A stretch of 64,000 nt of DNA from contig NZ_VCNL01000001.1 in the NCBI RefSeq assembly GCF_007671685.1, positions 558,001 through 622,000 of the forward strand, in the 5' to 3' direction. Positions 1 to 64,000 of this stretch are shown here, in pieces. The notes under the pieces are model-generated. The model did no database searches. It saw only the letters and a program-made list of their open reading frames with translations, and had not been told where the DNA came from. The DNA comes from Halorubrum salsamenti (lineage in GTDB: Archaea > Halobacteriota > Halobacteria > Halobacteriales > Haloferacaceae). The stretch's first letter is position 1. Each line of letters begins with the position of its first letter. The position numbers and the translations under genes were made by a program.

Positions 1-231
1 CGAATTTATATATTGAGTTGACAGAACCCGGTTTCGGCGCCGATAATATCATATTTAATTTTTACTTATCGAGTAGAAACCACACAGTAGGGCTGAAACC
101 GCCGATATAGAGGTTTTAAAAATACCATTTAAAATATGAGAGTATCCATGATATTCACAGAATATCTCTTTAATTAACTCATCGGTATCTTGAACCAAAC
201 AGTTAAGGCGGTTATTCATATATTAACGGCT
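1..231. other. AT-rich upstream region, no gene seen
   Basis: This stretch is markedly AT-rich and shows no credible coding frame. It probably carries the promoter of the downstream terpene-synthase-like gene. An in-frame TTG at 190 could extend that gene by 14 codons, but the added residues look unlike the rest of the protein. Confidence 0.4.
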
Positions 232-1260
232 ATGGCACACAAGCCTCTGGGGGAGACCGCCGTGCAGATGCCGGCCGAGACGCCGAGTCGGAACGACTAC
301 GAGCGGACGATCGCCGACGTCGACCTTCCGCCGACGGTACAGACGTTCGCGGAGCGGTACGATCGGGTCCTCGGCGAACGCGACGTGTTCCTCTGGAAAT
401 GGATCCATAACCTCTTCGACGAGTTCACGCTGTCGTCGGTCCCCGCCGGCGCGAAAGAGGAGGTGTTCGAATCGAAGACGCTCCTGACGATCCTCGTTAC
501 GGTCCTCGACGATCTCGCCGAGCGGAACGGCGAGAGAGCGACGTTCGACGTCGCGCGTCGGATCCCGTTTCGGACGGCTTCGACCGCTGACTCGGCGCAG
601 TCGGACAGCGAGCCGACTCGGGACGACGTCGACGCGGCCGTGATCGATTTCCTCGCCGATCTCTGGACCGAGATCGAGACCTCGATCGCGGCCGCACCGC
701 GGTACGACGAGTTCGTTGACGTCTTCGAGTACGACTTCCGCCAGACGTGTAACGCCATGGAGTACTCCCGGCTCTTGAACCACAACATGTCGATGGCGAA
801 CCGGACGGAGGCGGAACGGTACGACGCGTATAACATGACCGTGTTCCCTTACGCGTGTATCGATCTCATGCACTCCCCGTCGTTCGACCGCGGGGAGCTC
901 GGTGCGCTCCGGAGCCTCCTCTGTGAGCTCCAACAGATGGCCCGAATCGGCAACTGGATCACGACGTGGGAACGAGAGCTGGCGGAAGGAGACGTCAGTT
1001 CCGGCGTGGTCGTCTGCGCGCTTCGTCGAGGAGTTATCACTCCCGAAGAGGTGACCGGCACCGACGAGACTGACGTCGAGCGCCTCGTCGAGCGGATCAG
1101 AACGAACGGGATCGAGTCCGAGTTCGTCCGGGAGTGGGAGATCCGCAATCAGACCGTTCGGAAACGGACCGCGGAGATCCGCAGCGTCGACTGCGAAGCC
1201 GTCGTCGACGGGATCCGTACGGTCATGAACCACCACCTCGCGAGTGAAGGGAGCAAGTGA
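232..1260 (+). CDS. class I terpene synthase-like protein
   Basis: A 342-aa protein with the two metal-binding signatures of class I terpenoid synthases. An aspartate-rich DDLAE (D93, D94, E97) lies in a helix-like context (TLLTILVTVLDDLAER). An NSE-type NWITTWERE (N241, T245, E249) lies about 145 residues later, and the spacing fits the all-alpha isoprenoid synthase fold. Such enzymes ionise a prenyl diphosphate with Mg2+ and may cyclise it; substrate and product cannot be told from sequence. ATG at 232 is preferred to the in-frame TTG at 190. No other isoprenoid gene lies nearby. A non-catalytic relative is possible. Confidence 0.65.
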   Translation: MAHKPLGETAVQMPAETPSRNDYERTIADVDLPPTVQTFAERYDRVLGERDVFLWKWIHNLFDEFTLSSVPAGAKEEVFESKTLLTILVTVLDDLAERNGERATFDVARRIPFRTASTADSAQSDSEPTRDDVDAAVIDFLADLWTEIETSIAAAPRYDEFVDVFEYDFRQTCNAMEYSRLLNHNMSMANRTEAERYDAYNMTVFPYACIDLMHSPSFDRGELGALRSLLCELQQMARIGNWITTWERELAEGDVSSGVVVCALRRGVITPEEVTGTDETDVERLVERIRTNGIESEFVREWEIRNQTVRKRTAEIRSVDCEAVVDGIRTVMNHHLASEGSK

Positions 1261-1745
1261 AGGGAGCGGGTGACCAGGTCGGACGGGCGGACGCCGCGGG
1301 TCGAGACCGCGATTTTGCGTCACTGATCTCGCGTTACTGACCGCAATTTCGAGTTACCGATACGGCTCACACACGCGCAGGACCCCGGTTTCGAAGTCGA
1401 CCGTCGGCTCCATCCGGTCGCGGCGACGAGGGCGTCGGCCACGTGGTCGGCGAACTGCGCGATCACGTTGGCGTACTCGCCTCGTGCGCCTCGGCGCCTC
1501 CGTATCCCCGATTCCGCGCTCCGGGAACACGTACGCTTCCCCGTTCTTGGCTCCTGTGACCATCCCGATCTGTTCCCTCCTCGGAGCTGACGACCCGTTT
1601 TCCCTCGCCGTCGTCGAATACCTTCGTTCGCTCCATCGCGCGTTCTCGGTCAGGACTCTGGAGTCCGGTGTGAAGGGCCGATTCACCGAATATCATTTTT
1701 ATTGAATGTCTTTTCCATCGGATTCCAACAGAGCTATTTTTATTC
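1261..1745. other. gene-poor stretch with a decayed reading frame on the minus strand
   Basis: No intact gene is seen. On the minus strand, coding-like peptide fragments (for example EYANVIAQFADHVADALVA, then EPTVDFETGVLRVCEPYR) fall in different frames between about 1650 and 1354. This is the pattern expected of a frameshifted remnant, but its family is not recognised. The last 60 bases are AT-rich, with two TATTTTTATT-like stretches (about 1694 and 1733) that may be promoter boxes for the next gene. Confidence 0.3.
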
Positions 1746-2084
1746 ATGGCCAATCGCGAACACTGTGGGACGGTACACGAGTCGAATCAAGGGCCCCTCC
1801 GACTGGATCGAACGGTCGCCAACATGACCGATGATCACCTCGTCAGCAGACGATACGACTGGGACGACGTTCCCCCGATAGTCGGCGTCGTCGAGGCACT
1901 GAGCGACGCCGACGACACCGAGCCGAACGGGATTCCGACGCTGGCCGAGACGGTCGACCCCGAACCGCTCAACGTCCTCTGCGCGAGCGCGTCTACCCAG
2001 CCCCCGGTGACGGTCTCGTTCGTCCACGCGGGTTACGACGTGACCGTTCGCAGCGACGGGTTCGTCGCCGTCGACACCGTGTGA
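1746..2084 (+). CDS. HalOD1 output-domain protein
   Basis: A small acidic protein (112 aa from this ATG; 86 aa from the in-frame ATG at 1824) that matches the haloarchaeal HalOD1 output domain. It reads VSRRYDWDDVPPIVGVVEAL near the start, then a PTLAETVDPEPLNVL segment and a C-terminal VSFVHAGYDVTVRSDG strand. Stand-alone HalOD1 proteins are common in haloarchaea and are thought to be signalling outputs, though their targets are unknown. The first 26 residues are not part of the domain, so the later start is plausible. It has no obvious operon partner. Confidence 0.75.
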   Translation: MANREHCGTVHESNQGPLRLDRTVANMTDDHLVSRRYDWDDVPPIVGVVEALSDADDTEPNGIPTLAETVDPEPLNVLCASASTQPPVTVSFVHAGYDVTVRSDGFVAVDTV

Positions 2085-2307
2085 CGGTCCCGCCCGAACG
2101 CGCGATCGCGGCGGCGTAGAGGGGAGCGCCCGTCGGCCCGCGAATCCGGACGGCCGACAGCGGGAGCCGACGTGAGACGACGGGATCCACCGTCCACCCC
2201 CGCTGCCGGTTTCGTTATCGACCGACTACTCGATCGGCCGGCAGTGATCACCGCGTCCGTTCGACTACGTCCCGACTAACGATACTCCTCGCACGTCTCG
2301 AGCGACC

Positions 2308-3111
2308 GTGCGACGCGACGCAACGTCCGTCATCGAGGCCGTCCGTTCGATCGTCGTGCTCGGCCGGTCGATCGTCGCGGTCGGTCGCGAGAGCGAGCTG
2401 TCGTTTCTGGCCGGCGGTATCGCGTTCTTCGCGTTCTTCTCCGTCGTGCCGGCCCTCGTTCTCGCTGTCGCGATCGGCTCCGCGGTCGGGGGCGAACGGT
2501 TCGCCGCGGGCGTGCTCGCGCTGTTCGAGTCGTACCTCTCACCGGAGGGGGCAACGGTGGTCAGCGCGGCGCTGACCGACCAGTCGGGTATCGCGGGCGC
2601 TACGGTGGTCGGGACCCTCGCGCTCGCCTGGAGCGCCCTCAAGGTGTTCCGGGCGATCGACCTCGCGTTCGACCGGATATACGGCTCGGAGGAAGTGACG
2701 CCGCTCGGGAGACAGCTCCTCAACGCGACGACGGTGATGACGACGATCGCGGTCGGAATCGCCCTGCTCGTTGGCGCGCAGTTGGTCCTCGGGCTCCCGG
2801 CCGTCGAACGGTTCGTTCCGTCGAGAGCGGTCGGCGTCGCAGTGCTCTTCCTCGGGCTACTGGTCGCGTTGCTGCCGGTCTACTACGTCTTACCGCCCCG
2901 ACGCGTGTCGCTGCGAGAGGTCCTGCCCGGAACCGTTACCGCCGTCGTTGGGCTGGTCGTCTTGGAGACCCTGTTCCACCTGTACTCGACGGTCGCCGGC
3001 CAGTACCGGGCGTACGGCTTCCTCGGGATCGTGCTGCTGTTCCTCCTGTGGCTCTACTTCGGCGCGCTCGCGGTTCTGTTCGGTGCGGTCGTCAACGTCG
3101 TCGTCGAATAG
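2308..3111 (+). CDS. YihY/BrkB family integral membrane protein
   Basis: A 267-aa polytopic protein with about six membrane segments. It shows the YihY/BrkB hallmarks: LAGGIAFFAFFSVVPALVLA in the first helix, a central ALKVFRAIDLAFDRIYG segment, a PPRRVSLREVLPG loop, and a final YGFLGIVLLFLLWLYFGALAVLFGAVVN. Members are inner-membrane proteins of uncertain function; some have been proposed as transporters. It starts at a GTG codon. It stands alone between HalOD1 and a convergent small gene. Confidence 0.85.
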   Translation: MRRDATSVIEAVRSIVVLGRSIVAVGRESELSFLAGGIAFFAFFSVVPALVLAVAIGSAVGGERFAAGVLALFESYLSPEGATVVSAALTDQSGIAGATVVGTLALAWSALKVFRAIDLAFDRIYGSEEVTPLGRQLLNATTVMTTIAVGIALLVGAQLVLGLPAVERFVPSRAVGVAVLFLGLLVALLPVYYVLPPRRVSLREVLPGTVTAVVGLVVLETLFHLYSTVAGQYRAYGFLGIVLLFLLWLYFGALAVLFGAVVNVVVE

Positions 3112-3163
3112 GTCGCTCGGCGAGGCGTCCGCCGAGCAAAAGCGGGAGCCGCGATGGCCGCCG

Positions 3164-3215
3164 CCGTCAGCGACAGGACGCGATCGCGACCGTCAGCGAC
3201 AGGACGCGATCGCGA
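3164..3215. repeat. 26-bp perfect tandem duplication
   Basis: Two head-to-tail copies (3164-3189 and 3190-3215) of a 26-base unit, CCGTCAGCGACAGGACG followed by CGATCGCGA, are identical. The second copy holds the stop codon and last codons of the convergent DUF7511 gene. The duplication therefore arose at the 3' end of that gene without changing its product. Confidence 0.95.
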
Positions 3216-3372
3216 AGTAGTACCCGGACTCGGCCGTGATCCACTCCGTCAGCTGCCTGTCCTCGTCGGGGTCCTCCGGGTGAAGCGTGCACTCGTCGGA
3301 GCGGTCGTCGTACCGAACGATCGTCGCGCGGATCGACGGTTCGTGGTGCTCGGGTTCCCCAGTCGGCATCAT
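3193..3372 (-). CDS. DUF7511-like small haloarchaeal protein
   Basis: A 59-aa acidic protein starting MMPTGEPEHH. It contains ATIVRYDDRSDECTLHPED and then TEWITAESGYYF. This order (a beta-strand, Y-D-D-R-x-D-E-C-T-x-x-P, then W-I-T-A) fits the small DUF7511 proteins widespread in haloarchaea, whose function is unknown. A likely TATA element (TTATTAAT on the minus strand, about 3412-3420) lies some 40 bases upstream. The stop codon falls in the second copy of a 26-bp tandem repeat. It is convergent with the YihY gene. Confidence 0.7.
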   Translation of the reverse strand: MMPTGEPEHHEPSIRATIVRYDDRSDECTLHPEDPDEDRQLTEWITAESGYYFAIASCR

Positions 3373-3639
3373 CTGTATCCGTGGTTGGCACTCGGGGGGG
3401 CATCGTAATGTCATTAATAACCCGGGTACTCCAGCTATCGGCGCCGTACCCGTGGCGTCGAGACTGGCTCTGTCTCGTGGACATCTCCCCTGTCGCGTCG
3501 GAACCAAGTGATCGCGATTACCCTCGTCGCCGGACGACCGACTGGATGTCCGTCTCGACGGTCCGCGCGTTCTGAAGACCCTCGATCGGGCCGGCGACGA
3601 CCGCAGCCGATAAATCCCACCCCGACGTCGACCCCGGAC

Positions 3640-4854
3640 ATGTACGGAGTCGTGCTCGCGGCCGGCCGCGGGACTCGCATGCGGCCGCTGACGGACCGTC
3701 GCCCGAAACCCCTCCTGCCGGTCGGTGACCGGTCGCTGCTCGAACGGGTGTTCGACACCGCTACCGATGTCGTCGACGAGTTCGTCGTCGTCACCGGCTA
3801 CCGCGGCGAGGCGATTCGCGAGAGTATCGGCGAGTCGTACCGAGGCCACCCGATCCGCTACGTCGAACAAACGGAGGCGTTGGGGACGGCCCACGCCGTG
3901 GCGCAGGCCGAACCCGTCGTCGACGACGACTTCCTCGTGCTCAACGGCGACGTGGTCGTGGACGCGTCGCTCCCACGGGCGCTCGCCGAGGCCGACGGGA
4001 CGGCGGTCGCCGCGACCGAGGTCACGGACCCCCGGGCGTACGGCGTGCTCTCGACGGCCGCCGACGGCTCGCTCGCGGGGATCGTCGAGAAGCCCGACGA
4101 CCCGCCGACGAGCCTCGCGAACGTCGGCTGCTACGCGTTCGATCCCGATGTCTTCGAGTACATCGACGGGACCCCCGAGAGCGAGCGCGGCGAGTACGAG
4201 ATCACGACGACGATCGAGCTCCTACTCGACGACGGCCACCGGATCGACGTGGCGCCCTACGAGGGCACGTGGCTCGACGTCGGCCGGCCGTGGGAGCTGC
4301 TGGAAGCCAACGAGCTGGCGCTCGCGGAGCTGGACGACTCGGACGACGCCGTCGCCGGCACGGTCGAAGAGGGCGTTCACCTGCACGGTCCGGTCGTCGT
4401 CGAGGAGGGGGCGCAGGTACGATCTGGTGCCTACGTCGAGGGGCCTGCGCTGATCCGCGAGGGCGCGGAGGTGGGCCCGAACGCGTACGTCCGGGGATCG
4501 ACCGTGGTAGGGCCCGGCGTCCACGTCGGCCACTCGGTCGAGGTGAAGAACTCGGTGCTCATGGCCGACGCGTCGGTCGGACACCTCTCGTACGTCGGCG
4601 ACTCCGTTTTGGGACGCGGCGCGAACTTCGGCGCCGGCACGAACGTCGCCAACCTCCGCCACGACGACGCGAACGTTCGGCTGACTGTCAAGGGCGACCG
4701 CGTCGACACCGGCCGGCGGAAGCTCGGCGCGATCGTCGGCGACGGCGCGAAGACGGGGATTAATACGTCGCTAAACGCCGGCGTCAAACTGGGTGCGGGC
4801 GAGACGACCAATCCCGGCGAGGTGCTGACGCGCGATCGGCTCTCGGATCGCTGA
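3640..4854 (+). CDS. glmU: archaeal bifunctional GlmU-type sugar-1-phosphate nucleotidyltransferase/acetyltransferase
   Basis: A 404-aa cytosolic enzyme. Residues 1-230 form a nucleotidyltransferase domain with LAAGRGTRMRPLT and the RPKPLLPV lysine; a left-handed beta-helix follows. The C-terminal stretch GAGTNVANLRHDD, then GRRKLGAIVGDGAKTGIN, is the acetyltransferase signature of archaeal GlmU proteins. This supports formation of GlcNAc-1-P and UDP-GlcNAc from GlcN-1-P. ATG 3640 is chosen because the nucleotide-binding loop follows at once; an upstream in-frame extension lacks homology. It is the first gene of a block leading to glmS and supplies UDP-GlcNAc, the likely substrate of neuC further on. 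Confidence 0.87.
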   Translation: MYGVVLAAGRGTRMRPLTDRRPKPLLPVGDRSLLERVFDTATDVVDEFVVVTGYRGEAIRESIGESYRGHPIRYVEQTEALGTAHAVAQAEPVVDDDFLVLNGDVVVDASLPRALAEADGTAVAATEVTDPRAYGVLSTAADGSLAGIVEKPDDPPTSLANVGCYAFDPDVFEYIDGTPESERGEYEITTTIELLLDDGHRIDVAPYEGTWLDVGRPWELLEANELALAELDDSDDAVAGTVEEGVHLHGPVVVEEGAQVRSGAYVEGPALIREGAEVGPNAYVRGSTVVGPGVHVGHSVEVKNSVLMADASVGHLSYVGDSVLGRGANFGAGTNVANLRHDDANVRLTVKGDRVDTGRRKLGAIVGDGAKTGINTSLNAGVKLGAGETTNPGEVLTRDRLSDR

Positions 4855-4867
4855 CCTACCGCGAGCG

Positions 4868-4875
4868 ATTTAAAC
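4868..4875 (+). promoter_or_regulatory. TATA-like box for the second nucleotidyltransferase gene
   Basis: ATTTAAAC lies 24-31 bases before the ATG at 4899. This is the spacing expected for a leaderless haloarchaeal transcript, and it suggests the gene has its own promoter although glmU is close upstream. Confidence 0.45.
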
Positions 4876-4898
4876 CGCGGGCGGGCGACGGTTGCGAC

Positions 4899-6074
4899 AT
4901 GAGCGACGACCCCGTGACCGCGGTGATCCTCGCTGCGGGCGAGGGACGGCGGTTAGAACCGCTGACGAACCGACGGCCGAAGCCGATGGTCCCCGTGGCG
5001 AACCGACCGCTGTTGGAACACGTCGTCGAGGCCGTCACCGCGGCCGGAATCGACCGGGTCGCACTCGTCGTCGGGTACAGACAGGAGCGCATCCGGAACC
5101 ACTTCGGCGACGGCGACGACTGGGACGTGACGATCGAGTACGTCGAACAGTCGACGCAACTGGGGACCGGCCACGCCGTGTTGCAGGCCGAGCCCGTCGT
5201 CGACGGCCCGTTCGTGGTCCTCAACGGCGATCGGATCGTCGACGCCGCGGTCGTCTCGCGGGTCCGCGACCTCGCGCGCGACGGCGACCACCCGGCGATG
5301 GTGGTCACGACCGCGGAACACCCGCGCGAATATGGCGTGGTGAGTCTCGACGACGATCGCGTGACGGGGATCGACGAGAAGCCCGAAGGGCCGGTCGAGA
5401 CGAATCGGATCAACGCCGGCGTCTACGCCTTCTCGCCGGCCGTGTTCGACGCGATCCGCGAGACGCACGCGACGGGGGAACTGGCGATCACGGCGACGCT
5501 CAACGAGCTCGCGGCGGACGGCGACCTGACCGCGGTCGGGTACGACGGCCGCTGGCTCGACGTGTCGAACCTCTGGGACCTGTTGGAAGTCAACGCCGGG
5601 CTGATCGGCGAGTCCCCGGAGTCGGCATCTGCGCCCCCGACCCTCCGCGAGTCGGTGACCGTCGCCGACGACGTGGCGCTCGCGGGCAACGTCCGAATCG
5701 GACCGAACGTCACGGTCGGGGGGAGCACCGCGATCGGGAGCAACGCGACGGTCGAGGCGGGGGCAGTCGTCGAGAATTCGGTGATCCTCCCCGACGCCGT
5801 GATCGGTGCCGGGGCCGTCGTCCGCGACGCGATCGTCGCCGGCAACGCGCGAATCGGGCCGAACGCCACGATCGCTGGCGGTCCCGCGACCGTCGTCGTG
5901 GGCGACGCGGTCCATCGCGACGTGGAACTCGGCGGCGTCGTGGGCGACAACGCGTCGATCGGCGGCGGCGCGACGCTCGCCGACGGCGCCGTGGTCGGCG
6001 ACGGCGTACGGGCCGACGCGGGAGTCGTGATCGACGGGCGCGTTGAGTCCGGCGCGGTCGTCCGGAGGGGGTAA
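4899..6074 (+). CDS. sugar-1-phosphate nucleotidyltransferase with beta-helix tail
   Basis: A 391-aa paralogue of the upstream GlmU. It has LAAGEGRRLEPLT and RPKPMVPV in the catalytic domain, a YVEQSTQLGTGHAV substrate loop, and hexapeptide repeats from about residue 250 to the end. Unlike GlmU it lacks the C-terminal acetyltransferase motif, so it is more likely a glucose-1-phosphate uridylyl- or thymidylyltransferase-type enzyme feeding NDP-sugar synthesis. It ends two bases before glmS, implying co-transcription. The exact sugar and nucleotide are not evident. Confidence 0.8.
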   Translation: MSDDPVTAVILAAGEGRRLEPLTNRRPKPMVPVANRPLLEHVVEAVTAAGIDRVALVVGYRQERIRNHFGDGDDWDVTIEYVEQSTQLGTGHAVLQAEPVVDGPFVVLNGDRIVDAAVVSRVRDLARDGDHPAMVVTTAEHPREYGVVSLDDDRVTGIDEKPEGPVETNRINAGVYAFSPAVFDAIRETHATGELAITATLNELAADGDLTAVGYDGRWLDVSNLWDLLEVNAGLIGESPESASAPPTLRESVTVADDVALAGNVRIGPNVTVGGSTAIGSNATVEAGAVVENSVILPDAVIGAGAVVRDAIVAGNARIGPNATIAGGPATVVVGDAVHRDVELGGVVGDNASIGGGATLADGAVVGDGVRADAGVVIDGRVESGAVVRRG

Positions 6075-6076
6075 CT

Positions 6077-7951
6077 ATGTGTGGGATCATCGGCTACATC
6101 GGCGAGATACACGCGACTGACGGTGGCGTAACCGGTGAGGCGGCGGACGACGACACGCCCGGAAGCGTCGGCGAGATCGTCCACCGCGGCCTGAAAAACC
6201 TGGAGTACCGCGGGTACGACTCCGCGGGCGTCGCGCTCGTGGGCGCGGCCAGCGGGCTCACCGTCGCGAAGCGGTCGGGCGAGGTCGGCGCGCTGTCGGT
6301 GCCGGACGTGCCCGACGCGACGCTCGGCGTCGGCCACACGCGCTGGAGCACGCACGGGCCGCCGACCGACGCCAACGCGCACCCGCACACGGACTGCGTC
6401 GGGGACGTGGCGGTCGTCCACAACGGGATCGTCGAAAACTACGAGGCGCTCAAACGGGAGCTGTCCGACCACGAGTTCACGAGCGAGACGGACACCGAGG
6501 TCATCCCGCACCTGATCGAAGAGGAGCTGACAGGTGTCGACGGCGACGGGGACGCCGACCTGCTGGCCGCGGTCCGGCGCGTCGAGGACCGGCTGGAGGG
6601 GAGCTACGCGATCTGCGCGGTCCGCGAGGGCGACGACCGGATCGTCGTCGCGCGCCGCGGGAGCCCGCTCGTGTTGGGCCGCGGCGAGGACGCGGCGTTC
6701 GTCGCCAGCGACGTGACCGCCTTCTTGGAGCACACCCGCGACGTGACCTACCTCGAAGACGGTGACGTGGCGGCGCTCTCGCCCGACGGCGTCGAGATTT
6801 TTGCTAGCGGGGAGCCGGTCGAACGCGAGACCGAGACCGTGACGTGGGAGGCCGACGCCGCCGAGAAGGGCGGGTACGAACACTACATGCGCAAGGAGAT
6901 CCACGAACAGCCCGAGTCGCTCCGGCAGACCCTCGCCGGGAGGCTCGACGTGGACGGCGGCGACGTGGATCTGGACGTGTCGTTCCCGCCGGGCTTTCTC
7001 GCGGATCTCGAGGAGATCCGGATCGTCGCCTGCGGGACCTCCTACTACGCGGGTCGGTACGCCGCGCAGCTGTTCGAGGAACTCGCGGGAGTGCGCGCGA
7101 CCGTCGAGATCGCCAGCGAGTACGAGTTCGGCGCGGGCCGCACCCCGGACCGGACGCTGGTCGTCGCCGTGACCCAGAGCGGTGAGACGGCCGACACGCT
7201 CGGGGCGGTCCGACGCGCGAACGCCGCGGGCGCGCGGACGTTCGCGGTGACGAACACCCTCGGAAGCACGGTGACGCGGGAGGTCGACGGCACCGCGTTC
7301 ATCCGGGCCGGCCCGGAGATCGGCGTGGCCGCGACGAAGACGTTCGCCTCGCAGGTTGCGACGCTCGCGATGCTCGCGGTCGCCGTGGGCCGCGACCGGG
7401 GGGCCTTGGCGGCCGCCGACGCGCGCTCCGTGTTGGAGGACCTGCAGGGGCTGCCGGGCGCGGTCCAACAGGTGCTCGACGAGGAGAAACAGGTACGGGA
7501 GGCCGCTCGGGAGTACCGGGACAGCGAGGCGTTCTTCTTCGTCGGGCGCGCGCTGGGGGTGCCCGTGGCGCTGGAAGGCGCGTTGAAGCTCAAGGAAATT
7601 TCGTACGACCACGCCGAGGGGTTCGCCGCGGGGGAGCTGAAGCACGGGCCCCTTGCGCTGGTGACGCCCGACACGCCCGTACTGGCCGTGTTGACAGATG
7701 GTGCTCGGGCCGACGAGACGATGAACAACGTCACCGAGGCTCAGACGCGCGGAGCGCCGGCGCTCGGATGTGTGTCCGCCGGTGAGGAATTCGGGACGCT
7801 GGACGTGTCGTTCGAGGTGCCCGACGTGGGCGTCGTCGAGCCCTTGGTGGCGAACGTCTACCTGCAGCTGTTCGCGTACCACGTCGCTAACGAGAAGGGG
7901 CGGTCGATCGACAAGCCGCGGAATCTGGCGAAGAGCGTGACGGTGGAGTAG
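6077..7951 (+). CDS. glmS: glutamine-fructose-6-phosphate aminotransferase (isomerizing)
   Basis: A 624-aa enzyme that makes glucosamine-6-phosphate from fructose-6-phosphate and glutamine, the first step to UDP-GlcNAc. The N-terminal glutaminase domain starts MCGIIGYIG, so catalytic Cys2 is present. Two SIS domains follow (VACGTSYYAGRYAAQLFEEL; VGRALGVPVALEGALKLKE), and the protein ends with the conserved DKPRNLAKSVTVE. A GGAGG ribosome site stands just before the ATG. Immediate adjacency to two nucleotidyltransferase genes suggests a UDP-aminosugar supply operon for the glycosylation genes in this window. Confidence 0.95.
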   Translation: MCGIIGYIGEIHATDGGVTGEAADDDTPGSVGEIVHRGLKNLEYRGYDSAGVALVGAASGLTVAKRSGEVGALSVPDVPDATLGVGHTRWSTHGPPTDANAHPHTDCVGDVAVVHNGIVENYEALKRELSDHEFTSETDTEVIPHLIEEELTGVDGDGDADLLAAVRRVEDRLEGSYAICAVREGDDRIVVARRGSPLVLGRGEDAAFVASDVTAFLEHTRDVTYLEDGDVAALSPDGVEIFASGEPVERETETVTWEADAAEKGGYEHYMRKEIHEQPESLRQTLAGRLDVDGGDVDLDVSFPPGFLADLEEIRIVACGTSYYAGRYAAQLFEELAGVRATVEIASEYEFGAGRTPDRTLVVAVTQSGETADTLGAVRRANAAGARTFAVTNTLGSTVTREVDGTAFIRAGPEIGVAATKTFASQVATLAMLAVAVGRDRGALAAADARSVLEDLQGLPGAVQQVLDEEKQVREAAREYRDSEAFFFVGRALGVPVALEGALKLKEISYDHAEGFAAGELKHGPLALVTPDTPVLAVLTDGARADETMNNVTEAQTRGAPALGCVSAGEEFGTLDVSFEVPDVGVVEPLVANVYLQLFAYHVANEKGRSIDKPRNLAKSVTVE

Positions 7952-8050
7952 CGCTACGTAGCGAGCGCGACGGGTCGGATCTGGGGCTGGATCCAACCCG
8001 CCGCTAGTCGGTCGCGAGGCTGTACTCACGGGGAGACAAGGCGGAAGTCA

Positions 8051-8077
8051 ACGACTGCAGTCGTGGGTCACTGACCC
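8051..8077. repeat. two abutting palindromes upstream of the methyltransferase
   Basis: ACGACTGCAGTCGT (8051-8064) is a perfect 14-base palindrome. It is followed directly by GGGTCACTGACCC (8065-8077), a second palindrome around one central base. They lie between glmS and the methyltransferase start at 8135, so they may be a transcription terminator for the glm block or an operator. Nothing in the sequence decides between these. Confidence 0.5.
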
Positions 8078-8134
8078 TTCGAGAGCGGCGAACGCGTTCG
8101 ACGGCGTTTTACATCTTTGCCCGAGTCGTGAGAC

Positions 8135-8764
8135 GTGGATCCTGATACCGTCCGAAACACGTGGACAAATCGGGCGGGCGAATACTCGCCAGCGTACTAC
8201 GCGCATTACGGTCCGAACGAGACGAGTACGGTGATCCGCGAGACCCTCAGTGAACACCTTCACCGTGACGCGACGGTTCTCGAACTCGGGTGCGGGTCCG
8301 GCCGGCATCTCGCGCACCTCGCCGACCACGGCTTCGAGAATCTCTCGGGCGTCGACATCAACCCCGAGGCGTTCGACACGATGCGAGAGACCTATCCCGC
8401 ACTCGCCGCCGACGGGACGTTTCACTGCGGCTCGATAGAGGACGTCGTCGAGGAGTTCGACGACGGACAGTTCGACGCGGTGTACTCGGTCGAAACGCTA
8501 CAGCACCTCCATCCCGACGTCGAGTGGGTCTTCGCGGAAGTGGCTCGGATCACCGACACCCTCCTCGTCACGGCCGAGATCGAGAGGCCGATACGCGACT
8601 CCGCGCCGTCCGACCCGGACGTGAACTACGTCGACAGCGACACTCCCCTGTACTACCGAGACTGGAGCCGCATCTTCACCTCGCTGGGTCTCGTCGAGGT
8701 CGATGTCGTTCGTGGCGACAGAGACACCACGCGGACCTTTCGCGTCCCCGAAGGGGCTTTTTAA
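8135..8764 (+). CDS. class I SAM-dependent methyltransferase
   Basis: A 209-aa cytosolic protein with a Rossmann-like methyltransferase fold. Motif I is VLELGCGSGRHLAHLADHG, motif II is LSGVDINPEA, and the post-I/IV region reads FDAVYSVETLQHLH. The substrate is unknown. It starts at GTG, with an ATG-less leader and a TTTTACA box about 25 bases upstream. A C4-GAA-G4 hairpin followed by five T overlaps its stop codon and probably ends transcription. It stands alone, convergent with the SWIM gene. Confidence 0.8.
   Translation: MDPDTVRNTWTNRAGEYSPAYYAHYGPNETSTVIRETLSEHLHRDATVLELGCGSGRHLAHLADHGFENLSGVDINPEAFDTMRETYPALAADGTFHCGSIEDVVEEFDDGQFDAVYSVETLQHLHPDVEWVFAEVARITDTLLVTAEIERPIRDSAPSDPDVNYVDSDTPLYYRDWSRIFTSLGLVEVDVVRGDRDTTRTFRVPEGAF
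8746..8762 (+). terminator. intrinsic-type terminator at the methyltransferase 3' end
   Basis: CCCC-GAA-GGGG followed by C and TTTTT forms a short stem with a T-run. It overlaps the last codons and stop of the methyltransferase gene. Confidence 0.5.
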
Positions 8765-8796
8765 GAGGGACGTGCTGGACGCGTACGAAAGCGAGG

Positions 8797-8827
8797 ATCG
8801 GCCATCTCCGTTTGCGGGATGGCCGAT
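8797..8827. repeat. 10-bp inverted repeat between convergent genes
   Basis: ATCGGCCATC (8797-8806) and GATGGCCGAT (8818-8827) are perfect reverse complements around an 11-base loop. Their place between the convergent methyltransferase and SWIM genes suggests a bidirectional terminator hairpin. Confidence 0.5.
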
Positions 8828-8912
8828 GAGGAGTTGGACGTCATGCATGCGGCGTTCCCGCGCGACGAGTCACGGAATCCGAAGCCGATCGCGTTGACCG
8901 TGTCGAACTCGT

Positions 8913-9734
8913 TCAGCTGTCTGATCCATCTGCCAGCTCTCCCCGTAGTTCGGTCGCCGCACGCTCGAACTGGTCCGCGAGATACTGCGTTCCCGACTCC
9001 ACCCGCTCCTCGAGGAAGGCGACGGCGTCTGTGGCTCCGTCGGCCTTGCGCCCTGCGGCCGCGGCGCAGTCGACGTATCCGTCGAGCGCTCGCGCGAACG
9101 CCTGTGAGAAGTGGTCGTACGCGCCGTCGACGCGCTCCATGTTGTCGTCGAGCGACTCGACGAGCGCCCGATACACCGCGGCCGCCGACGCCTCCCGGCC
9201 CTGCTCGCGGTACTCGGTCGCGAGATCGAACCACTCCGAGAAGTCGATCGGCTCGAAGACGACGTAGTACTCGGGGTTCGTCTCCTCGAACCGCCGATCG
9301 ATAGCGGCGCGCAGCTCGTCGACAGAGCGCGTCGAGGGTTCGCCGAACCGGGCGAAGAACCGCTCGCGGAGGTCAGCGTCGGTCGCCAACGTCTCACGGA
9401 GGAACGCTCGTAGATCGCCGGGGTCCGCGGCGTCGAGCGCGGCGTCGAGCCGGTCGCCCTCGTCCGGCGGGACATCGTCGAGACAGCGGAGCAACACGGC
9501 GACGACGTGCTTGCACGCTCCCGGTCCGTCGTACGGACACTCGCACCACGGGTCGAACCCGTCGGCGGCGAGGTCGACGCGAACGTCGTACTGGCGACTG
9601 CCGCTCACGACGGCGGTTACGGCGGCGTCGACGCGGTGTATCTCACGGATACGGCCCTCGGCGAGATAGTTCTCTCCGCGCTCGAAAACCGCGTCCGTGC
9701 AGGTCTCTCGAACTGTGCCCTCGGTCACATCCAT
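8913..9734 (-). CDS. SWIM zinc-finger domain protein
   Basis: A 273-aa protein with a SWIM zinc-binding motif near residues 60-85: CECPYDGPGACKHVVAVLL, which fits C-x-C-x(n)-C-x-H. The N-terminal region (VFERGENYLAEGRIREI) matches the usual start of SWIM proteins. The rest is acidic and helical, with no recognised enzyme domain. SWIM domains bind DNA or protein partners; the role of stand-alone archaeal members is not established. It is convergent with the methyltransferase. Confidence 0.85.
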   Translation of the reverse strand: MDVTEGTVRETCTDAVFERGENYLAEGRIREIHRVDAAVTAVVSGSRQYDVRVDLAADGFDPWCECPYDGPGACKHVVAVLLRCLDDVPPDEGDRLDAALDAADPGDLRAFLRETLATDADLRERFFARFGEPSTRSVDELRAAIDRRFEETNPEYYVVFEPIDFSEWFDLATEYREQGREASAAAVYRALVESLDDNMERVDGAYDHFSQAFARALDGYVDCAAAAGRKADGATDAVAFLEERVESGTQYLADQFERAATELRGELADGSDS

Positions 9735-9837
9735 GATCGGGAGTCGTGTTCCGTCGCCACTCGGAAAAATTTGCGTTTGGATCGGTAGCAGCCATCAGGA
9801 TCAGCGTCGTTGCGGATCTTCGGGACGCGGGCAGTGA

Positions 9838-9965
9838 CTCGATGACCGACACGACGTGTACAGCGGTGCGACCGCTTGCGCACAGCACGTTCCGGTCCTG
9901 ACGACGAACGTCGATCACTTCGAGCGTCTCGAGAACGTGTGGGTGATCTCCGGATCGAGATCGGG
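9838..9965 (+). pseudogene. remnant of a PIN-domain (VapC-like) toxin
   Basis: In one plus frame the sequence reads DDRHDVYSGATACAQHVPVL and then TTNVDHFERLENVWVIS. This resembles the C-terminal half of VapC PIN-domain toxins (alanine-rich helix, V-L-T-x-N-x-x-D-F, then a V-I-S strand). A stop codon (9835-9837) lies just upstream in frame, and no N-terminal half or antitoxin is seen. It is therefore a decayed fragment at the left edge of the origin block. Confidence 0.5.
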
Positions 9966-10037
9966 TGGTACTCGTAGTACCGACGGCCACCTTTGTCGTG
10001 ATGTAAGCCTGCTTGCCAGCGACTCTGCGGCTCTCGG

Positions 10038-10177
10038 ACACCCCTCGTTTCGTCTGTTCTCGTTTCTGGAGTCCGTAGGCTCCTTTTCGTCAGATACACC
10101 CCTCGTTTCGTCTGTTCTTCTTCAGCTAGAGGCGGCTACCGTTTCTCGGCCTTCGACACCCCTCGTTTCGTCTGTTC
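10038..10177. repeat. three ORB-like origin recognition boxes, left of orc1/cdc6
   Basis: Three identical 22-base copies (10038-10059, 10096-10117, 10156-10177) share the core CCCCTCGTTTCGTCTGTTC preceded by ACA. They are spaced 58 and 60 bases apart. The C-run is the complement of the G-string typical of archaeal origin recognition boxes bound by Orc1/Cdc6. The same element lies in opposite orientation on the far side of the adjacent orc1/cdc6 gene. Confidence 0.85.
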
Positions 10178-10194
10178 CTCCGTTTAAACGCTGG

Positions 10195-11391
10195 CTACGG
10201 TTGGTTCTCGATCGACTCACGCGTCTCTAAGATTATTTCGGGGTCCAACGCGAGCTCGTACCGATAGTGGACACCGCCCGCACGCCCCTCATTCTGTTCA
10301 GTGCGGTCGAGAAATCCGAGCATCGTGAGATCCGCGAGATGGTTCTGGATGCTCTTTAGCGTGGTCAGTGGATCGTGACCCCAGTTTCGTGCGACGCGTT
10401 CGTACACCGCCTGGATCTCTTTTGACCGTGCGGGAATGTCCCCGTCGACCTCGATTCGTGCGAGCGACTCTAAGATGAGTTGTCCGTGCATGGTCTGGTC
10501 GCGCAACTTGTCTTGGACACGACCTCGCTGGACACGCGTCGCAGCCACTTCGATATGGTCGTCGGTGATCGCCGTCGCTCCCTGTTCTTCGGCGACATCG
10601 CCGCCCTCGCGGAGGAGGTCGATCGCCTGTCGTGCGCTCCCGGTGTCTTTCGCGGCCTTTGCCGCTGCGAGTCTAATCGCGGAGTCCTCACATGCACCGT
10701 CAAGGAGGGCCTTCTCGGCTCTGGCAGTGAGGATCGACTGGAGTTCGTCTGCGTCGTACGGCGAAAAGGCGAGTTCCTTCTCCATCAGCGTGTCCTTGAC
10801 TTTCGGGCTCAGCGACGAGCGAAACGTGTAGTTGTTACTGATCCCGATCACGCCGACGCGTGCTGCATCGAGATGGCCGTTCGCTCGCGCACGAGGGAGT
10901 TCGTACAGTAGTGAATCTGGGTCAGAAAGGTGATCGATCTCGTCGAGAATGAACAGAAATGTGCCGCCACGTGTCTCCATTTCATCGTACAGCGTTTCGA
11001 GAGCGTGTGACGTTGAAAGGCCGGTTTCCGGAAACGTCTCTCCGTCATCTCCGCGGATACTATTTATAAGCGATCGAACCGTTCTGTACACGCTGTCGTC
11101 GTTACAGTTTCGGAAGTGAACGTGGAGTTCCTCGGCTTCATCCCGCCGCTTCACTTCAGTCTGGAGGGCACTCATCATGTACTCCGTGACGGCCGTCTTT
11201 CCGACACCGGTTTTTCCATAAATGAACACGTTTGCGGGATTTCGGCCGAAAAGCACGTCTTTGAGTGCCGATCGATATGCGTCAATTTCGTCGTCTCGTT
11301 CGACAATAACGTCCGGCCGATACTCCTCCGAGAGAATGGATTTGTCCTCAAAGAGGGTCTCAGTCATCTCGGTAAAGAGATCTTCAGACAT
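10195..11391 (-). CDS. orc1: Orc1/Cdc6 replication initiator
   Basis: A 398-aa AAA+ protein that binds origin recognition boxes and loads the MCM helicase. Walker A is GKTGVGKTAVTEY near residue 60, Walker B is FLFILDEIDHLSD near residue 150, and GISNN with a sensor-2 region precedes a winged-helix C-terminus (VARNWGHDPLTTLKSIQNHL). ATG at 11391 (MSEDLFTEM) is preferred over an in-frame ATG at 11412. The T-rich stretch and three ORBs lie upstream; three inverted ORBs lie just past the stop. Binding of the initiator to ORBs around its own promoter would also give autoregulation (inference). Confidence 0.93.
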   Translation of the reverse strand: MSEDLFTEMTETLFEDKSILSEEYRPDVIVERDDEIDAYRSALKDVLFGRNPANVFIYGKTGVGKTAVTEYMMSALQTEVKRRDEAEELHVHFRNCNDDSVYRTVRSLINSIRGDDGETFPETGLSTSHALETLYDEMETRGGTFLFILDEIDHLSDPDSLLYELPRARANGHLDAARVGVIGISNNYTFRSSLSPKVKDTLMEKELAFSPYDADELQSILTARAEKALLDGACEDSAIRLAAAKAAKDTGSARQAIDLLREGGDVAEEQGATAITDDHIEVAATRVQRGRVQDKLRDQTMHGQLILESLARIEVDGDIPARSKEIQAVYERVARNWGHDPLTTLKSIQNHLADLTMLGFLDRTEQNEGRAGGVHYRYELALDPEIILETRESIENQP

Positions 11392-11451
11392 CGTTGGTAT
11401 TCCGTGTAACACTACTTGCTGACTTAAAATTGGCGTTCGTCTGTTTACTTT

Positions 11452-11465
11452 GTTTCGTTTGTTTC
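11452..11465. other. T-rich degenerate ORB / possible unwinding element
   Basis: GTTTCGTTTGTTTC resembles the ORB core GTTTCGTCTGTTC in a T-rich context between the orc1/cdc6 start and the first right-hand ORB. Low duplex stability here fits a DNA-unwinding element. No function is shown. Confidence 0.35.
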
Positions 11466-11511
11466 TTCGTTATAGCCGGCGGGTGGATCAGCACCCGAAC
11501 TCCGTGACACA

Positions 11512-11676
11512 GAACAGACGAAATGAGGGGTGTGATCGATACTACTCGTGGAGTGCCTATCGTTCGCTACTCGTAGAGTGCCCATCGTTCTACCAGAAGA
11601 ACAGACGAAACGAGGGGTGTCTGCCCAACAGACTCCCATCCTCGCTACTAGCGTGAACAGACGAAACGAGGGGTGT
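11512..11676. repeat. three ORB-like origin recognition boxes, right of orc1/cdc6
   Basis: Copies at 11512-11533, 11599-11620 and 11655-11676 are the reverse complement of the left-hand set. Two are perfect matches; the first has one change (AAATGAGG for AAACGAGG). Spacing is 87 and 56 bases. Their orientation mirrors the left set, so the whole block is symmetric about the gene. Confidence 0.85.
11542..11591. repeat. 25-bp imperfect tandem repeat inside the origin
   Basis: CTACTCGTGGAGTGCC and CTACTCGTAGAGTGCC begin two adjacent 25-base units (11542-11566 and 11567-11591) that continue with a shared ATCGTTC. They sit between the first and second right-hand ORBs and explain the longer ORB spacing there. 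Confidence 0.8.
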
Positions 11677-11699
11677 GTATCGCTGCGGCGGCCGACCGA

Positions 11700-12035
11700 T
11701 CAGGCGTCGACCGCGGCTTCGTCTACTTCCGCTTCCGCGTCGTCGTCCTCCTCGGGCAGCTCGTCGAGGCGCTCTTCGGCGCGGTCGCGGTCTTCGGGAT
11801 AGCCCACGTCGATGCGCCAGCCGTCGAGCCGGATCGCGTCGATGGTGCGGCCAGACTGGATGAGCAGATCGATCGCGTCGGGGAGTTCGTACTCGCCGCG
11901 GTCAGAGGGTTGGACGAGGTGACACGCGTGGAAGATCGCGGCGTGAACGTGTCGAAGCCGGTCATCACGAGGTTGCTCGGTGGGTCGGCGAAAAGCTCGA
12001 TGAGCTCGGTAGTGATTCCGGACGCCGCCGACGCT
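11700..12035 (-). pseudogene. frameshifted C-terminal fragment of an AglF-type glucose-1-phosphate uridylyltransferase
   Basis: On the minus strand, frame 1 reads GITTELIELFADPPSNLVMT and then GFDTFT. The next frame continues AIFHACHLVQPSDRGEYELP, DAIDLLIQSGRTIDAIRLDG and WRIDVGYPEDRDRAEERLDE, with an acidic tail and stop at 11700-11702. These are C-terminal features of haloarchaeal sugar-1-phosphate nucleotidyltransferases of the AglF type. One missing base near 11948 (TTCACGCCGCG, where CCCGCG is expected) breaks the frame, and the N-terminal two thirds are absent. It lies just downstream of a small gene and next to the origin, suggesting a truncated duplicate. Confidence 0.7.
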
Positions 12036-12045
12036 CGTATCGTGG

Positions 12046-12171
12046 CTAGTCTCCAGAGGGCTCTTCGTCGCGTCCGTCCGAGAGGTGTTCCCAGATTTCT
12101 GTACAGCCCGCTCCGTCGGGAATGTCCGCGAGGTGAGCGTCGTCTTCGTCGGAGGACGTTTGGTTACTCAT
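12046..12171 (-). CDS. small acidic conserved-type protein, 41 aa
   Basis: A 41-aa reading frame starting MSNQTSSDEDDAHLADIP. It contains GAGCTEIWEHLSDGRDEE with a single Cys and Trp. The composition and a P-D-G-x-G-C-x-E-I-W-E-H-L core resemble tiny haloarchaeal proteins, but I cannot name the family. A TrmB-type palindrome (12163-12183) covers its start codon, so transcription is probably controlled by the divergent TrmB-like regulator. The stop is followed within about 10 bases by the uridylyltransferase remnant, so the two may once have formed an operon. Confidence 0.6.
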   Translation of the reverse strand: MSNQTSSDEDDAHLADIPDGAGCTEIWEHLSDGRDEEPSGD

Positions 12172-12183
12172 CTTCTGAGTAAC
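12163..12183. promoter_or_regulatory. TrmB-type operator 1
   Basis: GTTACTCA, five bases, then TGAGTAAC form a perfect 8-bp inverted repeat that contains TACT-N8-GAGTA. This is the reported binding consensus of the haloarchaeal sugar regulator TrmB. It overlaps the start codon of the small minus-strand gene and lies 74 bases before the divergent TrmB-family gene, so it could control both. Confidence 0.75.
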
Positions 12184-12256
12184 TCTCTAGAGCGATACAA
12201 TATAACTGTTCCGACGCACCAGTACGTACTTACGGAGGCGGCGACGACGGGCGGGC

Positions 12257-13102
12257 ATGTCCGATTCCGGCGACGGTTTCCTTTCGTTGCTCGATCTCAC
12301 GGAGTACGAGGCCGCGGCACTGGAGGAACTACTGCTTTTGGGCCGGACGACGGCACCCGATCTCGCCGAGGCGACCGGCATCCCGAAAGCCAGGATCTAC
12401 GGCGTGCTCGATTCGTTGTCAGAGGCGGGGTACGTGAAAGTCATTCCGGGCCGACCGAAACGATATCAGCCGCACGACCCGTCAGAGATCGCTGAGCGGG
12501 CCGTCGCGAATAGACGGCACGCGTACGAGCGGTTCCGCGAGGACGTCGAGGCGGTCGAAGAGTCGTTCGTGGACGCGTACGCGCCGGTTCGAGACAGGGG
12601 TGTCGACGACCTCAGCCCGACCGAAGACCTGTTCCACGTCGTCGACGTCGGCGAACCGAGCGAGCGCGAGACGCGCCGTCTTTTTGATGAGGCCGAGAAG
12701 TCCGTACACGTCCTCACGAAGAGCTTCGGGTATATCGACGCCGTGAAGCCGGCCATGCGCGACGCTATCGAGCGCGGCGTCGACATCGACGCACTGCTGC
12801 TCGCGCCCGAACACCTCTCGGCGGAGAACGAGCGGCGACAAGGTGAGATCCGGAATCTTCTTGCAGCGGAGTTCCCCTCCGTATCCGTCCGTATCAGCGA
12901 TCGAGTGCTTCCGTGGCGCGGAACATTCGTCGATCCGAGTCTCGAGTACGACGGCGGCCAAGGCCTACTGATGGTCGAACAGGAGGAAATTCCGAACCAC
13001 CACCGCCAGGCAGCGGTCACCGAGAACCCCTCGTTCGTGGCCGGGCTCTGGCAGTACTTCGATCTCCTCTGGCGACACGAGAGCCGTTCCGAAACGCAAT
13101 AA
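12257..13102 (+). CDS. TrmB family transcriptional regulator
   Basis: A 281-aa cytosolic regulator. Residues 10-75 form the TrmB winged helix (LTEYEAAALEELLLLGRTTA, ATGIPKARIYGVLDSLSEAG, then GRPKRY). A helical linker follows, then a C-terminal effector-type domain starting near DLFHVVDVGEPSERETRRLF. TrmB proteins sense sugars and regulate carbohydrate genes. Two palindromes matching the TACT-N8-GAGTA site flank this gene: one before it and the divergent small gene, the other directly before the NDP-sugar operon at 13184. It therefore probably controls itself and both neighbours. The effector is unknown. Confidence 0.88.
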   Translation: MSDSGDGFLSLLDLTEYEAAALEELLLLGRTTAPDLAEATGIPKARIYGVLDSLSEAGYVKVIPGRPKRYQPHDPSEIAERAVANRRHAYERFREDVEAVEESFVDAYAPVRDRGVDDLSPTEDLFHVVDVGEPSERETRRLFDEAEKSVHVLTKSFGYIDAVKPAMRDAIERGVDIDALLLAPEHLSAENERRQGEIRNLLAAEFPSVSVRISDRVLPWRGTFVDPSLEYDGGQGLLMVEQEEIPNHHRQAAVTENPSFVAGLWQYFDLLWRHESRSETQ

Positions 13103-13161
13103 ACAAGCGCGCTCCGGCTCATGAGATATCCCGCGCGCTAATCAGAAAGCCTTTAGTCTAA

Positions 13162-13182
13162 GTTACTCGATGTCCGAGTAAC
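13162..13182. promoter_or_regulatory. TrmB-type operator 2
   Basis: GTTACTCG, five bases, then CGAGTAAC form a perfect 8-bp inverted repeat of the same geometry as operator 1 and again contain TACT-N8-GAGTA. It ends one base before the ATG of the sulfoquinovose-synthase-like gene, a position where bound regulator would block initiation. Confidence 0.78.
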
Positions 13183-13183
13183 G

Positions 13184-14332
13184 ATGACTGTCCTACTTAC
13201 CGGTGCAGACGGGTACCTCGGGTGGCCGACCGCGCTTCGACTGGCGGACCGCCTCGACGAACGGATCGTCTGTGTCGACAACTTCGCGCGGCGCGATTGG
13301 GTCGCCGAATCCGGCAGCGTGTCGGCGACGCGAATCGACGATCCGGAGGGACGGTTCGACGCGATCGAGAACCTCAGCCTCGTCGAGGGCGACCTCGCCG
13401 ACCGCGACTTCGTGCTCCAGCTGTTGGAGACGCACGAGCCGGACACCGTGCTGCACGCGGCCGCACAGCCGAGCGCGCCCTACTCGTCGATCAACGGCGA
13501 GCGCGCGCTGTACACTCAGCGGAACAACGTCTCGATGAATCTCAACCTACTCCACGGGCTCCACGAAGCGGGCCTCCACGACACGCACTTCATCGAGACG
13601 ACGACGACGGGGATCTACGGCGCGCCGCACTTCCCGATCCCGGAAGGCGGGCTGGAGGTCGAACGGAAGGGCGGTAACGACGAGGTCCCGTTCCCGGCGA
13701 TGGGCGGGAGCTGGTACCACCAGACGAAGTCGTTCGACGCGGCGAACATGCGGCTCGCGGAGTCGCAGTTCGAGTTCCCGATGAGCGAGGTTCGGACCGC
13801 GATCGTCTACGGGACCGAGACCGATGAGACCCAAGCTCACGACAGCCCGACGCGGTTCGACTTCGACTACTACTTCGGCACGGTCGTCAATCGCTTCTGT
13901 GCGCAGGCCGTGGCGGGCTACCCGATCACCGTCTACGGCAAGGGCGAACAGCGCAAGCCGATGGTGAGTTTAGAAGACACCGTCGAGAGCCTCGTGCGGC
14001 TCGTCGAAGAGGGCCACTCCGGCGACGACGGGATCGACATTTATAATCAGGTCACCCGACCGGTCGCCATCGTCGAGCTGGCAGAGACGATCGCCGAGGT
14101 CGGCGACGAGTTCGACCTCGACGCCGAGGTGAAACACTACGAGAACCCGCGCAACGAGGACGAGGAACACAAAATGGAAATGGAGAACGATCGGTTCCTC
14201 GATCTGGTCGGCGGCCAGCGACAGGAGCTGGAAGCCGGGATCCGCGACGTGCTCGGGACGCTCGTCGAGGAGCAGGATCGGATCGCGGCCCACGAGGACC
14301 GATTCCTACCCGGCGTGCTGACCGATGAGTGA
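13184..14332 (+). CDS. UDP-sulfoquinovose synthase-like (SQD1/Agl3 family) NAD-dependent enzyme
   Basis: A 382-aa extended short-chain dehydrogenase. It has an NAD-binding LLTGADGYLGWPTA start and a YHQTK (Y-x3-K) active site near residue 180. Segments QPSAPYSSINGERALYTQRN, VYGTETDETQAHD and TVVNRFCAQAVAGYPITVYG closely follow plant SQD1. SQD1 and archaeal Agl3 add sulfite to UDP-glucose to give UDP-sulfoquinovose. It leads an operon whose next gene overlaps by 8 bases, under a TrmB-type operator. Sulfoquinovose could go to a lipid or N-glycan; a different UDP-sugar modification cannot be excluded. Confidence 0.8.
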   Translation: MTVLLTGADGYLGWPTALRLADRLDERIVCVDNFARRDWVAESGSVSATRIDDPEGRFDAIENLSLVEGDLADRDFVLQLLETHEPDTVLHAAAQPSAPYSSINGERALYTQRNNVSMNLNLLHGLHEAGLHDTHFIETTTTGIYGAPHFPIPEGGLEVERKGGNDEVPFPAMGGSWYHQTKSFDAANMRLAESQFEFPMSEVRTAIVYGTETDETQAHDSPTRFDFDYYFGTVVNRFCAQAVAGYPITVYGKGEQRKPMVSLEDTVESLVRLVEEGHSGDDGIDIYNQVTRPVAIVELAETIAEVGDEFDLDAEVKHYENPRNEDEEHKMEMENDRFLDLVGGQRQELEAGIRDVLGTLVEEQDRIAAHEDRFLPGVLTDE

Positions 14333-15302
14333 GCGGTCGGAAGGCGAGACGAGCGTCCTCGTCACCGGCGGCTGCGGCTACATCGGGAGCGCGCTGATTC
14401 CGCAACTGCTGGCCGACGAACGCGTCGGCGACGTAGTCGTTCTCGACTCCCTGTCGTCGGGGTCGCCAGCGAACCTCGCGGGAAGCATCCGCGACGATCT
14501 CCGGTTCCGCCGCGGCGACGTGCGAGAGTACGGCGTCGTCGAGAACGCCACCCGCGGCGTCGACGCCGTGATCCACCTCGCGGCGATCACCGGAGCGGCG
14601 TCGACGCACGACCGGAAGGCCGAGACGTTCGCGGTGAACCGCGACGGGACCGAGAACGTGCTCACGGCCGCGGGGAAGTTCGACGTCGAGAACGTCGTCG
14701 TCGCCTCGTCGTGTAACAACTACGGGCGCGCCGCGAGTACGGACATCGACGAGGCGACGACGCAGAACCCGCTGAACCCCTACGCCGAGTCGAAGGTCGC
14801 CTCTGAGGAACTGCTGGCGGAGGCCGTCGAGAAATACGATCTCGACGGGACTGCGCTGCGGATGAGCACGAACTACGGCTGGTCGCCCGGGGTCCGGTTC
14901 AACCTCGTGGTGAACCACTTCGTGTTCCGCGGGCTCACCGATCGGCCCCTGACGGTCTACGGCGACGGGTCGAACTGGCGACCGTTCATCCACGTGCGCG
15001 ACGCCGCACGGGCGTACGCGGCGGCGGCGCTGGAGCCCGACTCGTGGCCCGAGCGCGTGTACAACGTCGGGTCGAACGACGGGAACTACCGGATCAGCGA
15101 GATCGCGGAGATCGTCCGCGAGGAGCTGGACCGCGAGCTGGACGTGACCTACCTCGAGGACGAACAGCCCGGCCCCTCCTACCACGTGAATTTCGATCGG
15201 CTGGCCGCAACCGGCTTCGAGACGGAGTGGACGCTCCGAGAGGGGATCCGAGACATCGCCGACGAGCTTCGCGGAGACGCGCGCGAAGAGGTGACCGCAT
15301 GA
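14325..15302 (+). CDS. NAD-dependent epimerase/dehydratase
   Basis: A 325-aa extended SDR enzyme with VLVTGGCGYIGSALIPQLL at the N-terminus, VDAVIHLAAITGAAS, and the YAESK (Y-x3-K) catalytic pair. A C-terminal VYGDGSNWRPFIHVRDAARA segment is typical of NDP-sugar 4-epimerases and dehydratases. It overlaps the upstream SQD1-like gene by 8 bases and the next gene by ATGA, so translation is coupled. The exact NDP-sugar is not evident. Confidence 0.82.
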   Translation: MSERSEGETSVLVTGGCGYIGSALIPQLLADERVGDVVVLDSLSSGSPANLAGSIRDDLRFRRGDVREYGVVENATRGVDAVIHLAAITGAASTHDRKAETFAVNRDGTENVLTAAGKFDVENVVVASSCNNYGRAASTDIDEATTQNPLNPYAESKVASEELLAEAVEKYDLDGTALRMSTNYGWSPGVRFNLVVNHFVFRGLTDRPLTVYGDGSNWRPFIHVRDAARAYAAAALEPDSWPERVYNVGSNDGNYRISEIAEIVREELDRELDVTYLEDEQPGPSYHVNFDRLAATGFETEWTLREGIRDIADELRGDAREEVTA

Positions 15303-16330
15303 CGGACCACAAACCCGATAGCGAGACCGACACCGAGGCGACGACGGAACCTCACGACGAGGAGTCGACCCCGACGATCGCGGTCACCGGCGCGGCCGGA
15401 TACATCGGCAGTCGGGTCGTCGTCGAGCTGCGCGAGGCGCATCCCGACTGGGAGCTGATCGCGCTCGACAACGGGTACCGCGCGCAGGTCGACGCGATCG
15501 GCGACGTCGAGATCGAGCACGTCGACATCCGGAATCGCAACCGGCTGGAGGACGCGCTCGACGGCGCCGACGTGGTCTGTCACCTCGCAGCGATAAGCGG
15601 GGTCGACGACTGCGAGGAGAACGCCGACCTCGCCTACGAGGTGAACGTCACGGGGACGAACAACGTGGCGTGGTTCTGTCGGAAGACGGGCGCCGCGTTA
15701 GCCTTCCCGTTCAGCATGGCGGTGTTGGGAGACCCGCAGTCGTTCCCCATCACGGCCGATCAGGCGCGCGACCCGTTGAACTGGTACGGGCGGACGAAGT
15801 TGTTGGGTGAGCGCGCGGTCGAGACGTTCGCGGACGGCGCGTTCCCGGCACACTGCTTCCTGAAGTCGAACCTCTACGGCGAGCACGTCGTCGACGGGAC
15901 GGAGGTGAGCAAGCCGACCGTGATCAACTTCTTCGTCGATCGAGCGCTGTCGGGGGAGACGCTGACCGTCTACGAACCCGGGACGCAGGCGCGCAACTTC
16001 GTCCACGTGAAGGACGTGGCGCGGGTGTACGTCCGAAGCGCGGAGCGGCTGTTGGAGCAGTTAGACCGGGGAGAGACTGGGACCGGGACGTACGAAATTG
16101 CTAGTGACGAAGATATGAGCGTGATGGAAGTCGCGGAGATCGTTCGGGAGGCGGCGCTAGAGGAGCGCGGGATCGACGTGGACGTGGAGTTAGTCGAGAA
16201 TCCGCGGAGTGGAGAGACGATGGTTGAGGAGTTCGGGGTGGATATTTCCGCGGTGTCAGACGGGTTAAACTGGGCTCCACAGGAGAGCATAAATGAGTCA
16301 GTTCAGCAATTACTGACCCTCGACACCTAG
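15299..16330 (+). CDS. NAD-dependent epimerase/dehydratase
   Basis: A 343-aa extended SDR enzyme. About 25 acidic residues precede IAVTGAAGYIGSRVVVELRE. The catalytic YGRTK (Y-x3-K) and EPGTQARNFVHVKDVARVYV regions follow. The start ATG at 15299 overlaps the stop of the previous gene (ATGA). It is the last gene of the three-gene TrmB-operator operon. Its final codons are noticeably richer in A/T than the body, marking the left edge of the low-GC island. Substrate unknown. Confidence 0.8.
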   Translation: MTDHKPDSETDTEATTEPHDEESTPTIAVTGAAGYIGSRVVVELREAHPDWELIALDNGYRAQVDAIGDVEIEHVDIRNRNRLEDALDGADVVCHLAAISGVDDCEENADLAYEVNVTGTNNVAWFCRKTGAALAFPFSMAVLGDPQSFPITADQARDPLNWYGRTKLLGERAVETFADGAFPAHCFLKSNLYGEHVVDGTEVSKPTVINFFVDRALSGETLTVYEPGTQARNFVHVKDVARVYVRSAERLLEQLDRGETGTGTYEIASDEDMSVMEVAEIVREAALEERGIDVDVELVENPRSGETMVEEFGVDISAVSDGLNWAPQESINESVQQLLTLDT

Positions 16331-16540
16331 CCACTCATTACTGAAACAGAATCCGAAAGTGATCGTCCAGCCAAATGATGTCGGATTCCGAACTTCATCG
16401 CCGGCTCAAGTCTCGCCTCTCGCACCAGGAAATCTAACTCGATCCAACCACTATCGCCGCTAAGACGGTCGAAACGGAGCATAAAACACTCGATCTTTTA
16501 ACCGACTCATCCTTCGACCCTATCTCAAAACCGCCTCCAT

Positions 16541-18415
16541 TTAGCGCGAGGAGTCAATAGCCTGTTCAACATTGGCGACGAGTGATTCTACTTGCTGCTG
16601 GCTCAATCCGTGGATTCGAGCCGCTTCGAGAATATCCTCGCCAATCGCGTTCGGACAGCCAGAACAGAACAGACCATACTCATCGAGAATGTCCTGAACG
16701 TCCTGGCGTTCGATGAGATCGGCCACCGATTCACCGGATAGGCCGGTCTCGATATCGTATCCTTCGGTAACGTTGTACACGTCGGCGCGGGCTTCCCACG
16801 GAGCATGAAGGAGTCTCCAGAACGCCAGGTTGTATTCGTCAGGTGACCGGCTAAACGTCGCCCAGTAGCCGATGCGGATTTCATCCCACGAGAGATCGTT
16901 TCGGATGACGTATTGGACTAGTCGACCAGGACACTCCATGATGACATGGGTCTGTGAATCGACCTCTGAATGCGATACCAAAGAGTCGGTCGGCTTGTAC
17001 GATATTTGACCGTCGGAAAATGAGATTAATGCTGTGAGCTGCCTTCCGTCGCCACTAAGCCCTATTGACAACGCATGGTTGCCGATCTTTGAAGCGAGTG
17101 TCGAGCCTTGGAGTGACTCAAAATACGCTGCGAGTTCCTCATGTGTTATTACGAATTCCTCGTCGATGAATCGACTACGAGACTCGTAGGCCGCCTCGAC
17201 GATACGCTCAGTCGTCTTGGTGGTGAAGAACGACTCCCGTTCCGGACGTCGAGAGATTTCCTCTGTGCGCCCTGTCCATTTCTCCCCAGGAATCAGGTCC
17301 AGTACGTTGACGGAGTAGTCTCCAAGTCGTGTTATGACATCGCGTGGCCGATTTCGCTGGATTTGTGCTCGATAATCTGCGTGTGACGGCGGCACCAGTT
17401 CGAAGAATTTTGCGAATGGGAGAAAGTAGTTCGGATCGAACATTTCGACGAGTTGTTCGCACTTGTCAAGTTGACCCTCGTTTCGGTTGTGGATCATCTG
17501 TTCTGTCTCTGCCTCGGAGAGGTGATCCCACATGATGGGATAATCAGATGCACCGAACGAAAACCCGGAGGCAATGAGGTCAACCGAGTTGACCTCGTTA
17601 TACACGTTCCAGTTTACGCCTGCGTCGTTGACGTTCAATATGCGGAATCCACCACAGTTGAGCAGTAGGATACTGTCGTTCCATGTGCTCTCGGATTCGA
17701 AACAGACTGCCTCGAGGTTATCGGCGAGTTCGTACGCGGAGCCAGTTGGCAGGCTGTGAACGTTCGTCAATCCAACGTCCTCTAGTCGGGAGGCCAGGCG
17801 TTGATAATTCAATTCAGGTACATAGACGGGTATGTCGGCGTCGAATTTTTCAAGCGTAGGTGGATGGAGGTGGTCAGAGTGTTCATGTGTTATCCAGAGT
17901 GCGTCGATGTCATTCGCCAGCGTCTCAACGTCATGGGTTGGCGGCGGGTACTGCGTCCATCCGCCAAGGAAGGCGTGGCCGTCGATCCAGGGATCCATAA
18001 GCAGCGAGAAGTCGCCGTATTCGACGAGTAGCGCTGCGTGGGAGACAAGTGTGATGTTCGGCAGTTCGTCCGTTATGTCAACCGAAAACCCACCGAATGA
18101 CGGGGTTCTGTCTGGGAGGTCCGCGTAAAGATTGCCATCTGATTCGTAGACGGGATAGGATGTAACAGACTCCCCGGGAATATTCAAGCTATCACCTGTC
18201 TCGGGATCGAATTTCCACCCGTGCTGATGGCAGGTGAGACACTCCTCACTCCCAGGCTCAATCGTTCCGCCCTGATGTGGACACACCGCATCAAGCAGTT
18301 GAGGGTCACCATTGGGAGTTTTGGTGAGAATGTATGGGTCTCCATCGAACTCAACAGGAGAAGGAGTAGATTCGAGCCGAGACGCCGGACCAATGCGAAA
18401 GCGCATAAACTTCAT
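16541..18415 (-). CDS. CMP-N-acetylneuraminate hydroxylase (CMAH)-like protein: Rieske + MBL fold + DUF1858-like domain
   Basis: A 624-aa protein from the ATG at 18415 (other in-frame starts: 18457, 18421, 18406). Residues 40-70 form a Rieske [2Fe-2S] site: C45-P-H47 and C62-x-x-H65. Residues 120-400 are a metallo-beta-lactamase-like fold with LLMDPWIDGHAFLGGW and THEHSDH (H177, H179, D181, H182). Further CMAH-like segments are FSFGASDYPIMWD, NYFLPFAKFFE and SWDEIRIGYWATFSRSPDEY. CMAH converts CMP-Neu5Ac to CMP-Neu5Gc. The last 60 residues add a DUF1858-like redox domain (C584-S-G-C587, then EAARIHGL). With neuA, neuB and neuC in the same island, hydroxylation of a CMP-nonulosonate is the best guess; activity is inferred. 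Confidence 0.82.
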   Translation of the reverse strand: MKFMRFRIGPASRLESTPSPVEFDGDPYILTKTPNGDPQLLDAVCPHQGGTIEPGSEECLTCHQHGWKFDPETGDSLNIPGESVTSYPVYESDGNLYADLPDRTPSFGGFSVDITDELPNITLVSHAALLVEYGDFSLLMDPWIDGHAFLGGWTQYPPPTHDVETLANDIDALWITHEHSDHLHPPTLEKFDADIPVYVPELNYQRLASRLEDVGLTNVHSLPTGSAYELADNLEAVCFESESTWNDSILLLNCGGFRILNVNDAGVNWNVYNEVNSVDLIASGFSFGASDYPIMWDHLSEAETEQMIHNRNEGQLDKCEQLVEMFDPNYFLPFAKFFELVPPSHADYRAQIQRNRPRDVITRLGDYSVNVLDLIPGEKWTGRTEEISRRPERESFFTTKTTERIVEAAYESRSRFIDEEFVITHEELAAYFESLQGSTLASKIGNHALSIGLSGDGRQLTALISFSDGQISYKPTDSLVSHSEVDSQTHVIMECPGRLVQYVIRNDLSWDEIRIGYWATFSRSPDEYNLAFWRLLHAPWEARADVYNVTEGYDIETGLSGESVADLIERQDVQDILDEYGLFCSGCPNAIGEDILEAARIHGLSQQQVESLVANVEQAIDSSR

Positions 18416-18896
18416 GATCATGTATTTACACATATATGTTATGTTTCTCTGTATCATGTCTATTTGATTGATCCTCGCAGATACAGTCGAAAGCTGAATG
18501 AATCTCGATACAAACAGACGCCAACCTGTTCTATATTCAAGAGAATTAGCTTTAATGGTTTCTCAGTGGGCAATAAGAGACGATCAATCACCTGTATCTG
18601 CTCTATCTGAATGGCGGCGTTATTGAGACTGTGAGTGAGTTGACTACTATCTGTGCTGCTCTGTTGAATCCGATGACCGCGCGGGGACCACGATCTCTGA
18701 ATGCGCGTTTATCTCGCTCTTTATTGTCAATGAATTGTAACGAAATACCCAGTGATCTGTATCCTCTCGCTCTCTGCCAAGATTCCATCTCTGAATTCTC
18801 TCGGCAGCGGTCCTGAACCGAGTAGAGAGTAACCCGATTCCGACGCGTTCTGCGGATTCAACAGAACAATTACGTGAATAATAGATGCGGATCAAG
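18416..18896. other. AT-rich intergenic region without a gene
   Basis: About 480 bases between two minus-strand genes, with many stop codons in all frames. Near 18420-18450 it is A/T-rich enough to hold the CMAH-like gene's promoter. No repeat or RNA gene was recognised. Confidence 0.4.
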
Positions 18897-20246
18897 TTAC
18901 GCGTAGCCGAGGTCGCGGAGGTGTTGCTCAACGTTTTTTGAAACGTCTTCGGAGACATCGGTTGACTTCACGTCAACGAGCGACTTTTTAAGTGAAGCGA
19001 GCACCGATTCACCATCTTCATCCGGCGCACCCGCAATCCGGAACCCATCGGAATCTGGCGTCTGAAATTGATATCCGTTTCGGGTGACGACACCAGAAAG
19101 GCATTGGTCAAGCGAATCGATCAGGTTTGTTGGAACTCCCTCACGCTCCATTCGTTCCCTTGACCGAGAGACAAGGCCGTGATATTGCGTTAGCCTTGGA
19201 TCATTAAGAGTGTCGTCAAAGAGGGAAACACCGCGCGTTCCCGATGGCCTATCGACACTCGCAAAATCGAGAACGGTCTGGAACACATCGATGAGCGACA
19301 CTGGGTTCTCGGTCTCTTTTACCCGGGTAGCGGCGTCACCAGACACAACGATCGGAACATGGCAGAGCTCCGTCTGAAGGCCTACAAGGTGCTGGTACAC
19401 GCCCTGTTCGCCGAATGCCTCACCGTGGTCGCTGAGAGTAACTATCATATCCATCGTCTCGGTAAGCTCGTCGAAGATTTGCTCGTAGATGTGAGAGAGA
19501 TAGCGCACCTCGTCTTCGTAGGCTTGCCTGACATCATCGAGTGGTCGATCGTAGCCATCAAGCGCTGTTCTGACGCCATCCGTATCGACTGGGTCGGTCG
19601 TTGCCCACCCCCCGGGCGCTTCGTAAGGGCCATGCGCCTCCATGAGATTGAGAAACACGAACTCTCCTGACGTGTCGAAGGAAGAGGAACGAATCCATTC
19701 TATTGCTTCGCCGCCGCCCATGTCTCCATAACGGCCAATTCCGGCATCCTCCAGCTTGAGATTGAGTCCAGCCTTGAGCGACGGAAGTGTCTTGCAGTCA
19801 CGCGCGAAGCACGCAGAAATCGCCTTCAGGTATCGCAACGGCCCGTCACCGTCGACGGTCTCAATGAATTGCTTCCAGTCAAGGATGTCTGTTTCAAAGC
19901 CCGGGATGTGGGAGGGGCCACTGAGTTCGTCGAACCCCCGGTTCCAATTAAACGCAGGCGTGATGTTCGTGTTGCAAGAAAAACCTCGGACGTGATAGCC
20001 TGATTCCGAGAGTAGCTCCGGGAGCGTCGGCGTGTCACAATCGAACATTCGACTCGCGAACGTCATGTTCACCTCACTGGAGTAGTAGCCAGTAAAAAGT
20101 GAGGCGTGTGCGGGGATAGTACCATGCGATGTCGACCATGCATTTCCGTACCTTTGTCCGTTGAGCCAGTCGAAATTATCGTCGAACGAGTCCTTTCGAA
20201 GCGTGTCGAGAACCACAACTGCAATATTAGGCTTGTCACAACTCAT
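18897..20246 (-). CDS. sulfatase/alkaline-phosphatase superfamily hydrolase
   Basis: A 449-aa member of the alkaline phosphatase-sulfatase superfamily. The metal-binding start is IAVVVLDTLRKDSF, and the nucleophile region reads STSHGTIPAHASLFTGYYSS. A Thr stands where sulfatases carry Cys or Ser, and P-A-H-A-S replaces C-x-P-x-R. The C-terminal metal site is LSDHGEAFGEQGVYQH. Such enzymes hydrolyse or transfer sulfate, phosphate or phosphoglycerol groups on surface glycans. ATG 20246 is chosen because the superfamily start follows at once. It diverges from the flippase gene. Confidence 0.85.
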   Translation of the reverse strand: MSCDKPNIAVVVLDTLRKDSFDDNFDWLNGQRYGNAWSTSHGTIPAHASLFTGYYSSEVNMTFASRMFDCDTPTLPELLSESGYHVRGFSCNTNITPAFNWNRGFDELSGPSHIPGFETDILDWKQFIETVDGDGPLRYLKAISACFARDCKTLPSLKAGLNLKLEDAGIGRYGDMGGGEAIEWIRSSSFDTSGEFVFLNLMEAHGPYEAPGGWATTDPVDTDGVRTALDGYDRPLDDVRQAYEDEVRYLSHIYEQIFDELTETMDMIVTLSDHGEAFGEQGVYQHLVGLQTELCHVPIVVSGDAATRVKETENPVSLIDVFQTVLDFASVDRPSGTRGVSLFDDTLNDPRLTQYHGLVSRSRERMEREGVPTNLIDSLDQCLSGVVTRNGYQFQTPDSDGFRIAGAPDEDGESVLASLKKSLVDVKSTDVSEDVSKNVEQHLRDLGYA

Positions 20247-20402
20247 AGTACCATACACTAGATGGATAAACGACGTGCTTAGTTGTGTAGATTTCGCTCC
20301 TTTCCAGCGGTGCTCCTCCAGGGACACCGATCGTAGTGAGTGGAGTTATATGTCGACAGTTTCCAGCTAATCATGCAACACCTACTACGAGCCATCTCAA
20401 CA

Positions 20403-21833
20403 ATGAGAATCGGACAGACCTCTATCATCGTTTTCGTATCGAAATTGCTGAGTTCAGCACTCGGGTTCATCGCGACATTATATTTCGCCCGTGAGCTTGG
20501 TGCAGAGATTCTCGGATACTTCGCAACTACAATTGCTCTTGTTTCCTGGCTAAAACTCACTGGCGATCTCGGAGTCTCTAACGCGGTCAGAAAGCGGATC
20601 AGCGAGGGCGACGACATCTCGGAATACGCCACCGCGGGAACGATTACAATAATCACATTTGCTGTGGTGATTTCCGTAGCGGTGCTTCTCCTCAATGGAC
20701 TCATAGAGTCGTACGTTGGCCGTCCAGTTGCGGTCTTCGTCGTTCTTCTCTTATGTGCTCAGCTGCTAAAGTCAATGATCGTTTCTCTACTGGAAGGTGA
20801 TCAGATGGTTCATATCTCCGGTATTCTTGAGCCACTTCAAACCGGATCGCGGGCTGCTATTCAGATTGGGCTAGTAATTGTCGGCCTCGGACTATCAGGC
20901 ATGTTTATCGGCCAAGCAGCCGGTTGGATACTGGCCAGTGTCGTAGGGATTTTGTATGTTTCTACATCACCCACTCTGCCAAGCCGCTACCATTTCAAAC
21001 GCCTCTATGACTACGCAAAATACTCTTGGCTTGGGGCACTAGAATCTCGATCCTTCCGTAACATGGATATATTGCTCTTGGGAGTATTCACCTCACCGGC
21101 ACTAGTTGGAGTTTATTCAGTCTCTTGGAGTCTAGCAACATTTCTTACAATCTTCGGTGGTGCTGTTCGATCAGCCCTATTCCCCGAGATTAGCCGATCA
21201 GATGCTAAAGGAGATAGGCAGCAAGTTGCAGCATACCTTACTGACGGGCTCTCGTTTGGTGGACTACTCATCATCCCGGGTTTCGTCGGTGCCATAGTTC
21301 TCGGTGACAGAATCCTACAAATTTACGGGCAAGAATTTACGCAGGGTGTCTCAGTCTTCGGATTCTTAGTTCTTGCCTGTCTCCTCCACGGCTATCAACG
21401 CCAACTGCTTAATGGTCTGAGTGCCATCGATCGCCCCGATCTTTCGTTCCGAGTCAATCTCGTATTTATTGTCGCTAATACAATAGGTAATACCATCCTC
21501 ATCGTCTGGATTGGGTGGGTCGGAGCAGCAATTGCCAGTGTCATATCAACTGCACTCGGGGTGGTATTTGGATATCGAACGCTCCAAAGTCAACTCAGCT
21601 TCATCACTCCCTGGAAAGCAATCGGAGAACAAATTTTCGCAGCTGGAGTTATGGGAATTTGTGTGTATTTGCTCCGACTCCTAATCGAGTCCTCGACTAT
21701 CGGCGTACAAAATATTGCGGTAGTTCTGTTCATTATATCAGTTGGTGCCGGGATCTACTTTCTCACTCTGTTCATAATATCGATGAATTTCCGACGGGTT
21801 ATACAGTCGAATCTCCCGTCTCAGCTATCGTAA
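20403..21833 (+). CDS. Wzx/AglR-type polysaccharide flippase
   Basis: A 476-aa polytopic membrane protein with about 12-14 hydrophobic helices and the start MRIGQTSIIVFVSKLLSSAL. It carries the FARELGAEILGYFATTIALV motif typical of lipid-linked oligosaccharide flippases of the MATE/MVF superfamily. It likely moves dolichyl-linked glycan from the cytosolic to the outer face, where AglB would transfer it. An in-frame ATG at 20373 and GTG at 20340 are alternative starts. Codon use is AT-rich like the rest of the island. Confidence 0.82.
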   Translation: MRIGQTSIIVFVSKLLSSALGFIATLYFARELGAEILGYFATTIALVSWLKLTGDLGVSNAVRKRISEGDDISEYATAGTITIITFAVVISVAVLLLNGLIESYVGRPVAVFVVLLLCAQLLKSMIVSLLEGDQMVHISGILEPLQTGSRAAIQIGLVIVGLGLSGMFIGQAAGWILASVVGILYVSTSPTLPSRYHFKRLYDYAKYSWLGALESRSFRNMDILLLGVFTSPALVGVYSVSWSLATFLTIFGGAVRSALFPEISRSDAKGDRQQVAAYLTDGLSFGGLLIIPGFVGAIVLGDRILQIYGQEFTQGVSVFGFLVLACLLHGYQRQLLNGLSAIDRPDLSFRVNLVFIVANTIGNTILIVWIGWVGAAIASVISTALGVVFGYRTLQSQLSFITPWKAIGEQIFAAGVMGICVYLLRLLIESSTIGVQNIAVVLFIISVGAGIYFLTLFIISMNFRRVIQSNLPSQLS

Positions 21834-22523
21834 ATTTCCCCGTGGTAGACGACTCTTCGTCATTCGTCCCGATATCCCAACACAGCGAGCTTTTCCTTCA
21901 TCTTTTCTGTCGCCTCATGGTACGCTTCAGTACTACCATCGTCTGTGACATCCCGCCGGGAACCATTCTTAATCACTCCCCATGGCATTTTGGTCAGTGA
22001 TTCTGTCCGAAGTCCTCGCGGATGCCCATATAATTTGATAGGAATTGGCCAAATCCGATCTCCAAGCATATTCCCGTGGTCGGATGTAATCACTGTCCAG
22101 CCGGAGAGGTCATTCGCTAGTGCTCTAGCTGCTTCAAATCCCCACTCAAGATTGTTCTGGTAGCCGTTCCACGCCTTGTCTCGGGTCACTTCTCCTGCCT
22201 CAAGAGCTTCCCATACGGTGTCTGGACTAGAGTCGTTGTCATGAATTGTGGTTCCTTCCTTGAGCACGTTTTCAGGGTTCCAATCTTGGAACACAAGTTC
22301 GGGTGTTCGTGGGAACGGAATATGTGGCTGAATGAAATGGATGATCAGACGTTTATCTGGATATTCGTCATGAATCTCCCGCGCTGCGTCTGCGACTTCG
22401 GCTGGTGGGACAGTTTGTTGTTCTTTATCGAAGCGATCGCGCCAAAGTTCTTCGAGGTGGTGGAACTGATTTGGAACAACTTTCGAGGTAACCGGGTTCG
22501 CGGTGATATAAACCGTATCACCG

Positions 22524-22531
22524 AACTCCTC
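22524..22531. repeat. IS target-site duplication, left copy
   Basis: AACTCCTC here is repeated at 23223-23230, just past the other end of the element. An 8-bp duplication is the normal size for IS6-family insertion. Confidence 0.92.
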
Positions 22532-23222
22532 GGTCGCGTTAAGTTTGGCGTGAATTGTGGTAGACTGCGAGGGCTTCGAGCCAATTTTGAGCTGTCTCGA
22601 ACGCGACATTGCTGAAACTATTCGCAAACGATGATGTTCGTCGTTCTATTTCCCAAAAGACACGTTCGATAGCATTCCGATTTCCATGTCGAATGACTTG
22701 AAATCGATAGCCGTCTTCAGCGAGGACTGAGCCGAGATAGTCTGCGTCATCGACGAGAAATTCGACGTTGTTGAGCTGATAGCGCCGGTGTAGCTCGGTG
22801 AGAAACCATCGCGTCGTCTGTTTGTTTGCGGTCGGATAGAGACTTACGTGAAGGATCTCGTTCGTCTGTGGATCAACCGCGCCGTACAGCCAGAACTTCT
22901 GGCCGTGGAGGCGGATCATCTTTTCATCAACCGCGAGTTGATCCTCGGAGACGGTCGAGATCGGCTGTAGATCGGCTTTATGAACCCAGTGATGGATAGC
23001 GACGTGACTGCGATCGATCCCAAACCTTTCGAGATGCTTACTTACCTCGCGTAGTGACATACCGGCCAAATGACAGCGGATCCCTACTTCAATCACCCAG
23101 CGCGGCGTTCGATCTCGCTCCACAAACGACAAGTCGATCCAGGCGATACGTTCGCTGAGGCGGTCGAATTCTGTCATAGACACTCAGAACTCGTCCGCCT
23201 CATCCTCTAACTTAACGCGACC
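22532..23222 (-). mobile_element. IS6-family insertion sequence, 691 bp
   Basis: The element is bounded by perfect 14-bp terminal inverted repeats GGTCGCGTTAAGTT (22532-22545) and AACTTAACGCGACC (23209-23222). It is flanked by the 8-bp direct repeat AACTCCTC, carries one transposase gene and interrupts a sulfatase-like gene. Length, terminal repeats and target duplication fit the small IS6 elements of haloarchaea. It appears intact and may still be mobile. Confidence 0.93.
22539..23183 (-). CDS. IS6-family DDE transposase
   Basis: A 214-aa transposase with an N-terminal helix-turn-helix (LAGMSLREVSKHLERFGIDR) and a DDE catalytic core. The Asp in LAVDEKMIRLHG, the Asp in VEFLVDDADYL and the Glu in RNAIERVFWEIERR are the likely catalytic triad. 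The W-L-Y-G-A-V-D-P motif is usual for haloarchaeal IS6 enzymes. The frame is complete, so the copy may be active. An ATG two codons later is an equally possible start. Confidence 0.93.
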   Translation of the reverse strand: MSMTEFDRLSERIAWIDLSFVERDRTPRWVIEVGIRCHLAGMSLREVSKHLERFGIDRSHVAIHHWVHKADLQPISTVSEDQLAVDEKMIRLHGQKFWLYGAVDPQTNEILHVSLYPTANKQTTRWFLTELHRRYQLNNVEFLVDDADYLGSVLAEDGYRFQVIRHGNRNAIERVFWEIERRTSSFANSFSNVAFETAQNWLEALAVYHNSRQT

Positions 23223-23230
23223 AACTCCTC
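23223..23230. repeat. IS target-site duplication, right copy
   Basis: AACTCCTC, identical to 22524-22531 on the other side of the IS element. Confidence 0.92.
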
Positions 23231-23679
23231 ATCGATGAAATTGTTGTAGGTCCATTCGTCGGTCTTACTGCCTCGGCTCCAAACATGCCGATATTCGTCA
23301 AATTGGCCGGTATCAATTGTCTCTTCGAAGAGATCGAGACGACATGCGTCAAGAATGATGAGATTATCCCACTCCTCATCCATGACACGATTCCGATCAG
23401 AGTCTGAGGTAAGTTTCTGATGTACAGGTGCAATGATCCGCGCGGTAATACGATTTCTCCACCACATACTCCGATGATAATTCTCTGCAATCTCAGAAGC
23501 AGCGTAGGATATTTTATCTAGCATCGTCTACTGAAATGTTCTCTCTACCACTCTTATTAGTTCTGCGGGTTCAAATCACGTGTTTCTGTGTTAATGGTAT
23601 TTGAATAAAGATGTGGGATGAGGAAGAGCAATCATCAACTGGTTTATATCAGAAATCGTCGGACTCAACAGTAGTAGCG

Positions 23680-23980
23680 ACCGCTTTGAGTTAGGTTTGT
23701 AGAGCGAGAGTCGGTACCCGCACAAGCGATAGTGACGAAAACGATGCTGGATGGGACAGATCGTTTTCTGCGTGTCGTGGTGAGTCTGCTGTTACAGAAC
23801 GTCTAGCGTTACCTGTACTACGAATACGTGGTGAGGCCCCGCTGAGGCAGGCGTGGCCTCTGGTGGTGATCTTACAAGGAGTTTATCAATATGATTCGCC
23901 GGGCAGCGTGGACGGTCCTCGCGGTTCGGGTCGTCCCTGTGACCGGCCTCTTCACAACCAGTTCCACCGGTAATTATTAA
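23680..23980 (+). pseudogene. degenerate transposase C-terminal remnant
   Basis: From the GTG at 23732 one frame reads TKTMLDGTDRFLRVVVSLLL, then QNV-stop-RYLYYEYVVRPR, then after more stops SYKEFINMIRRAAWTVLAVR, ending at TAA 23978-23980. Just upstream, ESRYPHKR appears in another frame. The pattern matches the C-terminal end of a haloarchaeal DDE transposase, with several in-frame stops and at least one frameshift. Exact IS family not assigned. The rest of the 23525-24103 gap shows no gene. Confidence 0.6.
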
Positions 23981-24103
23981 CCGAGAAACCGGTATAGAGA
24001 GTGATCGCATCGTCGCGTCAACGACCGATCGCCGCCGACAGCTACTCGCCAGTCCCTCGGTTGAATTATAGCGGTCACCGCGATCAACGAGAGAAGTATG
24101 GCT

Positions 24104-25105
24104 TCAGACCTGCTCAGTGTGGACGTATTGTGAGTCTGTGGATATATTCCGATACCGCACCCAACTGTTCTTGATAACTCTCCCAACATACAGCGCCAAA
24201 TTTTGTACTCTTCGAGGCATATATGTTAGCACGATTAGCAACAGAATCATTACGGTAAATCCTAGTTCAATTGCGTTCTTTCCCTCTGTTTGAGCAGCAT
24301 CGTTATCATCATATCTAATATGTTCTAATAATAGACTCATATGTATCTCACGCTTTTGTTGTTCAGTCAACTGTTGATACAACTGATCCAGATCTCCATC
24401 ACGGAATGCAGATCGTTGTTCCTCAGTAACTTCCCCAGTAGCTCGTAACCGGGCAAATTGGCCGTAAAGTAGCACCTCTCGGAGAGCCGAACCATAGATG
24501 CTAGAATCCCGCATCCTGAGTCTGTAGAGTGGCTCGTTGACATTTCCAATAGAATAATTCTCAGCAATCCGTAGCCAAAGGTCATAGTCCTCAGTATATC
24601 GAAAGTCCTCATCGTAACCACCAACACATTCTACAACACGTTTACGTATCAGTACAGAACCGTGAATGAACCGGTTGCCAGCCAGTAACTGGTCGCGAGT
24701 CACGGACTCCAATACGTGACGTTGAGAACGCCGTCCGTCAGCATACTCTAAGATTGCGCCCGTCCCGAGAAGAGCCAGAGACTCGTTCTCTTGTAAAACT
24801 TCGATTTGTCGTTCAAATCGCTTCGGGTGAGATCGATCGTCTGCGTCTTGGCGGGCGATATACACCCCGTTTGCCTCACGAATCCCACGATTCAACGCAG
24901 ATGGGAGTCCAGATTTGTTTCTTTCAATTAGTGTAATATCGAGTCGATCTTCTGAGGTAATAATATCTACTGTACCATCAGTAGATCCATCATCTACGAC
25001 CACCACTTCGAAATCACGAAACGTTTGTTCCGCAAGTCCATCCAACGCATCCTGTATGGCATTCGCTTCATTATAGGTGGGAAGAACGACACTAATCTCT
25101 GGCAT
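24104..25105 (-). CDS. family 2 glycosyltransferase
   Basis: A 333-aa GT-A enzyme. It starts ISVVLPTYNEANAIQDALDG, with VVVVDDGSTDGT, the metal-binding ARQDADDRSHP, and YTEDYDLWLR as the acceptor/base region. One or two membrane segments (IELGFTVMILLLIVLTYM) near residue 290 suggest membrane association. It probably adds a sugar during assembly of the island's lipid-linked glycan; donor unknown. ATG 25105 is chosen because the GT2 fold starts three residues later. It diverges from the phosphatase-like gene at 25178. Confidence 0.85.
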   Translation of the reverse strand: MPEISVVLPTYNEANAIQDALDGLAEQTFRDFEVVVVDDGSTDGTVDIITSEDRLDITLIERNKSGLPSALNRGIREANGVYIARQDADDRSHPKRFERQIEVLQENESLALLGTGAILEYADGRRSQRHVLESVTRDQLLAGNRFIHGSVLIRKRVVECVGGYDEDFRYTEDYDLWLRIAENYSIGNVNEPLYRLRMRDSSIYGSALREVLLYGQFARLRATGEVTEEQRSAFRDGDLDQLYQQLTEQQKREIHMSLLLEHIRYDDNDAAQTEGKNAIELGFTVMILLLIVLTYMPRRVQNLALYVGRVIKNSWVRYRNISTDSQYVHTEQV

Positions 25106-25177
25106 TTTGCAGGGCGTTATACGTCGTATCAACCATGGGGTTATAACTATGAATGTTCTATGAGAGTTCGGCCAAGA

Positions 25178-26089
25178 ATGTCCTTATCTGATTTCGTCGA
25201 TAAATCGCAGGATTGGTACGCTCGAGCTGGACTCAGAGCAGTTCCACAAATTGGGTTGGATCTTGCTCATAGCGCGATCTCACGAGTCACCTCTCCGTTT
25301 ATTTCTGGTGAGTCTGTGTACCAACGAGAGTGGGATATTCTCGTTGTCTTAGACGCTTGTCGAGTCGACATGTACGAAGATGTAGTGGGTGAGTGTGATT
25401 CCGTCTGGTCTGTTGGTGGGGCATCCCCTGAATGGCTCACAAATACGTTTGAGTCGAGAGACAATTCAGATACGGCATATATCACGGGGAACCCATTCTC
25501 TCGAGAATACCATGCTTCCCAGTTTGGCATGCTTGATGAAGTTTGGCAGTATGGGTGGGATGATCAGTTAGGAACAGTCCCTCCAGAACCCATTACGGAC
25601 CGTGGGATTAGCGTGGCTCGAGAGCAGGCGTATGAACGAGTTATCCTTCACTATATGCAGCCACACTATCCGTTTATCGCCGAAGAGGACACTATCGGGT
25701 ATATCGACCGGTCAGCGTTTGGCGGTGTGGGTGAAGACACAAACGAGGATATCTGGACAAGTATTAAGCTAGGTGAAACAACAGATATTGAGAAAATTCG
25801 GAGTGCATATTGGGACAATCTACGGTATGTATTTGACTATGTCGAGTTACTAATGGAAAATGTCGATGGAACAGTTGTGGTCACTGCAGATCACGGAAAC
25901 GCCTTAGGAGAGTTTGGCATTTGGGGTCATCCAGTTGGTACCCCAGTCCCGGAAGTTCGTCGAGTTCCGTGGGACGTTTATTATTGTAATGATTCGAGAG
26001 AGTACTCGCCTAAAGAATGGGACACACGACAATCAACAACTGATGTGAAACAGCGGCTTGCGGACTTAGGCTATGTTAACGAACGGTAA
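25178..26089 (+). CDS. alkaline-phosphatase/sulfatase-like protein
   Basis: A 303-aa protein related to the IS-split gene nearby. It has WDILVVLDACRVDMYEDVVG, TAYITGNPFSREYHASQFG, RVILHYMQPHYPFIAEE and VVTADHGNALGEFGIWGHP. The D-A-C-R and D-H-G-N metal-site motifs place it in the alkaline phosphatase-sulfatase superfamily, in a short haloarchaeal subgroup seen in surface-polysaccharide loci. It may place or remove a sulfate or phosphate ester on the glycan. ATG 25160 is an alternative start. It converges with neuB, 24 bases away. Confidence 0.75.
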   Translation: MSLSDFVDKSQDWYARAGLRAVPQIGLDLAHSAISRVTSPFISGESVYQREWDILVVLDACRVDMYEDVVGECDSVWSVGGASPEWLTNTFESRDNSDTAYITGNPFSREYHASQFGMLDEVWQYGWDDQLGTVPPEPITDRGISVAREQAYERVILHYMQPHYPFIAEEDTIGYIDRSAFGGVGEDTNEDIWTSIKLGETTDIEKIRSAYWDNLRYVFDYVELLMENVDGTVVVTADHGNALGEFGIWGHPVGTPVPEVRRVPWDVYYCNDSREYSPKEWDTRQSTTDVKQRLADLGYVNER

Positions 26090-26113
26090 AGTGCTAAGGT
26101 CAGTACGACGGGT

Positions 26114-27136
26114 CTATTCGAGATCGGTTCGGTCAATAATGCTATCTGCTTCAATCTGTGTTGTTGTTGTTTTACCAAGGATCTCGAAAAATTCGGATGC
26201 GGGGATTCCGGTACCGGGCCGTTTCGTTGTAATATTGGATTCAGTCAATTCAGCACCCTGAGGAATGACTGTTTTTGAAACAATACTGTGCCTCGCCCAC
26301 TCCGCGATTCCAGCTTCCGTTTCAGTCGGTGGTACACGGTTTCCACGTGTCTCAACGACAACATTGGCATACTCAACAAGCTCACCGAGTTCGTCCGGTT
26401 CGATCGATACCTCCTGATCACCGCCGGGCAAGCGGCGATCAATCGTGAAGTGTTTCTCAATGATATCGGCTCCTTGAGCAAGGGCAACAACTGACGCTTC
26501 AATTCCTTGAGTATGGTCTGAAAAGCCAATTGGCGCGTTCAGAGCATCCTTCATTTCCTGTATCGCTCCCAAATTGACGTTCTCAATAGGGGTAGGATAT
26601 TCGGACACACAATAGAAGAACGCAACGCGGTCGGTGTATTGACTGATGAACTCAGCTGCATCCTCAATTGCAGACATAGAGTGCATGCCAGTCGAGACAA
26701 GGAGTGGCTTTCCGGTTTTCGCCGCAATTTTGAGTATATGGTAGTTTGTTACTTCTCCAGATCCAATTTTGTACGCGGGAGTGTCAATCTCATCAAGAAG
26801 TTTCACAGCCTCCGGCGAGAATGGAGTTGATAAGAAATCAATTCCTTTACTTTGGCAATACTGCTGTAGTGTTCGGTGTTCTTCGATACTCAATGCCTGT
26901 TCAGACATCCGCTCATAGAGATCCTCCATATCGAGACTCTCCATTCCTGGAGCAGACATCTCCGCTTCGGGAATATGGGTTTGGAACTTGATCGCATCTG
27001 CACCTGCTGCTGCTGCCTCTTCAATAAATACCTTCGCGAGGTCTATCCGCCCAAGATAGTTCACTCCCGCCTCTGCGATGATGTACGGGCCAGTTGAGTC
27101 AGCAAAGATACCCTCGATTGAGTTGGTGTCGCTCAT
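26114..27136 (-). CDS. neuB: N-acetylneuraminate synthase family protein (NeuB/LegI)
   Basis: A 340-aa enzyme that condenses phosphoenolpyruvate with ManNAc or a related hexosamine to give a nonulosonic acid. The TIM barrel starts YIIAEAGVNYLGRIDLAKVF. Motifs include AIKFQTHIPEAEMSAPG, FLSTPFSPEAVKLLDEIDTP, YKIGSGEVTNYHILK, IGFSDHTQGIEASVVALAQG and IEKHFTIDRRLPGGDQE. The C-terminal SAF (antifreeze-like) domain holds NITTKRPGTGIPASEFFEIL. Its ATG overlaps the neuA stop (ATGA). Sequence alone does not separate sialic from legionaminic acid synthase. Confidence 0.93.
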   Translation of the reverse strand: MSDTNSIEGIFADSTGPYIIAEAGVNYLGRIDLAKVFIEEAAAAGADAIKFQTHIPEAEMSAPGMESLDMEDLYERMSEQALSIEEHRTLQQYCQSKGIDFLSTPFSPEAVKLLDEIDTPAYKIGSGEVTNYHILKIAAKTGKPLLVSTGMHSMSAIEDAAEFISQYTDRVAFFYCVSEYPTPIENVNLGAIQEMKDALNAPIGFSDHTQGIEASVVALAQGADIIEKHFTIDRRLPGGDQEVSIEPDELGELVEYANVVVETRGNRVPPTETEAGIAEWARHSIVSKTVIPQGAELTESNITTKRPGTGIPASEFFEILGKTTTTQIEADSIIDRTDLE

Positions 27137-27828
27137 TTCGTCTTTTCCTGCTCGTTGAGACGAGGAATAAGTTTCCGTACTAGCCAAAGATCGAAATGAG
27201 TGTCAACGTCAACAGACCGCTTCTCCGGCATAGTATAGAGCACTGTTTTTCCCGCTTGAAGACTCTCCGTAGCTAGAAATGCTGGGCTTGCCGTGATATA
27301 GATGGCCCCATTTTCCACATACTCTGGGGATTTATCCTGTCGGCGCTTCCGGTCATCGTTATAATTTTTTCGAACGGCTCCATCTGGGTGCTTCTCCCAG
27401 CGGTAACTATGATCCTCATAAACGGAGACCAACGAAGTCCCGTTAGACTCTTCGAATGTCATAATCGCGTTCTCGATATCATCCGCTGTTCGAAGTGGTG
27501 AGGTTGGCTGAAGAAGAACAACGTGAGTCCACTTATCGGCAGATTCGTGTTCTAAGGCATGTCTAATGACTGGTTCTGTTGGCGCCTCATCAGTCGCGAG
27601 CTCATCTGGGCGGAGATATGGAACCGTAGCCCCACACTCTACTGCTGTATCAGCGATCTCTTGGCTGTCCGTACTGACGACAACATCGTCAATACTTTCT
27701 GATTGCTGCGCAGCCTCGATTGAATGTGCTATGAGTGGTCTTCCAGCAACATCCACGATGTTTTTATTTTCGATACCCTTTGACCCACCTCTCGCAGGGA
27801 TAAGGGCTACATACGATCTGTCGCACAT
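27133..27828 (-). CDS. neuA: acylneuraminate cytidylyltransferase (CMP-nonulosonate synthase)
   Basis: A 231-aa enzyme that activates the sugar with CTP. The N-terminal signature is LIPARGGSKGIENKNIVDVA, followed by VVVSTDSQEIADTA, VVLLQPTSPLRTADDIENAI, YVENGAIYIT and SVDVDTHFDLWL. The length is that of the short NeuA/LegF class without an extra domain. It sits one base after neuC and overlaps neuB by four bases, so the three are one operon. Its product, a CMP-nonulosonate, is the expected substrate of the CMAH-like protein at 16541 and of a transferase. Confidence 0.93.
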   Translation of the reverse strand: MCDRSYVALIPARGGSKGIENKNIVDVAGRPLIAHSIEAAQQSESIDDVVVSTDSQEIADTAVECGATVPYLRPDELATDEAPTEPVIRHALEHESADKWTHVVLLQPTSPLRTADDIENAIMTFEESNGTSLVSVYEDHSYRWEKHPDGAVRKNYNDDRKRRQDKSPEYVENGAIYITASPAFLATESLQAGKTVLYTMPEKRSVDVDTHFDLWLVRKLIPRLNEQEKTK

Positions 27829-27829
27829 A

Positions 27830-28999
27830 CTATAGATTTAACTGCTCTGGCTTCATTGGCTGTTTCATTGTCAGGTCGGTCTGGCTGATAATTTCCTTCA
27901 TTTTTTCACCTGTATTTCCATTTCCATAGAGGGTTGACCTCTCATATGGACCAACAGAGAGTTGCTGCTCAATACCTTTTTTAATATCCTCTGTATTACA
28001 GTCCACATCGAGGACGTTTGGCCCCCGCTCACGCATCTGTTGGCGGCCGCCAATATTCACTGTCGGCTTCCCTAGATACGAACATTCTCTGATCCCAACA
28101 CTTGAGTTCCCAACCATACATGCTGAATTGCTCACAAGCGTCAGATAATCATCAGGATGCATATTAATGTAGAACCGGACATCGTCTGGAGATCGCTGAT
28201 CTCGGTATTCACGGATCGCCTTCGAAACCTGATTCGTGCCAGCGTCCATGTTTGGCCAAAACCAGAACGCTTGTACATCAAGATCATCCACTGCGTTGAT
28301 TAGCTCCCATGTCCGGTCATATTCGCTCATATACTCTGTTGCGACTGGATGATACTGAACGACGAGATAATCCTCATCTATATCAATCTGGGCTCCGACA
28401 CCTGCGTAGTCTTCCTGTGGATCGTATCGATTGTCATCATTTTGTTCAATATCCTCAACAAGATCGATCGAGGGACAGCCAGTAAGAAACACCCGATCAG
28501 TTTCCTCACCTAACCCCTCAACAACATCTACACTTTTTTCTGTGGATACAAAGTGGTAATCCGCCATCTTCGTCGTCGCGTGGCGCACCTTTTCATCAAT
28601 GGATCCAGTAATTTCTCCACCTTGTGTGTGAATGACCGGGATATTCAGATACGACGCAGCCAGAGTAACAGACATCGTTTCGTACCTATCTGCGATAGTG
28701 ATCACTCCGTCTGGATCAAGTTCATCAAGTACGGAGGTAAATTCGATCATTCCAAGACCAGTTGTTTTCGCAGAGGCGACAGGTGTTCCCCCCTCCAATA
28801 CGTTGTATAGCTCGCGCTCTATCTCGAGCCCGTCTTCACGCAACAACTCAGACAAAGTACCATATTTTCGGATCATAGATGCACCGGCAACGATGATGTC
28901 TAACTGAGTATCTGGGTCACTATCTAGCGCATGGAGAAGCGTGCCTGTGCGGGCGTAATTTCCTCTGCTAGTCAAGCAGATCGCAACGTGTGTCGACAT
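27830..28999 (-). CDS. neuC: UDP-GlcNAc 2-epimerase, hydrolysing (NeuC/LegG family)
   Basis: A 389-aa GT-B-like epimerase. It starts VAICLTSRGNYARTGTLLHA, with the catalytic-site TIADRYETMSVTLAASYLNI, HTQGGEITGSIDEKVRHATT, VFLTGCPSIDLVED and a C-terminal CMVGNSSVGIRECSYLGKPT. The hydrolysing class converts UDP-GlcNAc to ManNAc and UDP, the first committed step of sialic acid synthesis. It is the first gene of the neuC-neuA-neuB operon. UDP-GlcNAc would come from glmS and glmU. A legionaminate-type substrate is possible, but none of the genes needed to make one is in the window. Confidence 0.9.
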   Translation of the reverse strand: MSTHVAICLTSRGNYARTGTLLHALDSDPDTQLDIIVAGASMIRKYGTLSELLREDGLEIERELYNVLEGGTPVASAKTTGLGMIEFTSVLDELDPDGVITIADRYETMSVTLAASYLNIPVIHTQGGEITGSIDEKVRHATTKMADYHFVSTEKSVDVVEGLGEETDRVFLTGCPSIDLVEDIEQNDDNRYDPQEDYAGVGAQIDIDEDYLVVQYHPVATEYMSEYDRTWELINAVDDLDVQAFWFWPNMDAGTNQVSKAIREYRDQRSPDDVRFYINMHPDDYLTLVSNSACMVGNSSVGIRECSYLGKPTVNIGGRQQMRERGPNVLDVDCNTEDIKKGIEQQLSVGPYERSTLYGNGNTGEKMKEIISQTDLTMKQPMKPEQLNL

Positions 29000-29084
29000 A
29001 CCGCTGGACAGCACCGTCATACCTAAATACGCTTCGAACCGTCTAAGCCAACAACACCATTACAATAGACACATTCTTTTTAAA

Positions 29085-30902
29085 ATGAAAATAATTCTAA
29101 CAGATCATTCTGATATTCCATCCAGACAGTTGGTAGGTGCGTCCCGTATTGTCACGTTCAACAATGAAGCGTACAACCAGATCGATACGGGAACAGTGGT
29201 GATGGGCTCGGACTATCAGCCTAATAATATCGCGACAGACGAAGAGTTTGATAAGCTCCGTGAATGGCTTGCCGATCAATTCATTTATGATGGAATTGAC
29301 ATTGGGCCGCTTATCCAAAATACGTTTATTGATCTGTTTGGGTACGAGCTTATCAGGCAAACTAAAACAATTAAAAATATTCTCCAAACGGAGCAACCAA
29401 CAGAGGTAGTAGTTTACTCTAACCCGGTTCCTGTTTATGAATGGATCCCCCTCGGATCCGGGGAAATAATACCCGGTGTCCCTGAAGCCGTAGCTACTGC
29501 TGAAAATATTGAGGTTCAGGAGTACACGAAATCAATAACAGCAAGTCGTATTAAAGATCGAACTTTTAGATCAATTGGTCCGAGTGTTCTTCGACCACTT
29601 GATTGGGGGTCTGAGTTCATCTCACGAATGCGGGGTAACAGGCCATCACACGATTCGGATCTTGTTTTATTCGTGTTTACAAAAAACAATATCAATGTCG
29701 TTGAACCAGTCGTCGACGCGCTTGATGACCGTGTGAACACCACGGTAGTTACACATGCACATGGTTTTACGAATACTGGACAAGATATCTCAACCTCTTT
29801 GTCCAACTTGAATGTGCCAGTTGTCCCGTTAGCGAAGTATAGTTCACTCACATCGTACAAGGAGGAAATTAAAATAGTGAGACAATTGGCGAGGAACCCA
29901 GACTCTGCTCAACCATTTTCTGACCAGAAGCCACACAGTATCAGCGGAGTCAACCTCACACCCGCACTACAATCCCGCGGATGGCTGTATGCTGCCCTTC
30001 AATATCCCAGAGTCGCCCGGTATGTTCATATGATGCAGAATATGCTCAGAGCTGAACAACCACAGTCAGTTCTTCTGAAAAATGACGGACCCCTCCCGAC
30101 ACGAACAGTGGCAACGGCTGCAGAAAATAAAGGCGTTCCGACACTATTGGTCCAACACGGTGTAGATCTCCCGTCTCGGAGATATGTCCCTGTTTCAGAT
30201 CAGATCGCTGTCTGGGGTGAACGGTGGCAAGAAGTGATGGAGAGGAAGGGCGTTGAGCGTGAGCGAATCAAGATTACTGGTGCACCACAATTTGACCATT
30301 TAGCTCGCTATTCTGCGAAAGATCAATCTCAAATCCGTGAGCAACTCTCTGTCTCTATTGACTGTGGAACATTTACTGTGCTTCTCGCTTCCCAACCCTT
30401 TGATGATACGATACGTTCCAATTTAGTCCAAACGGCTATCGGGGCAGTTCGTGACCTACCGAACGTGGAATTACTTCTTCGTCCGCACCCGAGAGAGGAT
30501 ACAGAACTTCACAAAAAAGCAGCTTCGGATATTCCAAATGTCCAAGTCGTTGAGAGTGATGATATTCATGATTTATTGTTTGCATCCGATGTTGTTTTAG
30601 CGCTCCGGTCGACAGTAGTGCTTGAAGCAAGCTTATTGAATCGACCAGTTGTGATTCTTGATGTTTCAGCTGAAAAGCCACCAATCGAAGAGTTTTCGGA
30701 GCAAAATGGATTTACCGAGGTTACGAATCGAGCCGAAGCGCGAGAATGTATTGAAGAAATGAAAGATAGCCCCAAAAGTGTAGCACGTTATACTAACCAA
30801 CAGCCTAGATTTGGGAGAGAATACGCTCTCAACGAAGATGGAGGTGCAGCCGGTCGAGTTGCTAGAATCATACAAAATCTGATTGTATCCAAATCAAACT
30901 AG
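29085..30902 (+). CDS. GT-B glycosyltransferase with HP and ST motifs, candidate sialyl/nonulosonate transferase
   Basis: A 605-aa protein. The C-terminal half carries VPTLLVQHGVDLPSR, IKITGAPQFDHL, LLLRPHPRED (about residues 463-472, the HP motif) and VVLALRSTVVLEASLLNRPV (an ST motif near 507). HP plus SS/ST motifs mark bacterial sialyltransferases (GT38/GT52/GT80/GT97), but CDP-glycerol phosphotransferases and capsule KpsS-like enzymes share similar elements. It diverges from neuC across an 85-base gap, and that placement favours a role in transferring the CMP-activated sugar. The N-terminal half is unrecognised. Confidence 0.65.
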   Translation: MKIILTDHSDIPSRQLVGASRIVTFNNEAYNQIDTGTVVMGSDYQPNNIATDEEFDKLREWLADQFIYDGIDIGPLIQNTFIDLFGYELIRQTKTIKNILQTEQPTEVVVYSNPVPVYEWIPLGSGEIIPGVPEAVATAENIEVQEYTKSITASRIKDRTFRSIGPSVLRPLDWGSEFISRMRGNRPSHDSDLVLFVFTKNNINVVEPVVDALDDRVNTTVVTHAHGFTNTGQDISTSLSNLNVPVVPLAKYSSLTSYKEEIKIVRQLARNPDSAQPFSDQKPHSISGVNLTPALQSRGWLYAALQYPRVARYVHMMQNMLRAEQPQSVLLKNDGPLPTRTVATAAENKGVPTLLVQHGVDLPSRRYVPVSDQIAVWGERWQEVMERKGVERERIKITGAPQFDHLARYSAKDQSQIREQLSVSIDCGTFTVLLASQPFDDTIRSNLVQTAIGAVRDLPNVELLLRPHPREDTELHKKAASDIPNVQVVESDDIHDLLFASDVVLALRSTVVLEASLLNRPVVILDVSAEKPPIEEFSEQNGFTEVTNRAEARECIEEMKDSPKSVARYTNQQPRFGREYALNEDGGAAGRVARIIQNLIVSKSN

Positions 30903-31038
30903 CTATTACTGCAGACCCTTGTTTGCCAGCAGATTGTATTATCTCTACTCTTGTTATATTTATATTAAGATATATGAGATCTATCAAAAACAATCAATCG
31001 AGAACCAACAACGGGGTGTCTGACACCTCCAATCACAA

Positions 31039-31962
31039 TTATGTCGAATAGCGAACGATCCCAAAGATATACCCCAATCCCACAGACGCGGTTAATAAAC
31101 AGAGTACAAAAAATTGTAATAAGCTCACCATTGGGAATGATCCCACGATGTTGCGGAGTCGCCTCGGAGCAGACTCCGTCAAAAGCATCTGAATGAATTC
31201 ATCTTCTTCACCACTCTCGTCGTCGACGAACGACTCCATCGCCCGCTTCGAGTACCCCTGCCAGAACGCGCGGTCGACCAGCCACCGGAACTCCGTCCGG
31301 TACTCGAACACCTTGTGGGCTACCTCGGCCTCCGGGTCGTACCACACTCCCCGCCCATACTCCTCTCGCATCCGTGCGCACAGCTCCGTCTCCCCGCCCT
31401 GCAGATTCGCGTCGCCTTTCCGCCCCCCAATATCGGTATCGAACCCGCCTAACTCCGCGAACACGTCCGCCCGGAACGAGATGTTCGATCCGAACGTGTT
31501 CCGCACCTCGCCCGGCCCGTCGGCGAATCCGCGATGCGTCACGCCGATCAGCCAGTAGAACTCTTCGGGGAGGAACGACGGCTTCCCTGCGACCCACTCG
31601 GGCGTCATCTTCCCGCCGGCCGCGATCGCGTCCTCCTCTTCGTACGCCCGGACCAGCCGTTCGACCCACCCCTCGTCGGCGATCGCGTCGTCGTCGATGA
31701 ACGCGACGACATCGCCAGACGCGATCTCGGCCCCGCGATTCCGACTCTCCAAGAGCCCGACGTTCTCGTCGTTGCACTCGATCACGATATCGTCGCGGTC
31801 GCCGTACTCATCCACGACGCGCTCGTACACCTCGGGCGTCCCGTCGACGATCACGACGAGCTCGACATCGTCGTGCGTCTGCGCGAGGACACTGTCGGCG
31901 GCCTCGCGGAAGTGATCGTACATGTCGAGCGTGTACGTACAGAGGACGACGGAGACCTTCAC
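31039..31962 (-). CDS. AglG-type family 2 glycosyltransferase
   Basis: A 307-aa enzyme with GT2 start KVSVVLCTYTLDMYDHFREA, VVIVDGTPEVYERVVDEYGD, the metal-site VAFIDDDAIADEGWVE, and the C-terminal GEVRNTFGSNISFRADVFAE and GGRKGDANLQGGETELCARM blocks. A membrane helix pair follows (MVSLLQFFVLCLLTASVGLG). This matches haloarchaeal AglG-like transferases, which add glucuronate to dolichyl-phosphate-bound sugar. It diverges from aglB across about 97 bases. The 5' two thirds are high-GC; the C-terminal end is richer in A/T, marking the island's right border. Confidence 0.82.
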   Translation of the reverse strand: MKVSVVLCTYTLDMYDHFREAADSVLAQTHDDVELVVIVDGTPEVYERVVDEYGDRDDIVIECNDENVGLLESRNRGAEIASGDVVAFIDDDAIADEGWVERLVRAYEEEDAIAAGGKMTPEWVAGKPSFLPEEFYWLIGVTHRGFADGPGEVRNTFGSNISFRADVFAELGGFDTDIGGRKGDANLQGGETELCARMREEYGRGVWYDPEAEVAHKVFEYRTEFRWLVDRAFWQGYSKRAMESFVDDESGEEDEFIQMLLTESAPRRLRNIVGSFPMVSLLQFFVLCLLTASVGLGYIFGIVRYST

Positions 31963-32059
31963 GGAGGCATACTCCCCGACCGGAGCGCTTAGACCTTCCG
32001 CCTCCGGTTGCTGGCTTTATCACAAGCCTTATGCGCGTTTTGCCAGTCGTTTTCACGTA

Positions 32060-35000
32060 ATGAGTGACTCGAACGATCCACCGGCGGCGTCGGATCGGTC
32101 CCCCGCTGACCTCCTCGCACGGTGGTACCACGTCCCGGTTCTTCTCGGTGCACTGGCCTTCATGCTGTGGACCCGCCTCCAGTCGTACGGGAACTTCGTC
32201 CAGAACGGCCAGGTGTACTTCCGCGGCAACGACCCGTGGTACCATCTCCGCGAAACGATGTACATCATGGAGAACTACCCGAACCGGATGCCGTTCGACG
32301 TGTGGACCGGGTTCCCGATCGGGAATCAGGCCGGCCAGTTCGGCACCCTCTGGGACCACATCATGGCGGTCGGTATCTGGATCGCCCGCCCGATCATGGG
32401 CGGCGCCGAAGAGGTCATGCTCGTTATGGCGCCCATCGCTGGCGCCCTCGTCGCGATCCCGACCTACTTCATCGCGCGTCGGTTCGTCGACCGTTTCGCG
32501 GCTCTCGGCGCGGTCATCGTGCTCGCGCTCCTCCCGGGGACCTTCTTCAGTTACAGTCTCGTCGGGTTCCCGGACCACAGCGCGGCCGAGGTCCTCTTCC
32601 AGAGTTTCGCCGTCCTCGCGTTCCTCGTCGCCTTCGCGGTCGCCGAGCGTGAGGCACCGGTCTGGGAGCTCGTCGTCGACCGCGACTGGACCGCCCTCAG
32701 GCGTCCCGCTGCGTACGCGGCGGCCGCGGGCGTCGCGCTCGGCCTTTATATATGGACGTGGCAGCCCGGCATTCTGATGGTCGGGTTTACCGGAATCTTC
32801 CTCGCGGTCAAGATCCCCAGCGATGTGTTCCACGGGAAGAGCCCGGAACCCACCGCCTTCGCGGGCGCGGTATCGATGATCGTCGCCGGCCTGATGCAGG
32901 TCATCCCGCTCGACACGTTCTCGTTCGCGGTGAGCGAGTACTCGTTCCTCCAGATCGTCCTCCCGCTCGTCGTCGCGCTCGGCGCGGTCTTCCTCGCGTG
33001 GCTCGCCCGTCAGTGGGAGTCGCGCGACCTCGACGCCACGACGTACCCGCCGGCCGTCGGCGGTCTCATCCTCGCCTCTGCCGGCATCGTCTGGCTCGCG
33101 GTCCCCTCTCTGTGGTCAACGCTCACGGGGAGTCTCCTCAACACCGTCGGCTTCTCGGCCAGCGCCGGCGCTCGCACCATCGGCGAGGCCCAACCCCCCC
33201 TCCAAGACGCCTCCTTCGCCGACTTCGTCCTCTCGCAGTACGGTCTCGCCTTCTTCCTCGCCCTCATAGCCGTCCTCTACATCGTCGCGCGTCCCCTCTA
33301 TCGCTCCGACGACACGAACCACACGCTGTACATCCCGGCCGCACTTGCCGTGGTCGGCTCCGTCTACGCGGTCCCCCAACTGTACGACGCCGTCGGCGGC
33401 GTCGTCGGCGTGAGCTGGCAGGTGATCGGGCTCGCCATCGCCGCGGCCTTGCTCGTCGGCGCGACGTTCCTCGTCGAGTACGACTCGGAGGAGCTCTACT
33501 TCGTCGTGTGGGCGGCGTTCATCGGGAGCGCCGCGTTCACGCAGGTTCGCTTCAACTACTACCTCGCGGTGATCGTCGCGGTCGGCGCGGCGTACTTCGT
33601 CCAGGTGGCGGTCAACTTCCTCCGGCTTCACACGCTCGACGACGCCCGCGACATCGAGGGATGGCAGGTGATGGGGACGCTCGTCCTCGTCGTCGTCCTG
33701 ATCGTCCCGCTGGTCGCGATGGCGACGCCGGTGTGGGCCGCGGGCGCGAACACCGGCCCCGGCAGCGTCACGCAGTGGGACGGAAGCCTCCAGTGGATGA
33801 ACGACGAGACGCCCACGCCGGGCGAACTCGAAGGCGCCGACAACCCCATGGAGCTGTACGGCACCTACGAGCGCCCCGCCGACGGCGACTTCGAGTACCC
33901 GGAGGGCGCCTACGGCGTGCAATCGTGGTGGGACTACGGTCACTGGATTACCACGCGCGCCGAGCGCATCCCGAACGCGAACCCGTTCCAGCAGAACGCG
34001 GGCGCCGCCGCTGACTACCTGCTCGCACCCAGCGAGGAGGCGTCTCGCGAGGTACTCGCCAGCCAGAGCACCGAAGGCGAGAACACTCGCTACGTGATGG
34101 TCGACTGGCAGATGGCCTCGCCGAACTCCAAGTTCGGCGCGCCCGTCACGTTCTACTCGGGCAACGAGACCCGATCGGACTTCAACCGCGTCCTCTACCA
34201 GCAGACGGAGCAGGGCGGGTTCCAGACGGTGATGCAGGTGAACACCCAACGGTATCACGAGAGCCAGATGATCCGCCTGTACGAGCACTACGGCAGCGCG
34301 GTCGACCCCGAGCCGGTCGTCGTCGACTGGGAGACGCAGAGCGCCCAGACCGCGAGCGGCGAGCAGGTGGAGGTCGACACGCTCCCGAGCGATCCGAGGG
34401 CGACGATCCGACAGTTCGACAACGTCTCGGCCGCCCGCGCGTACGTGGAGGAAGACGGGAGCGCCCAGCTCGGCGGGATCGGCAACCTCCCGTCGGAGCG
34501 CGTCGAAGCCTTAGAGCACCACCGGCTGGTCCACGCGTCGCAGTCGCAGGGACAGTCGCCCTCGGCGCGACAGGTGCAGATCCTCCAGCAGCTCGGCGTC
34601 GACGTCCAGAACGTTCTCGGCGAGTCGGTCCTGCAGGCGTTCCAAGACGACTTCGTGAAGACGTTCGAACGCGTGCCGGGCGCGACGATCGAGGGCTCGG
34701 GCGCCGAGCCCGGACAGGAGGTCGAAGCGACCGTCGAACTCGAAAAGCCCACCGGCCAGACGTTCGAGTACACCCAGTACGCCGAGGCGGACGAGAACGG
34801 GAACTTCGAGCTGACGGTCCCGTACTCGACGACGGGCTACGACGAGTTCGGCCCCGACAACGGCTACACGAACACGAGCGTCCGCGCGGCCGGTCCGTAC
34901 AACGTCACCACTGAGGCGACCACCGGCGACGACCGCTACACGACCCAGCGCGTCGGGCAGGTCGCGGTGACCGAGGGGCAAGTCGTCGGCGCGGACGACG

Positions 35001-35194
35001 CGGCGGCGACGGTCGAACTCGAAGAGGAGGTCATCGACTGCCCAAGCGGCGACCCCGAGTGTCCGATCGACCAGAACGACGGCGGGAGCGGTGACGGAAG
35101 CAGTGACGACGGCGGCTCCGGTAACGAGACCGCCTCGCTGGCCGGGGACTCGGCCACCGCCGAGTTGACCGCCCTCGACGGGGCGAGCGCGTAA
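32060..35194 (+). CDS. aglB: AglB oligosaccharyltransferase (STT3 family)
   Basis: A 1044-aa membrane enzyme that transfers a dolichyl-linked glycan to Asn-X-Ser/Thr of S-layer glycoproteins, archaellins and other secreted proteins. About 13 hydrophobic helices follow the start. The first external loop holds the metal-binding GNDPWYHLRETMYIMENYPN; the soluble C-terminal domain begins near WWDYGHWITTRAERIPNANP (the WWDYG motif). The tail is acidic and Ser/Gly-rich. ATG 32060 is chosen; an in-frame extension upstream lies in non-homologous sequence. DUF368 follows after six bases in the same transcription unit. Confidence 0.95.
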   Translation: MSDSNDPPAASDRSPADLLARWYHVPVLLGALAFMLWTRLQSYGNFVQNGQVYFRGNDPWYHLRETMYIMENYPNRMPFDVWTGFPIGNQAGQFGTLWDHIMAVGIWIARPIMGGAEEVMLVMAPIAGALVAIPTYFIARRFVDRFAALGAVIVLALLPGTFFSYSLVGFPDHSAAEVLFQSFAVLAFLVAFAVAEREAPVWELVVDRDWTALRRPAAYAAAAGVALGLYIWTWQPGILMVGFTGIFLAVKIPSDVFHGKSPEPTAFAGAVSMIVAGLMQVIPLDTFSFAVSEYSFLQIVLPLVVALGAVFLAWLARQWESRDLDATTYPPAVGGLILASAGIVWLAVPSLWSTLTGSLLNTVGFSASAGARTIGEAQPPLQDASFADFVLSQYGLAFFLALIAVLYIVARPLYRSDDTNHTLYIPAALAVVGSVYAVPQLYDAVGGVVGVSWQVIGLAIAAALLVGATFLVEYDSEELYFVVWAAFIGSAAFTQVRFNYYLAVIVAVGAAYFVQVAVNFLRLHTLDDARDIEGWQVMGTLVLVVVLIVPLVAMATPVWAAGANTGPGSVTQWDGSLQWMNDETPTPGELEGADNPMELYGTYERPADGDFEYPEGAYGVQSWWDYGHWITTRAERIPNANPFQQNAGAAADYLLAPSEEASREVLASQSTEGENTRYVMVDWQMASPNSKFGAPVTFYSGNETRSDFNRVLYQQTEQGGFQTVMQVNTQRYHESQMIRLYEHYGSAVDPEPVVVDWETQSAQTASGEQVEVDTLPSDPRATIRQFDNVSAARAYVEEDGSAQLGGIGNLPSERVEALEHHRLVHASQSQGQSPSARQVQILQQLGVDVQNVLGESVLQAFQDDFVKTFERVPGATIEGSGAEPGQEVEATVELEKPTGQTFEYTQYAEADENGNFELTVPYSTTGYDEFGPDNGYTNTSVRAAGPYNVTTEATTGDDRYTTQRVGQVAVTEGQVVGADDAAATVELEEEVIDCPSGDPECPIDQNDGGSGDGSSDDGGSGNETASLAGDSATAELTALDGASA

Positions 35195-35200
35195 CTCGCC

Positions 35201-36145
35201 ATGGTCGGCCTCCGGGACTGGGCGACGCTGTACCTGAAGGGCGTCGCGATGGGTAGCGCGGACGCGGTCCCCGGCGTCTCCGGCGGCACCATCGCGCTTA
35301 TCGTCGGCATCTACGAGCGGCTGATCGCGGCGGTCACCGCGATCGATCCCGCGCGGCTCCGACGGCTACTCGCGGGCGTGCGTCCCGCGAACATCCCGGA
35401 CGCGCGCGCCGCGTTCCACGAGATCGACGGCGCCTTCCTGTTCGTACTCGGCGCGGGGATCGGAACGGCCGTGATCGTCGTGTTGAGCGGCGTCAACTAC
35501 CTCTTAGCGACCCGTCCGGTCGCGACCTACGGGTTCTTCTTCGGGCTGATCGCGGCGAGCGCGGCTGTGTTGCTCGGCGGGGTCGCGCTCGATACGCCGC
35601 GTCGGAAGGCGGCGGCCGTCGCCGGCTTCCTCCTCGCGTTTCTCGCGTCGGGATTCGCTTCGACCGGCCTCGGCAGTTCGCTGCCGGTCGTCTTCGTCGC
35701 CGGGGCGGTCGCGGTCAGCGCGATGGTGCTGCCGGGGATCTCCGGGTCGCTGCTGCTCGTCGTGCTCGGCCAGTACGAGTACATGTCGGGGACCGTGAGC
35801 CGGGCGGTCGACGGGCTCGTCGCGGTCGCGCGCGGGAACGGGAGCGACGCGCTCGTCGCAACGCTTCCGCCGGTCGCGACGTTCCTCGTCGGCGGCGTCG
35901 TCGGCCTGTTCACGATCGCCCACACGGTTCGATACGCGCTCGCCCGCGCCCGGGCCGCGACGCTGGCGTTTCTCGTGAGTCTCGTCGTGGGCGCGCTTCG
36001 GGCGCCCCTCGCCGAGGTCTCCATCCGGTTGGCGGAGAGCGGCGAGTCGTGGCGGGCCGCCGCGCCGCGGTTCGCGCTGGCGGCGGTCGCCGGCGCGGCG
36101 TTCGTGCTCGTGTTGGACCGGTACTCCGCGGCGATCGAGTACTGA
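35201..36145 (+). CDS. DUF368 membrane protein, candidate polyprenyl-phosphate transporter
   Basis: A 314-aa polytopic protein with the DUF368 signature GVAMGSADAVPGVSGGTIAL near the start and VAVSAMVLPGISGSLLLVVL in the second half, two inverted repeats of V-P-G-V-S-G-G/S. Bacterial DUF368 proteins (PopT) recycle undecaprenyl phosphate across the membrane. Here it starts six bases after aglB, so it likely returns dolichyl phosphate released by AglB to the cytosolic face. The transport direction and lipid are inferred. Confidence 0.85.
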   Translation: MVGLRDWATLYLKGVAMGSADAVPGVSGGTIALIVGIYERLIAAVTAIDPARLRRLLAGVRPANIPDARAAFHEIDGAFLFVLGAGIGTAVIVVLSGVNYLLATRPVATYGFFFGLIAASAAVLLGGVALDTPRRKAAAVAGFLLAFLASGFASTGLGSSLPVVFVAGAVAVSAMVLPGISGSLLLVVLGQYEYMSGTVSRAVDGLVAVARGNGSDALVATLPPVATFLVGGVVGLFTIAHTVRYALARARAATLAFLVSLVVGALRAPLAEVSIRLAESGESWRAAAPRFALAAVAGAAFVLVLDRYSAAIEY

Positions 36146-36236
36146 TCGCGGTCGCCGGTCATCGGGTTCCGTTTTGAGGGTGACTGAGTCGTCGCGTACC
36201 GCAGGTTAAAGTCGGCGCTCGCCAAATCCGGGACCG

Positions 36237-37421
36237 ATGCGAACGCGCCGGACCCTGCTGGCATCTGGTGTCGCCGGACTCGTCGGACTCGCCGGGTGCG
36301 CCGCCACGCCACCGACTGCAGACGGCGGAACTCGAGAAGCGACCGGCGACGGCTCGGCCGAGGGCGACGGCGGCTCGGACGCGGGCGAGGCGGATGACGA
36401 CGCAGACGGCTCCGGCGGGAGCGACGCGACCCGGATCGGATTCGTCGGCGACCTGATGCTCGGCCGGAGCGTCAACGAGCGGTGGGCCGACGACGACTCC
36501 GAGAACGTCTGGGGCTCGACGCTGCCACGGCTGCAGGAACTCGACGGGCTGGTCGGGAACCTGGAGTGTTGCGTCTCCGATCGCGGGACGCGTTGGCCGG
36601 ACAAGGGGTTCTACTTCCGGGCGGCCCCCTCGTTCGCCGTGCCGGCCCTGGAGGCCGCGGGCGCCTCGTTCGTCTCGCTCGCGAACAACCACGTCCTCGA
36701 CTACGGCGAGCCCGCGCTCCGGGACACCGAGTCGCACTTGACCGAGGCGGGGATCGCACACGCCGGCGCCGGCACCGACGTCGAGTCGGCGCTCGAACCC
36801 GCGACCTTCGAAGCGGACGACCTGACCGTCGCGGCGTTCGGCCTCACCGACCAAGCCGAGGAGTTCTCGGCGGGGGCGTCGAAGCCGGGGACCGCGTTCG
36901 CGACGCTCGATCCCGCCGTGCCCGCGACCCGCTCGCTCGTCGAGGGACTCCTCGACAGCGCGGCGGAACACGACCCCGACCTCGTCGTCGCCTCGCTCCA
37001 CTGGGGGCCGAACTGGGAGACCGAACCCCGGGCGGTCCACGAGCGGTTCGGCCGGTGGCTCGTCGAGCAGGGCGTCGACGTGGTCCACGGCCACAGCGCG
37101 CACGTCCTCCAAGGCGTCGAGGTGTACCAGGGGCGCCCGATCATCTACGACGCGGCGGACTTCGTCGACGACTACATCAGCTATCAGGACCGCGAGGGCG
37201 TCCGAAACAAGCGGACCGCCCTCTTCGAACTGGTCGTGCGCGACGGCGACCTCGACGAGCTGGCCGTCGAGCCGATCGCGATCGCCGACGAGGCGGCGAC
37301 GCTCGCGGACGACGATATCGCCGAGTGGGTACGCGATACCCTCGCAGAGCGTTCTGAACCGTTTGGGACCGCAGTCGAGCAGAGGGACGACCGGTTGGCG
37401 TTCCCGCTGGGAGAGGACTAA
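36237..37421 (+). CDS. CapA family lipoprotein
   Basis: A 394-aa protein with a lipoprotein signal RTRRTLLASGVAGLVGLAGC (Arg-rich start, lipobox LAGC, Cys about residue 21), followed by an acidic Gly/Asp linker to about residue 65. The CapA fold then has FVGDLMLGRS, NLECCVSDRGTRWPDKGFYF, FVSLANNHVLDYGEPALRDT, VASLHWGPNWETEP and VVHGHSAHVLQGVEVYQGRP. These are the metallophosphoesterase-like motifs of CapA/poly-gamma-glutamate synthesis proteins. It probably acts outside the membrane on an acidic polymer; the target is unknown. Confidence 0.87.
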   Translation: MRTRRTLLASGVAGLVGLAGCAATPPTADGGTREATGDGSAEGDGGSDAGEADDDADGSGGSDATRIGFVGDLMLGRSVNERWADDDSENVWGSTLPRLQELDGLVGNLECCVSDRGTRWPDKGFYFRAAPSFAVPALEAAGASFVSLANNHVLDYGEPALRDTESHLTEAGIAHAGAGTDVESALEPATFEADDLTVAAFGLTDQAEEFSAGASKPGTAFATLDPAVPATRSLVEGLLDSAAEHDPDLVVASLHWGPNWETEPRAVHERFGRWLVEQGVDVVHGHSAHVLQGVEVYQGRPIIYDAADFVDDYISYQDREGVRNKRTALFELVVRDGDLDELAVEPIAIADEAATLADDDIAEWVRDTLAERSEPFGTAVEQRDDRLAFPLGED

Positions 37422-37480
37422 ACCCTCCCGACGGCTGCTGGCGTCCAAACGCTATTGCGTCGCAGCCGTCAACGACGACC

Positions 37481-38500
37481 GTGACGAACACCAACCGCGA
37501 GTGGCTGTTCGCCGAGCGGCCCGACGGCGAACCCGACATGGACTGCTTCGAACTGCGCGAGACGGACGTACCCTCCCCCGCCACCGGCGAACTCCTCGTT
37601 CGGACGCGATTCCTCTCGGTCGACCCGTACATGCGCGGGCGGATGCGCGACGCCGAGTCGTACGCCGAGCCGTGGGACGTGGGCGACGCGCTCAAAGGCG
37701 GCATCGTCGGCGAAGTGGTCGAGAGCGCGAGCGACGCGTACGCCGAGGGCGATCTCGTGACGGGCGAGGGGCGGTGGGCCGACTACGCGACCCTCGACGC
37801 CGACGACGTCGCGCCGGTCGATCCGACGGTCGCGGACCCGGAGGCGTACCTCGGCGTCCTCGGCATGCCCGGCCGGACCGCCTACTTCGGCCTGCTGGAG
37901 GTCGGGGAGCCGAAACCCGGCGACACCGTCGTCGTCTCCGGCGCCGCGGGCGCGGTCGGGTCGGTCGTCGGCCAGATCGCCAAGCGGAACGGCTGTCGCG
38001 TGGTCGGATTCGCCGGCAGCGACGAGAAGACGGCGTGGCTCACCGACGAGCTCGGTTTCGACGCCGCGATCAACTACAAGGCGACCGACGACTATCGCGC
38101 CGCGCTCGACGAGGCCGCGCCCGACGGCGTGGACGTGTACTTCGACAACGTCGGCGGCCCCATCACGGACGCCGTGTTCACGGAACTGAACCTCGACGCG
38201 CGAGTCGCGGTCTGCGGGCAGATCGCGCACTACAACGACGAGGAGGTCCCGACCGGGCCGCGGAAGCTCCCGCAGCTCATCGCGGTGCGAGCGCGGGTCG
38301 AGGGGCTGCTCGTCGCCGACTTCGCGACCCGATTCGGCGAGGCGAGCGAGCGACTCGCGCGCTGGGTCGCGAGCGGTGAGCTCCAACACCGCGAGACGGT
38401 CGTAGAGGGGTTAGAGAACGCCCCCGACGCCTTCCTCGGGCTCTTTGCGGGCGACAACATCGGCAAGCAGGTGGTGCGGGTGTCGACGGCGGCGGAGTGA
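37481..38500 (+). CDS. NADP-dependent zinc-free MDR oxidoreductase (CurA/PTGR-like)
   Basis: A 339-aa medium-chain reductase. VDPYMRGRMRD near residue 50 and VVVSGAAGAVGSVVGQIAKR near residue 150 mark the zinc-free leukotriene B4 dehydrogenase/CurA branch; DVYFDNVGGPITDAVF follows. These enzymes reduce alpha,beta-unsaturated carbonyls with NADPH. The start is GTG. Substrate not evident. It is convergent with the FMN reductase gene. Confidence 0.87.
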   Translation: MTNTNREWLFAERPDGEPDMDCFELRETDVPSPATGELLVRTRFLSVDPYMRGRMRDAESYAEPWDVGDALKGGIVGEVVESASDAYAEGDLVTGEGRWADYATLDADDVAPVDPTVADPEAYLGVLGMPGRTAYFGLLEVGEPKPGDTVVVSGAAGAVGSVVGQIAKRNGCRVVGFAGSDEKTAWLTDELGFDAAINYKATDDYRAALDEAAPDGVDVYFDNVGGPITDAVFTELNLDARVAVCGQIAHYNDEEVPTGPRKLPQLIAVRARVEGLLVADFATRFGEASERLARWVASGELQHRETVVEGLENAPDAFLGLFAGDNIGKQVVRVSTAAE

Positions 38501-38531
38501 CGCTCGCGGCGTGAGCGCGGGGCGAAGGGCC

Positions 38532-39128
38532 TCAGATGGCGGGTCCGATCTCTCCGAGCGCGTCGGCGTCGTCGATCGCCACCGACAGTTCGACCGTGGC
38601 CTCGCCCAGCAGTTCGAGGCGGTCGCGGAGGTCGGCGTCGTCGATCGTCCCCTCCTCGAACTGGTCGGCGTCCGCGTAGGTGGCACCGCCCACTGCGTGT
38701 GCACCGAAGAACGCGAACGCCGGGCGGAGCTCCTGATCGACCGCGAGGAAGTGGTGGTCCGTCGCGCCGGTCGCGACGAGCCCGACCGCCGCGTTCTCGA
38801 AGGGGGCGGCGTCGCCCTGCCACTGGCCTCGCGGAACCATGTCGAGGAGGTTCTTGAGGGCACCCGAGTACGAGCCGCGGTACACCGGCGTTCCGACGAC
38901 GTAGGCGTCGGCCTCGACGATCCGGTCGAGCGCCTCGGCGGTGTCGCCCTCGTAGTTGTCGATGCCGCGACCGTCGGCGGTTTCGAGGTCGTAGTCGGCG
39001 AGGTGGAGTACGTCGGTCTCGACGGCGTGTCGCTCTGCCGCCGCGTCCAACGCGACCTCGACCGCGGTTCGCGTTCGAGAGTCGGCGGAGACGCTGCCGA
39101 CGATCCCGAGGAGAGTCCGGTCCGCCAT
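38532..39128 (-). CDS. NADPH-dependent FMN reductase
   Basis: A 198-aa flavodoxin-fold reductase. LLGIVGSVSADSRTRTAVEV at the N-terminus, VGTPVYRGSYSGALKNLLD near the middle and ATGATDHHFLAVDQELRPAF near residue 135 match NADPH-dependent FMN reductases (SsuE/MsuE type). It starts directly after the stop of the sfnG-like gene, so the two are co-transcribed and the reductase presumably supplies FMNH2 to the monooxygenase. Confidence 0.87.
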   Translation of the reverse strand: MADRTLLGIVGSVSADSRTRTAVEVALDAAAERHAVETDVLHLADYDLETADGRGIDNYEGDTAEALDRIVEADAYVVGTPVYRGSYSGALKNLLDMVPRGQWQGDAAPFENAAVGLVATGATDHHFLAVDQELRPAFAFFGAHAVGGATYADADQFEEGTIDDADLRDRLELLGEATVELSVAIDDADALGEIGPAI

Positions 39129-40277
39129 CTATCGGGCCACCTTCGCACCGCCGACTTCCTCGATCTCGTCGACCGCGTCGACCTCGTCGGGATCGAGCGG
39201 GTCGGCCTCGTCGATCGCCGGGATGATCGTCTCGCCGAAGCGTTCGAGTTCCTTCTCGAAGTCGAGGAACCCCGCGAGGACGATGTCGATCCCGATCGCG
39301 TCGAGTTTCCGGACCCGGTCGACGATCTGGTCGTCGGTCCCGATGAGTCCGGTCTTGAAGCCGTCGTTGTACTGCACGAGGTCCTCGAAGTCGGAGTCGG
39401 CCCACATCCCTTCGCCCTCATCCGACGACTGGCCGGCCTCCTTCACCTGGTCTTTGAACGCGTCGACCGCCTCGTCGGTGGCGTTCTCGATGATCCCCTC
39501 CAGGACCTCCTTCGCCTCCTCTTCGGTGTCGCGCTGGATGACGAACGCGTTCGCGGCGAACCGCGGCGGCTCCGTGCCGAACTCCTCGGCGTACTCCTCG
39601 ACGTCGTCGATGACGGCGCGGATCTCCTGGAGGCTCCCGCCGTTGATGAAGAGCACGTCGGCGTGTTTCGCGGCCATCTCCCGTGCGGCCTGCGAGTTCC
39701 CGCCCTGGAACACCTGCGGGTACGGGTCCTGGATCGGTTTGGGCTCTAGCGGCGCGCCCTCGAACCCGTCGATCCCCTTCCCGATCGTGTAGAACCGACC
39801 GTCGTAGGTCGCGCGCTCCTCGGTCCACAGCGCTTTCAGCACCTCTATGAACTCCGACGAGCGGGCGTACCGCTCGTCGTGTTCGAGCCACGGCTGGCCG
39901 AAGCCGGTGAACTCCCCCTTGAACCAGCCGGAGACGACGTTGATCGAGAACCGCCCGTCGCTGATGCGATCGGCGGTCGAGATGAAGTTCGCCAGCGGGC
40001 CGGGCTCCCACAGGCCGGGGTGGACCGCCCCGATCACGTGTAGCTCGTCGGTCTGCGCCGCGAGCGCGTTGGCGATCGACAGCGCCTCCAGCTGTTTGTC
40101 CGCGCCGTAGCTGCCGAAGAACCGAGCCTGTGCGAGCGCGTAGTCGAATCCGACCGACTCCGCCGTGCGGGCGAGATCGAGGTTGTAGTCGTACGTCCAG
40201 TCCGTCTCCGTCTCCCAGTCCGAGACGACCAGCCCGCCGCTGACGTTCGGCACCCAGTACGCGAATTCGGTGTCCAT
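39129..40277 (-). CDS. sfnG: dimethyl sulfone monooxygenase SfnG-like LLM-class flavin enzyme
   Basis: A 382-aa luciferase-like monooxygenase. Segments FAYWVPNVSGGLVVSDW, INVVSGWFKGEFTGFGQPWL, EHDERYARSSEFIEVLKALW, DPYPQVFQGGNSQAAREMAA and FEDLVQYNDGFKTGLIGT run in the order and near-identity expected of SfnG, which oxidises dimethyl sulfone to methanesulfinate with FMNH2. The partner FMN reductase follows immediately. It may scavenge sulfur; haloarchaeal substrate preference is untested. Confidence 0.85.
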   Translation of the reverse strand: MDTEFAYWVPNVSGGLVVSDWETETDWTYDYNLDLARTAESVGFDYALAQARFFGSYGADKQLEALSIANALAAQTDELHVIGAVHPGLWEPGPLANFISTADRISDGRFSINVVSGWFKGEFTGFGQPWLEHDERYARSSEFIEVLKALWTEERATYDGRFYTIGKGIDGFEGAPLEPKPIQDPYPQVFQGGNSQAAREMAAKHADVLFINGGSLQEIRAVIDDVEEYAEEFGTEPPRFAANAFVIQRDTEEEAKEVLEGIIENATDEAVDAFKDQVKEAGQSSDEGEGMWADSDFEDLVQYNDGFKTGLIGTDDQIVDRVRKLDAIGIDIVLAGFLDFEKELERFGETIIPAIDEADPLDPDEVDAVDEIEEVGGAKVAR

Positions 40278-40592
40278 ACCCGCTCATCTCCCCGTGTCGT
40301 CTTAACCCGGTCCTCGTCGGCCAGCTCTGTCGGGGGTCTCCGATAGCGGCCGCGTTTGTGCGGGAACCTCGTCACCGGCAAGAGTTGTCGCGGCTCCGGT
40401 GGCTGGGATCGACGGCCCGACATCTCCCGAAATCACTTATAAAAATGGTCGAGGCTCACCCGTTCGCGTCAATGTGTGCGGGACCGGATTCGAACCGGAG
40501 GAAGACGTGCTCACTCGCTCCGCTCGTTGCGCGCGACTTCCAGGGTTCGAACCCTGCACCCATTTGCGGCTCACGGGTTGCTCGCCGCAAAA
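40278..40592. other. intergenic region with tRNA-3'-end-like fragments
   Basis: No gene is seen. At 40478-40498 a 21-base match (GCGGGACCGGATTCGAACCGG) duplicates 40596-40616, the acceptor/T-arm end of the downstream tRNA-Leu. A second T-arm-like piece, CAGGGTTCGAACCCTGCACCC, starts at about 40543. These look like partial tRNA duplicates, a common scar of integrated elements. A hairpin-forming GCTCACTCGCTCCGC-type segment lies between them. Confidence 0.45.
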
Positions 40593-40677
40593 TGCGCGGG
40601 ACCGGATTCGAACCGGCGGACCCCTACGGGATAGCGTCCTAAGCGCTACGCCTTTGGCCTGGCTCGGCAACCCGCGC
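40593..40677 (-). tRNA. tRNA-Leu (anticodon UAG)
   Basis: An 85-base tRNA. The 7-bp acceptor stem is GCGCGGG with CCCGCGC and discriminator A. The D-arm region is TTGCCGAGCCAGG; the anticodon stem TAGCG/CGCTA encloses loop CTTAGGA (anticodon UAG); a long class II variable arm (TCCCGTAGGGGTCC region) follows; the T-arm is CCGGTTCGAATCCGG. It reads CUA. No intron and no encoded CCA are seen. Confidence 0.95.
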
Positions 40678-40752
40678 GCGACCGAGCGTAGGCGAAACCG
40701 ACTCAAGAACCTGACGAACCGTCGACGGCGACACGCGTACATATCTGCGGTG

Positions 40753-41025
40753 GCGCGTGCCTGCGAGCACCCGAAGGGTGTGAGGAGCACGCGCGAGGGA
40801 GTCGCTGGCGGCGGTAGCCGCCAGCGACAGGGCGAGAGCGGAGCTCTCGCTTGCAACCGGACGCAGTCCGGTGACGAGGCTGGGGAGGCGTGAGGTGCGG
40901 TGCCGTGCGGGTGGGTGGGACTCAAAGGGGCAGCCGCGAGGGCGGCGCAGGCGACGTAAGCACTGCAGGGAGGAACGAAGTGAGCGACCGAAGCGCGCAG
41001 CGAGCGTGCGTCGCCCTCGCGGCTG
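40753..41025. other. hairpin-rich intergenic element, candidate structured RNA
   Basis: A run of strong inverted repeats lies between tRNA-Leu and nth: GCGCGTGC/GCACGCGC (40753-40760/40787-40794) enclosing CACCC-GAA-GGGTG; GTCGCTGGCGGC-GGTA-GCCGCCAGCGAC (40801-40828); GCGAGAGC-GGA-GCTCTCGC (40832-40850); ACCGGAC-GCA-GTCCGGT (40856-40872); and a long-range CAGCCGCGAGGGCG/CGCCCTCGCGGCTG pair (40931-40944/41012-41025). No protein frame is convincing. The regularity suggests a folded RNA or a repeated intergenic element; strand and function unknown. Confidence 0.45.
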
Positions 41026-41143
41026 GGGCTTTGGAGGTGTTCGCCGTCGATCTGCGCTCAACCGTTTCTAAGCGATCGACTGAGACGCGATCGACACCCT
41101 GATCGACGTATAAACAGCCGCTAACAACCCCCGTCACCGCGTA

Positions 41144-41842
41144 TCAACAGTACTCGCAGTCGCAGTACGCCTCACACACCGGGTTGTCGCAGTCGGCGCC
41201 GCGAGCCGAGCAGTGCTCTCGGCCGTGCCGGATCAGCAGGACGTGAAGCGGGTAGATCAACTCGTCGGGAACCAGCTCGTCGAGCGCGTCGTGAGCCGCC
41301 TGATTCGACACCGACTCCGGTACCAACCCGAACCGCTTAGAGACGCGCTCGACGTGGGTGTCGACCGCCATCGTCGGCTTTCCGAAGTGGAAGTTCAACA
41401 CGACGCTTGCCGTCTTCGGTCCCACGCCTTTGATCTCCGTGAGCCAGTCTTTCGCGTCGTCGGTCGCCATCGCGTCGAGGAACGCCAGCGAGTACGCGCC
41501 GCCGGTCTCCTCGCGGATCGCGGCCAGCGCGCGCTGGATCCGGGCGGCCTTCTGGTCGGCGAGCCCCGCCACGCGGATCGTCTCCTTCAGCGCCTCGTGG
41601 TCGGCCGCCTCGATCGCCGCGAAGTCGTCGTACCGGTCGAACAGCGCCTCCGTGGCCCGGCTCGTGTTCTCGTCAGCGACGTTCTGCGAGAGAATCGTCG
41701 TCACGAGCTGCCGGACCCCCTCGCCGGGCTCGGCGGTCGGGTCGGCGCCGTGTTCGGCGACGCGGTCAACCGGCTCGTACAGCGACACCAAGTCGTCGTG
41801 GAGGTCGCGAACCTCCGTTTCGGTCCACGCGTGCGTCGACAT
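41144..41842 (-). CDS. nth: endonuclease III (DNA glycosylase/AP lyase)
   Basis: A 232-aa base-excision repair enzyme. The helix-hairpin-helix is EIKGVGPKTASVVLNFHFG, with catalytic Lys in GPKTA and Asp in MAVDTHVERVSKRFGL. The C-terminus is Cys-rich (CSARGADC, PVCEAYCDCEYC) and presumably binds a [4Fe-4S] cluster, though the Cys spacing is not the standard C-x6-C-x2-C-x5-C of E. coli Nth. It removes oxidised pyrimidines and nicks the strand. It diverges from the TFB-like gene, about 110 bases away. Confidence 0.92.
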   Translation of the reverse strand: MSTHAWTETEVRDLHDDLVSLYEPVDRVAEHGADPTAEPGEGVRQLVTTILSQNVADENTSRATEALFDRYDDFAAIEAADHEALKETIRVAGLADQKAARIQRALAAIREETGGAYSLAFLDAMATDDAKDWLTEIKGVGPKTASVVLNFHFGKPTMAVDTHVERVSKRFGLVPESVSNQAAHDALDELVPDELIYPLHVLLIRHGREHCSARGADCDNPVCEAYCDCEYC

Positions 41843-41923
41843 ACCCGCTCTACGGGCGGCGCGGACTTGAGAGCGACGACCGAGGGGAGTCGCTCCCGAG
41901 CACTCCAGATCTCCCGCGCGACC

Positions 41924-41931
41924 TTTTTAAG
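41924..41931 (+). promoter_or_regulatory. TATA-like box for the TFB-like gene
   Basis: TTTTTAAG lies 22-29 bases before the ATG at 41953, consistent with a leaderless transcript. Confidence 0.45.
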
Positions 41932-41952
41932 CCGGTGCGCCCAACTGCGGGC

Positions 41953-42261
41953 ATGTACCGAGCGAGCGATCGCGTCGACAACGCGGCGTGGATCGACCGG
42001 CTCGACGACGCGTGCGCGACGCTCGACCTCGACGAGGAGACGCTGTCGACGGCGACGGACCTGTTCCTGTCGCGCGCCCCCGATGACGAGCGGGGGAAGC
42101 GCGTCGCCGCGGCCGCCAGCCTCTACGCCGCCGCGCTGATCCGCGGCCAGGAGCGGTCGCAGTCCGCCGTCGCCGACGCGATGGACGTCTCCCGACTTTC
42201 CGTTCAGAAGCGCTGGAAGCCGATCTTGGAGGACGCCGGCTTCTCGCCGCCGACGTGGTAA
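41953..42261 (+). CDS. single cyclin-repeat TFB-like protein
   Basis: A 102-aa protein resembling one cyclin-like repeat of transcription factor B. It has a helical N-terminal region, AAAASLYAAALIRGQERSQS, and the helix-turn-helix SAVADAMDVSRLSVQKRWKP. The normal TFB zinc ribbon, B-finger and second repeat are absent, so it cannot act as a complete initiation factor; it may bind DNA or modulate TFB/TBP. Other starts (for example 41935) lack a promoter-like position. Confidence 0.72.
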   Translation: MYRASDRVDNAAWIDRLDDACATLDLDEETLSTATDLFLSRAPDDERGKRVAAAASLYAAALIRGQERSQSAVADAMDVSRLSVQKRWKPILEDAGFSPPTW

Positions 42262-42306
42262 ATCGGACGGTTCCGGCGTCGACCGTCCTCACGGCCTGTC
42301 GCTCCC

Positions 42307-42951
42307 TTAATCTCGCTTCGGCGTCGCCACGACGCCGAGGTGGTCCTCGTGGAACCGGTCGAGCCGCCCCGTCTCCAGGATCTCGTAAGCCTCCCGAAGC
42401 CGGTCGAGCGCGCTCTCGAACACCGTCTCCGGGGCCGCCGTCACGTCTTCGCTGCGCGCCTTGATCGCCAGTAGCAACCGCCCGTCGTCGGCGAGGAACC
42501 GCGCGTTGCGAACGGCGACCTCGGCCTGCCCGCGCGTCGCCACGTCCTGCACGATCGCGTCCACGTCGCTCTCGACGACGTGCGCGTAGCGGGTCGGCGT
42601 CCGCGCGTCCTTTAAAAGCGGGAACAGCCGCTCCCGGGGCTCGGCCGCCTCGACGAGGTCCCGCGCCGGCCGCGGCGCGAACTCCACCGCGTACGTCGGC
42701 CCCGCGAAGTCCGCGACGTGGCTGACGGTCGTCCCGCTGGCCGCGCCGAGGTAGAGCACCGCCTCGCCGCCGGACAGCCCCGTCTCGAACCCGAGCTCGA
42801 ACATCCCTCCGAGCTTCGAGCGGCCGGGGTCCCACGCGCGCCACCCGTCCGCCGTCGGCTCGCCGTACACCGGCGGGCCGCTGGTCGCCAGCCGAGTCTC
42901 CCCGTCGATCTCGCGGCGCTCGACACCCGCCGGCAGGTCGGGGTCGGTCAT
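42307..42951 (-). CDS. flpA: fibrillarin-like rRNA/tRNA 2'-O-methyltransferase
   Basis: A 214-aa methyltransferase. It has YGEPTADGWRAWDPGRSKLG, the SAM-binding VLYLGAASGTTVSHVADF, YAVEFAPRPARDLVEAA and IVQDVATRGQAEVAVRNARF. It is the catalytic subunit of C/D-box guide RNPs that 2'-O-methylate rRNA and tRNA. Its start overlaps the nop5 stop by four bases (ATGA), so it is co-translated with its structural partner. Confidence 0.94.
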   Translation of the reverse strand: MTDPDLPAGVERREIDGETRLATSGPPVYGEPTADGWRAWDPGRSKLGGMFELGFETGLSGGEAVLYLGAASGTTVSHVADFAGPTYAVEFAPRPARDLVEAAEPRERLFPLLKDARTPTRYAHVVESDVDAIVQDVATRGQAEVAVRNARFLADDGRLLLAIKARSEDVTAAPETVFESALDRLREAYEILETGRLDRFHEDHLGVVATPKRD

Positions 42952-43886
42952 GCGTCGCCCTCCGTGTCGGCGTCGGTGTCGCCGCCGCCGTCGCTCCCAC
43001 CGTCTCCGCTACCGTCCCCCTCCTCCGCACGCGCTCGGATCGTCGCCATCCGCTCGCGGAGCTCCTCGTGGAGCGTCTCGCGGCGCTCGCCCGAGTAGTG
43101 GTCCACTCGGGCCGCGAGCGTCAGCTTGCCCGCGAGCGCCCGCGAAGCCGATCCCCGGTCCTCGGGTCGCGTGTTCCGCACGTACTCGTGCGTGTAGATG
43201 ATCCCGTGTTTCGGCGAGGGAGCGCGCCCGGAGAGGTGCGCGAACAGGGCGTCCTCCGCGCCGAGCACCTGCACGGTCCCCGAGGGCTTCTTCGCGAGCG
43301 GCTCCAGTCCGCCCGCGAGCGCGATCAGCCGCGCCGCGAGCTCCGGACCGGCCATCTCGGCGAGGTTCGGCGCCACCGCCGGAGCGATCCGGTCGATCGT
43401 CTCGGCGAGCGCGTCGCGCTCCGCGGCGAGGTCGACGACGCGCGCCGCGAGCGAGACGGCGCGCCGCTCCAGCTCGCCGTCGGGCTCGCGCTCCGCCACG
43501 GCGCGAGCGCCCTCGATCCCCGGTTCGGCGTCGTCGAACAGGCTCCCGGCCCACTCCGCGGCGCGCTCGGCCAGCTCGTTGGCGGTGCGCTCGCAGTCGT
43601 CCATCGCCCGCACGGCGTGGATCAGCTGCTGGTCGTCGGCGCGCTCGCGCTCGCGGACCGCCTCGCGGGTCGCGGCCACGGTCGCCTCGTGGAGGCGGTC
43701 GTAGTAGTAGTCGCTCGAGCCCGCGAACCCGGAGTCCACCGCGAGTCCGGGCCAGTCGCGCGGCTGGTCGGCCTCGCCGTCGAGGATCCGGGCGCGGAGC
43801 GCCGACTCGTCGTCCGTCGCCTCGGAGCCGGCCGGCGAGCCGCCCGCGAACCAGCCGGCGTCCGCGCTGTCGTCGGTGTCGGTCAT
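42948..43886 (-). CDS. nop5: NOP5/NOP56 family C/D-box RNP core protein
   Basis: A 312-aa scaffold protein. An acidic N-terminal region contains the GWFAGG start and DYYYDRLHEATVAATREAVR, then a coiled-coil section. The NOP domain has MAGPELAARLIALAGGLEPL, AKKPSGTVQVLGAEDALFAH and SPKHGIIYTHEYVRNTRPED. It bridges the guide RNA, L7Ae and fibrillarin. The C-terminus is a Gly/Asp-rich acidic tail. It lies directly before flpA in one operon. Confidence 0.94.
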   Translation of the reverse strand: MTDTDDSADAGWFAGGSPAGSEATDDESALRARILDGEADQPRDWPGLAVDSGFAGSSDYYYDRLHEATVAATREAVRERERADDQQLIHAVRAMDDCERTANELAERAAEWAGSLFDDAEPGIEGARAVAEREPDGELERRAVSLAARVVDLAAERDALAETIDRIAPAVAPNLAEMAGPELAARLIALAGGLEPLAKKPSGTVQVLGAEDALFAHLSGRAPSPKHGIIYTHEYVRNTRPEDRGSASRALAGKLTLAARVDHYSGERRETLHEELRERMATIRARAEEGDGSGDGGSDGGGDTDADTEGDA

Positions 43887-43970
43887 TGCCCGTGGCTACT
43901 TCGTCCGGTCGTATAGGCGTTCCCGAAACGACGGCGGGGCTACTCGGCGTGAAAAACGGAACCGCTGCTG

Positions 43971-44225
43971 CTACTCGTCGGCCAGTTCGATCGTCGCGGC
44001 CGCGTCGTCGGCGTCGTTCGCGTCGTCACCGTCGGACCGGAACTCCGCGAAGACGCCGTCGGGGTTGCTCCGCACGTCGGCGAGCGTCGCACCCGCGAGC
44101 CCGCCGAGCGCGCCGCCGGTGCTCGCCGCGTTTCGGCTGACCAGTCCGCCGACGGCGGCGCCGACCGCCGCCCCAACCGCCGCGTACTTCGCTCGGGACA
44201 GCGCGCCCTTGATTCGGGATCTCAT
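43971..44225 (-). CDS. hypothetical protein with glycine-rich hydrophobic core
   Basis: An 84-aa protein from the ATG at 44225. It starts MRSRIKGALSRAKYAAVGAA, then a Gly/Ala-rich hydrophobic stretch (VGAAVGGLVSRNAASTGGAL) that may form one or two membrane helices of glycine-zipper type, then an acidic tail. Family and function not recognised. It lies between the CBS-ParB and nop5 genes, all on the same strand. Confidence 0.6.
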   Translation of the reverse strand: MRSRIKGALSRAKYAAVGAAVGAAVGGLVSRNAASTGGALGGLAGATLADVRSNPDGVFAEFRSDGDDANDADDAAATIELADE

Positions 44226-44293
44226 ACGCCACACTTCGTTGCGGGATCTCAAAAACCTGTCGTCGGTGTAAGGACGGAAAAATCGCGGCGAGC

Positions 44294-45076
44294 TCACTGC
44301 AACCGCTTCGTCGTCTCCACGAGGGGATGGCGCGCGTAGTCGACGACTTCGATGTCGGTGATATCGTCGAGTCCCTCCTTCTCGGCGGTTTTGGCCATCC
44401 CGAGATCGACGGGGTGATCGGGAACGATCACGTACGCGTCCATCTCGTCGATCCCCGCCTCGTGGGCCGCCATCACGCGGTGGTGGCCGTCGGCGAGGTG
44501 GAGCGTCCCGCCGTTGTCGATGACGACGAGCGGCTCCGCCAGCCCGCGCTCCAGCTCGTACTTCCGCCCCTCCAGCTCGTCGGCGTACACGCGGGCCTGC
44601 GTCGGCGTGAGGTCGGTGAGTTCCACCTCGCGGCGCTCCTCGGAGAGCCCGACGCCGTGGATCTGTTCGAGCGTGCGCATCAGTTTGCCCACCTTGCTCG
44701 GCGTGGCGCGCTCGATCTGCGAGCGGACCACGTCCGTGTTCGAGATGATCCCGACGAGGTTGTCCGCGTCGTCGACGACCGGGAGCCGCTGGATCCCGGA
44801 CCGGAGGATGACGCGCGCGGCGTCGGTCACCTTCATGTCCGGGTGCGCCACGATGAGGTCGTCGGACATCACGGTGAAGACGGGGGCCTCGTCGTCGGCG
44901 AGCAGGAGGTCAGCGGCCGAGACGAACCCCTCGACCGTCCGGCCCTGCGTGACGGGGAACCCGTTGTGGCCGTCGCTTTCCGCCATGCGTCGTGCGACCG
45001 ACTCCACCGTCTCGTCGGGGCTCACGGTTTCGACGTCGCGGGTCATGTACTCGCCGACGGTCGGTTTCCCGCTCAT
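44294..45076 (-). CDS. CBS-pair protein with ParB/Srx-like domain
   Basis: A 260-aa protein. Two CBS motifs occupy residues 1-125 (VGEYMTRDVETVSPDETVES; FTVMSDDLIVAHPDMKVTDA, then RLPVVDDADNLVGIISNTDV). A ParB-like domain follows with PLVVIDNGGTLHLADGHHRV and a C-terminal helical tail. CBS pairs usually sense adenine nucleotides; the ParB-like fold is seen in sulfiredoxins, nucleases and CTP-binding proteins. The combined function is unknown. ATG 45076 is chosen because homology begins there. Confidence 0.82.
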   Translation of the reverse strand: MSGKPTVGEYMTRDVETVSPDETVESVARRMAESDGHNGFPVTQGRTVEGFVSAADLLLADDEAPVFTVMSDDLIVAHPDMKVTDAARVILRSGIQRLPVVDDADNLVGIISNTDVVRSQIERATPSKVGKLMRTLEQIHGVGLSEERREVELTDLTPTQARVYADELEGRKYELERGLAEPLVVIDNGGTLHLADGHHRVMAAHEAGIDEMDAYVIVPDHPVDLGMAKTAEKEGLDDITDIEVVDYARHPLVETTKRLQ

Positions 45077-45122
45077 CGTCAGGCGTTGGCTCCGGCGGAT
45101 TAAAAAGGGGATGGAGGCGTCC

Positions 45123-45965
45123 TCACTTCGCGCCGTCCCGCTCAGGTCCCCACGGAACGGGTTCCGAGGCCTCGTGGGCGAGGAACTCCACCACGTTGAC
45201 GACGTAGTGCGCGACGACGACCGCGAGGAGGCTGCCGGTGGCGACGAACAGCCCCGCGAGCGCGAGGCCGAGCCCGACGGCAACGGCGATCCCGAGCCAC
45301 CCCTGCGCGCCGTGACCGAGTCCGAACGCGACCGACGAGGCGGCGACGAGGAGCCACGGGTCAGTCGCGAAGCCGACCGCGAGCGCACCCACCAGCGCGC
45401 CGCGGAACAGCGCCTCCTCGAAGACCGCAACGACCGGGAGCGAGACGGCTAAGAGCAGGACCCACTCGTCGGACCCGGTGGGTGCCATCGCCTCGCGGAG
45501 CCGCGTCGAGGGCGCGACGCCGGCCCGGGCGCCCAGCCGCGCGGCCGCCTCGTTGCCGGCGGCCAAGACGAGCCCCGCGCCGACGCCGAGGGCGACGAGC
45601 CCGGGGCTCCCGAGAGAGGCGACCGCCGGCGCGCCGAGCGTCGGGTGCGCCCCGCCGATCCCGAACGCCGACGCCGGCACTGCGGCCCACCACGCGATCG
45701 CGACGAGGACGGCCAGTGCGAGCGCCTGCGAGGCGGCCGCGTTGGCTAGCAACAGGCGCGTCGTGAGGATCGGTCGGTCTCGCTGGTCCCGCCGGTCGGC
45801 GTTCGAGGGCGAGCCGGCGTCATCGTCGCGGTCGACACCGGCGACGTCGCTCCGCGAATCGACGAGCCGGGCGCTCTCGAGGAGGCGTCGAGAGCGGCGG
45901 GCGAAGAACAGGAGCAGCAGCGTCAGGGCGACGACGCAGGCCGCGAACGTCGCCCAGTCGGACAT
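45123..45965 (-). CDS. CPBP family intramembrane metalloprotease
   Basis: A 280-aa polytopic membrane protein. The catalytic EEALFRGALVGALAVGF (E-E-x3-R) and SVAFGLGHGAQGWLGIAVAV (F-x3-H) motifs, followed by VVVAHYVVNVVEFLAHEASE, define the CPBP (CAAX protease/bacteriocin-processing) family. Substrates in haloarchaea are unknown. It precedes lonB on the map and is transcribed in the same direction, downstream of it. Confidence 0.85.
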   Translation of the reverse strand: MSDWATFAACVVALTLLLLFFARRSRRLLESARLVDSRSDVAGVDRDDDAGSPSNADRRDQRDRPILTTRLLLANAAASQALALAVLVAIAWWAAVPASAFGIGGAHPTLGAPAVASLGSPGLVALGVGAGLVLAAGNEAAARLGARAGVAPSTRLREAMAPTGSDEWVLLLAVSLPVVAVFEEALFRGALVGALAVGFATDPWLLVAASSVAFGLGHGAQGWLGIAVAVGLGLALAGLFVATGSLLAVVVAHYVVNVVEFLAHEASEPVPWGPERDGAK

Positions 45966-45988
45966 CGGAGCGGTTGGGGGACGCTACC

Positions 45989-48274
45989 CTACTGCGGGCT
46001 CGGGCTGGAGGGACCGGAGACGCTCCCCTCCTTCAGCGTCGACCCCGTGATCGACTTCAGCCGGGAGACGAGCGAGTCCTTCTCGGTCTCGCCCTCCAGG
46101 GCGATGTCGAGGACCTCGCTGATGTGCGAGACCGGGATGACCTCGATCATGTCCTCGTACTCGTCTTCGATCATCACGTCCTGCTCGTTCGCCTGCGGGA
46201 TGATGACCCGGGTACAGCCGGCCTTCGCGGCCGCCTCGATCTTGTGGGTGACGCCGCCGACGGGGAGCACGTCGCCCCGCACCGACAGCGAGCCCGTCAT
46301 CGCGAGGCTCTGGTCGACGCCGACGTTCTCCAGCGCGGAGATGACCGCGGTCGCGACCGTGATGGACGCGGAGTCGCCGTCGACGCCCTGCTGGCCCGCC
46401 TGCACGAACTGGATGTGGATGTCCATCTCCGAGATGTTCTCGTCGGAGAACTTCTTGATGATCGCGGAGACGTTCGACACCGACTCCTGTGCCATCTCCT
46501 TCAGCTGACCCGTGGCGATCACTTCGCCGGGCCCCTGCGAGGGCGCGACCTCGGCCATCACCGGGAGCATGATCCCGGAGTCCTCGCCCATCACGGCGAG
46601 CCCGTTGACGCGGCCGACGACGTAGCCGTCGGAGACCTGCAGCTCGTAGTCCTTCCGGCGCTCGATGAAGTCGTCCGCGAGCTGCTGTTCGATGGAGCGC
46701 GAGCGCCCCTTCGCCTGCAGCACGTGATCGCGGGTGGTCAGCTCGGCGTCCTCGCCGCGGGCGATGTCGCCGGCGACGCGGACGAGCCCGCCGAGGTTCC
46801 GGAACAGGAGGGTGAGGTGGCCCTTCCGGCCGGAGCGGCGCTTGGCCTCGAGGATGACCTCCTCGATGGCATCGGCCGAGAACTCCGGCAGGCGACCGTC
46901 CTTCGCGACCTCTTGGGCGATGAACCGGACGTACTTCCGACGCATCTCGGGGGTGTCCTCGATGGTGTCCTCCATGTACACCTCGTAGCCGTACCCCTTG
47001 ATACGGCTGCGGAGCGCCGGGTGCATGTTCTCCATCGCGTCGAGGTTCCCGGCCGCGATCATGACGAAGTCGGTCGGGACGGGCTCGGTCTGGACCATCG
47101 CGCCCGAGGAGCGCTCGGACTGGCCCGTGATCGAGAACTCGCCCTCCTGGATCGCCGTCATGAGGTGCTGCTGGCTGCGGATGTCGAGCGTGTTGATCTC
47201 GTCGACGAACAGCACGCCCTTGTTCGCCTTGTGGATGGCGCCCGCCTCGACGCGGTCGTGGCTGGGCGTCTCCATCCCGCCGGACTGGAACGGGTCGTGC
47301 CGGACGTCGCCGAGCAGCGCGCCGGCGTGCGCGCCGGTCGCGTCGCGGAACGGCGCGGTCTTCGTGTCGCCGTTGTTCACCAGCAGGTTCGGGATCATCG
47401 CGTCCGACCCGCGGTTCAGGTAGCGGAAGACGAGGTAGACGACCCCGGCGGCGATGATGCCGACGAGGATCTGGCCGACGATGATGAGCGCGTAGCCCAG
47501 CACGACGGCGATGATTATCCACATCAACAGCGACCGCATCTGGTTGCGCTTGCGCGCCTCCTCGCGGTGCGCGTCGACGATCTGGTCGCCCTTACCGGCG
47601 GGGACCGTCCGGACCTTCGGCTTGTTGCCGTCGTCCGGGTTGTGGTAGACCAGCACGTCCTGCAGCTCCTCTTTCGGGAGCAGCTCGGACATCGCCTTCG
47701 CGAGCATCGACTTCCCGGTCCCGGGTGAGCCGATCATCATCACGTGGCGGCGCTGCTTGGCCGCCTTGATGATCACGTCGCGGGCGTGCTCCTGCCCGAT
47801 GACCTGGTCGACGAGGCGGTCGGGTATTTCGAGTTCGGCGGTCGTGTCGATCTTGAGGCCGCCGAGGAGGTCGTCCTCGTCGGGGTCCTCCTCGATCTCG
47901 GCGCCCTCGACCTCGACGGAGCTGCCGAGCTCGTCGATGCCGCCGCCCTCGTTCGCTTCGGTGACACCCTCGGGGGTGGCGCCGTTCGCTTCCTCGGGGC
48001 CCGTCCCGGCGCCGTCCGATTCGGGTTCGTCGACGACGACCCCGTCGTCCCAGACCTCGTCGGGCTCGGCCGGTTCATCGGCGACCGACTCCTCCTCGGA
48101 GGTCGGATCGCCGGCACCGTCGGGCGCGTCGACGCCGTCGTCCGCCGGTGCGCGGGCGCCGTCGTCGCGGGCGTCCTCGCCGTTCCCCGTCGAGTCCGGG
48201 GTCCCGACGCCGGACTCGTCCGGCTCCTCGGGGTCCTCGGTCGGCGGGTCGTTCGCGTCCTTTTCGTTGCTCAT
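45989..48274 (-). CDS. lonB: ATP-dependent membrane protease LonB
   Basis: A 761-aa membrane-anchored AAA+ protease. An acidic 150-residue N-terminal extension precedes the AAA+ domain with Walker A MMIGSPGTGKSMLAKAMSEL. A two-helix membrane insert (SLLMWIIIAVVLGYALIIVG; VGIIAAGVVYLVFRYL) follows; Walker B is VLFVDEINTLDIRSQQHLMT. The C-terminal protease domain has the catalytic Ser in DGDSASITVATAVISAL and Lys in THKIEAAAKAGCTRVIIPQA. LonB is the membrane Lon of archaea and controls lipid and regulator turnover. The start at 48274 follows a TATA-like GTATATC. Confidence 0.94.
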   Translation of the reverse strand: MSNEKDANDPPTEDPEEPDESGVGTPDSTGNGEDARDDGARAPADDGVDAPDGAGDPTSEEESVADEPAEPDEVWDDGVVVDEPESDGAGTGPEEANGATPEGVTEANEGGGIDELGSSVEVEGAEIEEDPDEDDLLGGLKIDTTAELEIPDRLVDQVIGQEHARDVIIKAAKQRRHVMMIGSPGTGKSMLAKAMSELLPKEELQDVLVYHNPDDGNKPKVRTVPAGKGDQIVDAHREEARKRNQMRSLLMWIIIAVVLGYALIIVGQILVGIIAAGVVYLVFRYLNRGSDAMIPNLLVNNGDTKTAPFRDATGAHAGALLGDVRHDPFQSGGMETPSHDRVEAGAIHKANKGVLFVDEINTLDIRSQQHLMTAIQEGEFSITGQSERSSGAMVQTEPVPTDFVMIAAGNLDAMENMHPALRSRIKGYGYEVYMEDTIEDTPEMRRKYVRFIAQEVAKDGRLPEFSADAIEEVILEAKRRSGRKGHLTLLFRNLGGLVRVAGDIARGEDAELTTRDHVLQAKGRSRSIEQQLADDFIERRKDYELQVSDGYVVGRVNGLAVMGEDSGIMLPVMAEVAPSQGPGEVIATGQLKEMAQESVSNVSAIIKKFSDENISEMDIHIQFVQAGQQGVDGDSASITVATAVISALENVGVDQSLAMTGSLSVRGDVLPVGGVTHKIEAAAKAGCTRVIIPQANEQDVMIEDEYEDMIEVIPVSHISEVLDIALEGETEKDSLVSRLKSITGSTLKEGSVSGPSSPSPQ

Positions 48275-48313
48275 AGAATCGGTTTCGCTACGAAAAACGA
48301 AGGGTCGGCAACT

Positions 48314-48322
48314 GATATACTT
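48314..48322 (-). promoter_or_regulatory. TATA-like box for lonB
   Basis: On the minus strand GTATATCAG, preceded by a purine-rich GGGGAGAAA resembling a BRE, lies about 40 bases before the lonB start at 48274. A short 5' leader would result. Confidence 0.4.
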
Positions 48323-48412
48323 TCTCCCCGCGGACGATCGGTGTACAATTCCAAGAACAAGCGCTATACGGTCCATATCACGCGATATCACCTGTTGCCG
48401 GCTCCCACGAGG

Positions 48413-48420
48413 TTTATAAA
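48413..48420 (+). promoter_or_regulatory. TATA-like box for nadM
   Basis: TTTATAAA lies 24-31 bases before the ATG at 48444, the spacing for a leaderless transcript. It diverges from the lonB promoter. Confidence 0.5.
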
Positions 48421-48443
48421 CGAGGCTCCCGCTACGTGGATCC

Positions 48444-48974
48444 ATGCGCGGGTTCTACATCGGGCGGTATCAACCGTTTCACGACGGCCACCGACACATG
48501 GTCGAGGAGATCGCGGCCGAGGTCGACGAGCTCGTGTTGGGGATCGGTTCGGCCGGGGACTCCCACACCACCCGGAACCCGTTCACGGCCGGCGAACGCG
48601 TGATGATGGTGACGAAGGCCGTCCAAGAACTCGACGTCACCACCTACGTCGTTCCCATCGAGGACCTCGACCGCAACTCCGTGTGGGTGAGCCACGTCCA
48701 GAGCATGACCCCGCGGTTCGACGTGGCGTACTCGAACAACCCGCTCGTCGTTCGGCTGTTCGAGGAGGCAGGCGTCGAGGTGCGCCAGTCGCCGATGTTC
48801 CGCCGCGACGTGCTGGAGGGGACCGAGCTTCGCGAGCGGATGATCCACGGCCGCGACTGGACCGATCTCGTCCCCGACGCCGTCGTCGAGGTGATCCGCG
48901 AGGTCGACGGCGTCGAGCGCATTCGCCGGATCGCCGAGACCGATTCGATAGGGAACGAGCCGTCCGACGCGTAG
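48444..48974 (+). CDS. nadM: nicotinamide-nucleotide adenylyltransferase
   Basis: A 176-aa cytosolic enzyme that makes NAD+ from NMN and ATP. The N-terminal RGFYIGRYQPFHDGHRHMV carries the nucleotidyl-transfer G-x-F-x-P-x-H-x-x-H type motif, GSAGDSHTTRNPFTAGERV follows, and FRRDVLEGTELRERM holds the second substrate site. Length is standard for archaeal NadM. Expression appears to start at a TATA box with no leader. Confidence 0.93.
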   Translation: MRGFYIGRYQPFHDGHRHMVEEIAAEVDELVLGIGSAGDSHTTRNPFTAGERVMMVTKAVQELDVTTYVVPIEDLDRNSVWVSHVQSMTPRFDVAYSNNPLVVRLFEEAGVEVRQSPMFRRDVLEGTELRERMIHGRDWTDLVPDAVVEVIREVDGVERIRRIAETDSIGNEPSDA

Positions 48975-49028
48975 CCGGCGGCCGCTCGCCGCCACTCCCG
49001 CTGTGAATTCCCGTCCGCTCCACCGTCC

Positions 49029-49035
49029 TTTTAAG
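49029..49035 (+). promoter_or_regulatory. TATA-like box for the SAM hydrolase gene
   Basis: TTTTAAG lies 25-31 bases before the ATG at 49060, as for leaderless haloarchaeal genes. Confidence 0.45.
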
Positions 49036-49059
49036 AGCGAGCCGAACCGCCGATCGTCT

Positions 49060-49941
49060 ATGATCACGCTCGCCTCCGACTTCGGTTCGCCGTACCCGGC
49101 CGCGATGAAGGGAGTGATTCGACGCCACACCGACGCCGAACTGATCGACGTCGCTCACGACCTGCCGCGCGGCGATCCGCGGGCGGCCGCCTTCTGGCTC
49201 CGGTTCGTGCTCCCCGAGTTCCCGCCGGCCGTCCACTGCGCGGTGATCGATCCGGGCGTCGGCACCGACCGCGACGCGCTGGTCGTGCGCGCCGGCTCGC
49301 ACGTCCTCGTCGCTCCCGACAACGGGCTCGCGATGCCGCCGGCTCGGGCGCTCGCGGGGGAGAAGAAAGGGAAAGAAGAAGCGATGGAAGGGGTAGGGGA
49401 AGCGATGGGAGGGGAGGAGACAGCGATCGAGGCGTTCGTCGTCGACGTCGACGAGCCGGCGAGCGAGACGTTCCACGGTCGCGACGTGTTCGCGCCGACC
49501 GCGGCCCGAATCCGGGTGGCGCTCGACGGCGCCCCGGCGGAGGCCACGCCCGGGGAGGTCTCCGAGGTGCTCACGTCGATGGACGACCTCTCGCCGGCGA
49601 CCGACCCGGTCGACCTCGTCCTCCCGGAGCCGAGCGTCGAGCGCGACGACGCGGGCGACCCGGTCGCCGTCGAGGGCGAGGTGCTCGCGATCGACCGGTT
49701 CGGCAACGTCGTCACCAACGTCCCGGGCGAGCTGATCCGCGGCCGCGACTGGGTCCGGATCAACGAGGACCTCACCCCGGTCGCCGAGACGTTCGGCGCG
49801 GTCGACCCGGGCGAGCGGCTCGTCACCGTCGGGAGCCACGGCTACGTCGAGTGCGACGTGAACGACGGGCGCGGCGACGGCGCGTTCGACCTCCGGCCCG
49901 GGGACTCGGTGCGGATCGTCGCCGACAACGTGAGCCTGTAG
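49060..49941 (+). CDS. SAM hydroxide adenosyltransferase (DUF62)-like protein
   Basis: A 293-aa protein of the SAM hydrolase/halogenase family. The start is LASDFGSPYPAAMKGVIRRH, with IDPGVGTDRDALVVRAGSHV and LVAPDNGLAMP, and C-terminal IDRFGNVVTNVPGELI. These enzymes use hydroxide to split SAM into adenosine and methionine. Near residues 105-130 an unusual Lys/Glu/Gly-rich insert, coded by almost pure purine, interrupts the usual loop. ATG 49060 is chosen for homology and its TATA box. Confidence 0.87.
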   Translation: MITLASDFGSPYPAAMKGVIRRHTDAELIDVAHDLPRGDPRAAAFWLRFVLPEFPPAVHCAVIDPGVGTDRDALVVRAGSHVLVAPDNGLAMPPARALAGEKKGKEEAMEGVGEAMGGEETAIEAFVVDVDEPASETFHGRDVFAPTAARIRVALDGAPAEATPGEVSEVLTSMDDLSPATDPVDLVLPEPSVERDDAGDPVAVEGEVLAIDRFGNVVTNVPGELIRGRDWVRINEDLTPVAETFGAVDPGERLVTVGSHGYVECDVNDGRGDGAFDLRPGDSVRIVADNVSL

Positions 49942-49987
49942 CGGGGGCGACCCCCGTCAAGCGGACTCACCTCTCCCGGGGAGCCGA

Positions 49988-51121
49988 TCAATCCCGTCGG
50001 TACCAGACGTCGACGTGGCAGTCGGGACCCCACGATTTCCCGACGATATCGAGCGAGCCGCCGCCGGTGACGTCGACGGCCTTCGCTTCGTGGGTCGCGA
50101 TACCGCGCTCGATCTCGACGCGGTCGAATCCCTCGTCGGTGTTCCGGTAGACGAACATCCGCGGATCCGCTTCCCCGCCCAGACCCATCTCGGCGACGAG
50201 CAGGTCGGGCCGGCCGTCGTCGTCGAAGTCTTCGATCTGGATCGTGTGTGGATTATACAGGTCGTCATCGAGCGTCGTCACGGACCAGTCCGGCGGATCG
50301 AACACGCCGAGTCGCCCCCGCCGGTCCCCTTGGTACGGGAGGTCACCTTCGGTCACAACGATCTCCGCGTCGCCGTCGCCGTCGAGGTCCGCGACACCAA
50401 CCCGCGTCCACTGCCAGTCGTCACCGAGGCGCTCGCGGTCCCACTCGTCCGCGGACCCGTTCCGCCGAAACACGTTCGGTCCGGCGATGAGTTCGGTCGT
50501 CCCGTCGTCGTCGAGGTCGGTTACGGCGACGCCTTCGACGTTCAGGCCCTCGGCGATCACGTGTCGGTGATCGTCGGGCCAGGGAGAGACGGAGGGGTCT
50601 TCGGGGACGTCGTAGTAGCAGACCGTCTCGCTCTGCTGTGAGAGGACGACGACTTCCGGCTCGCCGTCGTCGTCTATGTCGGCGATCGCCGTGTCGTGGT
50701 ACTTCCGGAACTCGTCGGTGATCAAGTGGCGGGTCCAGGTCCGTCGCGGATTCGACGGGATCTCGAACCAGTAGAGGTCGCTCCCGCCGTTCTGCCCGAC
50801 CACGAGTTCGGGCGTCCCGTCGCCGTCGAGGTCACCGATCGATCCGCCGACCGAGAGGTCGGGGGCCCGTGCGACCTCGTGGCGCTCCCAACCGGGGTTC
50901 TCGTACCAGAACACGTTGGATTCAAGACGTTTGATCGCGGCTCCGACAACCGGCAGGTACCGGAGTATGACCCGTTTGCCGAGTATGTTCACCGGCTTCT
51001 TCTCGCCCATTCCCCCGACGAGTACGTCGGGCCGTCCGTTGCCAGTGAGGTCGGGCGTGAGGCAGAATCCGAGTCGACCGCAGGGAGGGTCGTCATCGAT
51101 GCGTTCGTGTTGGAATTCCAT
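49988..51121 (-). CDS. FG-GAP/VCBS repeat beta-propeller protein
   Basis: A 377-aa protein built from about seven repeats with the calcium-binding D-x-D-x-D-G pattern: IGDLDGDGTPELVVGQN, IADIDDDGEPEVVVLSQ, VTDLDDDGTTELIAGPN, VADLDGDGDAEIVVTEG and IEDFDDDGRPDLLVAEM. This is the FG-GAP/VCBS propeller fold, often on secreted or surface carbohydrate-binding proteins. No clear signal peptide is seen from this start. It diverges from the GT4 gene, whose locus it may serve. Confidence 0.85.
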   Translation of the reverse strand: MEFQHERIDDDPPCGRLGFCLTPDLTGNGRPDVLVGGMGEKKPVNILGKRVILRYLPVVGAAIKRLESNVFWYENPGWERHEVARAPDLSVGGSIGDLDGDGTPELVVGQNGGSDLYWFEIPSNPRRTWTRHLITDEFRKYHDTAIADIDDDGEPEVVVLSQQSETVCYYDVPEDPSVSPWPDDHRHVIAEGLNVEGVAVTDLDDDGTTELIAGPNVFRRNGSADEWDRERLGDDWQWTRVGVADLDGDGDAEIVVTEGDLPYQGDRRGRLGVFDPPDWSVTTLDDDLYNPHTIQIEDFDDDGRPDLLVAEMGLGGEADPRMFVYRNTDEGFDRVEIERGIATHEAKAVDVTGGGSLDIVGKSWGPDCHVDVWYRRD

Positions 51122-51337
51122 ACGGAATCTTCGAATCGTCCGACCAAGAGTAAACGCATCTTAAACGTGCCAGAACCGTTCGATCCGCCCGTCCATCGCC
51201 CGGTCGGCCGTCGATTTCGGAGCCATCGGGACGAACACGGCGAAACGGTGACTTCTGATCGTTCAAAAGCCCATAACAATATTCGTACTCCGTCTCGTCG
51301 CTCGTATGGCACCCGAAAACGCGACCGAACGGTGGCG

Positions 51338-52426
51338 ATGACCGACTCCGACGACGATCGGATCACGGTGCTGATGTGCCCGGATTACAGGGAGTCGAAC
51401 CCGTATCAGTCCGAGCTGATCGACGCGTTAGAGGCCCGTGGCGTCGACGTCTCGACGACAAACGGCGGCTGGGCGTTTCCGCTTCTCGCGGGCGTCCGTC
51501 GTCACGGGGTGCCGGACGTCCTCCACCTCCACTGGCTCCACCGCTTCGTCATCACCAAACGCCGGTTTCCCGCCGTATTCGCCGTGCTGCTCGGCGTGAG
51601 GCTGTGTTTCGAGCTTATTCTGTTGCGGACGCTCGGGGTCCGGCTCGTCTGGACCGTCCACAACCTCTTGGATCACGAACGGAGTGCCCCGCGCAGCGAA
51701 CTCGTGATCAGACACGCGGTCGCGTGGCTCGCCGACAGGCTCGTCGTCCACTGCGAAGCGGCGGGCGCGTTGGTCGCGGAGACGTACCGGCTTCCCGAAC
51801 GAGTCTCGGACCGCATCCGCGTCGTGGCCCACGGCAACTTCGCGGATGTCTACGAGAACGACGTGTCGCAGTCGACGGCCCGCGAGCGTCTCGACCTCCC
51901 TTCAGACGTCCCGGTCGTCGCCTTCTTCGGGCTGATACGGCCCTACAAGAACGTCCCGGAGCTGATCGAGACGTTCGAACACGTTCCCGGAGATGCGAGG
52001 CTCCTCGTCGTCGGAAATCCGTGGAACGAAGACGTGTCGGATCGCGTGCGCGAGGCCAGCGCCGACGACGATCGGGTACACACGGTCCTCGAATACGTTC
52101 CCGAAGACGAGATACAGGTGTATATGCGGGCTACGGACGCGGTGGTCCTCCCCTTCGACTCGGTACTCACCTCCGGGAGCGCGGTCCTGGCGATGACGTT
52201 CGGCCGCGCCGTCGTGGCGCCGGTGATGGGGTGTCTCCCCGGACTGATCGGACCCGATGGCGGATATCTCTATGACCCCGGCGATCCCGACGGGCTCCGA
52301 GTCGCGCTCCGGAAGGCGGTCGACGATCGCGATCGGCTACGAGAGATGGGGCGACGGAACCGGAAGGCGGCTCAGAGTCTCGACTGGGATCGAATTGCCA
52401 AACGGACGCGAGACGTGTACGCGTGA
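51338..52426 (+). CDS. family 4 glycosyltransferase
   Basis: A 362-aa GT-B enzyme. The N-terminal domain has VLMCPDYRESNPYQSELIDA, DVLHLHWLHRF and VWTVHNLLDHE. The C-terminal domain has VVAFFGLIRPYKNVPELIET, LLVVGNPWNEDVSDRVREA and DAVVLPFDSVLTSGSAVLAM (the usual E-x7-E region is replaced by this DSVLTSG segment). It probably extends a surface polysaccharide. An in-frame extension upstream is not homologous. Confidence 0.84.
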   Translation: MTDSDDDRITVLMCPDYRESNPYQSELIDALEARGVDVSTTNGGWAFPLLAGVRRHGVPDVLHLHWLHRFVITKRRFPAVFAVLLGVRLCFELILLRTLGVRLVWTVHNLLDHERSAPRSELVIRHAVAWLADRLVVHCEAAGALVAETYRLPERVSDRIRVVAHGNFADVYENDVSQSTARERLDLPSDVPVVAFFGLIRPYKNVPELIETFEHVPGDARLLVVGNPWNEDVSDRVREASADDDRVHTVLEYVPEDEIQVYMRATDAVVLPFDSVLTSGSAVLAMTFGRAVVAPVMGCLPGLIGPDGGYLYDPGDPDGLRVALRKAVDDRDRLREMGRRNRKAAQSLDWDRIAKRTRDVYA

Positions 52427-52924
52427 GAAGCAGCGCGAGCGTGTCGTTGCTGATACTGTCGGTCGTCAGATCTTCCGAATAGCGACGACCAACGACGTGA
52501 AGCGGGCCGGTAACCGCGACGGAGCGGAGCCGGCAAACGCTACGATCGGCAACGCGATCACGTGCCGGAATCATCTCCGGAGAGTATCTGTGTCTCGGTC
52601 AGAGGAGTCAGGTTCAGATAACTAGTTATGAGAAGTATTGAAACCAACGACCGGGCGTTGAATATCCGGCTGGAGCGTCGTCGGTGGATTAGCGGTCAGA
52701 GTGTCGGATTCATCCCGCGCCTAAAGGCGCGGGTATTCTCCCTGCTCTTTATAAACCGCCTAACGAAGTCCATATCGGTCTGAACAACGGTCACAGATAG
52801 TGCCGTCGTCGACCTCGCGCACGAGACCGGATCCAGCACCGACGTCGGTCTGTCAACCCTCTCGTCCGACGAGGAATCGTCGAGACGGGCGGGTTGAGAG
52901 AGACGAGACCAATAGAACGAATAG
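52427..52924. other. gene-free stretch with an IS200/IS605-like end hairpin
   Basis: No intact gene is seen in 498 bases. At 52714-52733 CCCGCGCC-TAAA-GGCGCGGG forms a stem followed by TATTCTCC. This resembles the right end of haloarchaeal IS200/IS605 elements, but no tnpA or tnpB accompanies it. Just to the right, the minus strand reads VREVDDGTICDRCSDRYGLR and a stop, a possible zinc-knuckle tail of a lost gene. Confidence 0.45.
52714..52733. repeat. perfect 8-bp stem hairpin, IS200/IS605-end-like
   Basis: CCCGCGCC and GGCGCGGG pair around TAAA. The following TATTCTCC is usual at haloarchaeal IS605-type ends. It may be a solo end left after loss of the element. Confidence 0.45.
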
Positions 52925-53872
52925 ATGATTAATAGTTCATCCAATCGAATACTCTCGTGGGACGTTATCGCGGTCCTCGGCTACACCGCGGCGGTCCTCC
53001 CATTCCAGTGGGTCGGACTCCAGTCACCGATCCGGGTTGTCCTCCTCGCGCCGGTACTGCTGTTCCTACCGGGGTTCACACTCAGTACGGTGCTGTTCCC
53101 GGGACGACCGGCCGAAGACGGGTCGACGGAGAACGATGAGAGCTCGCGGGTCGGCCTCGTTGAGCGTGCCGCGATCTCAGTGGGGACGAGTGTCGGGCTG
53201 CTCCCGCTGTTCGCGTTCGCGTTCGACCTCGTTCTCGGACAGGTCGTCGGTCCGACAGTCGCCGTCGCGGCCGTCTTTTCGGCGGGTATGGCTCTCGTCG
53301 GCGGACACCGACGGTCACGGCTATCCGAACGCGACCGCTTCGAAGTCCCGATCGGGAGGTGGATCGGAGAGATCACGACGGCGGTAACGGACGATTCGAC
53401 TGGGGCCGCCGTGGTCAACGTCGTGCTCGTGGTCAGCGTACTGCTGGCCATCGGAGCCGTCGGGATAGCCTTCGCCGTCCCGCAGGAAGGCGCAACGTTC
53501 ACCGACTTTTCCGTCGGAAGCGATCGGGACGGCGAGTTCGTTACCGACGACTACCCGAACGACCTCGCGGTCGGCGAGAGTACCGAGCTGGCCGTTCTCA
53601 TCGAGAACAACGAGGGCGAACCCACTGAGTACTCCGTTGTGGCGCGCTTCGAGCGAGTTCAAGGTGGAACGGTAACTGCCATCGAGGACGCCGGTGCGTT
53701 CACGGTGACCGTCGACCCGGGGAATTCCGTTACCGAGAGTCACAGTGTGAGTCGATCGATAACGGGTGATAGCGTCCGACTCCGATTCTTCCTGTACCGG
53801 GGTGACCCGCCGACCGACCCGGGGCCTGAAACCGCGTACCGATCGGTTCACGTCTGGGTAGACGTCGAATAG
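52925..53872 (+). CDS. DUF1616 membrane protein
   Basis: A 315-aa protein. Four hydrophobic segments lie in the first half (WDVIAVLGYTAAVLPFQWVG; VVLLAPVLLFLPGFTLSTVL; ISVGTSVGLLPLFAFAFDLV; VVGPTVAVAAVFSAGMALVG), and another near residue 170 (VVNVVLVVSVLLAIGAVGIA) precedes an extracellular beta-sandwich-like domain with NEGEPTEYSVVARFERV. This matches DUF1616 proteins of archaeal surface-glycan loci; function unknown. Confidence 0.85.
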   Translation: MINSSSNRILSWDVIAVLGYTAAVLPFQWVGLQSPIRVVLLAPVLLFLPGFTLSTVLFPGRPAEDGSTENDESSRVGLVERAAISVGTSVGLLPLFAFAFDLVLGQVVGPTVAVAAVFSAGMALVGGHRRSRLSERDRFEVPIGRWIGEITTAVTDDSTGAAVVNVVLVVSVLLAIGAVGIAFAVPQEGATFTDFSVGSDRDGEFVTDDYPNDLAVGESTELAVLIENNEGEPTEYSVVARFERVQGGTVTAIEDAGAFTVTVDPGNSVTESHSVSRSITGDSVRLRFFLYRGDPPTDPGPETAYRSVHVWVDVE

Positions 53873-54194
53873 GGGGACGATATCGATCCGGACGTCCGGA
53901 CTCAGACTCCCGTCGGAGAGTGCGGTCCGCGGTGTCGAACTCAGCCGCGAACCCACTTTCGACAGCGTCTGGAGCGGTCACTCGCAGCGATGAAGTCGTC
54001 CATAACAAAGTGCGTGTCGCTGTTTCAACCGGTACGTTGCAGGGATGGGACACAGCCCGCGGTAGTCCCTGATCGAGACGAACAATGTATCCGATCGACC
54101 CACGAGACACAAGGCGTCTTTGCGAATCGGTGACCACCGACAGCGTCCGCTCTGTCGGTGCGAACGAACGGATCCCCCGTGGATGGGGTCCGAA
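53873..54194. other. intergenic region, no gene seen
   Basis: No credible frame is present. A 14-base palindrome TCCGGACGTCCGGA (53887-53900) just past the DUF1616 stop may be a terminator hairpin. Confidence 0.4.
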
Positions 54195-55298
54195 ATGACC
54201 CGAACAAACGTCTGGCTCGATCTGATAAGTCCGTCACATCCGTTCCTTTTTCAGGGACTACTGGACGGTCTGTCGGACATCACGTTCCGGACGACCGTTC
54301 GGAAGAAGACTGAGACCGTCGACCTCGCCCGCGAGGCGGGGTTCGATTTTGAGACGCTGGGCCGTGATTTCGAGAGCGTCACCCTGCGGACGGCGGCCGT
54401 TCCGCTTCGCACACTCCAGGTCGCCGTGCAGGCGCCGACCGCGGACGTGTCGCTGTCGGCCCGAAACGCGATGTGTGTGTTGGCGTCGCGAGCACGAGGG
54501 ATTCCGTCGATCCACTTCACCGACAACGATATCACGGCGTACGTCGACGCGCCGCTCGTCGAGCGGTCGTTCTGTCGGTTCAGGGCGACCGCAACCCATC
54601 ACGTCGTCCCGTCGGCGTTCCAAACTTCGGAGCTGACGCGATGGGGAACAGATCCGAGCCAGATCCACACGTACGACGGCTACAAGGAGGACATCTACGT
54701 TGCGAACTTCGAGCCCGACGAGTCGTTCACCGAGAGGCTCCCCTTCGAGACCTACGTTGTACTCCGCCCCGAGGCGCTGGGTGCGGCCTACGTCGACGAG
54801 GAAGAGTCGCTCGTTCCCCAGCTACTGGAAGCGCTCACGGCGGCGGAGGCCAACGTCGTTTACCTTCCGCGCAGGTCCGGAGACCGACCGCATGCAGAGC
54901 CGTATCCGGACGACCGTGTACACGTCCCAGACGGTGCGCTTGACGGCCTCCAGCTCGCCTGGCATTCCGACGGCGTCCTGACCGGGTCGGGAACGATGGC
55001 ACGGGAAGCGGCCTGTATGGGGAAGCCGGCCGTCTCTTTCTTCCCCGGACCGCTGCTGTCGGTTGACCGGTCGATGGTCGAGGACGGGCTGATCGTTCAC
55101 TCTCGCGACCCCGACGAAATCGCCTCGTATCTGGCCTCCGTCGGAACCACGGAGCGGATGCCGGACCGGGAGCGATGCTTCCAAGTCCGCGAAGAGGCGT
55201 CCTCGCTCGTTCGAGCGTTGATCGAGAACCCCGAGAACCCGGCGCTCGGCTCACGTTCGGGGGCGGCCGAACGCCCCGATCTGCACCGAGCGGAATAG
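54195..55298 (+). CDS. DUF354 family protein (GT-B-like)
   Basis: A 367-aa protein starting MTRTNVWLDLISPSHPFLFQ. It has SDITFRTTVRKKTETVDLA, IHFTDNDITAYVDAPLVERS, TYVVLRPEALGAAYVDEEES and GVLTGSGTMAREAACMGKPA. This order is that of archaeal DUF354 proteins, which have a GT-B-like fold and occur in polysaccharide loci. Donor and acceptor unknown. ATG 54195 fits homology; 54183 is possible. Confidence 0.83.
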   Translation: MTRTNVWLDLISPSHPFLFQGLLDGLSDITFRTTVRKKTETVDLAREAGFDFETLGRDFESVTLRTAAVPLRTLQVAVQAPTADVSLSARNAMCVLASRARGIPSIHFTDNDITAYVDAPLVERSFCRFRATATHHVVPSAFQTSELTRWGTDPSQIHTYDGYKEDIYVANFEPDESFTERLPFETYVVLRPEALGAAYVDEEESLVPQLLEALTAAEANVVYLPRRSGDRPHAEPYPDDRVHVPDGALDGLQLAWHSDGVLTGSGTMAREAACMGKPAVSFFPGPLLSVDRSMVEDGLIVHSRDPDEIASYLASVGTTERMPDRERCFQVREEASSLVRALIENPENPALGSRSGAAERPDLHRAE

Positions 55299-55404
55299 TT
55301 TCGTTCGGCCCATGACGATCCAGCCGGATACGATCGGGGTCGAGACGAGACGGGCCGGGGAAACCGCTCCATAACTTACTGACGCCGATCCAAGAGACGG
55401 ACGA

Positions 55405-56817
55405 ATGGGGCAGGACGCACATCGCACGGACGGTCCCGCCGATCGACCGCGGGCGGAGTCCGCGATCGGGACGAACGCGAATGAGGTGGTGACTGGGCCG
55501 GAATGGGAGGGTCCGATGGCAGCGGACAGGAGTCGAGAAGGCTCCGATATCTCTACGGGCGACGTAGATGGCGTGTTTGATATGTCTGAACGCGGTGGTT
55601 TCGGCTCTCAATCTGGTCCGGTAGTCGCGGGGTACGACACGGCGGCCGTCTGCCGAAACGCCCTCGCGTGGGCCCGGGAGCGCGACTATTCCGGGTACGA
55701 CCCGTACGATGGACTGAACAGTCCGATTCTCTCCGCGCTCTCTCGACACTGGCTGCTCCGGCTGTTGTCGATCCACGGCGTCCAGAAGTTCCCGCTGAAC
55801 CTCAGGCCGTACCTCGGCATCCCCGAGCAACGGAATCCGAAGGGGGTGGGCCTGTTCGCCAGCGCGTACCTGAACGAGTACGAACGGACGGGCGAGAACG
55901 CCGCCCTCAGAGAGGCTGAACGGTTGCTGGAGTGGCTCTCGGACAACCGGTCGCCGGCGTTCGATCGCTCGTCGTGGGGCTACAACTTCGACTGGCAGAA
56001 CTCGACGAAGTTCTTCCTCCCGGCGACTCACCCGTGCGGGGTCGTCACCGTGTTCTGTACCCGTCCGTTCCTCCGCCATTACGACTTGACGGGCTTCGAT
56101 CGGTCGCTTGCGGTGGCTCACGACGCGGCCACATTCCTCCTCGAAGACATCGGGACGGAGTCCGTCAACGGGTATGAGGTCCTCACGTACACGCCGTACG
56201 ACTCGTACGTGGCGGTCAACGCGAACGCTCTCGCGGCTGACCTCCTCTGGCGAGTGGGTCAGCGAGTCGACGACGAAACATTCCTCAACCGCGCACAGGA
56301 GCTGTTCGCGTTCGTCGTCGACGCGCAGACCGAGGTGGGCGGCTGGCACTACTCCGTCCCGGCGTCGGATTCACACTTGGGGTACGACAACTTCCATACG
56401 GGATTTGTTCTCGAGAGCCTCAGGCGGTACGCCCACAGTCGAGACCGAGATGACCCGGTCAGGGAGGCGTACGAACGGGGGATGCGATTCCACCGCGAAA
56501 ATCACTTCGAGGACGACGGGGCGCCGAAGTTCGAGGACGACCAGTCACGTCCCTACGATATCCATGCCGCCGCGCAGGCACTCGTCACGTTCACGGATCG
56601 CGACAACGCGGAGGACGCTGCACTCGCCAGAGACGTCCTCGAGTGGACACTGGATCGACTGTACGACCCGGAGGGGTACTTTTACCGGCGGATCGGCCGA
56701 TTCGTGACCGATAAGACCCCGTACATTCGGTGGAACCAAGCGTGGATGTGTCTGGCCCTGTCGGAGTACCTGAACGAACGAGACGAGGCTCGGCAAAATA
56801 TGGGCGACGGGCGGTGA
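55405..56817 (+). CDS. alpha/alpha-toroid glycosidase-like protein
   Basis: A 470-aa protein. The first 60 residues are low-complexity and acidic, so the true start may be later. The rest has repeated helical hairpins with GLFASAYLNEYERTGENAAL, SWGYNFDWQNSTKFFLPATH, YVAVNANALAADLLWRVGQR, GGWHYSVPASDSHLGYDNFH and YDIHAAAQALVTFTDR. The pattern fits a six-hairpin (alpha/alpha)6 barrel, as in glycosidases, lyases and prenyltransferase-like folds. It is probably active on or linked to surface polysaccharide; no catalytic pair could be named with confidence. Confidence 0.7.
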   Translation: MGQDAHRTDGPADRPRAESAIGTNANEVVTGPEWEGPMAADRSREGSDISTGDVDGVFDMSERGGFGSQSGPVVAGYDTAAVCRNALAWARERDYSGYDPYDGLNSPILSALSRHWLLRLLSIHGVQKFPLNLRPYLGIPEQRNPKGVGLFASAYLNEYERTGENAALREAERLLEWLSDNRSPAFDRSSWGYNFDWQNSTKFFLPATHPCGVVTVFCTRPFLRHYDLTGFDRSLAVAHDAATFLLEDIGTESVNGYEVLTYTPYDSYVAVNANALAADLLWRVGQRVDDETFLNRAQELFAFVVDAQTEVGGWHYSVPASDSHLGYDNFHTGFVLESLRRYAHSRDRDDPVREAYERGMRFHRENHFEDDGAPKFEDDQSRPYDIHAAAQALVTFTDRDNAEDAALARDVLEWTLDRLYDPEGYFYRRIGRFVTDKTPYIRWNQAWMCLALSEYLNERDEARQNMGDGR

Positions 56818-56905
56818 GCGTCGTTTCGGCTCGAATCCGTCTTCCGAGCCGCATTGGGGGATTAAGACGCAGTTAACAATTTCTCCCGAACTCCGAGGTG
56901 TCCCA

Positions 56906-58795
56906 ATGAGCGTACGCACGGGGCCCGATCGCGGCGGCTCGAACCGGGTGTGGCGGAAGCTGCTCCTCGCCGTCGGGTTCATCGCTGTCGCTATCGGCAC
57001 GATCGTCGCGTGGCAGTCGCCGGCGACGGGCTACGAGGTGTCGGTGTACGCGGGGACGCCGCTGATCTTCTGGGTCGGCGTCTCGATCGGCTTTCTCTCC
57101 GCGGCGACAGTCACGCTGGCGTCGTGTCGCGATCGGATCGCCGGGGTGTCGGTGGGGCTCGGAGCCCTGACCGCGATCGCGATCGGTTCACTCCCGGTCA
57201 TTCGCAGCTACCGGTTCTACGGCCGCGCCGATTCGATGACCCACCTCGGCTGGGCCGCCGATCTGATGTCGGGACGGATGCGGTTCGGCGACCTCTTTTA
57301 TCCCGGCGGACATAGCACGACCACGCTGTTGGCCGATTCGATGGGACTTCCCATCGAACGAGCAATGATCCTCTTTGCGGCGCTGTACTTCGCGCTCCAT
57401 GTGGCTTTCATCCCGCTCGTCGCGAAGGCGCTCTTTGAGGACGGCCGCCTGACCGTCATTGCAGCGTTTTCCGGATTCATGATGTTACCGATAAATCAGA
57501 TCAGCAGCGGACTGTACTTCCACACTTATTCGATGGCAACGTTGTTTTTCCCGGTGTTCTTGTACGCCTTGGTGAAACATCTCACGAGCAAACCAAAGGA
57601 CGGACCGCTGATTGGGCGTATCGGCGCGTGGAATATCGTGATCGCGGTTCTCGGTGCCGTTTTAGTGATCACTCACCCACAGCTCGCGCTGAACGTCGTC
57701 ATCCTTCTCGGAACCCTCGTGGTGTTACACCTGGTCTTCCGGAACCGTCGCAACCTGTTCGTTTCGAATCTCCGCCCCGTCTACGGCGTGTTCGTGTTCA
57801 TCGGCGTCTGCTGGGTGGTGTGGGTCGTTCAGTTCGGCAGAGTGTTCGATGTCGGTGAACGAGTCATGTTAGCGACGTATGACACCCTCTTCGGAGCTGC
57901 ACAGGCCGGCGGGGGGAACGTCGGGAGCCAAGTCGACTCGGCGCGGTCAGTCGAGGCGACCCTCTTCGAACTGTTCGTGAAGCTCTTTTTAGTGCCGGCG
58001 GTGTACTCGCTGCTCGGAACCCTCGCGGTCGTGGTGTCGCTTCGGACCCCCCTCGTCGGCACCGATCGAAGCGAACGGGCTACCGAGGTCGAACACAGGG
58101 GCCGGTCCGTCGTCACCTACTTCGGGTCCGCGGGCCTCGTTCTCGGTCCGTTCTTCCTGGCGCACTTCATGGGCCCGGTTTCTCACCTCTTTTTCAGGCA
58201 CTACGGGTTCGCGATGGTGTTCGTCGCCGTTCTCGGCGCCGCCATGATCCACCGTCTCGGGACGCTGATTCCGACGGGGCGGTGGTTGGCCGTGGCAAAG
58301 CCGCTCGCGCTCGGACTCCTGGCCGTCGCGCTGGTGTTGTCGCTGTTAACGCTGTTCGCGTCGCCGTACATGTATAACGCCTCACACCACGTGACTGACC
58401 AGCACATGAGCGGCTACGAGGCGGCGATCGAGTACCGCGGCGAAGACGTCCAGTGGAGCGGTATCCGACGAGGTCCGGGACGGGAATTCGACGCCCTAGT
58501 GCCGGGCGTCGGACTGTACACTCGCCCCGCGGTTAGTACGGGCGTGTCCACCAGAGGCGACGACGACCTCCGGTTGCTGCTCGAGGGAGCGGCGGACGAG
58601 GCCAGATACCTACCCGTATCACGGAGCGACATCGACCGAGAGGTGACCGCGTATCGTGAGCTCCGCTACTCGGAGTCGATGCTCGAGTCGATCGGCAGTC
58701 GGTCCGGCGTCCACCACGTCCACGACAACGGCGAGTTCGATCTCTACTACGTTACGCCGCGAAACAACGAGACGGCGACCGGTGGGGCCGGATGA
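56906..58795 (+). CDS. polytopic membrane protein, possible GT-C-type glycosyltransferase
   Basis: A 629-aa protein with about 12 hydrophobic helices to residue 490 and a soluble C-terminal tail. The first outside loop contains YRFYGRADSMTHLGWAADLM, with Asp where GT-C enzymes carry a catalytic acidic residue. Later parts include IHRLGTLIPTGRWLAVAKPL and YMYNASHHVTDQHMSGYEAA. The fold and context fit a GT-C transferase or polymerase of surface polysaccharide, but I do not recognise a named family. Its stop overlaps the next gene by four bases. Confidence 0.55.
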   Translation: MSVRTGPDRGGSNRVWRKLLLAVGFIAVAIGTIVAWQSPATGYEVSVYAGTPLIFWVGVSIGFLSAATVTLASCRDRIAGVSVGLGALTAIAIGSLPVIRSYRFYGRADSMTHLGWAADLMSGRMRFGDLFYPGGHSTTTLLADSMGLPIERAMILFAALYFALHVAFIPLVAKALFEDGRLTVIAAFSGFMMLPINQISSGLYFHTYSMATLFFPVFLYALVKHLTSKPKDGPLIGRIGAWNIVIAVLGAVLVITHPQLALNVVILLGTLVVLHLVFRNRRNLFVSNLRPVYGVFVFIGVCWVVWVVQFGRVFDVGERVMLATYDTLFGAAQAGGGNVGSQVDSARSVEATLFELFVKLFLVPAVYSLLGTLAVVVSLRTPLVGTDRSERATEVEHRGRSVVTYFGSAGLVLGPFFLAHFMGPVSHLFFRHYGFAMVFVAVLGAAMIHRLGTLIPTGRWLAVAKPLALGLLAVALVLSLLTLFASPYMYNASHHVTDQHMSGYEAAIEYRGEDVQWSGIRRGPGREFDALVPGVGLYTRPAVSTGVSTRGDDDLRLLLEGAADEARYLPVSRSDIDREVTAYRELRYSESMLESIGSRSGVHHVHDNGEFDLYYVTPRNNETATGGAG

Positions 58796-59937
58796 CCGGA
58801 CTGAAGCTCGGCGGCGTCGCGGACGGGGTCGTCCACGCGACGCGCGGACTGTCGACCGGTACCTGGAGTCGGCCTCGCGGGTTCGAGCGGGTCGGGTCGC
58901 TCCCGGCGTCGGACGCCGTCGCCCGGCTCTCCGACGCGCCCGTCGTCGGGCCGGTACTCGACCGCGTCACCGGCTCGGTCACGACGACGAACCTCTGGCC
59001 GATCGGGGACGAGCGGCTCCTGGCGACCGCCGGAAACGAAGTGTTCCGATCGACCGACTGCGGACGGTCGTGGCGGCTGGTCCATCGGCTTCCCGAGTCG
59101 TCCGGTCCGATGGGGGTACTCCCGACGGCCGTCTGTCGTCACGGCGATCGCATCTTCCTCGCCGAGTACCCGCTCGGCGACGAGGCAGCGAAGGTGCTGG
59201 TCAGCGAGGACGGGCGGCGCTGGTCGACGTTCGTGCGTCGGTCCGACGTGCGGCACTTCCACGGCGTGTTCCGCGATCCCTACACCGGTTCGCTCTGGGG
59301 GACCACGGGCGACACCGACGACGAAAGCGCGATCGGACGGTTCGTAGACGGCGAGTTCCGGGCCGTCGGTACGGGAAGCCAGACCTGGCGGGCTGTCGGA
59401 CTGGCGTTCACGCCGGACGCGGTGCTTTGGGGAATGGACTGCTCGTACGCTCCGCGGATCGAGATTCTTCGCCTCCCACGGGACGAGATTCCGTCCGCGG
59501 ACGAGACGCCCATAGGCCAGCCCGTTCCGGAGGTCGTCGGGGCTGTCGACGCACCGGTATTCTACGCGGAGACGATTCGGGCGGACGGAACGATCTGGGT
59601 CGTGCTCTCGACCGCGTCGACGACGGGAATGGACACCACCGGTCCGGGGACCGACGGAAACCAATCACGGCCGGTTAGGGTGATTGCCGCCTCACAACGG
59701 TCCGGATACGAACAGTGGTATCAGTTGGCAGAGTTTGAACGGTCAACAACGCTCGGCACGGTATTGCCGTCGGTGCCGACGGCGAACGCGTACGCGTTCT
59801 TAGCGACGACCCCGGACGGGACACTACTGATTAATCCGTTCAACACGAGGCGGAACCACGGGGTGATACTCGAACGTCGACCGGAGTCGTTCACCGAGGC
59901 GCCCCGGTTATCGGCGGATTCGGGTAACCTCGAGTAA
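58792..59937 (+). CDS. Asp-box (BNR/sialidase-like) beta-propeller protein
   Basis: A 381-aa protein whose ATG overlaps the previous stop (ATGA). Asp-box repeats are visible: FRSTDCGRSWRLVHRL (S-x-D-x-G-x-x-W), VSEDGRRWSTFVRRS, and looser ones later (FHGVFRDPYTGSLWGTTGD). Asp boxes form beta-propellers in sialidases and other glycan-binding proteins. The arginine triad and catalytic Asp/Glu/Tyr of true sialidases were not found, so binding or a distinct hydrolase role is more likely. No signal peptide is evident. Confidence 0.7.
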   Translation: MTGLKLGGVADGVVHATRGLSTGTWSRPRGFERVGSLPASDAVARLSDAPVVGPVLDRVTGSVTTTNLWPIGDERLLATAGNEVFRSTDCGRSWRLVHRLPESSGPMGVLPTAVCRHGDRIFLAEYPLGDEAAKVLVSEDGRRWSTFVRRSDVRHFHGVFRDPYTGSLWGTTGDTDDESAIGRFVDGEFRAVGTGSQTWRAVGLAFTPDAVLWGMDCSYAPRIEILRLPRDEIPSADETPIGQPVPEVVGAVDAPVFYAETIRADGTIWVVLSTASTTGMDTTGPGTDGNQSRPVRVIAASQRSGYEQWYQLAEFERSTTLGTVLPSVPTANAYAFLATTPDGTLLINPFNTRRNHGVILERRPESFTEAPRLSADSGNLE

Positions 59938-59977
59938 TGCGCTGGTGGAGTCGCGTGATCTCGCTCGCTCGGGATTC

Positions 59978-61576
59978 TCACCGACGAGTCGGTCGCTGGC
60001 GTTCACCCCGGAACTGGGGGCCAGCCACGTCGTTACTCGCGCTTTTGTCGTCACAAGAACTGTTCTTGGTTATGTTTCTGACATCTCCGCTCGTGTTGAA
60101 CATGGAGACCGGCTGTCCGCTGACAAAAATATTCGATTCCGCGACGATCACGTTGTCACAGTCGTTCACGTGGACACCGTCGAAGTTCCCGTTTTGAGCG
60201 AGAATACAGCAGTTCGAGATTCGTGACCCGTCACGCCCACCGCCTATCAGGCATACCGCTCCCTCGGATTGCGTCTCCGAAGTGACCGTTATGTCGAGAT
60301 TCTCCAGGGTCACACCATACGGTTCCCCGGCACCGTTATTCACCGACTGAAGCCAAATCGTCTGTGCATTTGTATCGTTTTTTATTCGACAATTACGCAT
60401 CGTAAATCCTCCCGGATTCGACTTCCCCGTGTTTGTGAGACGTACAACACCCCACGGTCTGTAGTGACTATTTGCAAGATTAATATTACGATATTCGATC
60501 TCACAGTCCTCAAATACAACACCCGACTCCCCAATATAGGAGTCAACTACGATCCCGGCTCCGTGGTAGGGCTGAGTCCCAGCCGTCGGGTACCGGATAT
60601 CATCGTGGTCCATGACCACCTTGGTACCGGTTACCGTCGAAACCTTTTCAGGGTGTTTTCCCCCCTGAAGACGGATACTTGAGACGTCGTTGTTCCTGAA
60701 GAGACCGCCTTTTATCGTGATTACACCCTCGTTGTTCGTAGACCGAAGTGCGTTACCGCCACACTGTTCGAAGTGAACGTCCTCGTAGACCACCTCTCCG
60801 ATGTGGCCTGGGTAGTGACGAGCGTACGTCGTTCCCGGTGAGGTCCCGGTTCGGTGTTCATGACCACCGAACCACGTTCCACCCCGACCGATCGTCACAC
60901 GCCGAATCGTGTTGACTCCCTTGCGGTCCGCACCGGCACTTGCGAGAACGTTACATCGCAGGAGTTGCCCATAGCTTCTGGTCTGTGGAGGAACGAATCC
61001 GGTCCACTCGACGTCCTCGATGAGACCGCCGTCGTTGGGATCGAACCGTATACTCACAGAGGTCTTCAGGTCATCAGTCATATCGATCGAGAAGTTAGCC
61101 AGAAGGACGTCCTCCCCTCCCACTTGGTACACGAACCAGAATCCCTTCTCGTTATCGGCGTTCGGGAAGTGGAACCGAACATCCCTGTGTGACTCTCCCA
61201 AGCCGACCATGCCGAACCGTGACGGGTTCCGAGGCGGGTCGGTCGCCGCCTCCTCGGTGACGGTGTAGTCGCCCGGCGGAAACTCGATCCGTGTCCCCGT
61301 TTCAAAAGCATCCGACAGAGCGTCGTCGATGGGCGTCTTGCCGGACGGATCCATGCCGAGGTCGTCGACTGCGTTGACGACACGATCGAACTCGACGTCA
61401 TACTTGTCAGCGTTGAATTCACTGACATCTTTGCCTCCGGCCGTCGAGCCTCCCGGCCCGTCATCGTCGGTCCCCGAACCATCAGACCGATCACCACCAA
61501 ACATGTTACACCCGCTTAATGCAACGAGGCCGGCCGTGAGGGACTCGAGGGCTCGTCTGCGACGCTGGTCCACCAT
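59978..61576 (-). CDS. right-handed beta-helix lipoprotein
   Basis: A 532-aa protein with an Arg-rich signal (MVDQRRRRALESLTAGLVAL) ending in lipobox ALSGC, then a Gly/Asp/Ser linker. A pectate-lyase-like right-handed beta-helix follows with many short repeats (EDVHFEQCGGNALRSTNNEG, VFEDCEIEYRNINLANSHYR, FTMRNCRIKND, ISNCCILAQNG, VIVAESNIFVSGQ). An ATG at 61576 fits the lipoprotein. Beta-helix proteins bind or cleave acidic polysaccharides; target unknown. It converges with the Asp-box gene. Confidence 0.82.
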   Translation of the reverse strand: MVDQRRRRALESLTAGLVALSGCNMFGGDRSDGSGTDDDGPGGSTAGGKDVSEFNADKYDVEFDRVVNAVDDLGMDPSGKTPIDDALSDAFETGTRIEFPPGDYTVTEEAATDPPRNPSRFGMVGLGESHRDVRFHFPNADNEKGFWFVYQVGGEDVLLANFSIDMTDDLKTSVSIRFDPNDGGLIEDVEWTGFVPPQTRSYGQLLRCNVLASAGADRKGVNTIRRVTIGRGGTWFGGHEHRTGTSPGTTYARHYPGHIGEVVYEDVHFEQCGGNALRSTNNEGVITIKGGLFRNNDVSSIRLQGGKHPEKVSTVTGTKVVMDHDDIRYPTAGTQPYHGAGIVVDSYIGESGVVFEDCEIEYRNINLANSHYRPWGVVRLTNTGKSNPGGFTMRNCRIKNDTNAQTIWLQSVNNGAGEPYGVTLENLDITVTSETQSEGAVCLIGGGRDGSRISNCCILAQNGNFDGVHVNDCDNVIVAESNIFVSGQPVSMFNTSGDVRNITKNSSCDDKSASNDVAGPQFRGERQRPTRR

Positions 61577-61674
61577 CTGAGTTGGCGGTACGGGACCTGA
61601 GCTATTTATTAGGTGGTCGATATTCCAGAAGTACAATATTAACTAAACGACCCGTCATTCAAGTCGGAGTCGTG

Positions 61675-62655
61675 ATGTCGGATGGCGATCAGTCGTCCGC
61701 GGACCGCCCTCTGGTCAGCGTCATTCTGCCGACGTATAATCGACCAAAAAAGCTGAGGGAGGCAGTCCATAGCGTAACGGAGCAGTCGTATCCAGCCATC
61801 GAACTCATCGTGGTAGATGACCATTCATCCGAACCTGCAACGGTAGCTCTGAAAGAGACGAACACGGAGTCGCTCTCCAGTATGCGTGTCGTTCGCCACG
61901 AAGAAAACCGAGGTGCAAACGCGGCCCGAAATACGGGAATTCGGCGAGCGAGCGGTGATCTCATCTCGTTTCTGGACGATGACGATCGTTGGCTAACACG
62001 AAAGACGGATAGACAGGTCAGCCGTTTTGAGAACGGTCCGGATGACCTTGGGGTTGTGACGGTCAGCAGCCGGACTGTAGACGAAGCGGGTAATCAGATC
62101 GGTGTGGTCCGCTCGTCCGTAGAGGGAGACGCAGTCGGGAAGCTGCTACGTGGCGGCATTGTCGGATCGTTCTCGCGGGTTATGGCTAAGGCTGACGTCA
62201 TTTCGGAGGCGGGATTACTTGACGAGTCGTTTCCGAGCTGGCAGGACCGAGAGTGGTATCTCCGTCTCGCTCAGCACTGTCGGTTCGGATCCGAAGACGA
62301 AGTACTCGTTGAGCGTCGGATCGATGCAAATCACCGGATCAGTGATGACTTCGAACAGAAGCGGGACGTGTCTTACCCCCGGTTTCTTGAGAAACACCGA
62401 GATCTCGCGGCCGAACGGGGACTACTTGCGGAACGAAGATTCGTTGCGGGACTCTCGAGAACACTTGCGTTCTCCGGACTGGTAAACGGATACTATCGGG
62501 AGTCGATCAAATATCTCCTGATCTCGCTAGCGTACTATCCGTTCGATCCCAAGACGTATTTATACCTCTGCTTGGCGGCCGGCGGACCATTTACATTCAA
62601 ATCTGCACAGAGAATAAAAAGACGATACAGTCGAACACTGTCGACACTCGAATAG
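61675..62655 (+). CDS. family 2 glycosyltransferase
   Basis: A 326-aa GT-A enzyme. LVSVILPTYNRPKKLREAVH, IELIVVDDHSSEPATVAL, GANAARNTGIRRASGDLISF and the metal site LDDDDRWLTRKTD are present, with LDESFPSWQDREWYLRLAQH as the catalytic-base region. A hydrophobic C-terminal segment (YLLISLAYYPF) suggests membrane contact. It diverges from the beta-helix gene. Donor sugar unknown. Confidence 0.86.
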   Translation: MSDGDQSSADRPLVSVILPTYNRPKKLREAVHSVTEQSYPAIELIVVDDHSSEPATVALKETNTESLSSMRVVRHEENRGANAARNTGIRRASGDLISFLDDDDRWLTRKTDRQVSRFENGPDDLGVVTVSSRTVDEAGNQIGVVRSSVEGDAVGKLLRGGIVGSFSRVMAKADVISEAGLLDESFPSWQDREWYLRLAQHCRFGSEDEVLVERRIDANHRISDDFEQKRDVSYPRFLEKHRDLAAERGLLAERRFVAGLSRTLAFSGLVNGYYRESIKYLLISLAYYPFDPKTYLYLCLAAGGPFTFKSAQRIKRRYSRTLSTLE

Positions 62656-62726
62656 TAGGGTCGATACCGTCAACGGGAGCGTATAGGACTGTTGTAACAA
62701 AGCATCAATCACAGCCAATACATATT

Positions 62727-64000
62727 ATGCCCGGAATCACGGTTTGGCTCTCACAGGACGATACGAGCTTATCCGAACAGGAAAGCTGTTCATCCGTCTC
62801 ACCGGATGAGGTCACCTCACATTTTCATGATACCATTAGTAGGTCACAGCACACCGCTGACTACACGACGAATCTCTTATTTGACCAAGAACACATCAAG
62901 ATAGGCGAAACGAGCTATCCGAGCTATCCGATCCGAACCATCGAGGAGGATAACTTGTTGGTCTGTCTTGAGGGAGCGATTTACGGAACGACGATCACAG
63001 CAGACGATCTCTCTACCGTCGGTGAGATGGCCTTACGTGGCCGGGAAGAGTGGCTGCAAGACTGGGTTGGCAGCTGTGATGGTGAGTTCGTCGTGTACGC
63101 GCTCGATACCGATTCGGGAGACTTCGCGGTGGTAAACGATGTTTTCGGTCGCTTACCGCTCTATGTCTACGAACGGAACGGTGAGGTCGTCATTACTCGT
63201 GAGAACAAGTTTCTCCGTGAGTTCCTCGGAGACATCTCGATTGACGAGTTGGGCGTCGCGCAGTGCCTATTGTTCGGTTTTACGCTCGGCCACCGCACGC
63301 TCTGGAAGCACGTCGATAAACTCGAGGGAGGATCTCTCATCCGCTATCCGTCGGATTCGCGGGGACAGCGCGAACGGGTCCACCAGTTCAATTTCGGGGG
63401 TGTTCGGAACCACGACCGATCGATAGAACGGAACGCCGATGCAGCGGCCGAGTCGTTCAAACGGGCGTGTGAGCGTCGAGGGTCTGCTGCAACCTCGACT
63501 GTCGTCTCATTGAGCGGCGGACTTGACTCTCGGTCCGTCGCAGCGGGGTACCGAGCCAGTGGGACGTCGTTTGAAGCGGTGACCTTCGCCAGCAGATCGG
63601 ATAACGAGCCGATCGATTCGACGAGCGATGTGACAGTCGCTCGAAGAGCGGCGGACCTGTTAGACGTCGACTGGCACAGGATCGACCTTTCACCGCCCGA
63701 TACGGACGACTTCCGTCAGCTGTTGTCGTTGAAGGGAGGGATGAACCCGTTCACCAACGCGCAGACGCTGCGCTTCTTTCGTCGACTTCGAGAGGAGTAC
63801 GGTCAAGACATCACCTACGTGACTGGCGATGGAGGCGACAAGGCCGTTCCCGACCTATCACCTTCTCACTCCATCGGCGACGTCGACGAACTCGTGTCGC
63901 ATCTGATAGAGGTCGAAAGCATCGTCTTTTCACTGGAGCGGGTGATCAGAATGACTGGTGTCTCGGAGGCTGAGATACGCGATTCGGTCTCCTCGCTGAT
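62727..64000 (+). CDS. asparagine synthase-related protein, partial, without the N-terminal glutaminase Cys
   Basis: An open frame of at least 424 codons runs off the window. The N-terminal half resembles the class II glutaminase domain (LVCLEGAIYGT, VGSCDGEFVVYALD, VNDVFGRLPLYVYERNGEVV), and the C-terminal half has the PP-loop VVSLSGGLDSRSVAAGY and VTGDGGDKAVPDLSP. The start is MPGITVW: Pro replaces Cys2, which is needed for glutamine hydrolysis. Ammonia-dependent or non-amidating ATP chemistry is therefore likely. Such proteins occur in surface-polysaccharide loci and may amidate uronic acids; this is inference. Confidence 0.8.
   Translation, partial: MPGITVWLSQDDTSLSEQESCSSVSPDEVTSHFHDTISRSQHTADYTTNLLFDQEHIKIGETSYPSYPIRTIEEDNLLVCLEGAIYGTTITADDLSTVGEMALRGREEWLQDWVGSCDGEFVVYALDTDSGDFAVVNDVFGRLPLYVYERNGEVVITRENKFLREFLGDISIDELGVAQCLLFGFTLGHRTLWKHVDKLEGGSLIRYPSDSRGQRERVHQFNFGGVRNHDRSIERNADAAAESFKRACERRGSAATSTVVSLSGGLDSRSVAAGYRASGTSFEAVTFASRSDNEPIDSTSDVTVARRAADLLDVDWHRIDLSPPDTDDFRQLLSLKGGMNPFTNAQTLRFFRRLREEYGQDITYVTGDGGDKAVPDLSPSHSIGDVDELVSHLIEVESIVFSLERVIRMTGVSEAEIRDSVSSL

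Follow-up and report, generated by a model that had tools for sequence, protein, structure and literature searches.

Gene content of the island

The stretch analyzed here (the window) comprises 64,000 nucleotides of a contig of Halorubrum salsamenti and carries a gene for a protein resembling CMP-sialic acid hydroxylase (CMAH), termed P0001, within a group of genes predicted to serve surface glycan biosynthesis. The relevant genes and domains are as follows.

4899..6074, plus strand: GlmU-like nucleotidyltransferase (predicted UDP-GlcNAc supply, function assigned from sequence), 47% identical to its Halobellus neighbor and linked to CMAH there too
6077..7951, plus strand: GlmS-like glutamine-fructose-6-phosphate aminotransferase (predicted function, likewise assigned), 61% identical to its Halobellus neighbor
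16541..18415, minus strand: CMAH-like protein P0001, 624 aa, intact ORF; an alternative start at 18457 would give 638 aa
16574..16726, minus strand: DUF1858/TIGR03980-like redox-disulfide domain (CSGC), P0001 residues 564-614, from TIGR03980 and alignment
16808..18055, minus strand: metallo-β-lactamase (MBL)-fold catalytic region, residues 121-536, from PF12706/PF13483 and CMAH-family invariant columns
17870-17887, minus strand: HxHxDH at residues 177-182, within the MBL region, whose other marks are D141, D264 and FxxGAS (285-290)
18152..18385, minus strand: Rieske [2Fe-2S] domain, residues 11-88 (PF00355, E=2.8e-10), with ligands C45, H47, C62 and H65
20340..21833, plus strand: Wzx/MurJ-type flippase (PF13440, E=2e-18), conserved in the Halobellus island (38%)
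26114..27187, minus strand: neuB, nonulosonate (N-acetylneuraminate-type) synthase (PF03102, E=3e-76; TIGR03569, E=1e-99, below the equivalog cut-off)
27133..27828, minus strand: neuA-type CMP-nonulosonate cytidylyltransferase (PF02348, E=5e-26; PseF/NeuA-type, below the equivalog cut-off)
27830..29020, minus strand: neuC, hydrolyzing UDP-GlcNAc 2-epimerase (TIGR03568, 338 bits, cut-off 235.9)
29085..30902, plus strand: candidate CMP-nonulosonate or surface-glycan transferase, from weak matches to TIGR04396 and NF046086 (both below curated cut-offs) and PF04464
31922..35194, plus strand: AglB-like oligosaccharyltransferase of host GC content flanking the island, assigned by reading the translation

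A first-pass annotation of this DNA had placed neuC, neuA, neuB and a candidate transferase in one low-GC island as a sialic acid route. All four genes were located in the island (16541-30902, ~14 kb), which has a GC content of 48.8% compared to 67% for aglB and 70.5% for glmS. The genomic context of the route was borne out, also by a second haloarchaeal island, by gene runs in bacteria and by the lack of a LegC/PseC-type aminotransferase in this genome. NeuC scored above its cut-off. The flippase at 20340-21833 had been overlooked. The three neu genes run in one direction at 8-11 kb from the CMAH gene. NeuB scored 333.8 bits against TIGR03569 (cut-off 399.65), and NeuA scored 158 bits against TIGR03584, the PseF model (cut-off 205.7). 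Contamination is an unlikely source of the island because the contig is 949 kb long and the genome is rated 99.96% complete.

Also within the island, a ~690-bp insertion element interrupts a sulfatase/alkaline-phosphatase-like gene (21860-23524). The element carries a transposase-like ORF (22539-23183) and ends in perfect 14-nt terminal inverted repeats at 22532-22545 and 23209-23222.

Domain architecture of P0001

The Rieske ligand pairs C45/H47 and C62/H65 and the THEHSDH motif (residues 176-182) were found as previously described, and both the Rieske ligands and the HxHxDH set are invariant across all 21 aligned rows of the CMAH family. In a profile search, the Rieske (PF00355) and Lactamase_B_2 matches both exceeded the Pfam cut-offs, the latter with E=1.9e-9 and with the MBL match at residues 121-246. 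The four segments quoted earlier as collinear with animal CMAH, including NYFLPFAKFFE, do occur in that order, and all four coincide in part with columns that are invariant or conserved in the family. The earlier description of a Rieske domain joined to an MBL fold was therefore correct as far as it went, having missed a third domain at the C terminus.

This third domain matches TIGR03980, described by NCBIfam as the hybrid-cluster-protein-associated redox-disulfide domain, with E=5e-8, which is below the curated NCBIfam cut-off; its CSGC motif occupies residues 584-587. Across the proteins of the window, genome G127, Halobellus and Halovenus, the matches ranged from E=5.2e-8 to 1.7e-10, all below the curated cut-off; two bacterial CMAH-like proteins were scanned as well, and neither matched the profile. 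The domain is common to all four haloarchaeal CMAH copies and confined to haloarchaeal CMAHs.

Placement of P0001 in the CMAH family

The 21-row alignment of the CMAH family contains 36 invariant columns, which P0001 shares with 18 bacterial CMAH-like proteins. Among them are C45, H47, C62 and H65 of the Rieske domain and D141, H177, H179, D181, H182, D264 and FxxGAS of the MBL region. The MBL metal ligands and FxxGAS are also present in a provisional mouse CMAH sequence, which is not a database entry and serves as a lead only. This provisional sequence aligned to two bacterial proteins from the scan with 40% identity over 547 and 568 columns, supporting that it represents a real CMAH. With P0001 as query, BLAST aligned bacterial CMAH-like proteins in one collinear stretch that ended near residue 533, with E-values down to 1e-42 (for a database of 1e8 residues). 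The alignment to the provisional mouse sequence was also collinear, with 26% identity over 537 columns (about 510 residues). As in CMAH, the Rieske domain of P0001 precedes the MBL domain. The order is opposite in NamH-like proteins, where the Rieske domain is C-terminal (residues 470-481, compared to residue 45 in P0001).

In a tree built with the ungapped P0001 sequence, which has long branches and is to be read with caution, the haloarchaeal and bacterial proteins and the provisional mouse CMAH fell on one side with support of 100/98. A quick tree without NamH recovered the same grouping (support 84). Forcing the haloarchaeal rows to group with the MBL-only proteins or with NamH was rejected by the AU test (p=0.013 each). 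Placement of the haloarchaeal group as sister to the other CMAHs or nested among bacteria was rejected in neither case (p=0.16 and 0.35). The haloarchaeal branch has a length of 1.98 changes per column, and its members are 20-26% identical to the bacterial ones. Within the same tree, the provisional mouse CMAH nests with proteins from Myxococcota and Nitrospira (100/99); as the sequence is not a database entry, this is no more than a hint that the animal gene came from bacteria.

Identity with NamH is ruled out by domain order, motif and tree, and the haloarchaeal MBL-only proteins are ruled out as the true family of P0001 by the AU test (p=0.013). The order of its domains, its invariant residues, its position in the tree and its collinear alignments over the full length all place P0001 in the CMAH family as a haloarchaeal representative, as had been proposed.

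Structural model

The AlphaFold model of P0001 (pLDDT 84.4, pTM 0.78) is poor in region 547-604. In a fold search with the model, NAPE-PLD was the top match; the diiron hydroxylase CmlA, which has an MBL fold, ranked fourth. Sequence search of the PDB with P0001 returned Rieske ferredoxins and MBL hydrolases and no CMAH structure; none had been reported as of a 2016 review (PMC4819959).

Since the MBL part is closest in fold to NAPE-PLD, and since related MBL-only proteins lacking a Rieske domain are common in haloarchaea, P0001 might be regarded as an ordinary MBL-fold hydrolase, such as a NAPE-PLD or UlaG-like phosphodiesterase, carrying an attached Rieske domain and devoid of oxygenase activity. 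However, the Rieske ligands are invariant throughout the family, the MBL-only proteins differ at H126 and the FxxGAS residues, the AU test rejects grouping with them, and CmlA provides a precedent for hydroxylation by an MBL-fold diiron enzyme. We consider a hydrolase very improbable. The match to CmlA fits oxygenase chemistry, in which the MBL domain would activate O2 at an iron site and the Rieske cluster would supply the electrons.

Relatives in other genomes

Among 391 genomes from the class, the only true relatives were an intact protein in genome G127 (54-55% identity) and a decayed copy in Halovenus rubra (G180) that retains the C-terminal part; distant MBL-only proteins were found in many of these genomes. 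One further relative, from Halobellus rufus, was identified in 170 genomes of the family. The scan with an alignment that included the provisional mouse CMAH recovered Halobellus rufus, Halovenus rubra and 18 bacterial loci. Scanning genome and viral contigs with one sequence alone returned no relatives. Two phage matches were dismissed as short, partial and limited to the MBL region. The archaeal CMAH group spans four genomes, with one copy decayed, and forms a deep, rare branch. In Halovenus rubra, the gene (L034, 13122-14165) is close to the end of a contig, lacks the N-terminal 240-280 residues and has a GNAT-like acetyltransferase ORF as its neighbor.

The decayed Halovenus copy, the low GC content of the island and the insertion element inside a nearby gene could indicate that the P0001 gene is a recent acquisition that this strain does not express or that has no function in it. 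Against this, the 624-aa frame is intact with every invariant residue kept, and intact, full-length orthologs of 54% identity occur in two further genera (G127 and Halobellus rufus). Loss of function is accordingly given little credence here.

In Helicobacter cynogastricus (G406), NeuB genes are present in two copies, as are CMAH-like genes (E=2e-195 and 6e-124). A genome survey, as cited in PMC6288428, lists CMAH-like genes with predicted function in several microbes including Helicobacter, so on that account the presence of the family in prokaryotes is not new. The first-pass annotation had described the modification as best known from deuterostome animals; given the microbial genes cited there, the family extends beyond deuterostomes and this archaeon. 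As far as our tools show, the new elements are the archaeal members, the C-terminal domain that they carry in addition, and their pairing with neuC, neuA and neuB in two genera.

Linkage of CMAH-like and neu genes

A second island in Halobellus rufus contains the same seven genes as the window within about 20 kb, with identities of 38% for the flippase, 58% for neuC, 53% for neuA, 51% for neuB, 54% for CMAH, 47% for glmU and 61% for glmS. In bacteria, a Myxococcota locus (L058, 6456-11674) showed a neuB-neuC-neuA-CMAH gene run in which the neuA and CMAH ORFs overlap. Its CMAH-like protein is 35% identical to the provisional mouse CMAH, and the run predicts bacterial synthesis of N-glycolylneuraminic acid (Neu5Gc). 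At L070, neuB, neuC, neuA and CMAH share one direction; all three neu genes lie near CMAH at L062 and L063, and neuA with part of neuC at L067. NeuB was encoded within 15 kb of CMAH in 6/19 genomes compared to 0.30 expected by random placing (P=1.8e-7), an expectation that is too low given the general clustering of glycan genes, although adjacent neu-CMAH runs are still hard to explain otherwise. NeuB was present in 17/19 CMAH genomes and in 76/391 haloarchaea. The association is weak within haloarchaea alone (3/3 genomes, P=0.007; 2/2 without the window, P=0.04).

The intact CMAH ortholog of G127 is located 1.2 Mb from the NeuB cluster of that genome, which looks legionaminic-like. The NeuB clusters of G127 and Halovenus rubra, being legionaminic- or pseudaminic-like and far from the CMAH gene, indicate that the CMAH substrate may differ between lineages. 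Separately, a haloarchaeal MBL-only relative without a Rieske domain (L037, 4589-10213, genome G161) lies ~3 kb from NeuB in a pseudaminic-acid-type cluster with PseC, PseG and a cytidylyltransferase.

Predicted nonulosonate and proposed mechanism

The routes to legionaminic and pseudaminic acid require a DegT-family aminotransferase (LegC or PseC). No full-length PF01041 (DegT) protein was found in the window genome, where the best partial match had E=1e-14, compared to matches of 1e-90 to 1e-124 in G127, Halovenus rubra and Halobellus. Both routes are judged unlikely for the window genome on this basis. The missing DegT aminotransferase, the single NeuB of this genome and a NeuC above its cut-off together favor a Neu5Ac-type product, with NeuB and NeuA scoring below their equivalog cut-offs.

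P0001 might alternatively perform the same N-acetyl hydroxylation on a different main substrate, either another CMP-nonulosonate or, as for NamH, a UDP-N-acetyl sugar. The haloarchaeal branch, deep, long and separate from the CMAH rows of bacteria and animals, leaves room for a shift in specificity, G127 has a CMAH gene and only a distant legionaminic-like NeuB cluster, and, as NamH illustrates, action on muramic acid precursors occurs in the wider family (PMC10050696). This is countered by the two haloarchaeal islands that pair CMAH with neuC-neuA-neuB and by a window genome with a single NeuB and no aminotransferase of the legionaminic or pseudaminic type. UDP-MurNAc is not known from archaea, which also counts against a NamH-like substrate. 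A different main substrate appears unlikely, while deserving serious consideration.

We regard it as probable that P0001 hydroxylates CMP-Neu5Ac in this archaeon and so provides CMP-Neu5Gc for a surface glycan, with substrate, product, metal and electron donor all predicted from sequence and family resemblance. In the proposed pathway, NeuC would convert UDP-GlcNAc to ManNAc, NeuB would condense ManNAc with PEP to Neu5Ac, and NeuA would activate Neu5Ac to CMP-Neu5Ac. The CMAH-like enzyme would then hydroxylate the N-acetyl methyl group to give CMP-Neu5Gc, from which the island transferase may transfer the sugar to a surface glycan. Electrons would enter through the Rieske cluster, with O2 activated at the MBL-domain iron site. 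For the disulfide domain at the C terminus, a role as an extra module for electron delivery or redox control is probable, though offered as conjecture.

Implications

Neu5Gc is considered characteristic of deuterostome cells, in which animal CMAH converts Neu5Ac to Neu5Gc. The sugar is treated as absent from microbes and has been unreported from any of them (PMC6288428, PMC6524697). This assumed absence shapes ideas on self-recognition and on the source of human anti-Neu5Gc antibodies, and the archaeal gene set and bacterial neu-CMAH runs make it directly testable. If our reading is true, Neu5Gc may come not only from animals but also from an archaeon and several bacteria. We lean, by a modest degree, toward the full proposal that this archaeon makes Neu5Gc through a CMAH with its own redox-disulfide domain and displays it on surface glycans, and that the family has a longer history and a broader distribution among prokaryotes than among animals. 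Because no CMAH structure turned up in the PDB search, archaeal or bacterial members could also be useful models for studying structure and mechanism in this family.

Comparison with known systems

The legionaminic acid route of Halorubrum sp. PV6 also employs NeuC, NeuB and NeuA homologs in a haloarchaeal N-glycosylation setting (PMC6137143). In this respect it resembles the window, but it uses LegB, LegC and LegH, and a LegC-type aminotransferase is absent from the window genome.

Haloarchaeal MBL-only proteins (450-480 aa) have an MBL core and a C-terminal block alignable to P0001. They differ in lacking the Rieske domain, in having Ser at H126 and AAQ, AAN or FAG for GAS, and in forming a separate clade. 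NamH, the muramic acid N-acetyl hydroxylase of mycobacteria and relatives, combines MBL and Rieske domains for the same conversion of N-acetyl to N-glycolyl, but with the Rieske domain placed last (PMC10050696), GAI for GAS and a separate clade.

Animal CMAH, as judged from the provisional mouse sequence, shares with P0001 the Rieske-then-MBL order, the Rieske ligands, HxHxDH, FxxGAS and a conserved C-terminal block. Unlike P0001, whose activity is predicted and which forms a deep, separate archaeal branch, it has no DUF1858-like C-terminal domain. The animal enzyme takes electrons from cytochrome b5 and b5 reductase (PMC4819959); no gene for either was noticed among those of the island.

The bacterial CMAH-like proteins, from Myxococcota, Nitrospira, Bacteroidota, Pelagibacter, Prochlorococcus, Helicobacter and others, are only 20-26% identical to P0001, are without the C-terminal disulfide domain and have a likewise predicted function. 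They nevertheless have its architecture and the 36 invariant residues, and several of their genes adjoin neuA, neuB or neuC.

Follow-up and report, generated by a model that had tools for sequence, protein, structure and literature searches.

How might an enzyme that resembles the CMP-sialic acid hydroxylase CMAH of animals function in a haloarchaeon, and what would a two-cysteine domain fused to its C-terminus contribute? The question is posed by a gene of Halorubrum salsamenti within the 64,000-nucleotide stretch of contig NZ_VCNL01000001.1 that was analyzed here (hereafter the window). According to the available part of the source consulted, animal CMAH requires cytochrome b5 and its reductase (PMC9219854). 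Judged from its sequence, the archaeal tail is plausibly a built-in thiol module for a Rieske enzyme, and the extra two-cysteine domain may control or feed the iron-sulfur center.

Organization of the CMAH-like protein

The CMAH-like gene is contained in an open frame on the minus strand (16541–18457) of 638 codons counted from the first ATG, and residue numbers refer to this 638-residue frame unless another start is specified. Two homologs begin at the position of Met-18 (18406) and this start, which yields 621 residues, is therefore probably the correct one. Coordinates of the principal features are collected in Table 1. The ligand motifs Cys-59-Pro-His-61 and Cys-76-x-x-His-79 can be read in the Rieske domain, for which the best PDB match of the predicted structure in Foldseek was a Rieske oxygenase (E 5e-6). 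The metal motif T-H-E-H-S-D-H falls within the metallo-beta-lactamase (MBL)-like domain.

Table 1. Features of the CMAH-like gene and of the nearby nonulosonate genes in the window.
Feature	Coordinates	Strand	Basis
CMAH-like gene (Rieske + metallo-beta-lactamase + C-terminal core + CxxC tail)	16541..18406	(-)	621 aa from likely start M18
Rieske [2Fe-2S] domain, residues 25-102	18152..18385	(-)	Pfam PF00355 E 2.9e-10
Metallo-beta-lactamase-like domain, Pfam-matched part, residues 135-260	17678..18055	(-)	PF12706 E 2e-9, PF13483 E 7e-8
DUF1858/TIGR03980-like tail domain, residues 578-628	16574..16726	(-)	Pfam, NCBIfam, profile vs PDB
CSGCP motif (Cys598, Cys601), residues 598-602	16652..16666	(-)	C-x-G-C-P invariant, 4/4 homologs
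Cys73, three residues ahead of Rieske ligand C76	18239..18241	(-)	Copy comparison
NeuB-like sialic acid synthase	26114..27187	(-)	TIGR03569 E 9.8e-100, under cut-off; PF03102 over cut-off
NeuA-like CMP-nonulosonate cytidylyltransferase	27133..27828	(-)	Best match TIGR03584 PseF E 2.7e-46, under cut-off
NeuC-like UDP-GlcNAc 2-epimerase	27830..29020	(-)	TIGR03568 338 bits, over cut-off 235.9

The protein was compared with what we take to be the mouse CMAH sequence. The two sequences aligned over 541 residues with 25.9% identity (E 1e-32 with four subjects in the set). The alignment stopped at residue 547, ahead of the tail. The Rieske ligand positions 54, 56, 75, and 78 of the presumed mouse sequence agree with the pig CMAH sites named in the accessible part of PMC9219854. 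Animal CMAH and the archaeal protein both have an N-terminal Rieske domain and an MBL-like domain carrying H-x-H-x-D-H, and remain homologous through the C-terminal part as far as residue 547 of the archaeal protein, whereas the archaeal protein has ~80 extra residues with the CxxC domain, possesses four additional conserved cysteines, and is only 25.9% identical to its animal counterpart. Judged by these alignments, the archaeal protein is the whole animal CMAH architecture with a tail attached. The sequence-only reading that a thiol domain is fused to a CMAH-like enzyme is borne out by this arrangement, and its claim that the animal enzyme lacks the domain agrees with the presumed mouse protein, which ends before the tail. 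In one alignment the mouse terminus was paired with the first cysteine of the tail, which was taken as chance because the spacing was off by ~30 residues.

Assignment of the C-terminal tail

A DUF1858 layout, comprising CxxCP, a helix, and I-H-G, had been proposed for the tail. The CSGCP motif and the segment EAARIHGL (residues 611–618; window 16627–16604) were found where that proposal placed them, and IERQDVQ occurs at residue 582. The accompanying cysteine numbers, C584 and C587, apply if translation starts at Met-15, but become C581 and C584 with the likelier start at Met-18. Search of the C-terminus with the Pfam DUF1858 profile (PF08984) returned the predicted match with E 0.002 for the whole protein and E 8.4e-5 for the last 86 residues, although the score of 22.8–23 bits is lower than the curated gathering cut-off of 32.2 bits. 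Similarly, the NCBIfam family TIGR03980, ‘hybrid cluster protein-associated redox disulfide domain’, matched the tail with E 2.5e-9 and ~37 bits (37.7 at most) against a curated cut-off of 44.95 bits, such that the tail scores under both thresholds; the TIGR03980 score reached 42 bits in genome G113. When scanned separately, all four homologous tails matched both families (best E 8.6e-8 for DUF1858 and 3.9e-11 for TIGR03980). A profile of the four tails also matched the solved DUF1858-like protein of PDB entry 2k53 (3.3e-8) in an alignment that spans the CxxCP motif. The C-x-x-C-P sequence opening a helix and a later H-G are invariant in the four tails. By these sequence criteria, the match to DUF1858/TIGR03980 is real and far above chance, yet formally weak by the curated cut-offs. 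A chance match is ruled out because all four tails match both families and the strong TIGR03980 matches in 392 genomes of the order Halobacteriales are CMAH tails exclusively. A sequencing or frame artifact is likewise ruled out as the source of the tail, which is in frame without a stop in all four homologs.

Selenoproteins of the DUF1858 family in which the motif takes the form CxxU are recorded in the accessible portions of two reports (PMC9312934, PMC13188914). By analogy, this variant argues for redox-active thiols. The tail might instead be a non-redox docking or dimerization domain in which the cysteines bind metal or merely stabilize the fold, in keeping with a small domain that is helical in prediction. 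The invariance of C-x-G-C-P in the four tails speaks against this explanation, as does the selenocysteine found in the motif of the family members just cited, which is typical of redox use; the explanation is considered improbable, ranking below the two further rivals discussed in the following sections.

Distribution of the CMAH-like protein and its tail

The CMAH-like protein is rare. Matches at E ≤ 1e-30 were detected in three of the 392 genomes of the order, namely the genome of origin, G113 (54%), and G224 (55%). The G224 match covers residues 254–635 only, and two stops are present in the wider match. The genome of origin was the sole match at E ≤ 1e-20 among 294 genomes drawn from the phylum. 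A further scan of genome contigs produced just two loci, both haloarchaeal, in Halobellus rufus (54%) and Halovenus rubra (55%). The Halovenus rubra and G224 copies give an identical protein and were counted once, leaving four homologs, including that in the window, of which three are full-length and one is N-terminally truncated. A survey for the same fusion among homologs, as the earlier reading had suggested, showed that the tail is kept in all four, the truncated copy included. The Halovenus rubra gene (L006 1185–2348, same as L004) is a remnant that lacks the Rieske domain together with half of the MBL part but retains an intact CxxC tail; this genome has NeuB and no NeuC match.

Relatives on plasmids were partial, with none of 17 records reaching 80% query coverage. 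The haloarchaeal MBL-fold proteins of Halobaculum and Halolamina plasmids (L036 5998–7422 and L037 4998–6341) align to residues 134–550 with 24–26% identity, but both the Rieske domain and the CxxC tail are missing. A Natrinema plasmid encodes a Rieske protein that stands alone (L052 1483–1785) and is similar to the Rieske domain of the CMAH-like protein (41%); no sialic-acid gene was discerned by eye in the adjoining frames. The CMAH-like protein had no match in the phages or viral contigs searched, nor did the tail alone match the plasmids.

The tail itself was traced with the family and tail profiles. At E ≤ 0.01, TIGR03980 matched 16 of the 392 genomes of the order. Three of these matches are strong (E 1e-8 to 3e-10) and correspond to the CMAH tails; the remaining 13 are weak (E 0.002–0.008). 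From reading of the frames, we take 11 of the weak matches to be akin to N-domains of hemerythrin-containing repair proteins and two to metal-binding domains. The tail is ruled out as a common haloarchaeal domain, as the 13 other matches are weak and belong to other protein types. Across the phylum, the tail profile matched 12 of 294 genomes at E ≤ 1e-4, comprising the genome of origin and 11 others in which the matches sit in open frames of 64–121 residues; the frames that were read encode small proteins in which a GMGCLGC-like motif occurs. The tail of the CMAH-like protein shares with the DUF1858/TIGR03980 family the C-x-G-C-P motif, the helix after it, and the H-G motif; in other genomes of the phylum the domain is a small protein that stands alone, whereas here it is fused to a Rieske enzyme. 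The pattern fits a free-standing CxxC protein that was later fused to the enzyme. Outside the order, the small CxxC proteins (L041–L051) mostly adjoin a long gene with an ‘ERISQKIE...EEFGV...AERTV’-like start and a ‘MRYYIR..TLFLRG’-like gene in a recurring neighborhood. Between copies of the CMAH-like protein, identity is 66–86% in the CxxC helix, 54–66% in the whole tail, 47–50% in the Rieske domain, 56–72% in the MBL part, and 46–64% in the C-terminal core. By this measure the conservation of the tail equals or exceeds that of most of the predicted catalytic parts.

The tail may alternatively assist in the assembly or repair of a metal center, either the Rieske cluster or the mononuclear site, for example when oxygen or nitric oxide has damaged it. 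The kinship of most of the weak haloarchaeal TIGR03980 matches with N-domains of hemerythrin-containing proteins, apparently of the iron-center repair type, is in keeping with such a role, but the resemblance to these N-domains is weak (E about 0.002–0.008). The available texts of several reports also point in this direction: SufT, which acts in Fe-S maturation, is fused to DUF1858 in some proteins and to a Rieske-type domain in others (PMC4982691), the denitrification regulon of Bradyrhizobium includes a DUF1858 gene (PMC6710368), and DrpB of nitrate-respiring Thermus contains a DUF1858 domain (PMC6282519). A role in repair or maturation competes seriously with a thiol switch or guard and, while unlikely, is the least unlikely of the alternatives.

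Genomic setting and probable substrate

The NeuC-NeuA-NeuB set (26114–29020) is located 7.7 kb from the CMAH-like gene in the window, and genes in the same order lie ~7 kb from the homolog in Halobellus rufus. The set is within 8 kb of the gene in two of the three genomes whose CMAH-like gene is intact, and NeuB is present in all four carrier genomes. NeuC was detected in 30 of the 392 genomes of the order. Both sampled genomes that carry the CMAH-like gene intact are among them, and the genome with the truncated gene is not; the probability that both intact-gene genomes would have NeuC at random is ~0.006 for a sample of two, one of which is the window's own genome. In G113, sialic-acid genes are absent from ~12–19 kb either side of the CMAH-like gene, which counts against the preferred explanation outlined below. 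NeuB and NeuC in G113 are distant from that gene in a nonulosonate cluster with dehydratase, aminotransferase, and 4-amino-sugar genes. This placement and gene content suggest that the substrate there may differ, and perhaps is a di-amino nonulosonate.

No LegC-family aminotransferase was found at E ≤ 1e-40 in the genome of origin, which is 99.96% complete, compared with three in G113, two in G224, and three in Halobellus rufus. The absence points to Neu5Ac, rather than legionaminic acid, in the strain from which the window derives. Legionaminic acid accordingly is an unlikely product in the window, whereas G113 has such a pathway.

The G+C content of 16400–31000 is 48.7% compared with ~65% on both flanks, on account of which this stretch is probably an acquired surface-glycan island. 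It contains the CMAH-like gene, a flippase-like gene, glycosyltransferases, and NeuC-NeuA-NeuB. Elsewhere in the stretch, two pieces (21860–22627 and 23207–23524) are similar to opposite ends of a sulfatase-like protein (25025–26089), and a transposase-like frame (22539–23183), which we take to be IS6-like in appearance, is situated between them. On the basis of this resemblance, 21860–23524 is an interrupted paralog of the sulfatase-like protein.

Redox environment of the Rieske cluster

Cytochrome b5 (PF00173) was not detected in any of the four carrier genomes. The gene is classified as CMAH-like, rather than as CMAH, because this electron supply was not detected, although dependence on cytochrome b5 perhaps is a property of the animal enzyme and not of the family. 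Ferredoxins occur in haloarchaea. Core cysteines 73, 252, 268, and 333 are present in all archaeal copies that cover the region and are missing from the presumed mouse CMAH. Cys-73 is present in the three tail-bearing copies that include the Rieske region, and is absent both from the presumed mouse CMAH and from five other haloarchaeal Rieske domains, which speaks against its being a usual feature of Rieske domains in haloarchaea. Cys-73 is positioned beside the Rieske ligand Cys-76 and, if the tail has an exchange partner, would be the foremost candidate.

An AlphaFold2 model of the CMAH-like protein was built on an alignment of three sequences. With a mean pLDDT of 49 and pTM of 0.30, the model is too poor to place the tail relative to the cluster: pLDDT values were 74–89 in the Rieske blocks, most of the MBL part was poor, and the tail scored ~25–56. 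Modeled alone, the tail gave a weak model (pLDDT 59) that matched no solved structure at E ≤ 0.001.

Electrons might enter the enzyme through the tail, passing from a reductase or thioredoxin via the CxxC motif to the Rieske cluster in place of cytochrome b5. The lack of cytochrome b5 in the four carrier genomes and the presence of the fusion in every copy found are consistent with this route, but the AlphaFold2 model (pLDDT 49) is too poor to show contact between tail and cluster. A dithiol is a two-electron couple, moreover, whereas the Rieske cluster accepts one electron; single-electron transfer directly from a dithiol to the cluster is unusual chemistry, we know of no Rieske oxygenase that is fed by a dithiol, and haloarchaeal ferredoxins could perform the task. 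The requirement of animal CMAH for cytochrome b5 and its reductase, in the portion of PMC9219854 available, gives the proposal its rationale. Direct electron feeding via the CxxC motif nevertheless is bolder and less likely than a switch or guard, and is viewed as more doubtful than repair or maturation.

Discussion

In the reading that we prefer, with a probability of roughly 40%, the protein is a CMAH-type hydroxylase of CMP-sialic acid, and its fused dithiol serves in cis as a thiol-disulfide switch or guard. The neighboring NeuC-NeuB-NeuA enzymes would supply CMP-Neu5Ac as the probable substrate of the hydroxylase. The C-terminus of the enzyme would have gained its tail by fusion with a small CxxC protein of the DUF1858/TIGR03980 type that had been free-standing, and the CxxC motif of the tail would act as a redox-active dithiol. 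As the cell has no detected cytochrome b5, the Rieske cluster probably would be reduced by another carrier, such as ferredoxin. The dithiol would operate in cis, plausibly via Cys-73 beside Cys-76, and thereby hold the cluster loop in a reduced state. The CxxC switch or guard would then permit the enzyme to be active under suitable redox conditions only. We consider this switch or guard more probable than direct electron donation by the tail, and a part in regulation, protection, or maturation is no less likely than such a handover of electrons. That the protein is a haloarchaeal CMP-Neu5Ac hydroxylase which makes Neu5Gc without cytochrome b5 and draws its electrons through the fused dithiol, as a thiol-fed Rieske oxygenase, is the least likely of the readings considered. 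The accessible parts of the literature searched contained no experiment that ties a DUF1858 domain to a Rieske enzyme, which counts against the preferred explanation.

A 2018 survey reportedly covered the distribution of CMAH. Chordates, sponges, algae, and bacteria are the groups named in connection with Neu5Gc and CMAH in the available text of one review (PMC8227644). No report of an archaeal CMAH was found in the accessible text of the literature searched on CMAH and Neu5Gc, including PMC8227644 and PMC6137143, with subscription papers mostly outside that search. Work on Neu5Gc and CMAH so far has been almost wholly in animals. An archaeal CMAH-like gene near NeuC-NeuA-NeuB would extend the range of Neu5Gc chemistry, would provide a soluble prokaryotic enzyme for study, and would bear on the origin of animal CMAH. 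The fused CxxC domain would offer both a handle on how CMAH may function without cytochrome b5 and a testable role for DUF1858, a domain of unknown function.

Follow-up and report, generated by a model that had tools for sequence, protein, structure and literature searches.

What sugar is made by the compact neu operon of Halorubrum salsamenti? Enzyme data exist for one archaeal nonulosonate pathway that we found in the literature, the legionaminic acid route of Halorubrum sp. PV6 (PMC6137143). An earlier note on the 64,000-nucleotide stretch analysed here (the window) read the operon differently, as a sialic acid route starting from UDP-GlcNAc, and the trees, approximately unbiased (AU) tests and lack of a LegC-type aminotransferase described below support that reading. 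From the operon sequence, the gene content and the family trees, a true sialic acid would be expected from UDP-GlcNAc, in place of the legionaminic acid of related organisms, and we consider it probable that this operon specifies de novo synthesis of CMP-Neu5Ac along a Neisseria/animal-type route, with the substrate specificities inferred.

The neuC-neuA-neuB operon

The operon occupies the minus strand from 28999 to 26114 (Table 1), and the ORF coordinates bear out the compact arrangement claimed from first inspection, neuC and neuA being one base apart and neuA and neuB sharing 4 bases. Translation of neuC could alternatively start at an in-frame ATG at 29020. The hydrolysing 2-epimerase, the synthase and the CMP-transferase of the NeuC-NeuB-NeuA route are all present and all intact. 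As the counterparts in a congener are 88, 81 and 94% identical (NeuB, NeuA and NeuC respectively) with dN/dS of 0.03–0.08, indicating purifying selection, this is not a chance arrangement.

Table 1. Features of the neu island and of the UDP-GlcNAc supply genes (window coordinates)
Feature	Coordinates	Strand	Length	Assignment and evidence
glmU-like	4899..6074	+		UDP-GlcNAc supply; TIGR03992 Arch_glmU 271 bits, just under cut-off 292
glmS	6077..7951	+		Glucosamine-6-phosphate synthase; TIGR01135 714 bits
CMAH-like protein	16541..18457	-		Pfam Rieske and Lactamase_B; probable true start 18406
Flippase	20340..21833	+		MATE/Wzx-type polysaccharide flippase; Pfam Polysacc_synt_3, MurJ
Glycosyltransferase	24104..25132	-		Family 2; PF00535
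Sulfatase/alkaline-phosphatase-like protein	25025..26089	+		PF00884 22 bits, below cut-off
neuB	26114..27136	-	340 aa	N-acetylneuraminate synthase with SAF domain; Pfam NeuB
neuA	27133..27828	-	231 aa	CMP-nonulosonate (CMP-sialate) cytidylyltransferase; CTP_transf_3
neuC	27830..28999	-	389 aa	GNE-type hydrolysing UDP-GlcNAc 2-epimerase; TIGR03568
GT-B-like protein	29085..30902	+		Divergent from neu operon; Glyphos_transf 40 bits
Glycosyltransferase	31039..31962	-		Family 2; PF00535
AglB	31922..35194	+		Oligosaccharyltransferase, island edge; STT3, AglB_core, AglB_L1

NeuB matches Pfam NeuB (257 bits) plus SAF and scores 334 bits against TIGR03569, under the cut-off of 399.65 and above its score with the PseI model TIGR03586 (249, cut-off 340); its comparison with N. 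meningitidis SiaC gives 204 bits, against 155 for PseI. Its motif, QTHIPEAEMS, has the QTHI..EM pattern of the Neisseria Neu5Ac synthase. NeuC exceeds the TIGR03568 cut-off (338 bits against 235.9), carries GGEITGSIDEKVRHA, lacks the LegG-type insertion and has human GNE (4zht, 204 bits) as its closest solved relative, followed by the 'GDP/UDP-diNAcBac 2-epimerase' 5zlr (182 bits). NeuA matches CTP_transf_3 (92 bits) and, below cut-off, the PseF model (158 bits); its top PDB relatives are the CMP-Neu5Ac synthetases 6ifd and 1eyr.

The NCBIfam NeuB model (TIGR03569, 'N-acetylneuraminate synthase') accepts a LegI-context protein over its cut-off yet misses the window NeuB, so it is no product test. 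Automated protein names are unreliable, and NeuC and NeuB homologues alone leave the substrate unfixed. Use of the QTH motif as the only marker of Neu5Ac synthases was dropped since NeuB of E. coli K1 has QTF. Both NeuB and NeuC of K1, which makes Neu5Ac, resemble the Leg type (in the tree its NeuC falls beside 5zlr and a LegG), and motif or clade therefore does not correspond one-to-one with product. Nor would such assays in vitro alone discriminate well, as PV6 LegI and LegF accept ManNAc and Neu5Ac (PMC6137143).

Trees and precursor genes in Halobacteria

NeuB was found in 75 of 391 sampled Halobacteria. Ten of these proteins, including that of the window, form a clade (group A) apart from the NeuBs of legionaminate and pseudaminate contexts (support 100/99 for NeuB and 100/100 for NeuC), and the compact neuC-neuA-neuB order is present in 8 of the 10 genomes. 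The putative Neu5Ac-type route is thus observed in 10/391 sampled Halobacteria from seven genera, to which G408 adds an eighth. Group A proteins have the motifs QTH[IL]..xE[MI] (NeuB), in common with N. meningitidis SiaC, and GGE[ILV]TGSID (NeuC), near that of human GNE. In the best trees group A NeuB joins SiaC (94/64) and NeuC joins GNE (81/70), with moderate support and long branches. AU tests reject both NeuB joining haloarchaeal LegI (P = 0.00265) and NeuC joining haloarchaeal LegG (P = 0.018). Grouping with LegI/LegG and a complete leg gene set elsewhere in the genome were the results that the earlier note named as refuting its reading, and neither was observed. When the neighbourhoods of 40 haloarchaeal NeuB loci and the window were compared, three main sets emerged: neuC-neuA-neuB without precursor genes; NeuB and NeuC with a LegC-type aminotransferase, a dehydratase and NeuD/formyltransferase, arranged as in PV6 in the congener G013; and a PseG-type set without NeuC.

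The claim that the island lacks Leg precursor genes also stood: the annotated island genes include no aminotransferase of the DegT family, no 4,6-dehydratase of Leg/Pse type and no NeuD. The SDR genes between 13184 and 16330 resemble UDP-sulfoquinovose synthase and GalE/RmlD and score at most 104 bits against the LegB model (cut-off 475). The search was extended to the whole genome, which is 99.96% complete and has a single NeuB, and it yielded no leg gene set: no LegC-type aminotransferase was detected at 1e-20 (best PF01041 match 55 bits, partial), and the best LegB and NeuD matches were 205 bits (cut-off 475) and 52 bits (cut-off 160.8). The LegB result has little weight because this model detects haloarchaeal dehydratases poorly (63 bits on one leg-locus member). 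LegC is likewise absent altogether from two other genomes of the same NeuB group (G148 and G075), and is present in 10/10 comparison genomes with other NeuB types (9 of Leg type). The NeuC-NeuB-NeuA route is therefore complete without 4-amino-4,6-dideoxy precursor enzymes. Neither a LegB/LegC/LegH set in the genome nor NeuB and NeuC within LegI/LegG clades, as expected for legionaminic acid, was found, and pseudaminic acid is not indicated, given that NeuC is present and NeuB lies outside the Pse clade, a judgement resting on these two proteins and not on a genome-wide PseG search. The glmS and glmU genes do lie upstream, as the earlier note reported, but cannot serve as its pointer to a sialic acid route since other nonulosonate loci carry both; HrrPV6_1015 of strain PV6 is itself GlmS (PMC6137143).

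CMAH-like and GT-B-like proteins of the island

Two further genes, a CMAH-like gene and a gene for a GT-B-like protein, were absent from the earlier note. The CMAH-like protein has an N-terminal Rieske domain (C59, H61, C76, H79) followed by a metallo-beta-lactamase fold (H191xH193xDH196), the domain order of CMAH (PMC8227644), and ends in a redox-disulfide-like extension (prismane_assoc 33 bits, below cut-off). A strong and colinear match (134 bits) was obtained only with an unverified mouse CMAH sequence, and we treat it as a lead. Four CMAH-like loci were found in all, one of them broken, with no additional gene in a phylum-wide sample. Two of the four copies have a group A neu operon 7–8 kb away, that of the second genus (G408) being 7 kb from neuCAB with 51–58% protein identity. 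Plasmid and phage searches gave no full-length Rieske-first relative, and when contigs were scanned with the CMAH-like alignment the only hits were other Rieske domains, since the patterns used lay in the Rieske motif. A short Rieske protein (L071) was dropped as a NamH reference. We propose, as a plausible assignment in which the hydroxylation is inferred, that the CMAH-like protein is a CMP-Neu5Ac hydroxylase (N-acetyl to N-glycolyl).

The GT-B-like protein scores 94 bits against surf_polysacc TIGR04396, below cut-off, and also matches Pfam Epimerase_2 and LpxB; H468-P469 and T510/E514 are invariant in its family (A3). This family was observed in 40/391 genomes, all 40 of them NeuB-positive, and in 37 its gene and neuB are no more than 14 kb apart (P about 1e-25). 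No sialyltransferase model in Pfam or NCBIfam matched the protein, and its family profile gave nothing significant in PDB. Members of family c8 had no Pfam or NCBIfam match. Viral-contig scans gave no usable homologues. AlphaFold2 runs on single sequences of the GT-B-like and CMAH-like proteins were unusable (mean pLDDT 32). The GT-B-like protein is a candidate CMP-nonulosonate transferase, transfer being inferred. Elsewhere in the island, homologues of the flippase adjoin other neuCAB operons and the sulfatase-like family (c5) recurs at 15 of the nonulosonate loci compared.

Proposed pathway and known systems

In the proposed pathway NeuC would hydrolyse and epimerise UDP-GlcNAc to ManNAc, NeuB would condense ManNAc with PEP to N-acetylneuraminic acid and NeuA would activate this to CMP-Neu5Ac, which in the window strain the CMAH-like protein may plausibly hydroxylate to CMP-Neu5Gc. 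The GT-B-like protein would then move the nonulosonate from the CMP-sugar onto a surface glycan built by the island glycosyltransferases, and the glycan would be flipped by the MATE-type flippase for AglB-dependent N-glycosylation, a destination that is inferred, as is each substrate specificity. No sugar measurement is available; the final sugar is likely Neu5Ac, and Neu5Gc is plausible. With a neu operon, a CMAH relative and a candidate transferase in one island, archaea may make a sialic acid of the animal type. The complete Neu5Gc route, in which neuC-neuA-neuB supply CMP-Neu5Ac, an archaeal CMAH homologue modifies it and an undescribed nonulosonate transferase family attaches it, is a tentative reading that falls a little short of an even chance.

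One rival reading concerns the hydroxylation step. It is quite possible, if somewhat doubtful, that NeuC, NeuB and NeuA yield a sugar resembling Neu5Ac and that the CMAH-like protein acts on another sugar nucleotide or has another function, with no Neu5Gc formed. NamH is a precedent, with UDP-MurNAc as substrate, and CMAH has been described as a distant homologue of N-glycolylmuramate genes (PMC6481270). In G127 and G180, genomes with Leg- and Pse-type NeuB, the CMAH-like gene does not adjoin a neu operon, no CMAH-like gene was found in G011, the closest relative having the operon, and metal-ligand positions past HxHxDH appear unlike those of CMAH (in an alignment with an unverified sequence). 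Against this stand the Rieske-first order, which is reversed in a NamH-like Tsukamurella protein, and the two copies near group A operons; to our knowledge haloarchaea make no muramic acid.

Doubts about the operon itself weigh less. That it serves a legionaminic (or bacillosamine-based) pathway with precursor genes elsewhere in the genome could draw on the unfixed substrate of NeuC/NeuB homologues, on the LegC-family aminotransferase outside the operon in 7/10 group A genomes and on the insensitive LegB model; the lack of that aminotransferase in this genome, G148 and G075 and the AU exclusions from the haloarchaeal Leg clades make it very unlikely. That the three enzymes start from some other hexose or UDP-HexNAc and make a different nonulosonate, such as Kdn or an unknown ManNAc derivative, is improbable: group A is far from assayed enzymes and specificity within the clade rests on no assay, but a GNE-type hydrolysing UDP-GlcNAc 2-epimerase is required for ManNAc and not for Kdn, and no other hexose-modifying enzyme recurs beside group A operons in the neighbourhood comparison. 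There is similarly scant reason to see a decaying or silent import without product, despite the AT-rich island (46–54% G+C versus mostly 62–74% around it), its IS6 transposase and split sulfatase-like gene pieces and the patchy distribution, as neuC, neuA, neuB and the GT gene are intact under purifying selection (dN/dS 0.03–0.11) and the operon order recurs across several genera.

The preferred CMP-Neu5Ac route can be set beside several known systems. The PV6 leg locus (LegB/C/F/G/H/I; PMC6137143) shares homologous NeuB, NeuC and NeuA, a haloarchaeal glycosylation region and glmS with the window; PV6-type loci differ in having an aminotransferase, a dehydratase, a formyltransferase and NeuD, their haloarchaeal proteins fall in a separate clade, and the PV6 gene order is not in the window genome. 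A second, Neu5Ac-type archaeal route would, if true, alter expectations for archaeal N-glycans. The Leg transferase is, according to the PV6 authors, unidentified in any organism with Leg in protein glycosylation (PMC6137143), and the GT family confined to NeuB-positive genomes is a candidate for this Leg/nonulosonate transferase. N. meningitidis SiaC shares QTHIxExEMS with the window NeuB, and human GNE shares GGExxGxID and the missing insertion with NeuC, the bacillosamine branch being absent in both comparisons; however, the archaeal proteins are distant (204 bits each), and NeuC is a separate enzyme without the GNE kinase domain. E. coli K1 also has adjacent neuB, neuA and neuC, with Neu5Ac as product, but differs in gene order, NeuB (QTF) and NeuC subtype, and the window genome has no neuD over cut-off. 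Mycobacterial NamH (UDP-MurNAc hydroxylase) converts N-acetyl to N-glycolyl groups using O2 (PMC10234563), with modules reversed in the NamH-like Tsukamurella protein (beta-lactamase first, Rieske last). CMAH is closer in module order and similar in length, and the window gene lies in an island with CMP-sialate genes; unlike CMAH the window protein is archaeal, has the C-terminal extension and is assigned its activity by inference only. Neu5Gc is stated not to be naturally synthesised by prokaryotes (PMC7845648, PMC6481270), a claim that a CMAH homologue in a neu island makes directly testable, and the gene bears on the origin of animal CMAH.

The neu operon and its surroundings

Coding sequences for neuC, neuA and neuB lie where the earlier note had placed them, and the spacing described there was confirmed: a single base separates neuC from neuA, and neuA overlaps neuB by 4 bases (ATGA). 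The stretch around the operon (16-32 kb) is AT-rich, with 46-54% G+C against mostly 62-74% in the flanks. It is bounded at one end by aglB and includes genes for two GT2 proteins, a MATE/Wzx flippase, sulfatase-like proteins and an IS6 transposase. Synteny with a congener (G011) extends from aglB through the flippase gene, the transposase region excepted, and dN/dS values of 0.026-0.078 between the two genomes indicate that neuC, neuA and neuB are under purifying selection. The IS6-family transposase ORF is flanked by two pieces resembling the sulfatase-like protein encoded at 25025-26089, a layout as if an insertion had split a sulfatase-like gene.

Coordinates of features in the window
Feature	Positions	Strand	Remarks
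Orc1/Cdc6-type replication protein gene	10195-11412	minus	replication origin nearby possible
UDP-sulfoquinovose-synthase-like gene, then two SDR epimerase genes	13184-16330	plus	adjoins CMAH-like gene; synthase-like gene NF041015 330 bits, under cut-off of 575
CMAH-like gene	16541-18457	minus	Rieske and beta-lactamase-like domains
IS6-family transposase ORF with flanking pieces	21860-23524	minus	ORF 22539-23183; pieces 21860-22627 and 23207-23524
Sulfatase-like protein	25025-26089		resembled by both pieces
neuB	27136-26114	minus	NeuB and SAF matches
neuA	27828-27133	minus	CTP_transf_3 match
neuC	28999-27830	minus	Epimerase_2 match
Glycosyltransferase-like (GT) gene	29085-30902	divergent from neuC	member of A3 profile
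Undecaprenyl-phosphate-translocase-like and PGA_cap capsule-synthesis-like genes	35201-37421	plus	immediately past aglB

Relation to legionaminate loci

NeuB is present in 75 of 391 sampled Halobacteria, and the neighbourhoods of 40 NeuB loci were set against the window. Group A loci (ten genomes of seven genera, H. salsamenti included; a later addition, G408, makes an eleventh genome and an eighth genus) carry neuC, neuA and neuB without an aminotransferase/dehydratase pair. The compact gene order is retained in the window, L080, L081, L083-L086, L088 and G408, and is rearranged in the group A loci L082 and L087. Group B loci have the legionaminate gene set; in G013, from the window's own genus, the order (aminotransferase, dehydratase, NeuA, NeuC, formyltransferase, NeuD, deacetylase-like, NeuB) is that of genes 1046-1053 of Halorubrum sp. 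PV6. Group C loci have PseG and lack NeuC.

The earlier note had reported no legionaminate precursor set in the island, and none was recognised genome-wide (3.67 Mb, 99.96% complete, a single NeuB): LegC gave no match at 1e-20, the best DegT-aminotransferase match was only partial (55 bits), and all matches to the LegB and NeuD models were well under cut-off. The LegB result counts as weak evidence because that model gives only 63 bits on a leg-locus dehydratase itself. The best LegC-family proteins in ten comparison genomes scored 260-356 bits, and such a protein is wholly absent from three of the ten group A genomes. Judged from sequence, H. salsamenti is without a legionaminate route.

The phylogeny that the earlier note had proposed as a check sets NeuB and NeuC apart from haloarchaeal LegI and LegG, the AU test rejecting a grouping of group A with the haloarchaeal Leg proteins for both NeuB (p 0.00265) and NeuC (p 0.018). 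Group A forms a single clade in each tree (100/99 and 100/100, respectively), its NeuB placed with Neisseria meningitidis Neu5Ac synthase (SiaC) and the Alistipes and Sinorhizobium NeuBs on moderate support (94/64), its NeuC with a Rhizobium NeuC (98/93) and next, again on moderate support, human GNE (81/70). All ten group A NeuBs have QTH[IL]..xE[MI], as in SiaC, and the remaining haloarchaeal NeuBs have QTF or QTY where the pattern could be found; Escherichia coli K1 NeuB also has QTF, so the motif marks subtype, not product. GGE[ILV]TGSID, close to GGEVSGTID of human GNE, occurs in nine of ten group A NeuCs (in the tenth the pattern matched a different site), whereas leg NeuCs carry GGD...GA.ID. 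The NCBIfam NeuB model gave 334 bits for H. salsamenti NeuB (cut-off 399.65) as against 417 for a LegI-context protein.

The CMAH-like gene and the A3 glycosyltransferase-like family

CMP-Neu5Ac hydroxylase (CMAH) has an N-terminal Rieske and a C-terminal beta-lactamase-like domain in 590 aa (PMC8227644). Full-length relatives of the window's CMAH-like protein, whose C terminus has a weak redox-disulfide match, were found in two genomes, G127 and G408 (54% in each), and a copy broken by stops in G180; a search of the phylum sample for CMAH-like genes gave none apart from the window's. All four genomes with the gene have NeuB. In G408 it lies 7.2 kb from the group A operon with glmU-glmS on the opposite side, a relative order that the window repeats over a greater distance. 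The association is only partial, since the G127 and G180 copies are not near neuB, and co-occurrence alone, with H. salsamenti left out, gives P 0.036 (391-genome sample). The protein aligns colinearly with an unverified sequence of mouse CMAH, which is a lead only. A Tsukamurella protein with the same modules in reverse order is taken to be NamH-like. Relatives with the beta-lactamase-like part only, without Rieske motif or domain, are common in haloarchaea (L010-L036); they are about 450-480 aa long, share about 26% identity with the CMAH-like protein and are of unassigned function, and two are close to sulfatase-like genes.

The A3 profile unites the GT divergent from neuC with families c8 and c45. 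Proteins of c8 (about 470 aa, no Pfam or NCBIfam match, e.g. L103:285-1691) recur beside NeuB genes of Neu, Leg and Pse type. A3 matched 40 of 391 genomes, all 40 among the 75 with NeuB, and for 37 copies the distance to neuB is under 14 kb. When genomes supplying profile rows were left out, 29/29 A3 genomes were NeuB-positive (hypergeometric P 5.6e-26), a value overstated by shared ancestry, although 23 genera are covered. The invariant positions (QHG, HP and T..E) resemble those of CMP-sugar-using GT-B enzymes.

Comparison with known systems

Kandiba and Eichler (2013), a work cited in PMC6137143, reportedly predicted archaeal Neu5Ac routes from genomes. Lewis et al. (2009), according to PMC8053191, also made such predictions, and therefore the operon alone is a further case of a predicted kind. 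What raises the finding beyond ordinary annotation is the CMAH-like gene together with a GT family confined to NeuB-positive genomes. Neu5Gc is said not to be made by prokaryotes (PMC7845648; PMC6481270), CMAH genes are mentioned for algae and bacteria and not for archaea (PMC8227644), and within partial literature coverage no description of a CMAH from archaea came to light. According to the PV6 authors, a Leg transferase in protein glycosylation is not known. Their 'LegH' (HrrPV6_1014) is annotated as a nucleotidyltransferase and adjoins glmS (1015; PMC6137143 Table 1), a pairing that resembles glmU-glmS of the window; HrrPV6_1014 may be GlmU, with the NeuD homologue 1051 as the acetyltransferase instead.
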